Below the pieces are notes generated by a model. It did no database searches. It saw only the letters and a program-made list of their open reading frames with translations, and was not told the origin of the DNA. Shown piece after piece: positions 1 through 47,165 of a stretch of DNA of 47,165 nt; positions within the stretch are counted from its first letter, which is position 1; each line of letters starts with the position of its first letter. Source of the DNA: a virus. Both the position numbers and the translations under genes were made by a program. The stretch lies in IMG/VR virus record IMGVR_UViG_3300037229_000064, positions 1 through 47,165 of that record; one strand, written 5' to 3'.

Positions 1-108
1 TACGTTCAGAAAAAGATTTCTAGGGAAGGAATGAAGCCTCAGCATATAATGGAGAAAATGATTCCAACGATCATCGACAACATCCGCCAGGAGCTGAAAA
101 TAATATGA
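1..108 (+). CDS. C-terminal fragment of head-tail joining protein (gp10-like)
   Basis: The window opens in frame inside a gene whose complete copy lies at 46508-46972. These 35 codons and the TGA are identical to the end of that copy, so this is the overlap of a circular assembly rather than a second gene. The TGA (106-108) overlaps the ATG of the next gene at 105 as ATGA. Confidence 0.9.
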   Translation, partial: YVQKKISREGMKPQHIMEKMIPTIIDNIRQELKII

Positions 109-197
109 AATACATTTTTCTTTTTTTGTTTTTCTGCTCTCAGGCTTTTGCGGTATCTGATATTTTTGGAGTTTTAAGTCAGGGTCAGGCGACGGCT
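1..197. repeat. Left copy of the terminal assembly redundancy
   Basis: Bases 1-123 are identical to 46865-46987, and bases 72-197 are identical to 47040-47165. The left end carries one copy of the 52-bp unit (72-123) that is present three times at the right end. This is the signature of a closed circular genome written out with overlapping ends. A true direct terminal repeat is less likely because the two copies differ in unit number. Confidence 0.9.
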
Positions 198-428
198 ACC
201 ACTAGTGCTTCTCAAATTCTCTCTCAGAATCTAAATAGAAAGTACCTCATCATTCAGAACACTGGGTCCACGACTGTTACGGTCAACCTGGGCGTTGCTC
301 AATCGGGAGGTGCAGGAATCCAGATCATTGCCGGCGGTAACTACGAACCAGTTCATACCCCTACTGACTCTATTTGGATTCAAAGTACCTCGAGCACGGA
401 CGTGATCAACTACATTGAGGGGGAATAG
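105..428 (+). CDS. Small virion-type protein with Sec signal peptide
   Basis: This 107-residue protein begins with a short basic start and a hydrophobic core, ending in a QAFA cleavage-type motif near residue 16, so it looks like a classical Sec signal peptide. The remainder is beta-rich. The stretch around residues 46-56 (YLIIQNTGS) and the later Gly, Pro and Trp positions resemble small phage structural proteins that describe an imputed beta-sandwich; that family link is from memory and unproven. It overlaps the previous stop by ATGA and ends directly against the ATG at 429. It sits between the head-tail joining gene and the tail terminator candidate, where a cytoplasmic virion protein would be expected, so a signal peptide here is odd. 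The function is unknown. Confidence 0.75.
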   Translation: MKYIFLFLFFCSQAFAVSDIFGVLSQGQATATTSASQILSQNLNRKYLIIQNTGSTTVTVNLGVAQSGGAGIQIIAGGNYEPVHTPTDSIWIQSTSSTDVINYIEGE

Positions 429-1565
429 ATGAAATTAATTGCATTTATTTCTTTTCTATTTTGCTTGAATGCACATGCATTCTTGAGCAGTCTTCCCCCT
501 GCTTCCCCACCGGCTGGAACGAATGAACAAATTCAGTTCAATAATAATGGTTCCTTCGGAGGATTCGGTTCCTGGGATGGAACGACCGAAACAGTACCGG
601 GAAATATTGCGGCCACTGGGACTTTCAATCTGCAAGACGGAAACAGTCTTAACTGGAGCGGAGGTTCGCAAATATTAGCGTCTGGTTCGAACCTTATCCT
701 AAACGCAACTAGTTTCGGTGGAGTCTATACCGAGGGAAATACTCTAGATAACGGCTACGGCGGCGCGCAGTTTGGTTTGTGGCTTTTTGACGGCGGAGAT
801 GACCTCTCGGACTCATATGGCTCGTTAACTTCAGGCACAGTTACAGCGACTACTTTTCAGCTCCCCACCGGTGGGAGTGTTTACGACGATGGGGCCGGTG
901 GAGTAATTATAAATGGCAACACTAGTGTCGACAACGTGGGTAACGTCACAATCGGTAATAATCTTTATCTTCCTTATGGTAGCGTTGATTCCTCTACATT
1001 TATTTCGAATAATTATTATCTTACCTCGGGAGGAGGTGTTTACGACGATGGGGCCGGAGGCGTTTACATCCAAGATGAGAACTTTAACAATACTATCCAT
1101 GTTGGTGAAGCGTCATCTCCCGGTGCTCTTGGATTTTTCAATGGAACCCCTGTTGCTCCGCAAACCGGAGATGCTTGCAGCGCACTTCAAAATTACTCAC
1201 TAGTTTCTTCTTGCGGTTATTCTGCTGCTAATATTACCGGCTTCATTAACGCTTCCATTATTACTGGCACGATTAACCCGTCCGTCACCATGACGAGCAA
1301 CACCACGGCAACGGCTACGTTTAATACGTCTAAGAACGATGAAACGATCTACGATACATCTAGCTCTCTCATTACAGCACTCACAATCGCATTGCCATCC
1401 ACGACCCGCTCCGGTCAGATTCTCAGGTACATTTCAAACCGGACGGTGACAACGACAACGGTCACGGGTACTGTCGTCGTCGGCGCATCCCCTACTCTGG
1501 CTGCCAATAGTTCCGTTGCGTGGCAAGCCGTTAATACCAGCGGAAGTTTCGTTCGAATTCAATAG
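429..1565 (+). CDS. Tail-fibre-like protein with Sec signal peptide
   Basis: This 378-residue protein starts with a signal peptide (hydrophobic residues 3-15, AHA at about 15-17). Next comes a motif of the type NEQIQFNNNGSFGG at about residue 32, which is common at the start of phage fibre and appendage proteins. The middle is Gly, Ser, Asn and Thr rich and contains two near-identical YDDGAGGV segments (DNA at about 879 and 1039), as in trimeric fibre repeats. The C-terminal 90 residues are rich in Thr and Val and end in SFVRIQ, like beta-structured fibre tips. It starts immediately after the previous TAG. I infer a trimeric adhesin-like fibre, but the signal peptide implies export from the infected cell or membrane anchoring during assembly. 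Host range factor is the likely role. Confidence 0.7.
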   Translation: MKLIAFISFLFCLNAHAFLSSLPPASPPAGTNEQIQFNNNGSFGGFGSWDGTTETVPGNIAATGTFNLQDGNSLNWSGGSQILASGSNLILNATSFGGVYTEGNTLDNGYGGAQFGLWLFDGGDDLSDSYGSLTSGTVTATTFQLPTGGSVYDDGAGGVIINGNTSVDNVGNVTIGNNLYLPYGSVDSSTFISNNYYLTSGGGVYDDGAGGVYIQDENFNNTIHVGEASSPGALGFFNGTPVAPQTGDACSALQNYSLVSSCGYSAANITGFINASIITGTINPSVTMTSNTTATATFNTSKNDETIYDTSSSLITALTIALPSTTRSGQILRYISNRTVTTTTVTGTVVVGASPTLAANSSVAWQAVNTSGSFVRIQ

Positions 1566-1573
1566 GAGATTTT

Positions 1574-1846
1574 ATGAAATACTTAGCTCTCGTTTTCACA
1601 CTCTTCGCTCTCTCGCTCTCTGCTCTTGCCGCTGGCCCAAACTGCGCCATCCTAAAAGCGAGTCTTTGGAGAGCTAAGGCAAACAACAACTATAACGCCG
1701 TCGTTTGCGCTCAAAACCCAAGCCCTAGCCCGATTCCTTCAGCGCAATGCAAAGCTGCTGCTGATCAGGGCGTGGTTCAGGTTCTCCAAATCCAGCAGGC
1801 GATGGCGCAAGCTTCACCGTCTCCCTGCCCTAGCTCGAGCCAGTAA
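1574..1846 (+). CDS. Small secreted Cys-containing protein
   Basis: This 90-residue product has a clear Sec signal peptide (residues 1-19, ending ALA). The mature part has four cysteines (about residues 24, 45, 59 and 84), which could form two disulfides in the periplasm, and two Ser-Pro-rich stretches. An AGGAG site precedes the ATG by eight bases. The stop overlaps the next ATG as TAATG. It is the third consecutive gene with a signal peptide. I do not recognise the family. Confidence 0.7.
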   Translation: MKYLALVFTLFALSLSALAAGPNCAILKASLWRAKANNNYNAVVCAQNPSPSPIPSAQCKAAADQGVVQVLQIQQAMAQASPSPCPSSSQ

Positions 1847-2478
1847 TGAGCAATCCCACCTCTGATGTAATGGATTCCTGCTTGTCTGCCCTGGCGACGT
1901 ACCTTGCCGGACAGATTAGCGGTCTTACCATTCTCCAGGAGTGGCCGTACGCGAATCAGCAGTTGACCTATCCGTCGCTTACGATCTCGACAAAAGATCC
2001 GAAGCGTACTCCTTCGATGCCGATCCTCGTTTCTCAAACGGCACCTAACGAATCGAACCAGATCACCGCAAACGAAGCGGTGGCTGAGTGGGACGACATC
2101 TTCCAGATGGATCTCTGGACCCGATCAAAAGCGGAGAGAAAAACCATCACCGCTCAAATCCTTGACGCCTTTAACGCCCAGGAGATGGACGCGAGCGGAA
2201 AGAACAAATCGGACGGTCTTTCGCTTCAAATCACTGATCAGTACGGGGAATATGCGCGCTTTGAGATCGAGAACGTCCAGTGCGTGGACGACGAGGCATC
2301 CGCTCAACGTCAAGAGCGTCGCGAAAAAATAACGGTCATTGTGAATTGTCGTGAAATTCGCCAGCGGACGTATTACGCTATGACCAGTATTCAGTTGTAC
2401 GGCCAGGTTGCTAGCAATCAGGACAGTGATGGATTCACTGACGATACGACTGATACCGAAGAGAAAACGATCTCATGA
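1846..2478 (+). CDS. Probable tail terminator / neck protein
   Basis: This 210-residue protein lies immediately before the sheath gene, the usual place for the tail completion or terminator protein of myoviruses. It has a plausible pattern: an N-terminal helix (residues 5-20), strands around a YPSLTISTKD segment, a central DIFQMDLWTRSKAERKTI stretch typical of terminator proteins that assay a strand-helix turn (Q-D-W-x(3)-K), then a strand with REKITVIVNCRE. The family assignment comes from synteny and from this W-T-R/K-x-E pattern; I did not identify a Pfam domain. There is no signal peptide, and the start overlaps the previous stop as TAATG. Confidence 0.6.
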   Translation: MSNPTSDVMDSCLSALATYLAGQISGLTILQEWPYANQQLTYPSLTISTKDPKRTPSMPILVSQTAPNESNQITANEAVAEWDDIFQMDLWTRSKAERKTITAQILDAFNAQEMDASGKNKSDGLSLQITDQYGEYARFEIENVQCVDDEASAQRQERREKITVIVNCREIRQRTYYAMTSIQLYGQVASNQDSDGFTDDTTDTEEKTIS

Positions 2479-2511
2479 GGAGATCTAACATTTCCATGGA
2501 AGGAAAAACCG

Positions 2512-3990
2512 ATGTCCATTCTCAATTCTACGAATCCGACTGACTGGGGCTCGCTTGACGGTATTTATATCGACGAGTCTTCGCCCCCGCCTTCTGTAAC
2601 CGGCGTTCCTGCCAACACGGCGATTCTCGTCGGGCAGTTTGAGCGCGGTTCAAATCAGATTCAGAGCGTCGGATCTGTCGGACAGCTATACCAACTTTAC
2701 GGCAACAACCTGAACTACAGCGGTCTTGTCGCCCTCCAGAACAAACAGTTCGGATTGCTCAAGGTCATTCGCGTGATCGCCGCGAGCGGATCGGCGAATG
2801 CCGCGCTCAGCGTTAAACACAGCTCGTCTCCGGTCGTGATTACGTTCACGGCTCTTTGGGCTGGCGCTTACGGCAACAACCTCCAGGTGACGGTTGCCTC
2901 CGGGTCTACTTCCGGCAGCAAGTACACGATCCACGACGCTAACCCGAATGCGGTTTGGCCCGATGAGATCTACGACAACGTGGACGTTACCGCCGCGGGG
3001 TTCAATCAGGCTGCTCTCAATGCGATCCTGCAGAACTCGAATTTGGTTTCTGCCACCCTGATCACCACGGCCAACAACCCGACGAATGCATCCGCCGCAA
3101 ACATGACTTCAGGTTCAGACGGAACCATAGCCAACACCGACTATCAGACCGCTATCGTGGGTCAGTCTCAGGGCAACCTGGTCGGCAACATCCTGTTTTC
3201 TGATTTTTACGACGGAAGCAACGTCATCGCGGGATACATCCAGACCTCTCTTGCGGCGACGACCGACAAGATGGGAATTATCTGCGGTGCCGCTGGTGAC
3301 TCGGTTTCGACTTCGGTCACGACCGTTGCCAGCTTTCGAGACGTTCAGGGCCGCATGATCTATGCGTACCCGTACGTTTACACCACGATCAACGGACTCA
3401 GTACGCTGGTCAACCCGGCTTCGTTCTACGCGTCTCTACTGAGCCAGATCGCGCCGAACATCGACCCGGCCTACGCGGCCAACGCTCAGTACCTCCAGGG
3501 TATCGAAGCGCTCGACGCGAATCTCCAGCGCTCCGATTACATCAACCTCGAGAACGCCGGTATCTCGGCTTTCGAAGTCGATGCCTCGGTGGGTATCAAG
3601 GTCAAGTCCGGAGTCGTGACTCAGATTGCGAATAGCTCTCTGATCATGGTCTTCCGCCGGCGAATGGCCGACTACATCGTTCAGAGCTTGGCCCAGTACC
3701 TGGTGAACTACCAGAACGCTCCGAACAGCCAGTTGAACCAGAGCACGGTCGGAGCTGCGATTTCCGCCTTCAACCGCGGCCTGGAAACCTCTGGCCTCGT
3801 TCCGAGCGATGCGGAAGTGTCCAGCGGTAAGGCTTCGTTGATCGACGTGACCTCACTGAACACGGATGAATCCGTGGCGTCCGGTTACTTCAAGATCATC
3901 TACAAGCGCCGCATTTACAGCTCGATGCGCTTCATCGTTCTCCAGGCGGAGATCGGCGCGAGCGTGGTGGTTACTGAATCTAGCGGCTAA
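2512..3990 (+). CDS. Contractile tail sheath protein
   Basis: This 492-residue protein is a tail sheath subunit, which wraps the tube and contracts on infection. The N-terminus has the usual sheath opening: GIYIDESSPPPSVTGVPANT followed by ILVGQFERG, then GSVGQLYQLYG and a beta-rich domain. The C-terminal third holds the conserved core (RRRMADYIVQSLAQYL, then the KIIYKRRIYSSMRFIVLQAEIG strand region). The length is normal for Mu-like or P2-like sheaths. The ATG is preceded by GGAAGG. It is followed by the tube gene, as in essentially all myoviruses, which fixes the morphology. Confidence 0.92.
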   Translation: MSILNSTNPTDWGSLDGIYIDESSPPPSVTGVPANTAILVGQFERGSNQIQSVGSVGQLYQLYGNNLNYSGLVALQNKQFGLLKVIRVIAASGSANAALSVKHSSSPVVITFTALWAGAYGNNLQVTVASGSTSGSKYTIHDANPNAVWPDEIYDNVDVTAAGFNQAALNAILQNSNLVSATLITTANNPTNASAANMTSGSDGTIANTDYQTAIVGQSQGNLVGNILFSDFYDGSNVIAGYIQTSLAATTDKMGIICGAAGDSVSTSVTTVASFRDVQGRMIYAYPYVYTTINGLSTLVNPASFYASLLSQIAPNIDPAYAANAQYLQGIEALDANLQRSDYINLENAGISAFEVDASVGIKVKSGVVTQIANSSLIMVFRRRMADYIVQSLAQYLVNYQNAPNSQLNQSTVGAAISAFNRGLETSGLVPSDAEVSSGKASLIDVTSLNTDESVASGYFKIIYKRRIYSSMRFIVLQAEIGASVVVTESSG

Positions 3991-4014
3991 TTTCTCCAAG
4001 GAAGGGGTTGAAGC

Positions 4015-4437
4015 ATGAGTGCATCCATAAGAGGCCACCAGGGCCAGATTAGTTTTTTCCAGAATGGTCAGCAGGTCAATTTCGTCGCCATCAAGAAGGT
4101 GTCCCTTAACCAGGACTCAACTTTCATGCGGTCTTACTACACGGGCCAGCCTGAGCCGGAAGGCGACCAAGCGATCGAAGGATGGTCGGGTAACGTCGAA
4201 GCGGAAGTCAAAGACGCAGGCATCGACCTCTTCATTGACGCCCTGGTGACCAACAACCTCAACGGTATCGGCGTTGCGAGCTACACGTTCGTGACGACTG
4301 AAAACTACGCCGACGGCACGACTCAGAGCTACGTCTACTACGACGTTCAGTTCAAGATGAGCAAAGAGCAAGCCGGCCTGCAAGACAAAATGACCAAGCG
4401 TCTCGACTTCCAGGCTTCGGGGCGTCAGCCTCTGTAA
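4015..4437 (+). CDS. Tail tube protein
   Basis: This 140-residue protein directly follows the sheath, as the inner tube subunit does in myoviruses. It begins ASIRGHQGQISFFQNGQQV and has the alternating strand pattern and GWSGNVEAEVKDAG turn seen in tube proteins (P2 FII or Mu gpM type). AAGGGG precedes the ATG. It should be a very abundant product, and the GC-rich hairpin at 4455-4483 lies just past its stop. Confidence 0.85.
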   Translation: MSASIRGHQGQISFFQNGQQVNFVAIKKVSLNQDSTFMRSYYTGQPEPEGDQAIEGWSGNVEAEVKDAGIDLFIDALVTNNLNGIGVASYTFVTTENYADGTTQSYVYYDVQFKMSKEQAGLQDKMTKRLDFQASGRQPL

Positions 4438-4454
4438 GCTTCCTGGCAGGCCCC

Positions 4455-4483
4455 GGGGCGCCCCTGCGGAAACCAGGCGCCCC
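4455..4483 (+). terminator. GC-rich hairpin after tube gene, no U-tract
   Basis: GGGGCGCC at 4455-4462 pairs perfectly with GGCGCCCC at 4476-4483, leaving a 13-nt loop. No run of T follows, so intrinsic termination would be weak. It may be an mRNA 3'-end stabiliser or partial attenuator between the abundant tube protein and the low-abundance chaperone. Confidence 0.6.
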
Positions 4484-4516
4484 ACTTAAACCCCACGGCT
4501 CAGGAGGCCGTTACTC

Positions 4517-4864
4517 ATGTCCAATCCCATCCAAGTCATTCAAGTCACGCTGTCGTCGAAGAAGGTCGTTGTCCTTCACCAGATGAAGATCTCTCACTCG
4601 GAGACGGCCGCTCAAATGGCCGCACCCAAGTCCAACGGCGACCGCAACGTGCTCCAGTTCTGTATGCAGAGTGTGCTGCTCAAGCTCCTGCTCTGGAAGA
4701 TCGACGGCAAAGAGATCGACCCGATCCAGCGTGAAAAGTTGGACGAACTTTTTACGGTCCCCGAATACACTCAGCTCCTCAAGGTGATCGGAAAGGTTTC
4801 TGGTGGCGATGAGTCGGAAAAGGAGCCGGAAGTGGCCTTTGTGGCCGCAACGACCGGAGCGTAA
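4517..4864 (+). CDS. Tail assembly chaperone, short form
   Basis: This 115-residue protein lies between the tube and tape-measure genes, the invariant place of tail assembly chaperones (lambda G, P2 E). It is acidic at the C-terminus and has no membrane segment. CAGGAGG precedes the ATG. Its role, from the family, is to coat the tape measure while the tube polymerises. The last codons carry the signal for a -1 shift to the longer form described separately. Confidence 0.75.
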   Translation: MSNPIQVIQVTLSSKKVVVLHQMKISHSETAAQMAAPKSNGDRNVLQFCMQSVLLKLLLWKIDGKEIDPIQREKLDELFTVPEYTQLLKVIGKVSGGDESEKEPEVAFVAATTGA

Positions 4865-5010
4865 ATTTGTGGCGGCAGATCGCTTGGATTTGCCGCTACA
4901 CATCTCTGACGCCTGCGATTATACTGGACATGACCCCGTGGCAATATGACGCTTTCACTTCGCAGTTGAAGGACATCATTTCCGCAGAATCTGGGAGGCC
5001 GTCCACTTGA
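4517..5010 (+). CDS. Tail assembly chaperone, -1 frameshifted long form
   Basis: The -1 frame is open from 4813 to a TGA at 5008-5010 and, past the stop of the short form, reads LWRQIAWICRYTSLTPAI, then a DMTPWQYDAF segment. This is a typical chaperone extension (W-x-x-I-x-x-x-x-x-L-T-P, then a T-P-W/R-Q motif). It has no start codon or ribosome site of its own, so frameshifting is the natural explanation. The shift must occur between 4813 and 4864. The best slip site is GGAAAAG at 4816-4822, close to the lambda GGGAAAG, with Glu and Lys codons in the zero frame. The long-form stop overlaps the TTG start of the tape measure as TTGA. Confidence 0.75.
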
Positions 5011-6827
5011 GTTTAGAGCAAGCCTTCGAAGTCGCAACCGAGTTTCGCTTTGACGTGGGTCAGGCGATCCTCAACACGGATACACTGAAAGGTGCGGTCG
5101 ATGATCTTTCGAAGGCTTCGGGATCTGCTCTCGGCTCTCTTAATTACCTCGCTAGCGGTCTTATTGCTCACTTGGGCTTCGGGTCTGGTGGTCTTCTTTC
5201 TATCCTAGGAAAGGCAGTCCAGATCTCCGAAGCCTTCAACGAGTCATCGCTTTCCTTCGCCAACAACATCAGCTCCAACATGCAGACGCTTACCGGTACG
5301 ATCGACAACTTCAACGATCGTCTCGGTACGTCTCAGATGCTGATGGGGAACATTTCTCGCGAGGCGATCAAGTTCGGGATCGACACCACGCAGCTCAGTC
5401 ACATCACCCAGCTCCTCGCAACTCCGCTCGCGAACCGGGGCAAGCTGGGCTCGAATTACCAGGGCGCCATCTCCATGGGTCGCAACCTCTCGCTGGCCTC
5501 TGAAGCCGTCGGCCTGAATCCGATGATGAGCGGCGAAATGCTCTCGCGCGCGATTACGGATCACATGGCGATTCACGGCGCTCTCTTTGCACGCTTGGTG
5601 AACACCCAGGCTTTCAAGTCCCAGCATATCGCGACTCAGCCGCAGCTCATGAATATGAATACGGATCGGAAGATCGACTTGCTCAGCAAGGCGCTCACCC
5701 AGCTCGCCGGCGACGCGGATTGGATCGCGGCCCGCATGATGAACCTGGGCACGCAGTTCATTATCCTGAAGGATCAGATCTCGGTGGTACTGAAGCCGAT
5801 CGGTGATGCGATCGTGAAACCGCTGGTGAAGATGATGAGCCAGATCAACGGCTATCTTACGCAACACGGCGAAGAGATTGGCAAGAACATCGGCAAGCTG
5901 ATCGGGAATATCTTCGAAGACCCCAAGAATTTGTTCGTCAATCTGATGCAGTTGAAGCACCTGAAAACGGACTTCCAGCGCGCGCTCGACTGGTCCGGCG
6001 TGATCGTGATGGCGACTTGGATCAAGATGGGCCTCGAGAAGATCGGGATCGTCTTCAACGGCGGATTGATCCGTCGAGCCTTCGCTGGACTGTTCGATGG
6101 ATTCGTTTACGCGCTTCCCATAATCTGGAAGACGATCACGACGGTCGCCAAGTTCATCACGCCGGCGATCGGTGAGTTCATTGGTGCGTTCGCCCCGCTC
6201 CTCTTCTTCTTCCAAATTATCAGCCGAGCTCGTGCCATTGCCAAGGTCAACGACATCGAAAATTTACTGAACCTCATGCCCAAGCTTTCCGCCATTTTCG
6301 TGAAGATCAAGACCGCGGTCGAAAACATTATGATGCCGCTCTCGATGGCGATCGACTTCTGGGCCAACCTCCTGGCGCCACTCTTTCAGACCTCGACCTG
6401 GCTGAACATCCTGGTCCCCGTTCTCGATTCGTTCGCAGACATCCTGGGAATCTTGGGCACCGTAACCGTGTACGCGATGGCAGGCCTCTCGGGACTGGTC
6501 AACGTGATCATCGGATTCGTCGAAGACATTATGCACATGAAGAACCCTTTTGGGAACGTCATGGGCAATCTCAAGGACGGGTACAACGATTTCCTCGAGC
6601 GCAATGCCGCGCGACTGGGTAAGGCGAGTGATAGTGCTGCCAACTACCACGTCGAGAACAACAACCACATCGAAGCGCGTTTCGACATGCGCGAACAGAT
6701 GGAGCCAGACCGTATCGCCTTCGCCGTGACGACTCACTTGAAGAAGCTCGCCCTGGACGCCCCTCAAGGCGCTGGAGCCTCTTTGGCGTCGGCTTTTGCC
6801 CGGCCTAGAATTGCAGGTGCCAATTGA
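5007..6827 (+). CDS. Tape measure protein
   Basis: This 606-residue protein follows the frameshifted chaperone. It is alpha-helical, with hydrophobic segments at roughly residues 370-410 and 475-510, and it is the longest open frame between tube and hub. In the family it spans the tube and sets tail length; at about 1.5 angstrom per residue, a tail near 90 nm is predicted. It starts with TTG at 5007, which GGGAGG precedes at good distance and which overlaps the chaperone long-form TGA. Basic N- and C-termini are usual. The central hydrophobic parts could help form a membrane pore at DNA entry. Confidence 0.8.
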   Translation: MSLEQAFEVATEFRFDVGQAILNTDTLKGAVDDLSKASGSALGSLNYLASGLIAHLGFGSGGLLSILGKAVQISEAFNESSLSFANNISSNMQTLTGTIDNFNDRLGTSQMLMGNISREAIKFGIDTTQLSHITQLLATPLANRGKLGSNYQGAISMGRNLSLASEAVGLNPMMSGEMLSRAITDHMAIHGALFARLVNTQAFKSQHIATQPQLMNMNTDRKIDLLSKALTQLAGDADWIAARMMNLGTQFIILKDQISVVLKPIGDAIVKPLVKMMSQINGYLTQHGEEIGKNIGKLIGNIFEDPKNLFVNLMQLKHLKTDFQRALDWSGVIVMATWIKMGLEKIGIVFNGGLIRRAFAGLFDGFVYALPIIWKTITTVAKFITPAIGEFIGAFAPLLFFFQIISRARAIAKVNDIENLLNLMPKLSAIFVKIKTAVENIMMPLSMAIDFWANLLAPLFQTSTWLNILVPVLDSFADILGILGTVTVYAMAGLSGLVNVIIGFVEDIMHMKNPFGNVMGNLKDGYNDFLERNAARLGKASDSAANYHVENNNHIEARFDMREQMEPDRIAFAVTTHLKKLALDAPQGAGASLASAFARPRIAGAN

Positions 6828-8026
6828 GCGTATTTGACACCAGTGCGAACGCCGGTAGCTCGATTCTCGACCCGATCGCGGCGACCCTCAAGAATCCGTT
6901 TTCGACGACCGTTAAAAACAACGGGAAACGTGCGCAGGACTTCCCGGGTGGCTTCCAGATCCAGGAGTACGAGAACGGCAAGCCGCTGACCGGGACGCAG
7001 AACTACGTCCAGCTCGTGGGCAACATGATGCCCATGCAACCGTTCGCCTGGGATGGTGAACAGCGCCTGGTGAAGGAGTATTACCCCGGCAATCCCGAAG
7101 CCGCGGTGCAAGTGCTCGGCGCCAAGGAAGGCGAAGTCACGATCAAGGGCCGATTCAAGGACAAGCACTATCAAGACCCTTCCTATTACGGAGCATCGTA
7201 CCAGTACACGCTCCTGATCGATGGCATCAGAAAGCGCGGTAACCTGGTCCACTTCTGGATGAACGGAACCGCCGGCTCCTGGTCTCGCTGGGGCTTCATC
7301 GAGAAGGTTAGCTTCAAGATGAATAAGCTTTCTTGGATCGACTACGAGATTACATTTTTCGTCGTGAGCGATGTGCATCCGATCAACAACTACTTCGCAG
7401 CTCCCGAGAAACAGGCTCCTAGCGCGATCAACAATAACCTGATTGCCGCGGTGGCTAGCTTTAATTCGTCCTACTCTGATGTCCCTACCTCGATGCCTCA
7501 GAGTATTTCCGGTCTGCTCAATAACCTGATCTCGAGCGTGGCCAAGAACATGAACCTGGTGACGAACTTCGTCGGAACGGTGATCAATACCGCTTCTTCG
7601 ATCGAATCGAGCGCCATGCGCGCACTGGGCCTCATCAAGAACGCCCAGGCGACGATTGCGAACTTCCGGCTCCAGCTCGACGGGATGACCCATACTTTCA
7701 ACTCGCTGAGCTCGCAGGGAAGTGCCGCTGGGCAGACGCGAGACACCTACACCAATCTCCAGTACCTCTTCGAGACGGCGAGCGCTACCGTGAGCCTTTC
7801 GACCTACCTCGCTCAGATGAAGACCCAGTTCCAGGCACTCGCTCTCACAGTTCCGAAGGCCCGTTACCGCGTACAGACAGGCGATACGCTCCAAAACATC
7901 AGCATTAAGTTCTATGGCGTTTCCGACTACTGGACCGACATATTTGACCATAATCAGCTCACCTCGACGGATCTCCAGGGCGGCGACTGGACCGATAAGC
8001 CCATCCTGGAAATACCGAATGTATGA
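6824..8026 (+). CDS. Baseplate/tail protein with C-terminal LysM domain
   Basis: This 400-residue protein has an N-terminal beta-rich part (residues 1-190) like tail-hub and DNA-circularisation-type proteins. A helical middle (about 200-340) follows, and a C-terminal LysM domain from about residue 345 (RYRVQTGDTLQNISIKFYG, ending ILEIPNV). In Mu-like and T4-like baseplates a LysM protein (gp53-type) connects hub and wedge. It uses a TTG start inside a TTGA overlap with the tape measure, and overlaps the next gene by ATGA. LysM also binds peptidoglycan, but here assembly is more likely. Confidence 0.75.
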   Translation: MSVFDTSANAGSSILDPIAATLKNPFSTTVKNNGKRAQDFPGGFQIQEYENGKPLTGTQNYVQLVGNMMPMQPFAWDGEQRLVKEYYPGNPEAAVQVLGAKEGEVTIKGRFKDKHYQDPSYYGASYQYTLLIDGIRKRGNLVHFWMNGTAGSWSRWGFIEKVSFKMNKLSWIDYEITFFVVSDVHPINNYFAAPEKQAPSAINNNLIAAVASFNSSYSDVPTSMPQSISGLLNNLISSVAKNMNLVTNFVGTVINTASSIESSAMRALGLIKNAQATIANFRLQLDGMTHTFNSLSSQGSAAGQTRDTYTNLQYLFETASATVSLSTYLAQMKTQFQALALTVPKARYRVQTGDTLQNISIKFYGVSDYWTDIFDHNQLTSTDLQGGDWTDKPILEIPNV

Positions 8027-9570
8027 GTTTCTACTACCCGCAAGCCGTCGTTCAGCTCCGAATTTACCCGGAAGATTACACGCTCACGAGCGCGGTTGAC
8101 CCGACCAAGTTTACGATCATCAATTGCCAAGCTCGAGATGTCACGGTCAACCGGAACGACTACAAGACCGCGGACACTTTTTCAATCGAGATCGATTACA
8201 AGAACTTCCCTTTTGATCCTCGCATTATCCGCTCGTGCGGCGTGGTGATCTACATGCAGGACATGGGAAAGCTGGGAGACGCGCTCCAGCCAGGTGCCAG
8301 CACAAAGATCAACCCGGACGTGAGCAATGCTGTCTTCCTTGGCTTTGCAGACGAGGAGAACATCGAATTTAACGACACTCGTCGCAGTGTGAAGCTCAAC
8401 GGTCGAGACTCGACTTGTTTGCTGATCGATCAGAAGTACGCTCAGAACAAAACGATCTTCCCGAATCAGACTCTCGACGTTGCAATAAAGACACTCATCT
8501 CTGTAATTCCTGCTCTTGTGGATCTAAAGATCGTGAACAACACCGATAGCCCTAACCGTGACTTCCCCATCCTCTCGAGCTTTTACTTCGGATTCGGAGA
8601 CAAACTTGCCGGTGGAATGAATACGGGCGGTGGTATCCGCGAGAATTACTGGGAGATCATCCAGGAGATGGTGAATCAGTGCGGAATGATCTGCTATATG
8701 GGCATGACCGTGATCAACGCCAAGCTTTACCCGGCCCTGATCATCACGACGCCAAAGAACCAGGCCCAGACGCTCGATCAGTCCACCCTGGGGCAGACCA
8801 CGAAGCCGATCGACGACATCAAGATTATTTACGGCGTCAACGTGAAGAACCTCCAGCTCAAGCGCAAGCTGGGCCGGCTCAAGAACATCAATCTCCAGGT
8901 GCGCGCGCGCGTCGGGAAGCAGGTCCTGATTGCCAAGATCCCCGAGGAGGCGACTGTCGCCTGGGGTACGGCGTTCGGATTCACTCCGACCGCTCCCGGC
9001 GTTAACCCGAACGGCGCGCCCACGAACTTCCCGGCAGTGACGGTCCCGGTGATCAAGCCTGACGGGTCGCTCGACACGACCCAGAACCACGTCGCGCCCT
9101 ACATCACATTTCCGTACCCTGGAAATAAGATCAGCACTCACGAGCAGCTTGTTCAGATCGGACAGACTGCATATGAGCAGTACAGCCTTCAGCAGCTCGA
9201 AGGAAGCTTTGAGACTTTCGAGATGCTTGGCCGCGGGACTACTTCCGACCCAGGGGTGAACAACAAGGCGTCATTCACCACCTACGACTTGACTCAGATC
9301 AAGAAGGGCCAAACGATTTGCCTCGAGATCGACCCTGACGACATGGATGGGATCTCTCGATTTAATACGGTTCAGCAAAAGACCGATTACCTGATCCAGA
9401 AAAACTACGATCCTAAAGTAGCCTCACTGCTCGCGCAGACGATCAACAAGATGTCTCCGCGTTTCCAGATCAAGGACTACTCGATGAACATCAACCAGGA
9501 TAGCGGCTTCAAGTTGAGCGTCCGCTTCCAGAACATCCTGAACCTCACTCAAAAGGGGATCAGCAAATGA
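8023..9570 (+). CDS. Baseplate hub protein (gpD/gp27-like)
   Basis: This 515-residue protein sits between the LysM protein and the spike, where the trimeric hub (Mu gp44, P2 D, T4 gp27) is found. It has the expected beta-rich opening, an NGRDSTCLLIDQ segment near residue 125 followed by a helix and the PALVDLKIV strand (hub proteins carry an SYVD/RDxTxxLID-like segment), and a C-terminal domain of LVQIGQTAYEQYSLQQLEGS type with the G-x-T/G beta ends. It overlaps the LysM gene by ATGA and the spike gene by ATGA. The family is inferred from order and motif. Confidence 0.75.
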   Translation: MSFYYPQAVVQLRIYPEDYTLTSAVDPTKFTIINCQARDVTVNRNDYKTADTFSIEIDYKNFPFDPRIIRSCGVVIYMQDMGKLGDALQPGASTKINPDVSNAVFLGFADEENIEFNDTRRSVKLNGRDSTCLLIDQKYAQNKTIFPNQTLDVAIKTLISVIPALVDLKIVNNTDSPNRDFPILSSFYFGFGDKLAGGMNTGGGIRENYWEIIQEMVNQCGMICYMGMTVINAKLYPALIITTPKNQAQTLDQSTLGQTTKPIDDIKIIYGVNVKNLQLKRKLGRLKNINLQVRARVGKQVLIAKIPEEATVAWGTAFGFTPTAPGVNPNGAPTNFPAVTVPVIKPDGSLDTTQNHVAPYITFPYPGNKISTHEQLVQIGQTAYEQYSLQQLEGSFETFEMLGRGTTSDPGVNNKASFTTYDLTQIKKGQTICLEIDPDDMDGISRFNTVQQKTDYLIQKNYDPKVASLLAQTINKMSPRFQIKDYSMNINQDSGFKLSVRFQNILNLTQKGISK

Positions 9571-10193
9571 ACGACCTGGAGTTTTTGAGGGATCTTTTCA
9601 AAGACCCTCGACTGCACATCGGGATCGGACTCGTCACCGACCTGGGGTTATCCCAGGACGGCTCGATACTGCGCGCCAGCGTAATGCTTCAGCCAGAGAA
9701 TCGTGAGATCGTTGCCGAGGTTACTTTCAGTGACGTGAACTCCGTGACCTTCCCTGAAATCCAGGATCTGGTTCTGGTCCTGTTCGTGGACGGACACCCT
9801 GATGAAGCGTTTGTGGTCGCAAGGATCAACAACTCCGACGAGCCGATTCCGGTCTTCGCCCAGGCCGGTAACACGATGATCGCCCCACGTCAGGGTAAAA
9901 AAGTGGGAATTGGGCGATCGACCGTGACTCCGACCGACCCCATGGTGCTTGGAACCGAGCTCATGAACTACCTGGTAGCCCTGGAGAGCCGGATCGAGGC
10001 GATCATCAACGCCCTGAATACCGTGCCTACGACGATCTGCACGGCCCCAGGCGTGCTGGGCGAGGTCAACCCGGTCCTGGTGACGGATCTGGATACGGTT
10101 CTCTCTGGCCTCCAGAGCGACAAGGCCACTTACTTGACCGCGGCATCGACCAATATTTTGTCGCAAATCGCGTTTACTGAAAGGGGTGTCTGA
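9567..10193 (+). CDS. Baseplate spike / gpV-like OB-fold protein
   Basis: This 208-residue protein follows the hub by an ATGA overlap. Its N-terminal 100 residues look like the OB-fold of Mu gp45 or P2 V, the membrane-piercing spike (VMLQPENREIVAEVTFSD, then PEIQDLVLVLFVDGHPDEAFVVARI). The rest is a helix and a short tail with no obvious beta-helix repeats, so the tip may be provided by another protein such as the 77-residue product next to it. Confidence 0.65.
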   Translation: MNDLEFLRDLFKDPRLHIGIGLVTDLGLSQDGSILRASVMLQPENREIVAEVTFSDVNSVTFPEIQDLVLVLFVDGHPDEAFVVARINNSDEPIPVFAQAGNTMIAPRQGKKVGIGRSTVTPTDPMVLGTELMNYLVALESRIEAIINALNTVPTTICTAPGVLGEVNPVLVTDLDTVLSGLQSDKATYLTAASTNILSQIAFTERGV

Positions 10194-10426
10194 TGGCTAT
10201 GACCGCCGCAGGGATGCAGGCCGCTATCGTAGCGCAGTTGAACACCGAATTCGGTACGCCGGCGGACTCGACGGCCCAATCCAAGTTCGCCTTGGCTGTG
10301 GCGACCGCTGTGGTAGCATATATCCAGGCCAACGCAGTAGTCGCAACCACGGATGTCGGAACGGTCACGAGCGGCGTAGCTTCGGGATCGCCAACGGCAG
10401 GAACAGGGACGGGGACAGTCTCATAA
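10193..10426 (+). CDS. Small baseplate-associated protein
   Basis: This 77-residue product starts at the ATG overlapping the previous stop (TGATG). It has an N-terminal amphipathic helical half (residues 1-45) and a Val, Thr and Gly-rich tail that would suit a spike-tip or beta-structured extension. Small genes of this type (AQLNxxFGTP opening) occur next to phage spike genes, but I do not know a function. The next gene starts at the base after the TAA. Confidence 0.55.
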   Translation: MAMTAAGMQAAIVAQLNTEFGTPADSTAQSKFALAVATAVVAYIQANAVVATTDVGTVTSGVASGSPTAGTGTGTVS

Positions 10427-10825
10427 ATGCCGCTTAACAGCATAGTCGATACTCTCAAGACTGACCTCTCCTTCTTCGCTGACTCCAGCGGGGACATCGG
10501 ATATTTGAACGGTCTCCAGAATCTTCAGCGCGCGCTCTTCCGTCGGCTGGTCACCGTACCCGGAACGCTTGTCCACAAGCCCCAATACGGAATCGGCGTC
10601 GGTCTTTTCCAGAACGCGCCGAACAGTTTTTCGATCCAGCAGAAGCTAGCCGCGCTGATCACGGACCAGTTTCCGCAAGATCCCCGCGTTCAATCCGTTT
10701 CGAGCGTTTCCATCACCTCCGAAGATGGTACTCCCGAAATGACGAAGATCGTGGTTACACTGGTGCCTGTCGGGTACACGGAGCAGCCGATGACCTTCAT
10801 GCCCTTTAGCCGAGGTAATTCATGA
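10427..10825 (+). CDS. Baseplate wedge protein, GPW/gp25-like
   Basis: This 132-residue protein has the gp25/W lysozyme-like fold hallmarks: NLQRALFRRLVTVPGTLVHK then PQYGIGV near residues 43-60, followed by an I(T)DQFPQDPRVQSV helix-turn-strand motif. In T4 and Mu this is the conserved inner wedge protein that triggers sheath contraction. It overlaps the J-like gene by ATGA. Confidence 0.85.
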   Translation: MPLNSIVDTLKTDLSFFADSSGDIGYLNGLQNLQRALFRRLVTVPGTLVHKPQYGIGVGLFQNAPNSFSIQQKLAALITDQFPQDPRVQSVSSVSITSEDGTPEMTKIVVTLVPVGYTEQPMTFMPFSRGNS

Positions 10826-12459
10826 CCCTGCCACTCTCGTCGCAGCAGACCTTCTACAATCTCTTCATCTCGATTTTGCAGGACTATGCTCCGCAGCTCA
10901 CGGATACGCTCGACGGTTCCGACATCGACGCCCTGGCCGGTGTGTGCTCGCTCTTTGGCGTGGAAATTCAGCGTCAGACGATCCTCTACTTCAACAAGAC
11001 ATTCATTGATCTCGCGAACGGACCCGAGATCACGGGCGGTCCGGACGATCTCCAGACGCTCGTCGTTGACCATTACGGCGACGCGTTCGAGCGCCCGGGT
11101 GCAGTGGCCGCGGTGGATACCGTATTCTTTTCTCGCCCCAACAACTCAGCCGGCGCCAAGGTCATTCTCGCTGGGAGCATCGCGGCCACGCAGCCCGACC
11201 CGAACGGCAACGTCCAAACCTACACGACGGACAGCCAGGTCACCCTGACCGCGGCCGGTGTCGTGACGTTCACGATCAGCTCGGCCAGTGTCACGACCGG
11301 AGCCGTCTACCAGGATGCCAACGGGAACAACTACACGGCAACCCAGACCATCAGCTCGCAGACGAGCCTGCAAACGAGCGGGACGACCAATCCGCCGGCG
11401 AGCGGTACCCTGACCAAAATCAGCGGAACCGGCGCAAGCACATTGACCTTTAGTTCGGTGATGGCGCCCGACTGTAGAGTCACCGTGAATGTGGAAGCTG
11501 TAGTTGCTGGTTCTGCCGGCAATGCATCCGCCGGCTCGATCAACGTGATTCAAACCGCGCTTCTAGATTCCTCGATCGTGGTAACGAACGCCGGCAACCA
11601 GACCGGTGAAGACGCCCAGGACGACGCCACTTACCGCGAGACGATACGAAACCTCATAGTTGCCCTCCGTGCCGCGACTGCCGCCGCTATCCAGGCTGCG
11701 GCCCTTGCAGTTCCCGGCGTGGTATCCGCAACGCCGGTGCTCACGGAATCACCGGTTGTTTTCTGGAATCCTGCGACCAACTTGCCACTGAACGCGGAAG
11801 TGGGCGGACTCTACGAATACTTCCTGATCCCGTTTGCCGTTCTCTATGTCGCCCAGGCGGGCGGTCCAGCCTCTGCGGCTCTGGTTGCGGAAGTGCAAGA
11901 AGCCATCGCGCCTTACGAAGCCTTCGGCGTGAACATCACTGTAGCCGCGGCAACCACCGTGAACGTCAACTGGAGCGCCGGACTCACCCTGAACCCGGAA
12001 GGTCCGAACTTCGCGACGTTCTCCTCGAACACGGCTCAGATCGTGGCAACGATGACGAACTACATCGCGACTCTGCCGACCGGGACCAGCTTCATTCGAT
12101 ACGCGGCCGCCTATTACATGCTTACGCAGTACGGGCCTGCCGGTACCAACGACCTGATCGGAAATACGACGTTCACCGTTACCTCGGCGAATGCTACGGC
12201 CGCGGCCGTCTACGAAGACGTGAACGGCCAGCAGTACACGGTTCTGAGTACGATCGCCGGCGGAACGACTCTCTCCACGTCGAGCGGGATGCTGCCTCCG
12301 ACCTCGAGCGGAACCTTGACTAAGGTCAGCGGCACGGGCGACACGACGATCACCTACTCGGGTGTCACCACGACCGCATTTGTGACCTCGGTTCCGACGG
12401 CCGATGTCTCAATCAGTTCGACCGAAAACGCGATTCCTGGAACCATCCAAACGGTGTAA
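10822..12459 (+). CDS. Baseplate J-like wedge protein (Mu gp47-like)
   Basis: This 545-residue protein directly follows the gp25-like gene, as J follows W in P2. The N-terminal 80 residues and the core after about 240 (NQTGEDAQDDATYRETIR; then AAIQAAALAVPGVVSATPV) carry the typical J pattern of G-x-x-x-E-x-D-x-x-Y/F-R-x-R and a helix before PGV. Two inserts of about 70 residues (at roughly residues 140-210 and 445-510) are similar to each other (each has an AVYxDxNGxxYT segment, then SGTLTKxSGTGxxTxTxS), so this phage has duplicated a small beta-rich domain within J. That is unusual. Its role is to connect the wedge to the fibres. Confidence 0.85.
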   Translation: MTLPLSSQQTFYNLFISILQDYAPQLTDTLDGSDIDALAGVCSLFGVEIQRQTILYFNKTFIDLANGPEITGGPDDLQTLVVDHYGDAFERPGAVAAVDTVFFSRPNNSAGAKVILAGSIAATQPDPNGNVQTYTTDSQVTLTAAGVVTFTISSASVTTGAVYQDANGNNYTATQTISSQTSLQTSGTTNPPASGTLTKISGTGASTLTFSSVMAPDCRVTVNVEAVVAGSAGNASAGSINVIQTALLDSSIVVTNAGNQTGEDAQDDATYRETIRNLIVALRAATAAAIQAAALAVPGVVSATPVLTESPVVFWNPATNLPLNAEVGGLYEYFLIPFAVLYVAQAGGPASAALVAEVQEAIAPYEAFGVNITVAAATTVNVNWSAGLTLNPEGPNFATFSSNTAQIVATMTNYIATLPTGTSFIRYAAAYYMLTQYGPAGTNDLIGNTTFTVTSANATAAAVYEDVNGQQYTVLSTIAGGTTLSTSSGMLPPTSSGTLTKVSGTGDTTITYSGVTTTAFVTSVPTADVSISSTENAIPGTIQTV

Positions 12460-12462
12460 TGA

Positions 12463-13143
12463 ATGGCTCAAACCCAAGCACAGTGGTACGCGAAGATCTC
12501 GAAGTGGGTGCCCGCCGGATTCTTTCTGGATCAGGGCGGAACCAACGACGAATCTGAAGCGCTCACGGAAGCAGTCCTGCAAGCGTTTGCCGGGATCTTC
12601 GCTCAGTGCGATCAGGATCTAACGGATCAGCAGGCCGCTACTTTTATTCTCCAGTCAAGCGCGCCGATCATCGACCTCCTGGGCGACGAGCGAAATGTTC
12701 CGCGGCCAGAGGGGTACACCGATGCGGAGTACGCGCCGGTGATTCAAAATTCTCTTTTCCTCAGCGTAGGTTCCGCGCAGCTTGCGGCGAACATCAACGC
12801 GGTGCTTAACAATGGCCCCGTGTTCATGATCAACAACCAGGAGTACGGATATTTTGACGATGCGGACGTGTCGGAAACTCCGGGCTTTCCCTATTATGAC
12901 GACTACTATACTATTTGGCTTGACCTGCGTAAGTGGTACAATTGGTGGACCTGCATCATTCCGGTTCAGACCGGAGGAAACCTGGCTTCGATCATGACCG
13001 CGATCGTGACCGCGATTCAAAATAACATGGCCCTAGGCACCACTTACGATATCCGAATGCACGTCCAGACCAACATCACTGACGAATCAGGAAATCAGAT
13101 GACGGACGAATCAGGAAATACCCTCATTGGAGAACAGACGTAA
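12463..13143 (+). CDS. Tail protein I-like / wedge tip protein
   Basis: This 226-residue protein follows J and precedes the fibres, the place of P2 I or Mu gp48, which attaches fibres. The first 65 residues are helical with Trp (QWYAKISKWVPAGFF). The centre has PIIDLLGDERNVPRPEG and the C-terminus ends in two repeats of TDESGN (residues about 204-220), a short tail reminiscent of adhesive repeats. It overlaps the next gene by TAATG. The assignment is by position and shape. Confidence 0.6.
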   Translation: MAQTQAQWYAKISKWVPAGFFLDQGGTNDESEALTEAVLQAFAGIFAQCDQDLTDQQAATFILQSSAPIIDLLGDERNVPRPEGYTDAEYAPVIQNSLFLSVGSAQLAANINAVLNNGPVFMINNQEYGYFDDADVSETPGFPYYDDYYTIWLDLRKWYNWWTCIIPVQTGGNLASIMTAIVTAIQNNMALGTTYDIRMHVQTNITDESGNQMTDESGNTLIGEQT

Positions 13144-14156
13144 TGTTTAAGAAACTTTTAATCGGCTTCTTCATGTTCTTGTCGGCGGACGCGTTCGCCA
13201 CGGGGACCACCAAGATCTCGCAGTTTCCGATCGGGACCGCCTCCGCGTGTAACGCAAACGACGCGTTCGCTTATTTCAGTTACGGTAATTCGACGGACCA
13301 GACGATTATCGAAAGTGACCTTCCGAATCTGCCGTCACTTCAAGCGACGTTCCTGACCAAATCGAGCGCGGCTTCGACTTATCTGACCCAATCGAGCGCA
13401 TCGTCTACCTACCTGACTCAGTCGAGCGCTGCCTCGACCTATGAGACGCAGACCGCGGCTTCCGCGCTTGCCCCGAAGGCAAGTCCGACGTTTACTGGCA
13501 CGGTTACCGCGCCGGCTCTCACTCTTTCGACCACCCCCCTGGCAGTAGGATCAGGCGGCGTCGGCGCGGCAACACTTCCGTCGGCCAATCTTCTCCTCGG
13601 GAATGGGACAAGCGCTGTAACGGGCCTCCCCCCTGGAGGGAGCGGGAACATCCCGACCTCAAACGGCTCCACCTGGACGAGCGCAGCTCCTGCTCAGCAG
13701 GTTCCGTCTGGTACAGTTATAATGTTCGCTGGAACGAGCTGTCCAACGGCTTACCTGGCGACTGACGGAACTCTTTATTCAACCACTACCTACGCCACTC
13801 TATATGCAGCCATTGGAACTACCTACGGCAGCGGTTCTGGTACCTTTGGAGTACCGAACACCAAAGGCGTTTTCATCCGTGGCGCTGGATCTCAGACTAT
13901 CGGTGGCATCTCCTATTCAGGTACGCAGGGCACCACTCAGGGCGACCAGATGCAGGGTCATTTACATCAACAAACAACGGGAGGTACAGGTGGGAGTCTA
14001 ACCCAGACCTCAAATTTCACAACGGGGAACTCCGGTCAGACGGCTACCTCCTCCAACACTACCGGACCCGTCAGTGATGGAACGAACGGAACGCCGCGCA
14101 CGGGGACGCAGACCTACCCAGCAAACATAACTTTGCTCTACTGCATAAAAACCTGA
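13143..14156 (+). CDS. Tail fibre with signal peptide and tail-collar domain
   Basis: This 337-residue protein begins with a Sec signal peptide (residues 1-19, ending AFA). Next come three decapeptide-like repeats of SSAASTYLTQ type (about residues 76-105), a coiled or triple-stranded stalk, and a C-terminal phage tail collar domain (Pfam 07484 type) starting near PSGTVIMFAGTSCPTAYL and including GTFGVPNTKGVFIRGAG and a GDQMQGHLHQ segment with the HxH metal-binding motif typical of collar/receptor-binding tips. A receptor-binding fibre is likely. The signal peptide is again unexpected for a virion protein. It overlaps the previous stop as TAATG. Confidence 0.85.
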   Translation: MFKKLLIGFFMFLSADAFATGTTKISQFPIGTASACNANDAFAYFSYGNSTDQTIIESDLPNLPSLQATFLTKSSAASTYLTQSSASSTYLTQSSAASTYETQTAASALAPKASPTFTGTVTAPALTLSTTPLAVGSGGVGAATLPSANLLLGNGTSAVTGLPPGGSGNIPTSNGSTWTSAAPAQQVPSGTVIMFAGTSCPTAYLATDGTLYSTTTYATLYAAIGTTYGSGSGTFGVPNTKGVFIRGAGSQTIGGISYSGTQGTTQGDQMQGHLHQQTTGGTGGSLTQTSNFTTGNSGQTATSSNTTGPVSDGTNGTPRTGTQTYPANITLLYCIKT

Positions 14157-14166
14157 AGGGGAACCG

Positions 14167-15045
14167 ATGAGACAGGTCTACATCAATCAGTACGAGAAGG
14201 TTGGATCGAACGACATCAACAGCTTGCAGTTAGCTGTTCATAAATCTTTGTTCGACGACACACTCTACCCTTTTCTCCAAAAGCAGAACGGCGTACTGGC
14301 CGCCTCATTCGCCCCGACTTACGTCAGCGCCCTGGCCGGCTCTCTCGCTGCCGGTACCGGCTTTTTCTACGATTCGACCCAGACCGGACTCAACCCGAAC
14401 TACCGAATGATCAACGCGCAGAGCTCTATTGCTCTCGCATTTGCCGCGGCGAACACCTCAGACCGTATCGACCTGGTATGCTTGGCGCCGAATTTCGCCG
14501 TGCAGTCCACGGCGAGCCGTTACGTCAAGACAGGCGGAACCGGCCCCATCACTTTGCAAACCGTAAACAAGATTTACCAAGACACCTACACGCTCGACAT
14601 CGTGGCTGGCACCCCTGGTGTTTCCCCGTCGGCCCCGGCTCTACCCTCGGGGTATCTGGCGATTGCCCAGGCCTATATCCACGCCAACACGGGAATGGCG
14701 AGCCAGGCCGACATAACGGACTTGCGGAACCAACTTTCACAGGCATCAAGCAGCGTCGGACTTGTTATTTCAGGGACGACCACGATCAACTCGCAGGTCA
14801 ATCTCCTTTTCTGCAATACCGCAAGCGCTGCATTCCCAGAAGCCTTGCCTGCGTCGGCATCTTTTCCATCGAGACGAATCACCTTCGTCAATACTGGGAT
14901 AGGATCAGGGAACAATGTGACCATAGGAGTCGCAACGGGCGACTATCTTCACGGAACATTAAACGGAACTTATGCACTTACGCCGGGCGATTCGATCACT
15001 TTCGCCTCGGACGGGAATGGGAACTGGTACCAAATCCATGATTAA
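14167..15045 (+). CDS. Tail-fibre or short-fibre protein
   Basis: This 292-residue protein has an N-terminal helical part (residues 1-40), then GSLAAGTGFFYDS near 58 and a DLRNQ coil around 185. The C-terminal portion is beta-rich and ends NGNWYQIHD, a pattern common at fibre tips. There is no signal peptide, in contrast to the genes either side. A GGGG Shine-Dalgarno precedes the ATG. The stop overlaps the next gene's start. Short side fibre or baseplate adaptor is likely. Confidence 0.6.
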   Translation: MRQVYINQYEKVGSNDINSLQLAVHKSLFDDTLYPFLQKQNGVLAASFAPTYVSALAGSLAAGTGFFYDSTQTGLNPNYRMINAQSSIALAFAAANTSDRIDLVCLAPNFAVQSTASRYVKTGGTGPITLQTVNKIYQDTYTLDIVAGTPGVSPSAPALPSGYLAIAQAYIHANTGMASQADITDLRNQLSQASSSVGLVISGTTTINSQVNLLFCNTASAAFPEALPASASFPSRRITFVNTGIGSGNNVTIGVATGDYLHGTLNGTYALTPGDSITFASDGNGNWYQIHD

Positions 15046-15841
15046 GCTCATCGCACTTTGTCTTCTTTTCTCTGTCTCCGCTTTCGCGCGAACCGCGAAT
15101 CAAGTCTGGATTATGCCCCCTAGCGGGAATCTCCCGAATTGGGGACAGGTATTGCTTACCTCAAACGCCGCGGTTACGGGCGAATCGGCTGGCGCCTGTT
15201 ACGCGACGAGTACGACCTCGGGGCTTTCGTTTGGGGCCTTGCCCAATAGCGACGGCGGAACTGGCGTTAACTCGAGCAGCTCGACCGGGATTCCACACGT
15301 CGCGTCCGGCACCTGGACCTTCTCATCTGTGGTCAGTGCGGATATTGCCTCCGCTACGGTGACGGGATCGAATATCGCATCGGCGACCATTACAGGGTCA
15401 AATATAGCGAGTCAAACAATTACCCAAGGATTACTTGCGGCACGGGCTACCGGAACCAGTGTTGCTGCCGGTGGAGTAGGGACATCAGGGAACATCACCA
15501 CAGCGACCACTTCGGCTACTAGCTTTTCTGAACTCACTGGAGACGTTCCTGTCACCATTGTTACGACAGGGCGGCCGGTAATGATTTTGATCCAGTTTAT
15601 AAGCACTTCAGGGAGTATCAACGTTAGTGGAGGATTTGGATTTATTCAAATTTATAGAGGCGCAAGCGCTACAGGTCTGATTACCGGGGTAACCTCTTCT
15701 TCTGCTCCTACTGTTTCGCCTATTGTTGGAGTAGACTTTCCTTCTGCGGGTACTTACACATACAAAATTTATGGACAAACAAACAGCGGGTCTAACACTC
15801 TTTCGTTAAATGAATTTGAATTGGTTGTATTTGAACTTTAA
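15038..15841 (+). CDS. Fibre-like protein with Sec signal peptide
   Basis: I start this at ATG 15038, giving 267 residues that open with a signal peptide (MIKLIALCLLFSVSAFA, cleavage after about 17). An in-frame upstream start at 14972 would bury the signal peptide and lie inside the previous gene. The middle has a NSDGGTGVNSSSSTG segment and three near repeats of the form ASATVTGSNI, typical of triple-stranded stalks. The C-terminal 90 residues are beta-rich. It is the fifth signal-peptide protein of the tail region. Confidence 0.7.
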   Translation: MIKLIALCLLFSVSAFARTANQVWIMPPSGNLPNWGQVLLTSNAAVTGESAGACYATSTTSGLSFGALPNSDGGTGVNSSSSTGIPHVASGTWTFSSVVSADIASATVTGSNIASATITGSNIASQTITQGLLAARATGTSVAAGGVGTSGNITTATTSATSFSELTGDVPVTIVTTGRPVMILIQFISTSGSINVSGGFGFIQIYRGASATGLITGVTSSSAPTVSPIVGVDFPSAGTYTYKIYGQTNSGSNTLSLNEFELVVFEL

Positions 15842-15855
15842 AGGAGGGTCCAAGG

Positions 15856-16086
15856 ATGGAACCTGTTGAAGTCAGACTTGCAAGAATCGAAGAAGGAATT
15901 GTGAGCGTTCACGGAAAACTGGACGCCTATCATCTTGCTGCGGCGGCAAGGATCACTCCTCTCGAGGTCGAGCAAAGGGCTCAGGGCACTAGGCTCACTA
16001 TTCTTGACCGTGACAAATGGTGGCTTTTCAGTTTGGCCGGCGCGGCTTTCACGACCGGACTTTACGCTCTTTTCGGGGCTCACTAA
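15856..16086 (+). CDS. Holin candidate (XhlA-like)
   Basis: This 76-residue protein has a short N-terminal coiled-coil-like part, a central RLTILDRDKWWL segment and one C-terminal transmembrane helix (about residues 54-73). That arrangement resembles XhlA-type holin partners. AAGGAGG lies eight bases upstream. It is followed by the glycosyltransferase and the muramidase-like gene, so lysis is the obvious context. It could instead be an anchor protein. Confidence 0.6.
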   Translation: MEPVEVRLARIEEGIVSVHGKLDAYHLAAAARITPLEVEQRAQGTRLTILDRDKWWLFSLAGAAFTTGLYALFGAH

Positions 16087-16112
16087 CCCAACGCGCTCAG
16101 GAGGCGCATCAC

Positions 16113-17129
16113 ATGGCTAGCAGCACGGTTCAGGTAGCGCTTCGGCGAGCAGACGAAATGGAACGCCTCACTGAAGAGGCGCAGGTCGTTCTTCCGGCAG
16201 TACGTCTTCCCTCCTTTCGAACCGCGCTGGCGATCCAAGACGGCGTTCAAAATAAAATAATGATCCGCACGGCCAACGGCCTGGGAGATGTGGTGTGCGC
16301 CGAGCCCATGATTCGCTGGGCGATCGAGACGTTCAAGGGCTGCGAGTTCTACGTTTTTACGAACTTCCCGCAGCTCTTCTCGCACCTGGACATCAAGCAG
16401 ATCTTCAGCGACTTCGAAAATCAACCCAAGTGGACGGACTACCTGTGCTTTGAAACGATCAAGCCCACGGACGACATCCAGTGGGAATTCATGTCCCACA
16501 TGATCATCAATTGCGTGGACTTCCCCTCGCTGTGTGCTTTCCGGTGTCAGATTCCGAATAAGTACAAGCAGCCCAAGCTTCCCATGGCTCCCTGGACTCG
16601 AGAAGAAAAATTGAGCGGCGTGGTGCTCCATCCAGGCAAGACCTGGCAATCCCGCACGCTCCCGGCCTGGTGGTGGAATGACGTGATCTCCCACTTACTG
16701 GGTTTCGGTATCTGCCCGACCATCATCGGGAAGAACGGCGGGGAAACGGGGACCGTCGGAATCGACGCGACCCAGTGCCTCGACTTGCGCGACAAGCTCA
16801 GCTTGCTCGAGCTATCGACGCTTCTCCAGATGAAGACGCGCGTGCTCCTGACGAACGACTCGAGCCCGCTCCATATCGCAGCCGCTGGGGATGCATTCAT
16901 TGGGTACGTCTCGACCGTGAAGCACCCTGACTACATTACGCACTGGCGCAACGGCAAGTACGGCTGGCGGATGCAGAACCATAGCCGCGGCGGACTCTGG
17001 GACATCATCGACTACTGCCCGAACAAGGACCAGGAGCTTCGCGCGGACAACGTGGACCCTAAGCTTCTCGAGTCGTGGCTGCCGAATCCGAAAGACTACG
17101 CCCAGTGGGCGCTGGAGAGGAATGATTGA
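16113..17129 (+). CDS. GT9 (heptosyltransferase)-like glycosyltransferase
   Basis: I start at ATG 16113, which a CAGGAGG site precedes; a longer in-frame reading from 16017 lies inside the holin gene. The 338-residue product has IRTANGLGDVVCAEP near residue 50, like the N-terminal Rossmann opening of GT9, GVVLHPGKTWQSRTLP in the middle, and TNDSSPLHIAAA at residues 247-258, the donor-binding motif of ADP-heptose:LPS heptosyltransferases. The role may be to alter host LPS (superinfection exclusion) or glycosylate virion proteins. It ends in a TGATG overlap with the next gene. Confidence 0.75.
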   Translation: MASSTVQVALRRADEMERLTEEAQVVLPAVRLPSFRTALAIQDGVQNKIMIRTANGLGDVVCAEPMIRWAIETFKGCEFYVFTNFPQLFSHLDIKQIFSDFENQPKWTDYLCFETIKPTDDIQWEFMSHMIINCVDFPSLCAFRCQIPNKYKQPKLPMAPWTREEKLSGVVLHPGKTWQSRTLPAWWWNDVISHLLGFGICPTIIGKNGGETGTVGIDATQCLDLRDKLSLLELSTLLQMKTRVLLTNDSSPLHIAAAGDAFIGYVSTVKHPDYITHWRNGKYGWRMQNHSRGGLWDIIDYCPNKDQELRADNVDPKLLESWLPNPKDYAQWALERND

Positions 17130-17617
17130 TGGTTACCGTGTGGGGATGCGAGCTGACGGGGAATATCTACAAGCGGAAAGAGCTCCAGCAGATCGCCAAG
17201 GCGTCGATCGTGAACCAGACGCCCTACAGGGCTGTTAAGCTCCTGACGGGTGTGCCGTGGGTCGTGATTGCGGCGATTCACTCCTGGCAGACCAACCAGA
17301 CGTTCAGGAGCCATCTTCTGAACGGCGATCCCCTGACGGCCAAGACCACGCACGTCCCGGCCGGAAGACCCCTCGAGGGGCGCCCTCCGTTCACCTGGCA
17401 GCAATCTGCGGTGGATGCGCTCACGCACTGCTGGACGCCCGCCAAGTGGGACATTGCCGGCACCCAGACGTTCCTGGAGCGCTGGGGACAAGGCTCGCAT
17501 TCGTTTCTCTGGGCGTACACGGACAAAGTGGGCGGCGCCGCGGATAACCGAGCGGGAGTCATCGCCATTATGGAATCCCTTAGAAATTCAGGAGTAACAC
17601 TTGACCTCCTGTCATAA
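17129..17617 (+). CDS. Muramidase-family endolysin homologue with Gln at catalytic position
   Basis: From ATG 17129 (TGATG overlap; a TTG at 17126 is possible) this gives 162 residues. It carries the HLLNGDPLTAKTTHVPAGRP block (from about residue 62), then PPFTWQQSAVDALT, a strongly conserved block in a lysozyme/muramidase-like family of phages. In that family the sequence 8 residues before the HL is a Glu (in a H-x-R/L-E-S/G context). Here the aligned residue is Gln54 (HSWQTNQTF). The paralogue at 34319 has Glu66 in that exact position. The location after the holin candidate suggests the endolysin; the Gln raises the question of whether it is active. Confidence 0.75.
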   Translation: MVTVWGCELTGNIYKRKELQQIAKASIVNQTPYRAVKLLTGVPWVVIAAIHSWQTNQTFRSHLLNGDPLTAKTTHVPAGRPLEGRPPFTWQQSAVDALTHCWTPAKWDIAGTQTFLERWGQGSHSFLWAYTDKVGGAADNRAGVIAIMESLRNSGVTLDLLS

Positions 17618-17742
17618 CCATATTGTGTTAGTCTTTCTCTATAGCCTATGCGAACATTGGCTAGGAAAAACAGGCTTTGGATCGTTCTGGGGCCTGTTCT
17701 TTTGGATCATCAAACTTCCGTTTAGGAAAAGGAAACAAGACA
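17618..17742 (+). other. Intergenic region with weak hairpin
   Basis: A TTGACC at 17601 could be a -35 element, though the -10 is poor. AACAGGC at 17669-17675 pairs with GCCTGTT at 17692-17698, followed by CTTTTGG. A 25-codon open frame (17648-17725) lacks a good ribosome site; I do not call it. Confidence 0.35.
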
Positions 17743-17985
17743 ATGGAACAAGCAACTCAAGCCCTCGGTAGCCTCGGCACTGCAACTGAATCCCTCTCCG
17801 CTGGCGTCGCCTCGGCGAAAGCCTCTGGCGCCCTTGCACAGACCGCCTGGGGCCTCTCGTTGAACGTGTCGGTGGAAGCCGACCTCGATGCCAAGAAACT
17901 CATTGGCTACCTCGCCGGCAAGATCGGTGGCCCGATCCCGGCTGAAGTCGCGACCTTCCTGGAAGCGGCTCTCGCCACGACCTAA
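17743..17985 (+). CDS. Small alanine-rich protein, unknown
   Basis: I start at ATG 17743 with GGAAAAGGAAAC ahead of it. The 80-residue product is Ala, Leu and Gly rich, with an amphipathic helix in the first 40 residues and a second helix after Pro at about 65. No transmembrane helix is certain. A perfect 14-bp hairpin follows at 18001, and the gene has space on both sides, unlike its tightly packed neighbours, suggesting separate strong expression. Function unknown; internal or virion-associated protein is possible. Confidence 0.6.
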   Translation: MEQATQALGSLGTATESLSAGVASAKASGALAQTAWGLSLNVSVEADLDAKKLIGYLAGKIGGPIPAEVATFLEAALATT

Positions 17986-18000
17986 GAATACCGCAAAGGC

Positions 18001-18038
18001 CCCGGCGCCGTTTCGTTTCTCCGTGAAACGGCGCCGGG
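18001..18038 (+). terminator. Perfect 14-bp hairpin, no U-tract
   Basis: The 14 bases at 18001-18014 (CCCGGCGCCGTTTC) pair with 18025-18038 around a 10-nt loop. GCTACCGAAGGAG follows, not a T-run, so this is not a canonical intrinsic terminator. The ribosome site for the next gene (GAAGGAG, 18044-18050) begins six bases after the hairpin. Confidence 0.7.
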
Positions 18039-18056
18039 CTACCGAAGGAGATCATC

Positions 18057-18485
18057 GTGATCGCAAATTACCTGATTCGAGACAACCTGGGCAATATCGC
18101 TTCGAGCGAAGACACGTCCACGATTCCGATTACCCAAGGCGAAGGCCGCACGATCACCGTTTACCTTTTCAATACGGACGGCACGCCGCTCATGTTCACC
18201 GGCACCGTATCGACTTTTGTCGCCAAAATTTTCAGCCAGATCGCCCAGGCTTCGATTCAAAAGACCCTGGCGGCATCCACTCTCGCCGTGATCAGCAAGG
18301 CCGGCGCCGTCACCTCGAACGTGATTGGCTTCCAGTTTACCCTTCAGCCCGCCGACACGAGCTCAATGGCCCCGAACAACGCCGGCCTCCCGATGACCGC
18401 CACGATCGTGGATACGTCGGGCAACACCCTCGAGCTCGACTTCCCGTCGGTCTTTGAAGTCACGGTGCCCGTCGTAACGACCTAA
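18057..18485 (+). CDS. Beta-rich protein, fibre/baseplate-like
   Basis: This 142-residue protein starts with GTG, GAAGGAG six bases ahead. It is beta-rich with a G-x-x-x-T/I-T-V-Y-L-F-N-T-D-G-T-P-L strand pair, like the N-terminal domain of BppU-type upper baseplate proteins (a resemblance, no more). It lies after the lysis genes and before a helical protein, so an additional fibre adaptor is possible. Confidence 0.5.
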   Translation: MIANYLIRDNLGNIASSEDTSTIPITQGEGRTITVYLFNTDGTPLMFTGTVSTFVAKIFSQIAQASIQKTLAASTLAVISKAGAVTSNVIGFQFTLQPADTSSMAPNNAGLPMTATIVDTSGNTLELDFPSVFEVTVPVVTT

Positions 18486-18907
18486 TGGGCGCCGTACCCA
18501 CCACGACCAACGCGACGGCCACCGCGGTCAACTCTGCGATCAATACGGCCGTACAGGCCGCGGAGATCCCCGTTACGGCCGCAATCGTTGCTGAGCTTGC
18601 CGCACTCACCGGACCCATGGCTCCGGTCTTTGCATGGCTCCTGAACACGTTCCTGAAGCCTCTGATCTCTCCAATCGTGTCCTACATCGGAAGCAAGTTC
18701 TCGACCGAGCTCCAGGGCGTCGGTACGTTCGTCGTCACGGATGCACAGACCTCCGGCGAGGAATCTACGCTCGAGAAGGACGTGACTCAGATCCAGGCCG
18801 ACGAGAAGGCTGGCAATGCTTCCGCCGTCGCTGCTGACGAGAAAAAGTATGAAACCGACCAAAGCTCTCTTATTCACGACGACGGCTCTGCTCCTCCTTC
18901 TACTTGA
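18485..18907 (+). CDS. Helical, possibly membrane-associated protein
   Basis: This 140-residue product starts by TAATG at 18485. Residues 30-68 hold a mostly hydrophobic helical stretch (MAPVFAWLLNTFLKPLIS), and the C-terminal half is charged and coiled-coil-like (about residues 90-130). Its last 59 bases overlap the lipoprotein gene in another frame. A role as an i-spanin or a pore-related lysis protein is possible from this arrangement, but a normal N-terminal anchor helix is missing. Confidence 0.5.
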   Translation: MGAVPTTTNATATAVNSAINTAVQAAEIPVTAAIVAELAALTGPMAPVFAWLLNTFLKPLISPIVSYIGSKFSTELQGVGTFVVTDAQTSGEESTLEKDVTQIQADEKAGNASAVAADEKKYETDQSSLIHDDGSAPPST

Positions 18908-19265
18908 GGGGTGTGCGACCGTCATCAAGGATTCCACCTGGTGCTCTCCCATCCCTGGGACGCCCGATGCCGCGTGCGATAACTTCCTGACCTCCAACCC
19001 TGAGATCGTCAACTGGGCTGCCCAGGAGTCCACCTGGAACGCCCAGGGGTTCGCCGTCGAGTGTACGACCTCGGCGACGTTCGCGAACCTTAAGGCCGCG
19101 ATCGAGCAGCTCTGCTCGCACACTCCGTGCGACAACGAGACAGAGAACGCGAAGAAGATTATTTTAGCGGCGATCGAGCGGAGCGAGCGGAAAGAGAAAT
19201 ACGCTACTCAGTATCGTTCTCATCGTCTGGCTGTGACTCCGGACCAGGAGTGGACTCTGCCCTAG
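18849..19265 (+). CDS. Lipoprotein, o-spanin candidate
   Basis: Starting at ATG 18849, the 138-residue product has a signal peptide of about 20 residues ending LLLEGC, a lipobox, so it should be an outer-membrane lipoprotein. Its mature part has five further cysteines. It overlaps the upstream gene by 59 bases. Spanin pairs often show this, and it is at the end of the lysis region, but a 118-residue mature protein is long for Rz1. It also runs 62 bases into the convergent csrA gene. Confidence 0.6.
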   Translation: MKPTKALLFTTTALLLLLLEGCATVIKDSTWCSPIPGTPDAACDNFLTSNPEIVNWAAQESTWNAQGFAVECTTSATFANLKAAIEQLCSHTPCDNETENAKKIILAAIERSERKEKYATQYRSHRLAVTPDQEWTLP

Positions 19266-19431
19266 TGATCGAGATCTCTTTGTTGGCGTAGAAAGCCAGG
19301 CGAACTCGAGACGCGTGGATCTGAACCACCTCGATCTCGAGCTCGCCGTGATTGATGATCACGCGGTCACCGTTCTTGCGGGTCAAGATCAACCCGCCGG
19401 GCTTGTAGCAGTGCCGCAGGAATCTACTCAT
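19204..19431 (-). CDS. csrA: CsrA-like translational regulator
   Basis: The 75-residue product contains the CsrA core: GLILTRKNGDRVIINHGELE then VVQIHASRVRLAFYANKEIS and ITRAES. This matches the CsrA pattern LILTRxxGExxxIGD...VxVLxVxGxxVRIGxxAPxExxVHRxEI. The Leu and the final Arg that contact RNA in CsrA align. It has a 13-residue N-terminal extension and an acidic 20-residue tail. CsrA binds GGA-loop hairpins and represses translation or stabilises mRNA. It is the last gene in a minus-strand operon, AAGG at a good distance. Its end overlaps the plus-strand lipoprotein gene by 62 bases (convergent). Confidence 0.85.
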   Translation of the reverse strand: MSRFLRHCYKPGGLILTRKNGDRVIINHGELEIEVVQIHASRVRLAFYANKEISITRAESTPGPESQPDDENDTE

Positions 19432-19660
19432 CTTCGCCTTCAGGCTTGAAGAACCGCTGGGTGTAAACCATCTCAGCGGCTTCGATTGTGCGCGTCTCCG
19501 TCTCGCCGTGGCACTTCACGGTGATCGTGTAGTAAGGCCCCTTGACGATTCGCTCCGGGTGATCGACCACCGGTTCGCGGCCGCACTTGACGCAAATCAG
19601 GCGCGAAAGGAGAGAGGTACACTGGCCTGGCTGATCCGACATTCCGTTTTCGAATCCCAT
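19424..19660 (-). CDS. Small Cys-containing protein
   Basis: This 78-residue product has a CVKC motif (residues about 23-26) and a later KCHGE. It could bind zinc. Its ATG overlaps the stop of the upstream gene as TAATG; an in-frame Met at residue 7 is an alternative start. Its end overlaps csrA by 8 bases. No family recognised. Confidence 0.6.
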   Translation of the reverse strand: MGFENGMSDQPGQCTSLLSRLICVKCGREPVVDHPERIVKGPYYTITVKCHGETETRTIEAAEMVYTQRFFKPEGEDE

Positions 19661-20076
19661 TAACGAAGTTTTTCCATCTGATCCAGAAAGCCGTCGAGCT
19701 TGGTGATCGCGGCCTGTAGTTTTTCTTTTGACCCAGCATCGCCAGGGCCAGAAGAGCCATGCACGTTCCGCGCAGCCAGTAGAACGTCATCCTTGAGCGA
19801 CTCGTAAACCTTGTCGCCGCCCATGTATTCCTCAAAGCGGCCATCTTGGATGGCCACCGGCTTCGGCAGATTCCCGATCTGCATAGAGGTGCGGTCGAAG
19901 AACTTGGGCTGGCCGTCGCGCAAGTTGATCAAGTGGTCACAGAAGATCAGGGCGTTCACCATCCCTAGGGAGTAGTCTGCGGGCACGCGTCCGCCAGCCT
20001 GGCTCTCGGCGATCTTCTCCCGGAATTCGTTCACTCGGCGAGCAAGCTGCTCTTTCGCTCTCTCCATTCGGCTCAT
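19660..20076 (-). CDS. Hypothetical helical protein
   Basis: I start at ATG 20076 because it overlaps the stop of the 36-residue gene by ATGA; the longer version would run through that gene. The 138-residue product is helical and charged, with residues 1-25 and the C-terminal 30 likely coiled coil. A CDHLINLRDGQPKFFD segment stands in the middle. Function unknown. Confidence 0.6.
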   Translation of the reverse strand: MSRMERAKEQLARRVNEFREKIAESQAGGRVPADYSLGMVNALIFCDHLINLRDGQPKFFDRTSMQIGNLPKPVAIQDGRFEEYMGGDKVYESLKDDVLLAARNVHGSSGPGDAGSKEKLQAAITKLDGFLDQMEKLR

Positions 20077-20183
20077 ATGTTGGTCCCCATTGAAGTAACG
20101 ATGAGATAGGCAAGGATCGCGGAACCGATCAGTGCGCACAATAGAATTGCTGGAAACGGATCAAGTGGGTCGCGGCGACTCAT
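20073..20183 (-). CDS. 36-residue membrane peptide
   Basis: ATG at 20181-20183 and TGA at 20073-20075 give 36 codons. It has a basic start (MSRRD) followed by a single transmembrane helix (about residues 10-30). Both ends overlap neighbours by ATGA, which supports its reality. Function unknown. Confidence 0.6.
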   Translation of the reverse strand: MSRRDPLDPFPAILLCALIGSAILAYLIVTSMGTNI

Positions 20184-20593
20184 GCGTTGAAGACCCCCAT
20201 GCGACAAAGGTAATTGACGACGACTTTGAAGCAACCCATGGTCCAGCGGCCTACCTCGGCCTGGCGCATCGGCATTTCTTTTACGAATATCTCGCCGTCC
20301 ATGTAGTCGAACATGCGATAGCGGATCGCATCGAGTGGATCTTCACTCAGCTTCTCGAACAGCGGATTTTTGTAGTCGTCTTTGACGATCTTTCCGTTGA
20401 CCGTGTTCTTTTGGTAAACGATCACTTTGACCACCACATCCCGGCGGTTCTCTCGGTTCTTGAGAAAGGTAAGATCGCGCTGGAAGTCGCGCTCGGTGTT
20501 GATTAGGTCCTCGGTGACTTTCTTGATGACTCGCTCGGTGTCGTCCTTGTCGAGGCGGTTATGTTCGTCCCGCTTAATCTTTTTGTCGTCCAT
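20180..20593 (-). CDS. First gene of minus-strand early operon, unknown
   Basis: This 137-residue, very charged protein has an N-terminal helix rich in Lys, Asp and Arg (residues 1-50), then a beta-containing region. It opens a five-gene minus-strand operon. No Shine-Dalgarno precedes the ATG; the promoter at 20600-20627 would start transcription at the A of the ATG. No family recognised. Confidence 0.65.
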   Translation of the reverse strand: MDDKKIKRDEHNRLDKDDTERVIKKVTEDLINTERDFQRDLTFLKNRENRRDVVVKVIVYQKNTVNGKIVKDDYKNPLFEKLSEDPLDAIRYRMFDYMDGEIFVKEMPMRQAEVGRWTMGCFKVVVNYLCRMGVFNA

Positions 20594-20599
20594 AGGGCA

Positions 20600-20627
20600 A
20601 CGGTAACTCGATTTGCCACAGAGTCAA
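20600..20627 (-). promoter_or_regulatory. Minus-strand sigma70-type promoter, leaderless
   Basis: On the minus strand TTGACT (20627-20622), a 16-bp spacer and TACCGT (20605-20600) lie exactly 6 nt from the ATG at 20593. Transcription starting 7 nt past the -10 begins at the ATG itself, and there is no ribosome site. Confidence 0.6.
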
Positions 20628-20635
20628 ACAAATTG

Positions 20636-20663
20636 TTGACGAGCCAAATTTTTGAGTTATCCT
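20636..20663 (+). promoter_or_regulatory. Plus-strand sigma70-type promoter, leaderless
   Basis: TTGACG (20636-20641), 16-bp spacer, TATCCT (20658-20663), then 6 nt and the ATG at 20670. The start codon lacks a Shine-Dalgarno. The spacing is the same as the divergent minus-strand promoter, with the two -35 boxes eight bases apart. Confidence 0.65.
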
Positions 20664-20669
20664 CTTCTC

Positions 20670-21050
20670 ATGGAACTCCAAAAAGGCCCGGCTCGATTGA
20701 GCCCAGATCTACTGACAAAACTCCAAGGGGCCGCGAAGGCGGCGCAGGGTGTCCTGGAGGAAAGCTCACGTCAGGCAGCACAGTTGAAGCCGTATTACTA
20801 TCGGATCGACGTGCTTAACCAAGAGCTCGCCCGTACCCATGCGACGATTCAGTCGAAGGTTGCGAGCGGGCATCACATCCTGGACGATATGAAGTCGTTG
20901 GAAACTCTACGGCACAGTCTCTTGCTTTCGCTCGATGACTTTGCCGAGAAGGTACACACCCATGAAGACGACCGTTCAAAAAAACCACTGCACGATGAGC
21001 CTGGAGCACAACGGGTCGGACCCGATTCCACTCCAGGAAATGCTTTGTGA
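20670..21050 (+). CDS. Coiled-coil protein, unknown, leaderless
   Basis: I start at ATG 20670, at the predicted transcript start; a TTG at 20652 would lie inside the promoter. The 126-residue product is mainly helical, with a coiled coil at about residues 15-100 (QAAQLKPYYYRIDVLNQELA), and lacks membrane segments. It is the first gene of a short plus-strand operon that includes a Fis-like regulator. Function unknown. Confidence 0.6.
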   Translation: MELQKGPARLSPDLLTKLQGAAKAAQGVLEESSRQAAQLKPYYYRIDVLNQELARTHATIQSKVASGHHILDDMKSLETLRHSLLLSLDDFAEKVHTHEDDRSKKPLHDEPGAQRVGPDSTPGNAL

Positions 21051-21189
21051 TCTTGAGCGCGCGGTAATCTCCGATATGCTCGACAGCCATGACGGCGTGA
21101 AGGCTCACGCTGCCGATCACCTGTGTCTCAACCGCACGACGCTCGTGATGAAGGCGCGCAAGTACGGTTTCCCCTTGAAGGGCAAATGA
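20962..21189 (+). CDS. Fis/NtrC-C-terminal-type HTH protein
   Basis: From ATG 20962 (GAAGG ahead) this 75-residue product carries, at residues 30-70, LERAVISDMLDSHDGVKAHA then ADHLCLNRTTLVMKARKYGF. This is the Fis-type (HTH_8) DNA-binding pattern seen at the end of sigma54 activators: LE-x-x-x-I-x-x-x-L, G-x-x-x-x-A-A-x-x-L-x-x-x-R-x-T-L-x-x-K-x-x-x-x-G. It has no activator domain, so it would be a nucleoid-type or anti-regulatory protein. It overlaps the preceding gene by 89 bases and the next by ATGA. Confidence 0.7.
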   Translation: MKTTVQKNHCTMSLEHNGSDPIPLQEMLCDLERAVISDMLDSHDGVKAHAADHLCLNRTTLVMKARKYGFPLKGK

Positions 21190-21392
21190 GCACCTCTCGC
21201 AGAGTTGACTTCCACTATTTTTATGTAGCGTACACGTTCGGCCAGGGCGTCATGGGTAACGTGGTGATTCCGCAGCATAAACACAATCCGTTTGACCCCA
21301 GGTCGAACGAGAAGTCGGCATTGAACATCGCCGGCGCGACGATGTACCTGCAAAGCGTGCTTGGCATCCCGCCGCTGATCACGTTCTTTTAG
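21186..21392 (+). CDS. Small hypothetical protein
   Basis: This 68-residue product starts at an ATG overlapping the stop of the Fis-like gene. It is Tyr and Phe rich with an aromatic start (VDFHYFYVAYTFGQG). The frame stays open for 57 codons after the TAG (to 21564), an oddity described in the findings. No family recognised. Confidence 0.5.
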   Translation: MSTSRRVDFHYFYVAYTFGQGVMGNVVIPQHKHNPFDPRSNEKSALNIAGATMYLQSVLGIPPLITFF

Positions 21393-21413
21393 GAGACGAC
21401 CTATGACCGATTC

Positions 21414-21566
21414 TTGGAGTGGAAGAGGTTCCTGGGCCGACTAGAGCCGCAAGAGAAGAAGAAGTTTGGAGTGATCGAAGCAGGCGGCGAGGGTGGAAAT
21501 CCTAAGATCTCTGGCCTTCAGATCGTTCAACCCCCGCCGCCGGAACCGCCTAAAAGTGTTTCTTGA
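21414..21566 (+). CDS. Possible small frame after TAG, unclear start
   Basis: A reading frame of about 50 codons begins at TTG 21414 and stays in the frame of the gene just upstream. Its product is protein-like (LEWKRFLGRLEPQEKKKFG, then a Pro-rich end). A good ribosome site (AGGAG, 21391-21395) points at ATG 21403 in another frame, which ends after 13 codons. So this may be a TAG readthrough, a frameshift, or a gene broken by one base. It overlaps the convergent gene by 17 bases. Confidence 0.35.
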   Translation: MEWKRFLGRLEPQEKKKFGVIEAGGEGGNPKISGLQIVQPPPPEPPKSVS

Positions 21567-21876
21567 GCTTGGCGTGAAGCAGGTTCACGTTGCAGATCTT
21601 GCCGTAGGATAGGCCGAGCTTCTTATTGTCCACGATTTCGCGGAGCATGTGAATGTGCAGCTTGTTCACCTTGAAGCTCTTATGAATCTCGTCGTCCTTG
21701 CGGTCTCCGAACCACACAACGATCTCTTTCGCCTGGGCGCGCGCCTCGAGCTCGGCGTGCTCTTCGTGATCGACCTTTTCCTTCTCGTCAGGAACGTCCA
21801 CCATATTGGCGCGCACGCCGGTTTCGGGTTCATCGGGATGCTTCGTTTCACCAAACTGGACTTTTTGTTTTGACAT
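21550..21876 (-). CDS. Hypothetical charged protein downstream of YqaJ-type exonuclease
   Basis: The 108-residue product has an acidic first half (residues 20-55) and a helical basic C-terminus. AGGAGG precedes the ATG strongly. It follows the exonuclease gene by ten bases on the same strand, so it may belong with recombination. No family recognised. Confidence 0.6.
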   Translation of the reverse strand: MSKQKVQFGETKHPDEPETGVRANMVDVPDEKEKVDHEEHAELEARAQAKEIVVWFGDRKDDEIHKSFKVNKLHIHMLREIVDNKKLGLSYGKICNVNLLHAKLKKHF

Positions 21877-21885
21877 GAATTCCTC

Positions 21886-22689
21886 CTAGGAATGGATTCC
21901 GAAATCGTAGCTGCCGTCGGGCCTTTTTGCAAGACGGATAGGGCCAGCCTTCAGATACTGCTCATTGAGACGCTCAGCTTCATCGGTGATCTCTTTGTAA
22001 AGTTGGCTGCGTTCCAGGCTCAGCTCGTGCATTTTTTGAGTGATGGCAATGTAGCGGTTCGCCTGCTTTGCGAATCCGGTAAGGCGCTTGTAGTCGTCTT
22101 CGCAGGGCGGAGGCGGCGTTCCGTCCTGGACGCACTTCCAAAACTCAACCTGCGCCTGAAGCATCTTGCGCTGGTACTCGAGATCCGGCGTAACGCAAAC
22201 GATCGCCAGGTTCTCGGCGCGGATGTTGTCCTCGTTCCACTCCTCATCCCAATAGCTCGCGTACCAGCAGCGATCCGCACCGCTGACGGCGAGTTCGTGC
22301 TGAACCTGGGGCCAGTAGGCTGCCGGCACCTTGCCTTCCTTCGCCTCCTGGTGCTTGTCCTTGCCGACCGTCTTGATTTCAAGCACATCGTTCAATGTGC
22401 CATCCGCCGGCGCTCCGTCGAGCGAAACCTTGAGCGGCGTGTCCTCGAGCTCGAGCAGCCGCGGCTTGAAGTTTTTCCCCGTCATCAAGTTGAAGAGCGC
22501 AAGAATTTTCGGCTCCATGCGGTTCCCGCGCTCGGCGACAAAGTTGGTTTCTTCCGGTGGCGGATTCGGCAGCCGCTTCTGGTGGTACAGCTCGAGCCGC
22601 GTTTTAAACTCACTCACCCCCATGATAATCGGTGCGTCACTCCCCCCGATGCCTTTGTGTCTCCAGATCAACCACGCTGCTCTATCCAT
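21886..22689 (-). CDS. YqaJ-type viral recombinase/exonuclease
   Basis: The 267-residue product matches the YqaJ (PD-(D/E)xK, lambda-exonuclease-like) family: GIGGSDAPIIMG at residues 13-24, a GNRMEPKI helix near 70, SLDGAPAD at about 108 (catalytic Asp), LEIKT at about 120-124 (the E-x-K), and YWPQVQHELAVSG near 140. It digests dsDNA 5'-3' to supply ssDNA for annealing. ACGGAG precedes the ATG. It diverges from the Sak4-like gene, with a shared 74-bp intergenic region. Confidence 0.88.
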   Translation of the reverse strand: MDRAAWLIWRHKGIGGSDAPIIMGVSEFKTRLELYHQKRLPNPPPEETNFVAERGNRMEPKILALFNLMTGKNFKPRLLELEDTPLKVSLDGAPADGTLNDVLEIKTVGKDKHQEAKEGKVPAAYWPQVQHELAVSGADRCWYASYWDEEWNEDNIRAENLAIVCVTPDLEYQRKMLQAQVEFWKCVQDGTPPPPCEDDYKRLTGFAKQANRYIAITQKMHELSLERSQLYKEITDEAERLNEQYLKAGPIRLAKRPDGSYDFGIHS

Positions 22690-22698
22690 AAAATATCT

Positions 22699-22718
22699 CC
22701 GTCAATAATTTGCTTGCA
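22699..22718. promoter_or_regulatory. Conserved 20-bp intergenic motif, copy 1
   Basis: The sequence CCGTCAATAATTTGCTTGCA is shared with 41791-41810 (18 of 20 identical), both times between divergent genes and in the same orientation to the plus-strand gene. A downstream TTGCAA, 16 bp, TAGGCT (22714-22741) would be a plus-strand promoter. Part of the motif overlaps the minus-strand ribosome site. Confidence 0.5.
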
Positions 22719-22762
22719 ACCAGGTTCGCCTCGTGTAGGCTCTTTTGCAAGGAGAAATAATT

Positions 22763-23695
22763 ATGCCCCCATTAAAGACCAGAGAAAGCAATCCAAACGT
22801 CCCAGTGAAACTGGTGATCTGCGGACCCCCAGGAATCGGGAAATCAACCCTAGGGGCAAAGGCTGACAAGCCCGTCTTCCTCGACCTGGAAGACGGTTGT
22901 GAGCATTTAAAGGACGGTAACGAGCGTGCGGTCGCCATTCTCCAGTACCCGAAAACTCTCGCCGGCGTGAACACCGCGATCACGGATCTTACGAACGACA
23001 AGCACGACTATAAGACGCTCGTCATCGACTCCGCTGACTGGCTCGAGAAGATCATCCACGCGCAGATCGTGGGCGACTCCGGGAAGTCCATCATCACGAT
23101 CAATAAGGGCTACGGCGCCGGCCTGGCCGAATCGACGAAGCTTCATATGGAGCTTGTCCGCCGGCTTTCTGAGCTCTCGCGCGCGCGCAACATGCACATC
23201 ATCGTGACCGCTCACGTTGACGTGAAGCCGGTCAAAGATCCGTCCGTGATGGACGACTATGACTCCTTCGAGATGAAGTGCGGCAAGGAAATCAGCCCCA
23301 TGTGGCGCGAATGGTCCGAGGCGTTCCTGTTTGCCCGTCACCCGGTCGTGACTAAAAACTCGGATGAAACGGTCAAGGCGCGCGCCATGCTGGAAAATCA
23401 GCGCGTCGTCTACACCGAAGAAACGCCCTTTTTCAAGGCCAAGAATCGCTACAACCTCCCGAAGATCATGCCCTTCACGCAAGACTTCTGGAAAGAGATG
23501 TCCAAGTACACGTCGAAAGGCCCGCAGGCCCCGACGCTTGAAAAGATCCGCATGGAGATCAACGATCGCCACGCCAAGATTACGGACGAAACACTTAGGG
23601 GAACGGTACACGATGCCATCCTCGGAGCTGGCACCGACATCGGACAGCTCACTCTCATCGTGGAAAGACTGCGAGAAATTCAAGGAGCTGCATGA
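22763..23695 (+). CDS. Sak4-like / AAA_24 phage ATPase
   Basis: From ATG 22763 with AAGGAG ahead the 310-residue product has a Walker A GPPGIGKST at residues 21-29, an acidic strand FLDLEDGCEHL at 39-49, Walker B TLVIDSADWLE at about 85-95, and an IIVTAHVDVKP sensor strand near residue 153. This is the phage nucleotide-binding (AAA_24, Sak4-like) class, a RecA-fold ssDNA-annealing or recombinase ATPase that works with YqaJ and SSB. It overlaps the next gene by ATGA. Confidence 0.8.
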   Translation: MPPLKTRESNPNVPVKLVICGPPGIGKSTLGAKADKPVFLDLEDGCEHLKDGNERAVAILQYPKTLAGVNTAITDLTNDKHDYKTLVIDSADWLEKIIHAQIVGDSGKSIITINKGYGAGLAESTKLHMELVRRLSELSRARNMHIIVTAHVDVKPVKDPSVMDDYDSFEMKCGKEISPMWREWSEAFLFARHPVVTKNSDETVKARAMLENQRVVYTEETPFFKAKNRYNLPKIMPFTQDFWKEMSKYTSKGPQAPTLEKIRMEINDRHAKITDETLRGTVHDAILGAGTDIGQLTLIVERLREIQGAA

Positions 23696-24219
23696 TGATT
23701 ACTGAAGGAAGAAAAACAGCCAAGGCGCTGGGAATCCGGCGCGTCATTTCGCCGGAAAAGGGAACCCACTCCTACCAGGTGGCGTTTCAGTTCGACGAAG
23801 CCGGGCAACCAACCAAGCTGTTCTGGAACGGCTGGCTGACCGAAGGCGCCGTCGAAAACACGTTCAAGACCCTGGTTCAGGTGCTTGAATTTAACGGCAA
23901 TGAAGACGTGGTGTCCGTGCCTGGCGGCGACATCAACGAGGGGATGCTGGCCGACCAGGACTGCATCAACCGCAATAAGGAAGTCGAACTTGTCGTCGAG
24001 AACGAGACTTACGAAGGTAAGACCCGCGCGCGCATCAAGTTCGTGAACAACCTAGGAGGCGGCCAATTTGCAGGCTGCTCTCCGGAGGCAGTACGCTCGG
24101 TCAACGCTCAGTTGAACACGCGCGCACTGTTTCTGTCTCTCAAGCAGCAAGCGCAACCCGCGGCAGCCGCGTCTGCAAGTCCGGCTCCCGCACCCACGTC
24201 AGGTAAATTTCCGTTCTAA
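23692..24219 (+). CDS. Probable ssDNA-binding protein (DUF669-like)
   Basis: This 175-residue product starts at ATG 23692 or 23695 (AAGGAG gives spacing 4 or 7). Its first 120 residues look like an OB-type fold with WNGWLTEGAVENTFKTL and a turn rich in Gly; a disordered Ala, Pro and Ser tail follows and ends FPF, reminiscent of SSB tails but without the usual acidic residues. Directly after the Sak4-like ATPase, it fits the SSB position. Family by context. Confidence 0.6.
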   Translation: MMITEGRKTAKALGIRRVISPEKGTHSYQVAFQFDEAGQPTKLFWNGWLTEGAVENTFKTLVQVLEFNGNEDVVSVPGGDINEGMLADQDCINRNKEVELVVENETYEGKTRARIKFVNNLGGGQFAGCSPEAVRSVNAQLNTRALFLSLKQQAQPAAAASASPAPAPTSGKFPF

Positions 24220-24233
24220 CGGAGGAGTGAAAA

Positions 24234-24527
24234 ATGAATAAGGCAAAGTACAAGTTGGGTACCCTAATCGAAGTGACCGTTGAAGGCCAGCGCCTTCACG
24301 GCGAAGTGGACGGCGTCCTGTACACCGAAGACGGCGTGTTCTATCGCGTCGGCGCGGCGTACTACGCCGAGGATAGCGTCACGGGCGCCTTCAAGGCTCT
24401 CGCGCCGGTTAAGGCCACGAAGAAGACGCGCACCAAGCGTGTCGCCTCGCCGGTCGCCACCGCGGCTCATGCTGCCGCGGGCCAACCGACTACGCGCAAA
24501 GCGCATCAGGAAAACGCTTTCGCGTAA
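24234..24527 (+). CDS. Small hypothetical protein, basic tail
   Basis: This 97-residue product has a beta-rich first half (strand pairs with KLGTLIEVTVEGQRLHGEVDG) and a basic Ala-rich C-terminus (KKTRTKR around residue 65), so it may bind nucleic acid. GGAGGAG precedes the ATG. It ends the recombination operon, five bases before a terminator. Confidence 0.55.
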   Translation: MNKAKYKLGTLIEVTVEGQRLHGEVDGVLYTEDGVFYRVGAAYYAEDSVTGAFKALAPVKATKKTRTKRVASPVATAAHAAAGQPTTRKAHQENAFA

Positions 24528-24531
24528 GGAG

Positions 24532-24566
24532 ATGGGGCTCGCTCTCACCCGGTGAGCCCCATTTTT
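24532..24566 (+). terminator. Rho-independent terminator
   Basis: ATGGGGCTC (24532-24540) pairs with GAGCCCCAT (24554-24562), then TTTTT (24562-24566). It ends the recombination operon. The next start codon comes only 6 bases later. Confidence 0.8.
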
Positions 24567-24571
24567 ACATC

Positions 24572-25144
24572 ATGACGATTGAACAAATTAAAGCCCACCT
24601 TGACGACGTTTTCGCCCGGATCAAAACCGAGCTCTTTGACCACCACTCCCTTCATTCGGCGTTCTTCGCCGGCGGTGTGTTCGCCTCTCTGGCGCACGAT
24701 GAAGAGGTTACAGATTACGACCTGTGGTTTAAGACCCAGGACGCCGCGGACGCGATCCAGCAGCCACCGACTCGCGGCCTGGTTGAGCGCAAGTCCCGGT
24801 TCAGTACCACCCTCAAGCTCACGACCGGCGAGGTGATTCAGCTCGTCCGTACCCGATGCGGGGAGCCCGAAGCGTGCGTTGCCAGCTTCGACTTCCGTCA
24901 CTGCCAAAACTACTACGACCCCGTCACCGGCGTAATCCGGGTCGATCTGGATTTCCTCAAGAGTAAAAAAGTCGAGTACAACAAGGCGTCGCTTGTCCAG
25001 CATCCAGTCAACACGATCGAGCGCCTTCTGAAGTTCGCTCGCCGCGGCTACTTTGTGGATCAGGAAACCGTGATCGCCCTGATGCTCGAGATTCAACACA
25101 TCGACCCGGTTCACATCGTGCGATCAAAGGCTGGGAGTCGTTGA
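24572..25144 (+). CDS. Nucleotidyltransferase-fold protein
   Basis: This 190-residue protein has FFAGGVFASL at residues 31-40 and DYDLWF at 48-53, the GG/S and D-x-D signature of DNA-polymerase-beta-type nucleotidyltransferases. A third acidic residue could be in VDLDFLKS near residue 130. Similar phage proteins are known as putative NTases; the substrate is unknown. It has no Shine-Dalgarno and starts 6 bases after a terminator. Confidence 0.65.
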   Translation: MTIEQIKAHLDDVFARIKTELFDHHSLHSAFFAGGVFASLAHDEEVTDYDLWFKTQDAADAIQQPPTRGLVERKSRFSTTLKLTTGEVIQLVRTRCGEPEACVASFDFRHCQNYYDPVTGVIRVDLDFLKSKKVEYNKASLVQHPVNTIERLLKFARRGYFVDQETVIALMLEIQHIDPVHIVRSKAGSR

Positions 25145-25233
25145 TGGAGCACTGGGTTTGCCGGTGCTGTCACTATCGTAATAACGCCAAATGGGATACC
25201 TGCTATGGGTGTCACAAAGGGAGGTACTCGTGA
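25144..25233 (+). CDS. 29-residue RanBP2-type zinc-finger microprotein
   Basis: ATG 25144 (TGATG overlap) to TGA 25233. The whole product is little more than a zinc finger: W-V-C-R-C-C-H-Y-R-N then six residues, then C-Y-G-C. That fits the RanBP2 (RBZ) pattern W-x-C-x2-C-x3-N-x6-C-x2-C exactly. RBZ domains bind ubiquitin or single-stranded RNA in eukaryotes. It overlaps the next gene by GTGA. Confidence 0.6.
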   Translation: MEHWVCRCCHYRNNAKWDTCYGCHKGRYS

Positions 25234-25394
25234 TTCTACTTTCGTTTGCTCTATGGCTGCTGGGCATCGTGCCCAACTTGGCCCTGTTCGGATATCTCAA
25301 TGACAAGAAGCCGATTCGGAACGCTCTGCTGTCTCTCGTATGGCCTTTTACCACGGTCTACCTCTTTATTTTTGCGGTTTGGGATCTTCAATGA
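25230..25394 (+). CDS. Small two-helix membrane protein
   Basis: I start at GTG 25230 (GGGAGG ahead, GTGA overlap). The 54-residue product has two probable transmembrane helices (about residues 2-20 and 32-50) joined by a loop with NDKKPIRN. It lies between two zinc-finger microproteins. Function unknown; it might be a small inhibitor or holin-like protein. Confidence 0.55.
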   Translation: MILLSFALWLLGIVPNLALFGYLNDKKPIRNALLSLVWPFTTVYLFIFAVWDLQ

Positions 25395-25594
25395 GCAATC
25401 CCATTTGCCACTTATGCACGAACGAGGCCAAGGTGTACTGCTGCAAAAGTCTCCATTGCCCGGAGCACTACCGGGAGCACAAATGTGTTCCGCAGCCCGT
25501 GCGCCACGTCGTCAACGCGATGATCGTGAACAGTGAGTCACTCAGCGTCCTTGAGAACCGTCTGGTGGCCTATATCGAGGGAATCACGCGATGA
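25391..25594 (+). CDS. Small AN1/B-box-like zinc-finger protein
   Basis: ATG 25391 (ATGA overlap). The 67-residue product has C-x2-C-x7-C-C-x4-C-x2-H-x3-H-x-C in residues 6-32, like the AN1 and B-box zinc fingers. The C-terminal half is helical. It overlaps the helicase gene by ATGA, so it may be a helicase partner. The assignment is by pattern only. Confidence 0.5.
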   Translation: MSNPICHLCTNEAKVYCCKSLHCPEHYREHKCVPQPVRHVVNAMIVNSESLSVLENRLVAYIEGITR

Positions 25595-27012
25595 GCCTGC
25601 GCGACTACCAGGCAGGCGGACTTGACCAGATCCGAGCACACTTCCGCGAGGGGCTGAAGCGCATCCTGCTCGTCGCTCCCACCGGCTCGGGCAAGACCGT
25701 GATGTTCTCGTACATGATCCAAGAGTGTGTCAAAAACGGGATGAAAGCGGTCATTTTGGTGCGCGGGCGGAAGCTTGTGGACCAGGCCTCCCTACGTCTG
25801 GCGCGCGAAGGTGTCGCCCACGGCGTGCTAATGTCCGGACATTGGAACTTCCGGCCCCACCTGGGAGTGCAGGTCTGCTCGATCGACACCTTGATCTCGC
25901 GCAAGATCCGGCCGCCGGCGGATCTCCTGGTCATCGACGAAGCCGACCTCGCCGTTTCCCCGGGCTTTAAAGAAGTTCTTGCCGGGTACCCCGACGCGTT
26001 CATCGTCGCCGTTACCGCCACGCCTTGGGTGTTCGGCGGACTCAAGCACCTCGCCCAGGTCATCGTGAAGCCTGTCTCGATGCTTGAGCTCATGGAGCAG
26101 GGTCACCTGGTGGCGTTCCGGTACTTCGCACCCAGCGAGCCTGACCTGACCGGCGTGCGCACGTCGGCTTCGACTCACGACTACGTCGTGGACGAGCTCC
26201 AGGAGCGCATGATCGCCGGGGCGCTCACTGGGCACATCGTCGAGCACTGGCTCAAGCTTGCGAAGGGGCGCCCAACAATTTGCTTTGCGGTGAACATTAA
26301 TCATTCTAAAATTCTCCTGGAGCGCTTCGCAGAGAGCGGCATTCGCGCCGAGCATATCGACGCCAATACGCCGGATGTTGAGCGTGACCGTATCATCAGG
26401 AGGCTTGAAAGTGGTTCGACGCACGTTGTTTGTAATGTGGGAATTTGGTGCCGTGGCGTCGATATCCCTGCTGTTAGCGCGCTCGTGCTCGCCCGTCCCA
26501 CTCAATCCCGTAACCTGTACATTCAACAGTGCGGGCGCGGTACGCGACTCTTCGCCGGGAAACGGGACTGCCTCCTGCTGGATCACGCCGGCAACATCAA
26601 GAGGCACGGATTTCCTACGTTTGAGCCAGCAGTGGACCTCAACGGAAAAATTTCCTCTGAACGAGATTCCCTAGAGACAAAGATCTGTAAGGTCTGCTTT
26701 GCTGCCTACCGCGGTGACACCTGTGCCGAGTGTGGTACCGGCCCCGCCGAGCGCGAAGGGATCGCGCCCGAGGAGTCGAACGACGAGCTCATTGAACTCA
26801 CGCAGCCCGTAGCCAAGACCGAGGAAGAGCAATATCTTGAGTACCTCGAGGATCAACGCAAGGCCAAGGGCTATAAGCCGGGGTGGCAGTACCACAAGCT
26901 CCTGGACAAATATCCGCGGGACAGGGTGAAGCACCTGATCCCGGACTGGTGGGTTAAGCTTCAACAAAACGTATTTGCCGGCGCTCCGTTTCGGGGCCAT
27001 GGAGGAAAGTGA
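25591..27012 (+). CDS. SF2 DEAD-box helicase with C-terminal zinc ribbon
   Basis: The 473-residue product has RDYQ at 4-7, motif I APTGSGKT (29-36), motif II DEAD (116-119), motif III TATP (142-145), and motif VI QQCGRGTR (312-319). A CKVCFAAYRGDTCAECG zinc ribbon follows near residue 372. It belongs with UvsW- and RecG/ComFA-like phage helicases that unwind branched DNA. It overlaps the upstream zinc-finger gene by ATGA. High confidence for helicase, lower for role. Confidence 0.9.
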   Translation: MSLRDYQAGGLDQIRAHFREGLKRILLVAPTGSGKTVMFSYMIQECVKNGMKAVILVRGRKLVDQASLRLAREGVAHGVLMSGHWNFRPHLGVQVCSIDTLISRKIRPPADLLVIDEADLAVSPGFKEVLAGYPDAFIVAVTATPWVFGGLKHLAQVIVKPVSMLELMEQGHLVAFRYFAPSEPDLTGVRTSASTHDYVVDELQERMIAGALTGHIVEHWLKLAKGRPTICFAVNINHSKILLERFAESGIRAEHIDANTPDVERDRIIRRLESGSTHVVCNVGIWCRGVDIPAVSALVLARPTQSRNLYIQQCGRGTRLFAGKRDCLLLDHAGNIKRHGFPTFEPAVDLNGKISSERDSLETKICKVCFAAYRGDTCAECGTGPAEREGIAPEESNDELIELTQPVAKTEEEQYLEYLEDQRKAKGYKPGWQYHKLLDKYPRDRVKHLIPDWWVKLQQNVFAGAPFRGHGGK

Positions 27013-27014
27013 AC

Positions 27015-27206
27015 ATGAAAGAGAAATTAATCAAGGCTGTTCGCGCGTGGCGCTGCCGCAACGGCAAGCACCGCTGGGAGCACATCCTGGGCGGCTGGTG
27101 GGTCATCCAGGACAAGGCTGCTATCACGATGCGCGAGTGCATTCATTGCCGCATTTACCAAGAGATCGCAGAGCGTGCGCTGCTGGTGAAGGAGGACGAC
27201 CAATGA
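27015..27206 (+). CDS. Small Cys/His-rich protein
   Basis: ATG 27015 (GGAGG nine bases ahead; a GTG at 27009 is too close). The 63-residue product is basic, Trp-rich, with a HCRIY, ECIHC (CxxC) at about residues 42-48 and a H22/W23 pair, a possible zinc site. Ends in a tail of acidic residues. Function unknown. Confidence 0.5.
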   Translation: MKEKLIKAVRAWRCRNGKHRWEHILGGWWVIQDKAAITMRECIHCRIYQEIAERALLVKEDDQ

Positions 27207-27337
27207 GTGAATGGGAGAGCGCATGTCTTTATGTCTGTGGTTTGTTCTTGGCCTATTTGATCGGCGTTAACGTCGGGCACAAGGCCGGACTCGGTGCAAC
27301 TAAACTCAAAGAACTCGAAAAGGATCTAATCAAATGA
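27203..27337 (+). CDS. 44-residue membrane peptide
   Basis: ATG 27203 overlaps the previous TGA. One transmembrane helix (about residues 8-27) followed by a short basic helix. Function unknown. Confidence 0.5.
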   Translation: MSEWESACLYVCGLFLAYLIGVNVGHKAGLGATKLKELEKDLIK

Positions 27338-27447
27338 CGTTCGGAAAATTCTGTCTTTATTTCTTCTTGTGTAGTGGGGGAGTTGCAGTCGTGGTCGGAC
27401 TAGCCATCGCATTTTTCTACGCACTCGCGAAAGGGATGAGCAGATGA
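27334..27447 (+). CDS. 37-residue membrane peptide
   Basis: ATG 27334 overlaps the previous stop (ATGA). It contains a single transmembrane helix (about residues 5-30) with two cysteines and ends in TGA at 27445-27447. It overlaps the next ATG (ATGA). Function unknown. Confidence 0.5.
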   Translation: MTFGKFCLYFFLCSGGVAVVVGLAIAFFYALAKGMSR

Positions 27448-27791
27448 TGACTCCCCAGCGCGCCCCCATTGAATTGAAGGCGGGAGATAAAGTAAAAATC
27501 CGTGGATATTCCATGCACGGAAGTGATGACGACGGCCTTATTGGAACAATTTTCCAGCACGGAAGATCCCGAGAGGAGCATTACGTGAAACTGAAAGATG
27601 GCACTCGATGCTTCAAAAGATCCCAGCTCATCAAGCTCAAGCCGAAAAAGAAGCCCGTCGTGGTGGAGTTTAAGTGCACTTGGGCAGGGGATGCGCATAC
27701 TTTGCCGCATCCTTATGAATGCGATATTGAAATCATTAGATCCCTTGTCGGAAAGCGAACCCGCGTTCGCGTGGAGGTCCTCGATGAGTAG
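27444..27791 (+). CDS. Hypothetical SH3-like protein
   Basis: This 115-residue protein starts at 27444 (or ATG 27447). Residues 10-65 look like an SH3 or KOW-type barrel (GDKVKIRGYS, G..GTI.....REEHYVKLKDG), after which the C-terminal part is beta-rich with two Cys. Function unknown. Confidence 0.5.
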   Translation: MMTPQRAPIELKAGDKVKIRGYSMHGSDDDGLIGTIFQHGRSREEHYVKLKDGTRCFKRSQLIKLKPKKKPVVVEFKCTWAGDAHTLPHPYECDIEIIRSLVGKRTRVRVEVLDE

Positions 27792-28056
27792 CCCAGAGAG
27801 CACGAAGGAGATGCGCGAGGAGGCGGAAAAGGGCTGTGTCGGCTGTCATCCAGAGGCAGGCTTGGGAGAACATACTTGTGATGTTCACCTCGCCGGCCAG
27901 CTCCACAACCAGGCGCAGTGGGAAGAGGAGCGGGAGAGGCTGGGTAAGGAAGTGCATCGCTTACGAGACACGCTTCAATGGGTGAATGACCAATGTCCCG
28001 GGAAGTGTGGTGCCAAGTCAGGTCGCGCCCTCCATCCCCCGGCCGAGCGAGGTTGA
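27784..28056 (+). CDS. Cys-rich helical protein
   Basis: From ATG 27784 the 90-residue product has CVGCHPEAGLGEHTC (residues about 18-32) as a possible zinc or haem-like site, then a coiled coil, then CPGKCG. A similar CxxCH motif occurs in c-type cytochromes, but no export signal is present, so a zinc knuckle is more likely. It overlaps the previous gene by 8 bases. Confidence 0.5.
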   Translation: MSSPESTKEMREEAEKGCVGCHPEAGLGEHTCDVHLAGQLHNQAQWEEERERLGKEVHRLRDTLQWVNDQCPGKCGAKSGRALHPPAERG

Positions 28057-28057
28057 A

Positions 28058-28270
28058 ATGAAATCAGCTAAAGCCACATGGAAGCCAACCGTAACATTCG
28101 AGGGGCCAATGGCCGAGCACGATATGCCGTGCGCTATCTGCCGTGAGAACAAGGCCGTCTTTCGGTGTAATGACGGATTCTTTGAGCCCTGCTGGGATTG
28201 CCAGAAGCTCGGATACGTCACCGAGAAACTAACCCGGGTTGAGCAATGGTGCAGGAGATATTGGAAATGA
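28058..28270 (+). CDS. Small zinc-ribbon protein
   Basis: I start at ATG 28058 (GCGAGG ahead). The 70-residue product carries CAICRENKAVFRC, then CWDC at the middle, a zinc ribbon with four or five Cys, and a Trp-rich C-terminus. A CAICLEE in the minus-strand gene at 41417 is similar. Function unknown. Confidence 0.5.
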   Translation: MKSAKATWKPTVTFEGPMAEHDMPCAICRENKAVFRCNDGFFEPCWDCQKLGYVTEKLTRVEQWCRRYWK

Positions 28271-28458
28271 CCGCCCCCACAATCGAAGAGTGTTTGGAAC
28301 TGATCGCCCAGCAAAAGGAAGCACTGAAGTGGTCTTGCACGTGTCAATTCTATGAGCGCGCCGATGACGATAAGTGCGCGGCGTGCAAAGCCCTCTCTTT
28401 GACCCCCTCCAGCGTCCGCGAAGCCATCCAGCCGCGCGAGAAGGAGGGGCGGGGATGA
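28267..28458 (+). CDS. Small CxC/CxxC protein with SVREAIQ tail
   Basis: ATG 28267 overlaps the previous TGA. The 63-residue product has CTCQF and CAAC, then LTPSSVREAIQPRE. The last segment is shared, at the DNA level over 30 bases, with the protein at 28924. Function unknown. Confidence 0.5.
   Translation: MTAPTIEECLELIAQQKEALKWSCTCQFYERADDDKCAACKALSLTPSSVREAIQPREKEGRG
28402..28431 (+). repeat. 30-bp repeat, copy 1 (with 29065-29094)
   Basis: Thirty bases here are identical to 29065-29094, in the same frame of two different genes, encoding TPSSVREAIQ. Copying by recombination or gene conversion is likely. Confidence 0.85.
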
Positions 28459-28922
28459 CCGAAGCTCAACTAGCGAGACAAGAGAGTATTGAAAATGAGG
28501 AGCGCATGATCAAATCTTTGTTAGGTAAAAAAGAAGTATCCGAACTCGAAACCCTGCGCGCGGAGCTGGAGCACCAAAAAACAGTCGCCACTATGTACGC
28601 GGTTGAAATGAGTAGGCAGGCGAATAATTGTCTCGCCCTCGCCGCGAGCGAGTTGGCTTTGAGGGAGGCGCTGAAGAGATGGAATTTATCCGACCACATT
28701 TGGGATTTGGCAAAGAAACGTGCCGATTCAGATACTCTTTACGGGTGGCAGATTGGTGACTATCGCGCTGTTAAGCAAGCCCTCTCCGCCGCCCCCTCCG
28801 AGCTGGCGCAGGCGATCGGGGAGTTGCTTCATCAACTGGATGAGGATTTTGGCGAGCCTAAACGAGAGGGTAGTCTTAGTGACGCCAGACGGCGCGTGAA
28901 CGCACTTTTGGGAAGGGAATAA
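28455..28922 (+). CDS. Helical coiled-coil protein
   Basis: ATG 28455 overlaps the previous stop. The 155-residue product is almost all helix, with a coiled coil at about residues 15-75 and an acidic tail with DARRRVNALL. No recognised domain. It is one of a row of small proteins with similar composition. Confidence 0.5.
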   Translation: MTEAQLARQESIENEERMIKSLLGKKEVSELETLRAELEHQKTVATMYAVEMSRQANNCLALAASELALREALKRWNLSDHIWDLAKKRADSDTLYGWQIGDYRAVKQALSAAPSELAQAIGELLHQLDEDFGEPKREGSLSDARRRVNALLGRE

Positions 28923-28923
28923 A

Positions 28924-29439
28924 ATGGGAAAGCCAACATACGAAGAATTGATGGAGCTGATCAAGGAATACAGAGATGCGCTGACCGCAATTAGCACGGG
29001 ATGCACGCAGTCCGAAGACGGCGACTCAGGCCCCGAGGTGACTGCTGATATGGCACTGGAACTCACCCCCTCCAGCGTCCGCGAAGCCATCCAGGTCCGC
29101 GAGGAGTTGGTGGCGGCTAAAGACAAAGTACTTGCCGAAATAGAGCCGCTCTTAAGTGAGTATTTTGATGCGCCTTACGCAAAACCGGAAATGCTTCCAG
29201 ACGATAAGTTTGCTCGGTTGTCGCTCCGGGCGCGGACCGCTATCGCTTTAAATCCTGGCGCGCTCGCTGAAACGGTGCGGGTGCGGGAGGAGTGGGTCAA
29301 GGACGTTCTTCACGTTCTGGAGAGTCATGGATTAGAGGGATTATTCGTGAGTCGTAGGCGCTGCGAAGAGTTGATCGAAGCGTACCGCCGGGCACTCGCC
29401 CCAATCCCCCCGAAGAGCGAGAACGGAGATAGGGGATGA
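28924..29439 (+). CDS. Helical protein with shared SVREAIQ segment
   Basis: The 171-residue protein starts two bases after the previous stop (AAGGGAAT ahead). It has a TPSSVREAIQVREE segment near residue 48 identical to that in the 63-residue protein at 28267, and similar A(x)VRVREEW repeats near residue 115. Helical, acidic. Function unknown. Confidence 0.5.
   Translation: MGKPTYEELMELIKEYRDALTAISTGCTQSEDGDSGPEVTADMALELTPSSVREAIQVREELVAAKDKVLAEIEPLLSEYFDAPYAKPEMLPDDKFARLSLRARTAIALNPGALAETVRVREEWVKDVLHVLESHGLEGLFVSRRRCEELIEAYRRALAPIPPKSENGDRG
29065..29094 (+). repeat. 30-bp repeat, copy 2
   Basis: Identical to 28402-28431. Confidence 0.85.
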
Positions 29440-29660
29440 GCATGCCCCGTGGTTACGATGAGAAAATTTGCAGATTTTGTAGCGGGCTTGGCTACCGCAG
29501 GATTCCACTTGGCCGGTCAAGGCTAGGGCACTCGTTCATAGGTGGTGAATGGGTAGACTGGTGCCCCCATTGTAATTCATCGGGCCGCCTTCCAAAACAG
29601 TCCACGCCCCCACCGACGCAAAGCCCAGTGGACCGGGCCATTACCCGGTATAGTTCTTGA
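29436..29660 (+). CDS. DnaJ-type half-zinc-finger protein
   Basis: ATG 29436 overlaps the previous gene. The 74-residue product has CRFCSGLGYR at residue 12 and CPHCNSSGRL near 43: one zinc unit of the DnaJ C-x2-C-x-G-x-G kind. A Pro-rich tail follows. The protein may be a zinc-binding adaptor. Confidence 0.55.
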   Translation: MSMPRGYDEKICRFCSGLGYRRIPLGRSRLGHSFIGGEWVDWCPHCNSSGRLPKQSTPPPTQSPVDRAITRYSS

Positions 29661-29684
29661 TTTAAGCGTCAACTCATTTACACT
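29657..29684 (+). promoter_or_regulatory. Sigma70-type promoter before GT-A gene
   Basis: TTGATT (29657-29662), 16-bp spacer and TACACT (29679-29684) match the spacing of the promoters at 20600, 20636 and 40361. Here, however, a normal ribosome site (AAGGAAG) precedes ATG 29707, so the leader is about 16 nt. Confidence 0.6.
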
Positions 29685-29706
29685 ACCAAGCAAGGAAGCT
29701 TACGCC

Positions 29707-30516
29707 ATGAAAATAGAAGCCGTCATTGTCTGCAAGGATTACTCTGATTTCCTGGAGTACACCCTCCCGGAGAATATCCAGCACCTCGATAACGTCGTGG
29801 TCGTTACTCACCCTGACGACAAACGGACGCAGGAAATCTGCAACAAGAATTCGGTTCACTTCGTCGTGACCAATTGCTTCAACGAGAAGGGCCACGTCTT
29901 CAACAAGGGGCAGGCCATCAACGTCGGCCTGGACAATATCCGCGGTGACGACTGGATTCTTCACCTCGACGCCGACATCGTTCTCTGCAAGGATTTCCGC
30001 CGGATGCTCGACCACTCGCAGCTCAATCCTAAAAACATCTACGGCGCGGATCGGATCAATATTTACGGTTACGAGAACTGGCTTAAAGTTCAGCCGCTCC
30101 TTCGTACGCACTATCAGGATCGCTGGTTCATTGACCCGGGTTTCTGCCACAAGCCTGGTGTGGTGGACGGAATTAAGTTCGGCGCGCGTGTCATCCACAA
30201 AGAGTACGGGTATATCCCGATCGGCTTCTTCCAGCTCTTTCACTCGCAGCACGGCCGGCGTTACAACCACATGCGCGGATCTGCGGCGGGGACCGACATC
30301 ATGTTCCCGGCTCAATGGGCCAAGGAGAACCGCGTGCTGCTCCCTGAGATCGTGGTGTACCATCTCGACTCGGAGAAGGAGCACATGATCGGAACGAACT
30401 GGAAGGGGCGCAAGTCCAAACCGTTCGGGCCTGAGCATCACAAGCACCATCACCATCATCACCACGATGGAGAGAGTCACGGCTACGGCTGGGAAGTTTG
30501 CGAGAAGAAGAAGTGA
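29707..30516 (+). CDS. GT-A fold glycosyltransferase with His-rich tail
   Basis: The 269-residue protein has the GT-A opening EAVIVCKDYSDFLEYTL, GQAINVGLDNI near 72 and the metal-binding ILHLDADIVL (D-x-D) near 90. The C-terminus is a natural run of seven His in a His-rich segment (about residues 244-260), then basic. It resembles phage GTs near tail genes that glycosylate hydroxyl bases or virion proteins; the acceptor is unknown. It has its own promoter. It overlaps the next gene by GTGA. Confidence 0.7.
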   Translation: MKIEAVIVCKDYSDFLEYTLPENIQHLDNVVVVTHPDDKRTQEICNKNSVHFVVTNCFNEKGHVFNKGQAINVGLDNIRGDDWILHLDADIVLCKDFRRMLDHSQLNPKNIYGADRINIYGYENWLKVQPLLRTHYQDRWFIDPGFCHKPGVVDGIKFGARVIHKEYGYIPIGFFQLFHSQHGRRYNHMRGSAAGTDIMFPAQWAKENRVLLPEIVVYHLDSEKEHMIGTNWKGRKSKPFGPEHHKHHHHHHHDGESHGYGWEVCEKKK

Positions 30517-30593
30517 AGGTCTGCCTTCCGGAAATCACCGCAAGAAGCAACGGGAAGTCCACGATCGAGATCCGGGACTTCCTCCATTTATGA
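30513..30593 (+). CDS. 26-residue small protein
   Basis: GTG 30513 overlaps the previous stop (GTGA) and its TGA at 30591-30593 overlaps the next ATG. Starts MKVCLPEITARS. Believable mainly because it fills the gap by exact overlaps. Function unknown. Confidence 0.4.
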   Translation: MKVCLPEITARSNGKSTIEIRDFLHL

Positions 30594-30814
30594 CGCCCGT
30601 TTCGCAGCTCAACCTCATCCAGTTTCTCGAGCTGATCTGCGTACTCGACTACGAATTACGCCTCAACAAGAATGAACCGATGCGGACCGCTGGTATCAAG
30701 GGTCGCCTGGAAATCCTGAAAGGCCACATTGAACAACTCAAAAGCGCACACCCAACTCGTGGACGACCTGCTTTTTCATCTGGGCCAGATCCCAGGAGTC
30801 CGCGCGTTTCCTAG
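30590..30814 (+). CDS. Small helical protein
   Basis: I start at ATG 30590, an ATGA overlap. The 74-residue product is helical in residues 5-50, with a disordered Arg/Pro tail. Its C-terminus is overlapped by the nuclease gene. Function unknown. Confidence 0.45.
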   Translation: MTPVSQLNLIQFLELICVLDYELRLNKNEPMRTAGIKGRLEILKGHIEQLKSAHPTRGRPAFSSGPDPRSPRVS

Positions 30815-31139
30815 GCGCGTCGGCCTGGCCGTCCCCGTCGTTTTTCAAAACGGTAAGCCCGTTCCGATTTCGGAGCGCCCCATCATGTTCGGCATCAAGG
30901 GCGAGGCGGACATCCAAGGCTGGATCTGCATCGAGTCGATTCACGTCAACGGCCAGCTCATGAAACTCTCGAAGCCCGTCGCGCTTTGCTTTGCCGTAGA
31001 AGTAAAAACAGGCACCGGAAAGCTCAGCAAGGATCAAATGAATTGGCGCGATATGTTCATCCGTCTCGGCGGTACCTACGTCGAGGGCAGAGACGTAAAT
31101 GTCACTTGTCAAGCCGTCAAAAGAATGTTCCAGTGGTAA
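30729..31139 (+). CDS. VRR-NUC-type nuclease
   Basis: The 136-residue protein starts at TTG 30729 (no ATG in a suitable place; GAAAGG ahead). It has the PD-(D/E)xK pattern of VRR-NUC: GEADIQGW with Asp61, AVEVKTG with Glu91 and Lys93, and KLSKDQ with Gln103 on the following helix. These small nucleases resolve branched DNA and are a phage Holliday-resolvase type. It precedes the helicase-like gene, which fits replication. Confidence 0.75.
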   Translation: MNNSKAHTQLVDDLLFHLGQIPGVRAFPRRVGLAVPVVFQNGKPVPISERPIMFGIKGEADIQGWICIESIHVNGQLMKLSKPVALCFAVEVKTGTGKLSKDQMNWRDMFIRLGGTYVEGRDVNVTCQAVKRMFQW

Positions 31140-31142
31140 CTC

Positions 31143-33029
31143 ATGAATCTTGAGACGCTCGCTAACTATCTCCAGAGCCAAGGATACTTTGCTCCGGACA
31201 TCGTTCCCGACAAAAAGATTCACCGCTTTCCCATGGACCCCACCGATCAAGACGAAGTGGGGTTTTATGTTTGCACGCAGCTCTTTTCCGTCGTCACGGG
31301 AATGCCCTACCATGTGATCGTGTACGGCCGACTCGATGAGGAAACGTGCGCGGACTTCTGCACAATCCCCGAAGCCGAGCAGGGTTTCGAGAATTCGCGC
31401 CAGATCAAGGCCCTTCTTAAAAAGCTGCGCGAGACGGTCGTCAAGTATAAAGATCCGCAGAAGCCCGCGGAAAAGAAAAATCCAGACGGCTGGTTCATCC
31501 GCGCGCTCGGGTTCAACGATGGGGAATATTTCTACACCTCGTCGCACAACCAGCAGATTTTCGTGATGACGAGCTTCAGTGAAACCGAGCTCTTGAAGCT
31601 CATGCCGATTGAATACTGGGAAATCGAGTTCCCCGGCATGGGAGCTGCAAGAGTTAATTGGACGAGCGCAAAGTCGTCGCTCATGGATCAATGTCGAAAA
31701 CTGGGAATCTTTCAATCCCGTAACGTCCGCGGATCAGGAGTATGGCGAGATGCGAATCGAACGATTGTACACGTCGGGGATGGGCTTGTCGTTGACGGGC
31801 TGCCTGTGGGGCTATCTGAAATCCAATCCCGTTATTTTTACACTCTGGGCGCTCGTCTTTCTCCAGTCCACGCTTCTCCTCTTTCTGCGGAGGAGTGCGC
31901 GCCTTTCGTCGATGCTTGCGAGTCCTTCAGATGGCTCAAGTCCGACTTCGGAACGCTCCTCGCCGGTTCCCTCGTTACCGCACGGGTGTGCGGCGCCCTA
32001 CCTATTCGACCCCACGTTTGGATTACCGGTAGCTCCGGACAAGGCAAGAGCACGCTGCTGGAAAAACTCGTCAGTCCGATGCTGGGCCGCCACGCGCTCT
32101 ATGTGCGAGGCGCAACAACAGAAGCGGGCATCCGCCAAAGCCTCAAAGCCAACGCCGTCCCTATTCTCTTTGATGAGTTCGAGTCCAACGGCCAGAAGTC
32201 CCAGGAAAGCGTCCAGGCTGTCCTAGACCTGCTCCGGGCGGCGTGGAGCGACTCCGACGCCCAGATCGTCAAGGGAAGTGCCGGAGGCACCGCTACGGCG
32301 TTTAGGCTCAACTTTAGCGCGATCGTCTCGAGCATCCGGACCAAGCTCCTGAATGACGCAGATATTTCTCGGTTCGCCCGGATTGAGCTCGCGCCCCATG
32401 GATCTGACGCAGAGCACTGGAAAAAGCTCTCGGGCCTGCTCGAGCAGATCACGCCGGAATACTGCGACCGCCTGTTTGCGCGCACCGTGACCCTCCTGCC
32501 GGTCCTGCTCGACAACTACCGGCGGATCAAGCACGCCTTCGCTAAACGCGTCTCCTCGCGCTTTGGGGACCAATACGGCATGATCCTGGCCGGCTATGCC
32601 ATCCTTCTCCAGGACGAGGTCGTGAACGACGCCCAGGTCGATGCGCTGCTCGAGTGCATCCAGCTTGTGGACGAGAAGGAAGAGGCGCGCGTCACGGATC
32701 ACCACGACGCTTTGCGCCGGCTCCTCACTAAGAAGCTTCGCATCGGTGATATAGAGCGCAGCATTATTGAGATGATCCAGGGAAGCGCGGTTGACCTCGA
32801 TATGCGCGCACCGCTCGAGCGGGTCGGCATCCGGGTGGATCACCACGACAACTTCGTTTACATTTCTTCTGGACATACCGAGCTCGAGACCCTAGTCTTT
32901 CACAATACGGCCTGGTCCAAGTCTTGGGGCAGGTCACTGATTCGGCTCGAGGGGTCTGAGCGCAAGAAGATGCGCATTGCCGGATTAGTTCAAGACTGCG
33001 TTAAAATCCCCCTCCATCACTTCTCGTAA
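31143..33029 (+). CDS. Replicative-helicase-like ATPase (DUF927-like)
   Basis: This 628-residue protein has Walker A GSSGQGKST at residues 296-304, Walker B-like ILFDEFES near 341-348, and a later SAIVSSIRTKLL sensor segment, then a helical C-terminus with FGDQYGMILAGYAILL. It resembles the helicase half of phage DUF927-type primase/helicase proteins. The N-terminal 290 residues do not show Toprim or PriCT motifs to my eye. It opens ATG 31143, three bases after the nuclease stop. The product probably unwinds DNA at the adjacent origin. Confidence 0.65.
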   Translation: MNLETLANYLQSQGYFAPDIVPDKKIHRFPMDPTDQDEVGFYVCTQLFSVVTGMPYHVIVYGRLDEETCADFCTIPEAEQGFENSRQIKALLKKLRETVVKYKDPQKPAEKKNPDGWFIRALGFNDGEYFYTSSHNQQIFVMTSFSETELLKLMPIEYWEIEFPGMGAARVNWTSAKSSLMDQCRKLGIFQSRNVRGSGVWRDANRTIVHVGDGLVVDGLPVGLSEIQSRYFYTLGARLSPVHASPLSAEECAPFVDACESFRWLKSDFGTLLAGSLVTARVCGALPIRPHVWITGSSGQGKSTLLEKLVSPMLGRHALYVRGATTEAGIRQSLKANAVPILFDEFESNGQKSQESVQAVLDLLRAAWSDSDAQIVKGSAGGTATAFRLNFSAIVSSIRTKLLNDADISRFARIELAPHGSDAEHWKKLSGLLEQITPEYCDRLFARTVTLLPVLLDNYRRIKHAFAKRVSSRFGDQYGMILAGYAILLQDEVVNDAQVDALLECIQLVDEKEEARVTDHHDALRRLLTKKLRIGDIERSIIEMIQGSAVDLDMRAPLERVGIRVDHHDNFVYISSGHTELETLVFHNTAWSKSWGRSLIRLEGSERKKMRIAGLVQDCVKIPLHHFS

Positions 33030-33269
33030 CCGATTCTCCAGGTTACTGTAACCTCAAAGTAACATAAATTCCCCTTACATTTCTAAGATGTAACCTCGTT
33101 ACCTATTTTTCTGCGGAAATAGACAAACCTTAGAGAAGACATTTTTTTTATTTTCTCTCTATATATATATCTATTTCTATAGATAAGTTAGTAACAAGGT
33201 TACAGTTCGGTAATGCTTGACTAATTTCTGTTACCTCCAGGTAACAGAGCAGGTTACAAAGGTTACAAA
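33026..33269. promoter_or_regulatory. GTTAC-repeat array with AT-rich core: putative origin or operator
   Basis: Twelve GTTAC/GTAAC pentamers lie at 33026, 33042, 33048, 33059, 33090, 33098, 33191, 33199, 33230, 33241, 33253 and 33262; the chance expectation is about half of one. They form palindromes (AGGTTACTGTAACCT, 33040-33054; CTGTTACCT/AGGTAACAG, 33228-33247) and a tandem direct repeat (GGTTACAAA twice, 33252-33269). The core 33142-33186 is a T-rich/TATATA tract without pentamers, like a DNA-unwinding element. This is the only gap near 300 bases (33030-33324) in the genome, and lies next to the helicase gene. Confidence 0.6.
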
Positions 33270-33276
33270 CAAAGTA

Positions 33277-33305
33277 TTGACGATTCCGGGCTCTCATGAC
33301 AGATT
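33277..33305 (+). promoter_or_regulatory. Putative promoter after GTTAC array
   Basis: TTGACG (33277-33282) with a weak -10 (CAGATT, spacer 17). It would drive the repeat gene from the edge of the array, so the array could regulate it. AAGGAG (33314-33319) is a normal ribosome site. Confidence 0.4.
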
Positions 33306-33324
33306 TTGGTTCAAGGAGAAATCA

Positions 33325-34101
33325 ATGAACAAAGTCGATCTCGAAACCTTCAACCTGTCTTCAGGCTCTCATCCGTCTCTCAAAGCCGGTGCCTGCATCA
33401 TGGAAATGGTCAGCTACTTCGCCGATGAGCCTTGGTCGGATCATCCGAAGTGCGCCTGTCCTATTTTGACCAACTTCGCTATCCGGCTGAATGATCGGTT
33501 TAACGATGCTCACCGTCAGAAACTGAAGGAGTTCATTCCGGCTCTTGTCGGTACTCGCTCCACCGATGAGGTTCAGATTGCTCGTCGACGACTGATTCAG
33601 TGGCGGAATGTTACGGCCATTTTCCCGCTGATCCTTGATGCGATCAAGCTTCCCGAGCTCGCGGTTGAGCTGAGGAAGTTCGAGAACACGCTGGAGAGTA
33701 TGGCTCTCGCAAAGAAGTTCCTGATGAAGCATCGGGAGCAAATTCGTTCCTCTGCCTATGCCGATGCCTATGCCTATGCCGATGCCGATGCCTCTGCCGA
33801 TGCCTATGCCGATGCCTATGCCGATGCCGATGCCTCTGCCGATGCCGATGCCTATGCCGATGCCGATGCCTATGCCGATGCCGATGCCTCTGCCGATGCC
33901 GATGCCTATGCCGATGCCGATGCCTCTGCCTCTGCCGATGCCGATGCCTCTGCCTCTGCCGATGCCGATGCCTCTGCCTCTGCCTATGCCGATGCCTCTG
34001 CCTCTGCCTATGCCGATGCCTCTGCCTCTGCCTATGCTCTTCGGGAAAAAATTGTTGAGGTTGCAATCGAAACTCTTCGACTTGCGATTGCGATCAAGTG
34101 A
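33325..34101 (+). CDS. Protein with long (Ala-x)n repeat domain
   Basis: I start at ATG 33325 (AAGGAG ahead), giving 258 residues. Residues 1-140 form a globular domain with GACIMEMVSYFADEPWSDHP and CACPILTNFAIRLND, then FIPALVGTRSTDEVQIARRR. I recall this domain in actinobacterial and phage proteins, often followed by Ala-rich repeats, but not its function. Residues 143-238 are 48 dipeptides Ala-(Asp, Ser or Tyr), and the end is a helix (residues 240-258). It overlaps the next gene by GTGA. Opposite-strand and +1 long reading frames across this repeat are artefacts. Confidence 0.75.
   Translation: MNKVDLETFNLSSGSHPSLKAGACIMEMVSYFADEPWSDHPKCACPILTNFAIRLNDRFNDAHRQKLKEFIPALVGTRSTDEVQIARRRLIQWRNVTAIFPLILDAIKLPELAVELRKFENTLESMALAKKFLMKHREQIRSSAYADAYAYADADASADAYADAYADADASADADAYADADAYADADASADADAYADADASASADADASASADADASASAYADASASAYADASASAYALREKIVEVAIETLRLAIAIK
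33751..34038 (+). repeat. 48-unit hexanucleotide coding repeat
   Basis: The 288 bp are 48 units of (TAT, GAT or TCT)-GCC; only the last Ala is GCT. Counts: 23 GAT, 14 TCT and 11 TAT. Nested periods are visible: D-D-Y/S triplets (18 bp) in the middle, D-D-S-S (24 bp) and then Y-D-S-S (24 bp) toward the end. This looks like expansion by slippage within a strict codon constraint. Confidence 0.95.
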
Positions 34102-34322
34102 GCCCTGTGACGGAGTCGGGTCGCCCAGGCTACACCGGCTTAATCGCGGGCAAGCAAGGCCCCGTCCGTCGCTTTTGGTGCGCTCTCTGTCATCGAGAGC
34201 ATCACCTCGAATTATCCGATGACGAAACACGATTGATCGCAAACGTGAAGGGCGCGATCCTATCGTCCGGTCACATCGCGATCGCCTGTGACGACTGCCA
34301 ACCCATGAGGTATTCCAAGTGA
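34098..34322 (+). CDS. Small zinc-ribbon-like protein
   Basis: GTG 34098 (GTGA overlap with the repeat gene). The 74-residue product has CALCHREHHLELS and CDDCQ: a C-x2-C...C-x2-C zinc site across about 40 residues. It overlaps the next gene by GTGA. Function unknown. Confidence 0.5.
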   Translation: MSPVTESGRPGYTGLIAGKQGPVRRFWCALCHREHHLELSDDETRLIANVKGAILSSGHIAIACDDCQPMRYSK

Positions 34323-34936
34323 GCTCTATCCCCTGTACCGCCGATCGAATCGCATTCTACAAAGAAGCTGTTGCCAAGATGGTCATCCCCCCCGATGTGG
34401 AAGACACCGCGAACGGAATCATCAAGACGATCATGCTGCGTACCCCGACCTACAAGATCATCGCGGCACCCAACGGCTTCGAACCCTACGTCCCCGGCAT
34501 CATGAACTACCTCGAGGGCAACCTCTCGATGAGCACCCACCTCGCCAACGGCGATCCCCTCTCCGACGACACCATCCACGAACCCATCGGGATCATGGCT
34601 AAGTACCGCCCTGACCTCCAGAAGCCCTTTGGCTTCATCCAGGCAGGTCAGGTCGCCATGCTCGACTTCAAGACCGGCTGGGGCTCGTTCGGCGATCTCT
34701 CGACCATCTGGGGCGTCGTGGACTTCTTCGCCAAGTTCAACGGCCTCGGTCCGTTCGAACAACCAGGACCCCCGCAGCTTGCCTATCTGTTCTCCGGATC
34801 GAGTGCGTACACCGGCGGCAAGTACAACGAAGCCATCGACCCAGTTACGGGCAAAGACGTGGTGACCTGGAACGCCGGCGAAGTCTCGAAGCAGATCGGG
34901 GCTGTGGTTCTGATGCGCTGCATTGGTGTGCTGTGA
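34319..34936 (+). CDS. Second muramidase-family protein, catalytic Glu kept
   Basis: GTG 34319 (GTGA overlap). The 205-residue product shares EGNLSMSTHLANGDPLSDDT with the endolysin homologue's block at 17129, here with Glu66 at the expected catalytic position. The C-terminus (PQLAYLFSGSSAYTGGKY, then EVSKQIGAVVLMRC) matches the end of the same muramidase-like family. So the genome has two paralogues in different places. It has no signal peptide or transmembrane segment. It may be the working lysin, a virion lysin, or a control protein; its location before the terminase is unusual for lysis. Confidence 0.7.
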   Translation: MSSIPCTADRIAFYKEAVAKMVIPPDVEDTANGIIKTIMLRTPTYKIIAAPNGFEPYVPGIMNYLEGNLSMSTHLANGDPLSDDTIHEPIGIMAKYRPDLQKPFGFIQAGQVAMLDFKTGWGSFGDLSTIWGVVDFFAKFNGLGPFEQPGPPQLAYLFSGSSAYTGGKYNEAIDPVTGKDVVTWNAGEVSKQIGAVVLMRCIGVL

Positions 34937-35124
34937 AGTGCAACCACACCCCCTGCCCCACCGGCTATCTCCAGTTCTTCGAATGGGCTGAGCGGATGTC
35001 CAAGACTCACGACCAGGTGCGCTGCCCCGTCTGCCAGCTCTTTGCGGTGTGGGTTAAAAAGCCAAGACCACCCGTTGGCGTAATCCGCCAAGTAGCGGCC
35101 GTCAATAGTCTGTTCTATTCCTGA
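34933..35124 (+). CDS. Small Cys-rich protein
   Basis: GTG 34933 overlaps the previous TGA. 63 residues with CNHTPC at the start and CPVCQ near 31-35, a likely zinc ribbon of treble-clef type. It ends the GTGA chain started at 33325. Function unknown. Confidence 0.5.
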   Translation: MKCNHTPCPTGYLQFFEWAERMSKTHDQVRCPVCQLFAVWVKKPRPPVGVIRQVAAVNSLFYS

Positions 35125-35150
35125 TAAGCGACTTGCGTTACGCTCAAGGT

Positions 35151-35582
35151 ATGGCTAAACGCAAGACACCCCAGGCGGGCGTCGGCGCAACGGCTCCTGA
35201 TGAGCCTGCTCTGAACCCCGCACAAAAGAAGTTCGCCCGGCTCTATGCGCGGCATGGCAATGCCACTGGTTGCTATCTCAAAGCCTATCCAGACAGCACT
35301 TACGACTCTGCGATGACTGACGCTTCGCGTCTGCTCAGAAATGCTCCGATTCAAGACTTCATCAAAAGAATTCAAGAGCGCGATCGTATCGCTGCCGACT
35401 TTCCACGCCAAGAAGCTTTGATGCTCCTCGCTGCCAAAGCCAGGAAGAAAGATCTCTATGCAATCGAATCTCTGTGGTCCAAGCTCGGATATAACAAGGC
35501 AAGCGATTCAGGAAGTGGCGAAGCTGACGACATCTCAGTTCTCGAGGAAACACGAAGAATACTTGCAGGAGGGGCAGCTTGA
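35151..35582 (+). CDS. terS: Terminase small subunit
   Basis: I start at ATG 35151 (an upstream start 35133 is possible), 143 residues. It has LNPAQKKFARLYARHGNATGCYLKAYPD, the terminase_2 DNA-binding opening, then SRLLRNAPIQDFI. It recognises the packaging site and activates the large subunit. The gene overlaps terL by 125 bases. Confidence 0.85.
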   Translation: MAKRKTPQAGVGATAPDEPALNPAQKKFARLYARHGNATGCYLKAYPDSTYDSAMTDASRLLRNAPIQDFIKRIQERDRIAADFPRQEALMLLAAKARKKDLYAIESLWSKLGYNKASDSGSGEADDISVLEETRRILAGGAA

Positions 35583-37182
35583 GAAGGCTAAGCGGTTTCT
35601 TTGGCTTCGCTGCGCTACGGACAAAGAGCTTTTCGCTCTACGCTATTTTCCGCACTACTGTCGATTGCAGTTTAACGAACTACATCGTGATCAGTTCAGG
35701 AGTACGAGCTTTTGTGAAAGATCTGTGCGACGCGCTCGTGCTGCACCTCGAGGCTACGCAAAGAGCACGCTCGAAACGCTCGTCGAACCCATTCACGACG
35801 TTTGTTACGGGATCGAAAAGTTCATCGTCATCTTCAGTAACACCGAAGTTCAATCGAGCCAGAAGCTTGCCGATATACGCACCGAGATACTTACAAATCA
35901 TCGTCTCGCTGCTGATTATAGAATTTCTCTGGCAAGCAAACGATCGGCGCAAAGCTCTTACGTCCTGGTGTGCGGAGAGCACCGATGCCTTCTCCAAGGC
36001 TACGGCGCGAACACGGAAGTACGGGGTATTCGGTTCGGTTCCGACCGACCGAGCAAAATCATCCTGGATGACGCCGAGCACTCTGAAGAAGTCCTTAACG
36101 AAGCGATCCGGACCAAATATGAAGACTGGTACAACCAGGTTGTTAGTAAACTTGGGGACACGCAAACTAACATCAAAATCGTCGGAACAATCCTCCATCC
36201 TGAAAGTCTACTAGCCAACAAGATCAGGAATCCTGCGTTCGACGGGAAGATCTATAAAGCCGTGATCAATTGGTCACCGCGGCAAGATCTTTGGAATACC
36301 TGGACAAAGATCTACACCAACCTCGACGATCCCGATCGCCGCGCAAAGGCTGATGCGTTCTACGCAGAGAACGAATCAGCGATGCTCGATGGAACGAAAG
36401 TCCTCTGGCCCGAAAAAGAATCGTATCTCTACCTGATGAAGGAATTGATCGAGACGGGCAAGCGGGCCTTCTATAAAGAAAAGCAGAACGAACCGATTGG
36501 TGGCGTAACCGCGCTCTTCGAGAACATCGCCTATTACCAAGAGCGGTCGGATGGATTCCTCATCGAAGCGACCGACAAGCTAATCCCCTGGTCGCAGCTC
36601 AAAGATCGTGAGGGTCGATGGCTTGGATCGTTCGGAGCTCTCGATCCAGCGACCGGACAGACCAAAGCCAAAGCCGGCAAGCTCGGTGACTACAATTGCA
36701 TTTTGACGGGCATGGCTCAGCCGATCCCGGGACGCGAGCACAAGCTGCGTCTGTTCGTGCATCACGATTGGACTCAGCGCGAAGGACCGTCACGCACCTT
36801 CTCCCAGGTGTTTGACCAGGACGAAATCTTCGACTACTCGAAATTCGCTGTGGAAACCAATCTCTACCGGGATTTGATGCTCCCCAACCTGGAAGCTGAG
36901 CGCAAGCGCCAGATGGAAAAGAATAAGCGGGATCTGCGCGTTCCGTTCTATGATGTGGAAGCTGTTGAGAATAAAGAAAAAAGGATCTACACTTTAGAAC
37001 CGAAGGTGACGCACTCGTGGATTTTATTTAACCGTGCGTTATCTCCGACTTTCATGAGACAAGTGGAAGCGTTCCCATTCGGGGACCACGATGATGGGCC
37101 TGATGCTCTCGAAATGCTCTGGGGATTGGTGAATGGTCGATACAAGCCATCCCCGCTTAGCTTGAACCAAGGCGGACGATAA
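35458..37182 (+). CDS. terL: Terminase large subunit
   Basis: The 574-residue protein (ATG 35458, AGGAAG ahead) has the deviant Walker A PRGYAKST at residues 97-104, Walker B IILDDAE at 201-207, a coupling motif IVGTILH near 240, and the C-terminal nuclease with GALDPATG (Asp396), a KFAVETN Glu near 465 and a DHDDGPDAL near the end. This is a terminase_6 C-type packaging motor. Good conservation, no sign of an intein. Confidence 0.92.
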   Translation: MQSNLCGPSSDITRQAIQEVAKLTTSQFSRKHEEYLQEGQLEKAKRFLWLRCATDKELFALRYFPHYCRLQFNELHRDQFRSTSFCERSVRRARAAPRGYAKSTLETLVEPIHDVCYGIEKFIVIFSNTEVQSSQKLADIRTEILTNHRLAADYRISLASKRSAQSSYVLVCGEHRCLLQGYGANTEVRGIRFGSDRPSKIILDDAEHSEEVLNEAIRTKYEDWYNQVVSKLGDTQTNIKIVGTILHPESLLANKIRNPAFDGKIYKAVINWSPRQDLWNTWTKIYTNLDDPDRRAKADAFYAENESAMLDGTKVLWPEKESYLYLMKELIETGKRAFYKEKQNEPIGGVTALFENIAYYQERSDGFLIEATDKLIPWSQLKDREGRWLGSFGALDPATGQTKAKAGKLGDYNCILTGMAQPIPGREHKLRLFVHHDWTQREGPSRTFSQVFDQDEIFDYSKFAVETNLYRDLMLPNLEAERKRQMEKNKRDLRVPFYDVEAVENKEKRIYTLEPKVTHSWILFNRALSPTFMRQVEAFPFGDHDDGPDALEMLWGLVNGRYKPSPLSLNQGGR

Positions 37183-38681
37183 TGCCAACGACTCTCTCCA
37201 AGAATAACGGCGCTAACATGTCACGTCTCAGGAAGTTTGCCCAGCAGCACCTCGGTGTGAAGTGGATGGGCGACATGGACCAGACCCACCTGTTCCGTAA
37301 CGACATCCTGGACGTGCTCGACGCGTACTACGAGAATCGCCAATATGACGACCTGCAAGACTGGGAGCAAGCTCTCGAGTCAAATCCCTATGTACCCATC
37401 CGTAAGCGTAAGCCACGGATTATTTATAATCTGCCTAAAGCCATCGTCAACAAGGTGGCTTCTAAACTCGTGGGCAGCGCAACTTTCCCGAACTTCGTGG
37501 TGGAAGAAGATGACGACGATACTGCGTTCTTTCGCACCGTAGCCAAGGGGTGCAAGTTCAAGAGCGCCATGATGCAGCCGGTGAAGCGAGCACTGGCCGC
37601 TGGCTCTGTGCTCGTGGTGTACAACATCGTCAACGGCTCGATTCAGATCGAGCACTTCCTAAGCAAATATTCGTACCCCACCTTCGATGAAGCCGACGAC
37701 CTGCAAGAGGTTTACATCCAGTACGTTTACGAAGACTGGTCGGATCTCGATGCTAAGGGTGATCCGAAAAAGAAGTGGTACAAGATCCAATACGGCAAGA
37801 TGGTGAACATCCTGTTCGATAACCCGGAGTACCGCTCTGGAGTGAAACCCACGTTCAACATCGCAAGCCAAGTCGAGCACGGGCTTGGCTGGGTGATGGC
37901 TGAATGGTTCTGCACTGAAAAAGAAAAGCACAACCACGACGGCGTTTCGATTTACGGCGACATCCTCGACCTGTGTGACGACATCAACTATTCGCTCTCT
38001 CAATCCAGCCAGGCCGTCGGTTACGGCCAGGAGCCGCAGCTCGGCATCAACGGCATGGATGAAGACGAGCTTGATTCCCTGATTAAGAGCTCGCAGAAAG
38101 CCTGGAACCTGGGCAAGGACGGCAAAGCCGCTTACATCGAAACAAAGATGGACGGCGTGACCACGGCGAGCGAACAGCGAGATAAGTTCAAGGGCCTTGC
38201 ACTCGACGTTGCCCGTGTGGTGATGCACGACCCCGATAAGATCTCTGGAGCTGCTCAATCGGGTGATGCGCTCGAGCAATTGAATGCGCCGCTCGTTGAG
38301 CTCGTGGATGAGCTCCGGCAGATTTTCGAACCTCACTTTATTTCGCTACTGACCAAGATCGCTATGACCTGCCTGGTGCTCAATGCTTCCGGTCAAGAGA
38401 CGGTGATCGAGACGCCGCCGGGCTACACTCCGAAGAGTGTGGACATCACGACTCAGTGGCCTCCGATCTTCCCTCCGACGCTTGCCGATATCCAGATGGC
38501 TGCGGGAGCCGCTCAGCAGCTTTCACAGGGTCAGATCATCTCGAGAAAATCGCTGACGCGATGGATTGCGCAGATGATCCCGTCGATTGACAACGTGGAC
38601 GAGGAGCTCGAGGAGATTGATTCGCAGGAACCGCTGCCTAGCCCGTTCGGATCGTTCGGCGAGCCTGGCGGTGGCATGTGA
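37182..38681 (+). CDS. Portal protein
   Basis: This 499-residue protein follows terL with a one-base overlap. It has RNDILDVLDAYYENRQYDD at the N-terminus, YNLPKAIVNKVASKLVG near 90, and a long C-terminal helical/crown region with SGAAQSGDALEQLNAPLVELVDELR, as in SPP1 gp6-like portals. Twelve copies form the DNA-entry vertex. The Pro- and acid-rich tail is typical. Confidence 0.85.
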   Translation: MPTTLSKNNGANMSRLRKFAQQHLGVKWMGDMDQTHLFRNDILDVLDAYYENRQYDDLQDWEQALESNPYVPIRKRKPRIIYNLPKAIVNKVASKLVGSATFPNFVVEEDDDDTAFFRTVAKGCKFKSAMMQPVKRALAAGSVLVVYNIVNGSIQIEHFLSKYSYPTFDEADDLQEVYIQYVYEDWSDLDAKGDPKKKWYKIQYGKMVNILFDNPEYRSGVKPTFNIASQVEHGLGWVMAEWFCTEKEKHNHDGVSIYGDILDLCDDINYSLSQSSQAVGYGQEPQLGINGMDEDELDSLIKSSQKAWNLGKDGKAAYIETKMDGVTTASEQRDKFKGLALDVARVVMHDPDKISGAAQSGDALEQLNAPLVELVDELRQIFEPHFISLLTKIAMTCLVLNASGQETVIETPPGYTPKSVDITTQWPPIFPPTLADIQMAAGAAQQLSQGQIISRKSLTRWIAQMIPSIDNVDEELEEIDSQEPLPSPFGSFGEPGGGM

Positions 38682-39241
38682 GTCAGCAGGTCGCCTTTCG
38701 CAGAGTGAACGGACACATCATCCCGATTCGCATCAGCGAGAAGACGAAAGACCGCTCGATCGGTGCCGCGGCTATTGCTGCCGGCCTGGGCGTGTCTCAC
38801 CAGACCGCGAAGGCAAATCACGACCTGATCTATAAGTCCGCCAAGGCGTTTGATGCGTCTCGTGGGTTTACGGCCAAGGCGCACGCGATCAAAGCCGACG
38901 CGGTCGGCAAAGGTCCGCTGTTCATGCATGCGGCTGAGCAGACCACGAAGAAGACTTTGAATCACGCTGCCAAGAGCCGCCAGATCGCCAATCAACTCGA
39001 GAAGGCATCTTTCCGTGTACGCCATATTGGAACCGCGTCTACGGCCGGCCTGTTCGCTTACGGGACGAATAAGGTGCTCAAGGAGACCAATCTCGAGGAC
39101 AGCCCCAAGACTCGTGCGGCGGTTTCTGCTGGATCCGCGGCTGCCGCTACCTTTGCCGTTAGGAGCCAATACCTTCGCCGTCACGGCCACACGCTCAAGA
39201 GCGCATTTGGTCTAGCCCTTCGCCGGGTACTTCGTGCCTAA
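38678..39241 (+). CDS. Internal-protein candidate with FRRVNGHIIPI motif
   Basis: GTG 38678 (GTGA overlap with portal). The 187-residue basic protein begins with a FRRVNGHIIPI segment that recurs in two other head-tail genes (45335 and 46029). The rest is helical, Ala-rich, with an ATFAV hydrophobic patch near 160. I guess a minor virion or ejected protein. No family recognised. Confidence 0.5.
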   Translation: MSQQVAFRRVNGHIIPIRISEKTKDRSIGAAAIAAGLGVSHQTAKANHDLIYKSAKAFDASRGFTAKAHAIKADAVGKGPLFMHAAEQTTKKTLNHAAKSRQIANQLEKASFRVRHIGTASTAGLFAYGTNKVLKETNLEDSPKTRAAVSAGSAAAATFAVRSQYLRRHGHTLKSAFGLALRRVLRA

Positions 39242-40097
39242 TTTCTTTGAACACGTCGATGCTACCGGCGTCGTCGAGAATCACATCAAGCAAGTGCTTG
39301 AGCTCGAGGATGACCAGGCGAAGATTATTCTGAAGCGATACCAGGAAGTTCGTCGTGACTTAGTGGATCGTCTCTCCACAATGCGCGGGGGAACCTTTAC
39401 CGCGCAACATCTTCGCGGGACGCTGGCCCAGGTCGAGGGCGCGATCACTGCCATAACTGAGCATTTGCAAGGGGCGATGGTTAAGGGCGCTTATGTATCG
39501 GCGCTGAAGGGTGTTCAGCATCTTACGAAAGAGCTGAACGTCTTCGACGAAAAGTTTACCGGCGCAGTGACACCCATCAATCTGAATGCCGCACTGATAG
39601 CACAGGACACGTCTCAGTTGCTCATAACGCGATATAATACAAATCTGGCTCGCTACGGATCGAACCTCTATGCTGAGATCAGCAACGGCCTGTTCTCTGC
39701 AACTCTTGGAGAAACTAATCAGGATGAAGTGATCGGGCGGATCAGTCAGTTCTTCAATGGAAAAGAGTGGGAGCTCCATAGGATTGTTAGAACAGAGTTG
39801 CACGGCATTTACAACCGTGGGAAGTTGGCCGGGATGAAAAAACTGGTTGACGAAGATGTGATCCCGGACATGAAGAGAACGCTGATTCACCCGATGGACG
39901 CGCGAACAGGCGATGACTCGAAGTACGCAGCCCGCCTCCACCTGGTCGCCGAGATGGACAAACCTTTTGTCTACACCTGGAAGGGTGACCGTCGCGAGTT
40001 CTTCACGCCTCCTGATCGCCCGAACGATCGTTCGGTGATGGTGCCTTACCGCGAGTCGTGGGGCGACGATCAACCTCCGTCGTTCTTGCCGTTCTAA
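39234..40097 (+). CDS. Head morphogenesis protein (Mu gpF / SPP1 gp7-like)
   Basis: GTG 39234 gives 287 residues. Residues 150-230 have the Mu F-like pattern: TRYNTNLARYGSNLYAEIS, RISQFFNGKEWELHRIVRTE, then YNRGKLAGMKK, and a C-terminal RTLIHPMDARTGDDSK (H-P-x-D-x-R-T) block. It comes after the portal and is present in few copies near it. The frame overlaps the preceding gene by 8 bases. Confidence 0.8.
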   Translation: MPNFFEHVDATGVVENHIKQVLELEDDQAKIILKRYQEVRRDLVDRLSTMRGGTFTAQHLRGTLAQVEGAITAITEHLQGAMVKGAYVSALKGVQHLTKELNVFDEKFTGAVTPINLNAALIAQDTSQLLITRYNTNLARYGSNLYAEISNGLFSATLGETNQDEVIGRISQFFNGKEWELHRIVRTELHGIYNRGKLAGMKKLVDEDVIPDMKRTLIHPMDARTGDDSKYAARLHLVAEMDKPFVYTWKGDRREFFTPPDRPNDRSVMVPYRESWGDDQPPSFLPF

Positions 40098-40345
40098 TCG
40101 TCGTGCGAATGCGCTTCGAAGCCCGACCCATCGTAAGCCGGACCCATACTGTGACCTGGCGGCCGAGTGGGAACACCTAGTTTATAGGTGGTATCGACTG
40201 AGAAGTAGTCGATGCATGCGCAGCGATCGTGGAGGTACATTCCGTCCTGGTAGCGAACCTGGCATTTTCCCTTGCAGTAGGAGTTGAGATCCAGAGAGTC
40301 GGCCGAGATCGTGGATGTAAAGAGCAGGACCATCGCCCAGGTCAT
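40094..40345 (-). CDS. Small secreted Cys protein (possible moron)
   Basis: I start at ATG 40345 on the minus strand, giving 83 residues with a Sec signal peptide (residues 1-16, TISA) and four Cys (about 24, 28, 43 and 45) that could be disulfides. Longer starts overlap the metallophosphoesterase gene. It is in reverse orientation among head genes. It may act in the periplasm. Function unknown. Confidence 0.5.
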   Translation of the reverse strand: MTWAMVLLFTSTISADSLDLNSYCKGKCQVRYQDGMYLHDRCACIDYFSVDTTYKLGVPTRPPGHSMGPAYDGSGFEAHSHDD

Positions 40346-40360
40346 ACTCAATTCTACCAA

Positions 40361-40388
40361 TTGACTTCTATAGCGTCCATGTAACAAT
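40361..40388 (+). promoter_or_regulatory. Leaderless promoter for metallophosphoesterase gene
   Basis: TTGACT (40361-40366), 16-bp spacer, AACAAT (40383-40388), 6 nt and ATG 40395: the same geometry as 20600-20663. No ribosome site. Confidence 0.5.
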
Positions 40389-40394
40389 ATTTGC

Positions 40395-41360
40395 ATGACT
40401 GCTAAGCTCTGCCCTGACGAAGACTTCATGAGGTTGTTCGGAGAACGAGGTGCCAAGGCGTTAGCAGAAATGCTGGGCACATGTGAAAGCGGGATCTACA
40501 AGAGGAGACGGCGCCTCGAGAAGCGACTGGGCGTTGAACTGTCACCTCCCTGCGGGTCGGAGCAGCGGTATCAAAACAAGATTTATACACCCACCTATCC
40601 GTCGCGTGTTCCCTTCAGGATTGACGACGGCGTGATCCTGGTAGGCAGTGATGCTCACCTCTGGCCTGGCTACAAGCCGACGGCCTGGAGGGCGCTCGAG
40701 AAGTTTGCAGAAGACTTTGAAGACGAGCTCAAGATGCTCTGCCTGAATGGCGACATCTTCGACGGACCAACGGCCAGCCGGCACGCTCAAATCATGTGGG
40801 AAAATAAACCCAACGTAGCGGATGAAATCGAATTCGTTACGGAGTGTATTGATTCTCTCCGCTCCAAGATGAATCCGTCAGCCGTTCGTTCGTGGAACAT
40901 CGGTAACCATGATGCTCGCTTTGAGACTTTGCTTTCAGGAAAGGCCCCTGAAATGGCCGGTGTGCGTGGAACTCGGTTATCTGATCAGTTCCCACACTGG
41001 AACTTCGCGTGGTCGGTCTGGGTCAATGATGAACTCGTAATCAAGCACCGCTTCAAAGGCGGAATTCATGCGACCCACAATAACACCCTTTGGTCGGGGA
41101 AATCCATGACCACAGGCCATTTGCACAGCTTGAAAGTTACGCCCTTCGATGACTATCACGGCACTCGCTACGGTTCCGATTCCGGGACATTGAACGACCC
41201 CTATGGACCGCACACTGCCTACACCGAAGACAATCCGCTTAACCATCGCTCTGGTTTCGTGGTACACACGTTTGCCGGCGGTAAGATGCTGATGCCGGAG
41301 ATCTGCGCGGTGGTGGACGAAAATACGGTACAGTTCCGCGGAAAGTTGATCAAGGTTTGA
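40395..41360 (+). CDS. Calcineurin-like metallophosphoesterase with HTH N-terminus
   Basis: This 321-residue protein has a possible HTH-type start (residues 5-40: MRLFGERGAKALAEMLGTCESGIYKRRRR) and then a phosphoesterase core: GSDAHLW at 84-90, NGDIFDG near 118-124, GNHDAR near 174-179, and TGHLHS near 235. These are the D-x-H, G-D-x-x-D, G-N-H-D and G-H-x-H metal motifs of the family, all intact. It lies in the head cluster with its own promoter, an insertion-like location. The substrate is unknown. Confidence 0.8.
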   Translation: MTAKLCPDEDFMRLFGERGAKALAEMLGTCESGIYKRRRRLEKRLGVELSPPCGSEQRYQNKIYTPTYPSRVPFRIDDGVILVGSDAHLWPGYKPTAWRALEKFAEDFEDELKMLCLNGDIFDGPTASRHAQIMWENKPNVADEIEFVTECIDSLRSKMNPSAVRSWNIGNHDARFETLLSGKAPEMAGVRGTRLSDQFPHWNFAWSVWVNDELVIKHRFKGGIHATHNNTLWSGKSMTTGHLHSLKVTPFDDYHGTRYGSDSGTLNDPYGPHTAYTEDNPLNHRSGFVVHTFAGGKMLMPEICAVVDENTVQFRGKLIKV

Positions 41361-41361
41361 G

Positions 41362-41436
41362 ATGGACCAGGACGCCGGCACTTTTATTTTCTTATCGATC
41401 TGCATCTTGCTGATGGTTATTTTCGACTCAATCTAG
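41362..41436 (+). CDS. 24-residue membrane peptide, tentative
   Basis: ATG 41362 to TAG 41436 encodes a short acid start and a single hydrophobic helix. It follows the metallophosphoesterase stop by 1 base and overlaps the convergent gene by 20 bases. Weakly supported. Confidence 0.3.
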   Translation: MDQDAGTFIFLSICILLMVIFDSI

Positions 41437-41746
41437 GCTCTTGGTTGGCCTCGACCTTGAGGAGCAGCTCGTATTCTTTTGTCCACTGCTTGAGGAAATC
41501 CTTGAACCGGCCGCGCTCGACTTCGATCTCTTCGAGTGATGTCGCTTTCTCTTCCAAGCAGATCGCGCAGTGGTCAGGCGTTTCCTTGTTCACGAAATAC
41601 GGTGGCGCCCAGACGTTCGCCTCTTGAATTTGGATCGACTGACGCCTTCGCCGCGGCCCTTGATCGTCGTCGATGTGATCGTACCAAACTCCGCCACGCC
41701 ACTTCAGGGCCACGTCGTTGTTGATGTAAAAATCTACCGGCATCAT
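41417..41746 (-). CDS. Hypothetical protein with HCAICLEE motif
   Basis: This 109-residue minus-strand product has a beta-rich start, a basic RRRRQ run and HCAICLEEKATS (CxxC) followed by a long coiled-coil-like helix. It might be a zinc-binding adaptor. It diverges from the scaffold gene; its upstream region contains the CCGTCAA motif array. Function unknown. Confidence 0.5.
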   Translation of the reverse strand: MMPVDFYINNDVALKWRGGVWYDHIDDDQGPRRRRQSIQIQEANVWAPPYFVNKETPDHCAICLEEKATSLEEIEVERGRFKDFLKQWTKEYELLLKVEANQEPRLSRK

Positions 41747-41790
41747 GTGAAAAGGATGTCACCAAAACCCCTCACGATTCAAGACCCAAT

Positions 41791-41836
41791 CCGTCAATAT
41801 ATTGCTTGCATATCCGTCAAATGTATGTCCTGTCAA
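41791..41836. promoter_or_regulatory. Conserved intergenic motif, copy 2, plus CCGTCAA repeats
   Basis: The 20-bp sequence at 41791-41810 matches 22699-22718 in 18 of 20 positions. CCGTCAA recurs at 41814-41820 and CTGTCAA at 41830-41836. A TTGCTT/TATGTC pair (41803-41829) would be a weak promoter for the head operon. The region separates divergent genes. Confidence 0.5.
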
Positions 41837-41883
41837 TTCGAATTAGAGCGCGTACGATTGCGTAATACCCAGGAGGTATACGC

Positions 41884-42639
41884 ATGAAAGAGCTTGAAGC
41901 CCTTTTGAAAGCAGCGACGGATGCCAAGGCGGAAGCTGAAGCCAACCCGACGGACAAAGTGAAACAGAAAGCAGCGGCGGATGCCCAAAAGGCCTACGAC
42001 GATGCGAAGGCGGCGGCGGATCTCGAAGATAAGCCAAACCCGGATGATGTGACCGATCCCGACTTCGATGAATCGAAAGCGGATGAAGCCACTAAAAAGT
42101 ACATCGCAAAACTCCGCAAGGAGAATGCGAGCCACCGAACCAAGAGCAAGGATCTGGCATCCAAACTCAAACTTTCGGACGAGCAGAAGAGAGCAATCCT
42201 GAAGGCTGCCGGAATCGAATCCGAAGACGAAAAGCCCGAAGAAAAGATCTCCAAGCTCACCCAAGAAACGCAAACCCAAAGCTTTCGTTTGGCGATTCTT
42301 GAGTCCGCAATGCAGCACGGCGTCCCGAGAGATCAGGTCGACTTTTACGAGTTCCTGGTTTCAAAGGCAACGAGTCAATTGGAAGAGGGCGAAGAGCTCT
42401 CTGAAGAAGCGCTCGCTGAGATCGTTACCCAGGTGAAGGCTAGCGGGAAAACCCCCGCTAACACCAAGCCCGGGAAAGAAGGGGACAAGACGCCCCCTCC
42501 TGGATCTGACGCTAACCGAGTGACGTTAGAGAAGTTCATTTCCATGTCCATGATGGAAAAGTCCGCTCTCTATACGAAGAACGAGGCGCTGTACACCGAG
42601 CTCATGACCCAAGCGAAGGCTAAAAGAAAGCTCGTCTAA
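41884..42639 (+). CDS. Prohead scaffold protein
   Basis: The 251-residue product is very acidic and helical, with Lys/Glu/Ala-rich helices at residues 1-45, a disordered acidic centre and LTQETQTQSFRLAILES in the middle: scaffold-like (SPP1/gp20 type). CAGGAGG precedes the ATG. It comes directly before the capsid gene, as expected. Confidence 0.75.
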   Translation: MKELEALLKAATDAKAEAEANPTDKVKQKAAADAQKAYDDAKAAADLEDKPNPDDVTDPDFDESKADEATKKYIAKLRKENASHRTKSKDLASKLKLSDEQKRAILKAAGIESEDEKPEEKISKLTQETQTQSFRLAILESAMQHGVPRDQVDFYEFLVSKATSQLEEGEELSEEALAEIVTQVKASGKTPANTKPGKEGDKTPPPGSDANRVTLEKFISMSMMEKSALYTKNEALYTELMTQAKAKRKLV

Positions 42640-42658
42640 CCACGAGCCGGAGGACACA

Positions 42659-43573
42659 ATGCCCGCAACCGTATCTGCTGACTTTTCGTTTGCGCCCAAA
42701 GTGTGGCAAGACCACATTATGGCGTATTTCGATCGCAAGTTGGTGTTCGGGGCTTTTGCTCTCCGGGATGAAAGCCTCACGGCTTCGCCCGGTCTGACGC
42801 AAAACTTCCCGTACTTCCAGAAGATCGGCCCCGCCGAAAACCCGTCCGAAGATGAAGGCTTGCTGGTTGACAGCCTGACCGACAATTCGTTCAACGTGAC
42901 TTGCGCTGAAGTCTCGAAGGCCGTTGGTATCACCAAAAAGGCTTTCAAGGTTTCCGCTGCTCGCACTGAGCGCATTATCCAGGAAGTCCAAGAGCAGGTT
43001 GGCCGCGTGTTCGCTGAGAAGATCGACACCGATCTTTATACGGCGCTCACGAGCTCCTTCACGCTCGGGTATCAGTCCTCGTCCTCGAACAGCTACGGCC
43101 TGACGAACGTCCGTACCCTGAACATCGCGAAGATCACGGCGTTCGGAGACAAGCACAAGGACAGCGTGGTCGTGTTCATGCACTCCATGCAGTTCCTGGA
43201 CTTGATGACCGACACCACGTCGGGCTTCCTCGTCGCGAACGCTCTCGACCCGATGTTCATGGTCGAAGGCTTCGAAGGTCGTCTCGCTGGCCTTGCTATC
43301 GTCACCGACGATAACGTGGGCAAGAACTCTGGCCTCGCTTCGAGCGGTGGTCAGATCAACAGCAAGAACGCCTACGACGCATGGATCTGTAAGGCTAACG
43401 CCTACGGGTTCATGGTGAAGCAGGAGATGGAGCTCGAGCACGACTACGACATCCTCCATCGTCAATGGGTGTTTGCCGGCGACCAATGGTACGGCACGCT
43501 CTCGTTCGACCAAACCATCAGCTCGGCGTTCAAAAAGACCGCCTTGCTCCAAACCGTAACGACCTACGGCTAA
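42659..43573 (+). CDS. Major capsid protein
   Basis: The 304-residue protein follows the scaffold gene with GGAGGAC ahead. It has an N-arm-like opening (PKVWQDHIMAYFDRKLVFG), FNVTCAEVSKAVGITKKAF near 80, a long spine-helix-like AARTERIIQEVQEQVGRVFAEKID, and VVFMHSMQFLDLM near 178, like HK97-fold capsids. Copy number should be the highest in the genome. Confidence 0.8.
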   Translation: MPATVSADFSFAPKVWQDHIMAYFDRKLVFGAFALRDESLTASPGLTQNFPYFQKIGPAENPSEDEGLLVDSLTDNSFNVTCAEVSKAVGITKKAFKVSAARTERIIQEVQEQVGRVFAEKIDTDLYTALTSSFTLGYQSSSSNSYGLTNVRTLNIAKITAFGDKHKDSVVVFMHSMQFLDLMTDTTSGFLVANALDPMFMVEGFEGRLAGLAIVTDDNVGKNSGLASSGGQINSKNAYDAWICKANAYGFMVKQEMELEHDYDILHRQWVFAGDQWYGTLSFDQTISSAFKKTALLQTVTTYG

Positions 43574-43588
43574 GAAAGGGAAACGACC

Positions 43589-44032
43589 ATGAGCGCAACT
43601 CTCAACGAACGTAACCCGAACGTAGATCGTATCGAAATCGGTACGATGACGACCGGGGCTGGCCTTTCGGCCGGTATCGTGATTCCGGGGATTTATTTCC
43701 GGAAGCACAGCCGCATCAAGAACGTGTACTATGCTGACACGTCTGCCATCGCAAAAAGCAGCTCGAACTACCTGACGCTTAAGCTTCAGGACAATAGTTC
43801 GACGCCTGTCGTGTACGCTTCGGCGGTCACGTCGGCTGCCGCGGTGGTTGCGGTGACTCAATACCCGCTGGCGCTCACCACGCCAGATGTGACCCTCGAA
43901 GACCCGACCGCTCCTGCCTCGCAGCAGGAAGAGGACGTGCCTGCCGGAACGATGCTCAACGTGAGCATCGCCGCCCTGGGAACCGCAGTTCCGACGAACG
44001 CGGCCATCCTGGTCGAGTGGTACCCCTGCTAA
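43589..44032 (+). CDS. Head decoration or stabilisation protein candidate
   Basis: This 147-residue beta-rich protein directly follows the major capsid protein (AAAGGGAAAC ahead). An IVIPGIYFRKHSRIKNVYYAD segment and a tail rich in Val/Ala are seen. Position suggests decoration. A GC hairpin follows its stop. Confidence 0.6.
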   Translation: MSATLNERNPNVDRIEIGTMTTGAGLSAGIVIPGIYFRKHSRIKNVYYADTSAIAKSSSNYLTLKLQDNSSTPVVYASAVTSAAAVVAVTQYPLALTTPDVTLEDPTAPASQQEEDVPAGTMLNVSIAALGTAVPTNAAILVEWYPC

Positions 44033-44044
44033 GCGGTAAGACGC

Positions 44045-44076
44045 GAGGGGCGGCGTATATGAAAAGGCCGCCCCTC
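44045..44076 (+). terminator. GC-rich hairpin after decoration gene, no U-tract
   Basis: GAGGGGCGGC (44045-44054) pairs with GCCGCCCCTC (44067-44076), loop 12 nt, then AAACTTCCAGG. No T-run. Compare 4455-4483 and 18001-18038. Confidence 0.7.
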
Positions 44077-44095
44077 AAACTTCCAGGAGACTATT

Positions 44096-44323
44096 ATGGG
44101 ACTCATGTTTGCCCGCCGCAGGGCGGAATCGGCTAAAGTGTTAGCCGCCAATAAAGCCAAAGCTCATGCCGACAATCATCGGCGTGCGCAGTTGGCTGCC
44201 GAGCAGGGCGTTCATCCGGCCGAGATTCAGAAACGGGAACAGCAAGCCAAGGCCAAGCCGGCCGAAGCTCCGAAGAAGGAAGCTCCGAAAGATGTCACCC
44301 CTAACGGCAGCGGAACAAAATAA
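44096..44323 (+). CDS. Small basic Ala/Lys-rich protein
   Basis: The 75-residue product is Arg and Ala rich, then Lys-Pro-Glu-rich (PKKEAPKD), so likely disordered and DNA- or capsid-associated. CAGGAG precedes the ATG. It overlaps the next gene by 32 bases. Confidence 0.5.
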   Translation: MGLMFARRRAESAKVLAANKAKAHADNHRRAQLAAEQGVHPAEIQKREQQAKAKPAEAPKKEAPKDVTPNGSGTK

Positions 44324-44651
44324 GATCATTCAGCTTCTCGGTTACGCGGGGAAATCCCTGCAAGCCGGCTCGGTTCTTTACGACAAGGTAATGAACGACC
44401 GTTTGCACAACCTTCCCCCCGTAACCGTTGAGCTTGTTCGGTCCTACCTGGCCCAGGTAGCCGTGATCGAGACTCAGTTGTTCCAGGCACCGGTTCGCCT
44501 CGTGGCAACCAAGGTGCAGGACATCGAGCTCAACCATCGTGAGATGATCCAGCTTCGCTCTGAGCGTCGCCGGATTTCCCGCGAAATTTCGACCCACGTC
44601 GATATCCCGTACATCGGGACGAATGGGGTCAACGTAGGCGTCGTAGCGTGA
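44292..44651 (+). CDS. Head-tail connector protein
   Basis: I start at ATG 44292, giving 119 residues. It is helical: residues 5-80, LLGYAGKSLQAGSVLYDKV, then ETQLFQAPVRL. It sits after the capsid module, where head-completion or connector proteins are found. Family by position. Confidence 0.5.
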   Translation: MSPLTAAEQNKIIQLLGYAGKSLQAGSVLYDKVMNDRLHNLPPVTVELVRSYLAQVAVIETQLFQAPVRLVATKVQDIELNHREMIQLRSERRRISREISTHVDIPYIGTNGVNVGVVA

Positions 44652-45088
44652 CCTACCCGACGCCTGAACCTACCGGAATAGCCGCAGCCCTCATCCCTTC
44701 GATGAACGCCATCCTGGGCGTCAGGGATACCGTAGGCGCGATCATACAGCCCGTGTACCTCGTTACAAGGACGTGGACAGGTACCGAGCCGGGAGCTGGG
44801 ACGGCCACGGATGGCTTGTCCCAGATTCTTCCCACACCGGCAATGAAGAGCTTCGACCAGGACGTGCGCCTGCGCGAAGGCGGCAACATCAAATCCGGCG
44901 ACATCATTTTGACCAGCGTATCGAAGCAGAGCTACACGCAAGCAGATCTGGACTCCGTTACTGGATCAGCTAATATTGAGAAGTTCTATTTGGTGGGCAC
45001 GAAGCTTTACCAGATTATCAAAGTCTCCGAGCGGATCGTCACTTTCGACGTTCATCTTCGCGAGATGACCAACCAGACGAAATACTAG
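44648..45088 (+). CDS. Head closure / neck protein candidate
   Basis: GTG 44648 (GTGA overlap). The 146-residue product has an N-terminal helix (GIAAALIPSMNAILG), then a beta-rich C-terminal part with GDIILTSVSKQSY and ITFDVHLREMT-like end, as in neck stoppers of the head-tail family. By position and shape. Confidence 0.5.
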   Translation: MTYPTPEPTGIAAALIPSMNAILGVRDTVGAIIQPVYLVTRTWTGTEPGAGTATDGLSQILPTPAMKSFDQDVRLREGGNIKSGDIILTSVSKQSYTQADLDSVTGSANIEKFYLVGTKLYQIIKVSERIVTFDVHLREMTNQTKY

Positions 45089-45098
45089 GAGGTATTCC

Positions 45099-45335
45099 AT
45101 GGGTGCTGAAGTAGGTAAGAAGGCTCTGATCAAGTCGCAGGGCGAATACGCCAAGGTTTCGGAATGTCTCGAAGCGAAGAGCGGTTACGGCAAAGCCGCG
45201 ACCGACGACGCGGATCTCGACGAAAAGCGCCACGATCGTGCGTTCAACCCGATCGACCAGGCCGAGAAGGGTAGTGTCTCTGCCAAGCTGAATGCGGACT
45301 CGGGCCGCTACCGAAAAGGCCCTGGTCCCGTCTAA
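45099..45335 (+). CDS. Small hypothetical virion-region protein
   Basis: The 78-residue protein is charged, Lys/Asp-rich, likely partly disordered. AGGAGG precedes the ATG. It ends one base into the next gene. Function unknown. Confidence 0.5.
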   Translation: MGAEVGKKALIKSQGEYAKVSECLEAKSGYGKAATDDADLDEKRHDRAFNPIDQAEKGSVSAKLNADSGRYRKGPGPV

Positions 45336-45850
45336 TGCCTTTCATTCGAGTTCATGGCCGTGTTGTCCATATTCAGGACAAGGGCGGCGCGGCCAATAAG
45401 AACAAAACCGGAGGATACACCAAGACCGCAGCAATGACTGCCGCCGGCGCGACTGTCGCTGGAACCGGTCAGATTGTTGGACGCGTAATGAGGTCTCCAG
45501 CAATCGCTATAGCTTCTTCTGCGGTAGGAGTCGGCCTAGGCGTTGGAGTATTTGTGCGCTCAATTCAGAAAGCCAGAAATCAGCCCGAAGGGGCTCCTCG
45601 TCTAAACGAGCTCAGTAAGCACTATCTCGCCGGATATGCCGGCGGTATCGCTGGCAGTGTCCTTGCGGCGGTCGGTAACAAGAAAGCAGTTAAAGGAGCC
45701 TTCGCCCTTCGCGGTGCAGCGATGCGCGGAGCGATGGCTATCAAGCCGTTTACGGCCAAGCTTGCCGAGGCACGCAAATTTAGAAAGGCTACGAAAGTGG
45801 CATCAACCGTTACCAATCCGACCAGGGGGCTTCTTAAATGGCAAAAGTAA
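45335..45850 (+). CDS. Membrane-like protein with FIRVHGRVVHI motif
   Basis: ATG 45335. The 171-residue protein starts with PFIRVHGRVVHI, the signature described in the findings, and has two hydrophobic Gly/Ala-rich segments (about 50-72 and 105-120), then a basic C-terminus. It could be an ejected or membrane-active virion protein. It overlaps the next gene by 13 bases. Confidence 0.5.
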   Translation: MPFIRVHGRVVHIQDKGGAANKNKTGGYTKTAAMTAAGATVAGTGQIVGRVMRSPAIAIASSAVGVGLGVGVFVRSIQKARNQPEGAPRLNELSKHYLAGYAGGIAGSVLAAVGNKKAVKGAFALRGAAMRGAMAIKPFTAKLAEARKFRKATKVASTVTNPTRGLLKWQK

Positions 45851-46032
45851 GCAAAGAGCTCAGCAAGGATCTGAACCGTTTTCCCGTCGGCAAGTTCGGC
45901 GGGAAGGGTCCGCGCGATCTCAACAACCCGAATTCGAATCATGTGGGCAACACCCACGAAGACCACGGCGTGAACAACACCCTGGGTGAAACCCCTGCAA
46001 AGGGAAAAGAGCTCGACGACGATTCTGTATGA
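45838..46032 (+). CDS. Small Asn/His-rich protein
   Basis: ATG 45838, 64 residues, with basic start and a disordered N-H-rich middle (NNPNSNHVGNTHEDHG) and an acidic end. Function unknown. Confidence 0.5.
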   Translation: MAKVSKELSKDLNRFPVGKFGGKGPRDLNNPNSNHVGNTHEDHGVNNTLGETPAKGKELDDDSV

Positions 46033-46511
46033 ACAGCGCAATCCGGTTCATCCGCAAAGATGGGCGGATCATCCCCATCGCTGCCGCAGCAGCCGGGTCA
46101 TCCGCCGTTAAGGGCGGCGCTGCCGCCATCACTCATCACGTTCTGAAGAAACAGGGCGTGACCGCAGTCAAAGGCAATCCCTACTTAAAAGCCGCTTCTG
46201 AATTCCTGGTGACCGCCGGCGGATTCGCAAGCGGCGCAGCGCTTAAGTTCGGTGGCAAAGGCCTCCTGGCCGGCGCTGTGGCTGATGAAGTGGTCGGGTT
46301 GACTGCATCAGGCCTGGGAGCCGCGGCATTCGCCGGCAAGGGCCAGCGCAAGGAACGTGCAGCCGGCATAGCGAAGCAAGAGCTCAAGCTCCAGGCGCTC
46401 GGCTGGGGCGCATTCGGTGCTGGCGCTATGAGCTCTAAAGGATCTCGTGCGGTCGCTGCCAAGGGCGTCGGCAAGGCTCTGTCGTTTGCCCGCAAGGTGG
46501 TAGGCGTATGA
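46029..46511 (+). CDS. Membrane-like protein with FIRKDGRIIPI motif
   Basis: ATG 46029 (ATGA overlap). The 160-residue protein opens RFIRKDGRIIPI, then three Ala/Gly-rich segments that could span or insert into membranes, separated by Lys/Arg. Similar in build to 45335. Overlaps the next gene by ATGA. Confidence 0.5.
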   Translation: MNSAIRFIRKDGRIIPIAAAAAGSSAVKGGAAAITHHVLKKQGVTAVKGNPYLKAASEFLVTAGGFASGAALKFGGKGLLAGAVADEVVGLTASGLGAAAFAGKGQRKERAAGIAKQELKLQALGWGAFGAGAMSSKGSRAVAAKGVGKALSFARKVVGV

Positions 46512-46972
46512 GCCAGAACAGAAAGATCGTTCAGCTCGAAGACTTCTCAAAAGAGCTTGGGAACTTTTCCAAGAAGTCTCTCGCCAAAAAGCAAAAGGCG
46601 GTGGTAGCGGGTGTGGCCGCTAGTATCCCGGCGCTTGTCGCCGCGAGCCCGGTAGACACGGGTGCCTATGCCTCAAGCTGGGATTTCACGGTGCTCGAGC
46701 AATCCGTGATCCTGGGTAACTACGCACCTTACGCCGGCGTGATCGAATACGGAGCGCGTCCGTTCACCCCTCCGATCGGTCCGCTTCTCGCCTGGGCGAA
46801 GCGTGTGAGCCAATCAAGCGCGCAGCCGCCGGATTACGATTCGCAGTGCTGGGCGCTCGCTAAGTACGTTCAGAAAAAGATTTCTAGGGAAGGAATGAAG
46901 CCTCAGCATATAATGGAGAAAATGATTCCAACGATCATCGACAACATCCGCCAGGAGCTGAAAATAATATGA
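46508..46972 (+). CDS. Head-tail joining / HK97 gp10-like protein
   Basis: ATG 46508 (ATGA overlap), 154 residues. The PVDTGAYASSWDFTV block (residues about 47-61), then NYAPYAGVIEYGARPF, is the classic gp10/tail-completion motif: P-V-D-T-G-x-h-x-x-S-W/F, then N-x-x-x-Y-A-x-x-h-E-x-G. The gene's 3' end is the one shown at 1-108. Confidence 0.85.
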   Translation: MSQNRKIVQLEDFSKELGNFSKKSLAKKQKAVVAGVAASIPALVAASPVDTGAYASSWDFTVLEQSVILGNYAPYAGVIEYGARPFTPPIGPLLAWAKRVSQSSAQPPDYDSQCWALAKYVQKKISREGMKPQHIMEKMIPTIIDNIRQELKII

Positions 46973-47091
46973 AATACATTTTTCTTTCATCGACAACATC
47001 CGCCAGGAGCTGAAAATAATATGAAATACATTTTTCTTTCATCGACAACATCCGCCAGGAGCTGAAAATAATATGAAATACATTTTTCTTT
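46936..47091 (+). repeat. 52-bp unit, three tandem copies
   Basis: Exact copies at 46936-46987, 46988-47039 and 47040-47091. Each spans the 3' end of the gp10-like gene, its TGA and the first 18 bases of the secreted gene at 105. Copies 1 and 2 would encode a 14-residue peptide. The left end (72-123) has one copy, so either assembly artefact or true copy-number variation. Confidence 0.9.
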
Positions 47092-47165
47092 TTTTGTTTT
47101 TCTGCTCTCAGGCTTTTGCGGTATCTGATATTTTTGGAGTTTTAAGTCAGGGTCAGGCGACGGCT
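47073..47165 (+). CDS. N-terminal fragment of secreted small protein
   Basis: This is a partial second copy of the gene at 105-428 (31 codons, identical), cut by the window end. Confidence 0.85.
   Translation, partial: MKYIFLFLFFCSQAFAVSDIFGVLSQGQATA

Follow-up and report, generated by a model that had tools for sequence, protein, structure and literature searches.

Five genes of a contractile-tail phage, starting at 105, 429, 1574, 13143 and 15038 of the 47165-base IMG/VR virus record analysed here over its whole length (the window), encode proteins headed by predicted Sec-type signal peptides (SP; Table 1). Export of these proteins is probable, as the SP of 13143 is placed before an intact fibre start and the cysteine content fits an oxidising destination. 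Tentatively, the five are read as fibre-type proteins of a probable Bdellovibrionota phage which, once exported, would act on receptors off the virion.

Signal peptides and gene organisation

The ends of the window overlap, 55–114 being repeated at 46919 and 112–197 at 47080, and hence the window most likely represents one circular, essentially complete myovirus genome of about 47 kb, with genes for sheath, baseplate, terminase, portal, capsid, helicase and primase. An integrase or repressor was not recognised among the window genes scanned. The first-pass annotation had assigned the five genes to the tail region. All of them fall inside the structural gene cluster, but closing the circle places the trio 105, 429 and 1574 at the head-tail junction, not adjoining the fibres.

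Signal peptides were assigned by a rule of our own (basic n-region, uncharged hydrophobic core, small residues at positions –3 and –1) applied to our own gene calls. Among 61 likely genes, the five rank first for Sec features with scores between 10.6 and 11.7. After shuffling of residues, on average 0.048 genes per genome reached 10.5 or above (maximum of 2 in 500 rounds). The Sec-type leaders noticed at first pass were thus confirmed at the coordinates of Table 1, with about 0.05 such genes expected by chance. The only other of the 61 genes scoring at least 8, ORF 18849 (10.3), bears a lipoprotein-like leader and is probably an outer-membrane spanin. Of 1514 internal positions, none passes the rule, and the same applies to 26 control fibre and collar ORFs with complete 5' end from other phages. 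One of these controls, L002, has a hydrophobic leader (MLFLLLSLFLAQPAQA) without basic residue, which fails the rule and was counted by eye as a probable SP. Annotation errors are an unlikely source of the leaders, since the ATG of 105 overlaps the stop of the preceding gene once the circle is closed, 429 starts directly 3' of a TAG, and the starts of 13143 and 15038 overlap a TAA (TAATG) and the stop of 14167 (ATGA), respectively. For 13143, the rule slightly prefers cleavage at ADA/FA, with AFA/TG equally plausible. The other fibre gene, at 14167, had been described as devoid of an SP and remains so under the rule.

Table 1. Signal-peptide genes of the window and neighbouring genes used for comparison (slashes mark predicted cleavage sites).
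Feature	Coordinates	Strand	Description
SP protein 1	105..428	+	107 aa; leader MKYIFLFLFFCSQAFA/V; small domain, first of the SP trio
SP protein 2	429..1565	+	378 aa; leader MKLIAFISFLFCLNAHA/F; fibre, C-terminal tip shared almost unchanged with an unrelated phage
SP protein 3	1574..1846	+	90 aa; leader MKYLALVFTLFALSLSALA/A; 71 residues after cleavage, 4 of them Cys; end rich in Pro and Ser
SP protein 4	13143..14156	+	337 aa; leader MFKKLLIGFFMFLSADAFA/TGTTKISQ; KISQ-type fibre N-terminus; C-terminal tail collar with Cys pair
SP protein 5	15038..15841	+	267 aa; leader MIKLIALCLLFSVSAFA/RTANQ; fibre-slot protein
Comparison gene without SP	14167..15045	+	all four related phages have homologues; probably a baseplate or receptor-binding protein of the virion
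Conserved baseplate-region protein	12463..13143	+	precedes the fibre slot
Conserved head-tail gene	46508..46972	+	upstream of 105 after circle closure; its stop overlaps the 105 start
Conserved tail-completion-type gene	1846..2478	+	downstream of the trio

The tail collar domain ascribed to one of the SP proteins was recovered as Pfam Collar in 13143 (E 1.3e-16; 60.7 bits versus a cut-off of 24), the sole collar match among the five; S74 gave no Pfam match in them, this Collar being the only domain seen. With its C-terminal collar, 13143 resembles phage tail collar fibres (Pfam PF07484; PHROG 1858/523; T4 short tail fibre), whereas the ordinary members examined lack an SP, and the SP of the five proteins would argue against assembly onto the virion in the cytoplasm before lysis. 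A sequence search of solved structures led from 13143 to the T4 short tail fibre only and gave nothing useful for 429, 15038 and gp68 of Bdellovibrio phage phi1422. Predicted structures were of too poor a quality for use (pLDDT of 32 for 429 from a two-row alignment and of 39 for 15038 from the single sequence).

Related loci in phages and Bdellovibrionota

A search with the sheath led to three related phages (G001, G003 and G004) having virion genes in common with the window, in the same order and mostly at 45–80% identity. G004 ends before the fibre slots, which were thus compared in G001 and G003; several comparisons in this study rest on few sequences. In the slot after the 14167 homologue, G001 encodes an SP protein (8462–9751, leader MKNFILIALSFLTLTANA) and G003 an SP collar fibre (21171–21998, leader MKSLILLFFALSSFALA), and the slot before it is occupied in G003 by an SP homologue of 13143 (18357–20162, MMKKILLALTILFSFGAIA/DQKISQ). 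Cleavage would leave TGTTKISQ at the start of 13143 and DQKISQ at that of the G003 protein, and KISQ is found a few residues from the Met in the ordinary fibres phi1422 gp67, L003, L004 and L008. Hence, the SP has been placed ahead of an intact fibre N-terminus, and 13143 moreover follows the baseplate genes, where fibres are usually encoded.

The trio is missing in G001, where homologues of 46508 and 1846 are directly adjacent. The 429 tip shows near-identity to a fibre tip in L096 (G297), an unrelated phage with different structural genes; over the whole fibre (L096 2842–4077) identity is 43%, that of the tip being far higher. This fibre is likewise flanked by two SP genes in the order seen in 105-429-1574 and of similar kind, i.e., a counterpart of 105 (L096 2259–2834) and, at the same place and with the same kind of end, one of 1574 (L096 4088–4480), both only weakly similar in sequence. 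The G297 trio lies between helicase-like and nuclease-like genes, in helicase, nuclease and polymerase-type surroundings away from the virion genes. Its location among replication genes there and its absence from the corresponding place in G001 suggest a movable accessory module. G297 has further SP-like leaders before another typical fibre N-terminus (29235, NLDKPQDGSTTWG) and before a fibre-type protein (34610, an SP collar), and among its structural genes examined no fibre-like protein without SP was recognised. Single-protein searches of viral contigs gave no relatives of 105 and 15038, and searches for the 429 tip in 291 Bdellovibrionota genomes and in annotated phages were negative.

The link to Bdellovibrio raised at first pass was strengthened by the replication genes, by the kin of the 13143 tip and by an SP fibre on a prophage-like contig, and the phage most likely infects Bdellovibrionota. 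Its primase shows 46% identity to that of phi1422 (NC_019525; host B. bacteriovorus) over 98% of the length and its helicase 47%, compared to 34 and 36%, respectively, for the next best matches; the structural genes of the window gave no such match. The fibre region of phi1422 comprises the SP proteins gp68 and gp75, annotated as hypothetical proteins only, besides the ordinary fibre gp67 without SP. The structural genes of the two phages differ, however, and the phi1422 fibres are not demonstrably homologous to the five (15038 versus gp75, pairwise E 0.02). Three relatives of phi1422 on other hosts, namely Aeromonas phage 56, Pectobacterium phage ZF40 and Vibrio phage CP-T1, had SP-like starts, among their genes tested, only in lysis- or lipoprotein-type genes and not in fibres.

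Of 291 Bdellovibrionota genomes, 20 code for proteins related to the 13143 fibre, in most cases to its collar, many with an SP. Outside phages, the 13143 tip is closest to secreted collar proteins encoded on Bdellovibrionota chromosomes: it clusters with two L002 tips and two free-standing secreted collar proteins of this group (clade support 99/98), and the one of these two situated on a long contig is flanked by ordinary bacterial genes. A fibre related to gp68 (L110) gave matches in phage-like regions of five Bdellovibrionota genomes. On contig 71 of G131, a Bdellovibrionota genome that may be metagenome-assembled and whose phage contig could be misbinned, integrase-, terminase- and portal-like genes accompany an SP fibre following a fibre-type gene without SP. 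The homologous prophage fibres in L116, L117 and L120 start without SP, and L118 looks broken or incompletely read. Consequently, it was rejected that all Bdellovibrionota phages have SP fibres, and the proposal that such fibres are unique to this group was dropped on account of L102 and L103, of unassigned host, which encode runs of them; SP on fibres is neither universal nor exclusive to Bdellovibrionota phages. A capsid profile search found no prophage in the genome collection or the 291 Bdellovibrionota genomes, a result that says nothing about a phage in which lysogeny genes were not recognised.

Phage-fibre-like SP proteins are displayed by B. bacteriovorus as mosaic adhesive trimer (MAT) fibres, which are chromosomally encoded and carry a conserved beta-rich domain of about 130 aa directly after the SP (PMC10769870). 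The query for this domain, L068 235–624, was equated with the published one by position and length; B. bacteriovorus G005 has 6 matches to it, and the window, G001, G003, G297 and phi1422 have none. By this test, the five SP proteins are not MAT members. The interpretation offered at first pass is supported in part, namely in its link to Bdellovibrio. In common with MAT fibres, the five have a phage-fibre-like character and an SP (here by our own rule), and some long Bdellovibrionota SP fibres also carry collar domains.

Possible fates of the probably exported fibres

The mature SP proteins contain 0.95% cysteine, compared to 0.53% for the remaining structural proteins of the phages concerned (Fisher p 0.003; p 0.016 when tested per protein). 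In L002, the collar tip is encoded twice at 61% identity, by a fibre without SP and with a typical tail-fibre N-terminus and by one with the hydrophobic leader, and the leader-bearing copy has gained two cysteines and lost the usual one. Both the enrichment and this change would fit an oxidising destination. A collar Cys pair is not a mark of every exported collar, as it is missing in the G297 SP collar (34610) and several secreted chromosomal collars, among them the closest kin.

In the proposed sequence of events, the SP fibres would be made together with the structural proteins, and pass the Sec translocon with subsequent cleavage of the SP; folding into trimers, disulfide-bonded in some of them, would follow in the oxidising periplasm. 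Outside the cytoplasm, they might then act on surface receptors also used by the virion. The most likely benefit would be receptor occupancy, shielding the infected cell and its debris from other phages as well as from the phage's own progeny, a fate less certain than export. In favour of this tentative explanation are the SP statistics and the negative controls, retention of SP proteins in the slots of G001 and G003, the SP fibre of G131 and the secreted collar kin. Action off the virion is preferred because ordinary fibres coexist with SP fibres in phi1422 and L002 and because the trio behaves as an accessory module. Against it count the virion-attachment-like start kept by 13143 and its G003 homologue, which would be needless off the virion, and the lack of a recognised SP-less fibre-like protein among the G297 structural genes examined. 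Moreover, the collar Cys pair is not conserved throughout, and a soluble periplasmic fibre would have to get to receptors on the surface.

A close rival, possible although somewhat doubtful, is assembly in two compartments, in which the exported and cleaved fibres would stay in the periplasm or, in a bdelloplast, within the closed remains of the prey, and join the baseplates of released particles at lysis. KISQ near the new N-terminus of 13143 and G003 18357, as in ordinary fibres, would suit such late mounting, as would the leader of G297 29235 before the typical fibre start NLDKPQDGSTTWG, the fibre slot of 13143 and the apparent lack of SP-less fibres in G297. T4 tail fibres, too, can attach to finished particles outside cells. 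On the other hand, SP-less ordinary fibres accompany the SP ones in phi1422 and L002, the G297 trio is away from the structural genes, and we know of no precedent for virion assembly in two compartments. Extended to a general statement, namely that some tailed phages build capsid and tail in the cytoplasm and mount Sec-exported, disulfide-bonded fibres at lysis, with an SP fibre cassette moving between unrelated phages, the proposal seems rather unlikely.

A role as phage-encoded predator adhesins, displayed on the Bdellovibrionota cell and altering prey handling as MAT proteins do, is improbable. The kinship of the 13143 tip with secreted Bdellovibrionota collar proteins and the predator's display of fibre-like MAT proteins (PMC10769870) would agree with it, whereas the domain taken as MAT N-terminus is absent, and a long-lived surface role is unlikely for genes within a structural cluster of a genome whose scanned genes included no recognised integrase or repressor. 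Least probable of all, the leaders could be membrane anchors or incidental hydrophobic starts without cleavage or export role, in line with a rule-based predictor and with the L002 leader failing it for want of a basic residue, but five such genes in one genome against 0.05 expected, recurrence of leaders with A-x-A type sites in several unrelated phages and the cysteine enrichment of the mature proteins speak against this.

Off-virion action on receptors, the preferred explanation, has a parallel in Llp of phage T5, a phage-encoded exported lipoprotein blocking a phage receptor. Lambda Lom is a phage-encoded exported envelope protein as well (PMC12309495). The likeness would consist in a phage protein being exported to the envelope; Llp is a lipoprotein and Lom a beta-barrel, neither being of fibre architecture, and the analogy is one of role only. 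For exported phage fibres, nothing relevant was found in the open-access literature, which is not proof of novelty.

A phage's choice of host cell is made by its tail fibres, which are assumed to stay in the cytoplasm until lysis, and to our knowledge textbook phages do not send them out of the cell before the burst. From the sequences compared here, some phages seem to do so. If true, recurrent and mobile fibres with export signals would mean either that fibre tips are used off the virion, for receptor blocking or debris coating, or that virion assembly is finished outside the cytoplasm. The findings also suggest a route by which genes could pass between phage fibres and the fibre-like proteins that predatory bacteria secrete, and the cultured Bdellovibrio phage phi1422 would allow a direct test.

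Lysis-type and other genes

Coordinates of the features are compiled in the table. The second of the overlapping ORFs starts with a lipoprotein-like leader (LLLEGC), and by appearance the pair looks like a two-component spanin. Sister phages G003 and G001 each encode a holin-like protein. Two further window genes gave weak glycosyltransferase matches below the cut-offs, of GT9 and GT2 type, and from these sequence matches may be involved in glycosylation of the host surface or the virion. At the contig end, the contig start recurs and a unit of about 52 bases is present in three tandem copies, which is probably an assembly artefact where the circle joins.

Coordinates of features in the window, sister phages and other viral contigs
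Feature	Source	Position	Remark
Overlapping ORF pair	Window (18485-19265)	18485-18907 and 18849-19265	
Holin-like protein	G003 (reverse complement of L045-L047)	22844-23362	Several membrane segments, signal-peptide-like leader
Holin-like protein	G001, L036	10625-11128	Several membrane segments, signal-peptide-like leader
Glycosyltransferase-like genes	Window	16017-17129 and 29707-30516	
Contig-end repeat	Window	46880-47165	
Fused gene	G003, L041	6125-8158	
Run of signal-peptide-bearing fibre-type genes	L102	4791-9157	Unrelated viral contig
Run of signal-peptide-bearing fibre-type genes	L103	4575-7403	Unrelated viral contig

Signal-peptide genes and collar proteins

In sister phage G003, the slot equivalent to that of the window's three signal-peptide genes at 105, 429 and 1574 is occupied by a fused gene, in which a homologue of the tail-completion-type gene 1846 is joined to a long N-terminal part, possibly with a lectin-like region.

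In Bdellovibrionota, a set of short proteins (about 220-290 aa; L063-L067, L071, L074, L082, L086, L087 and L090) consists of a signal peptide, a short linker and a collar domain; they are predicted secreted kin of phage fibre tips. The runs in L102 and L103 suggest that signal-peptide-bearing fibres extend beyond Bdellovibrio phages.
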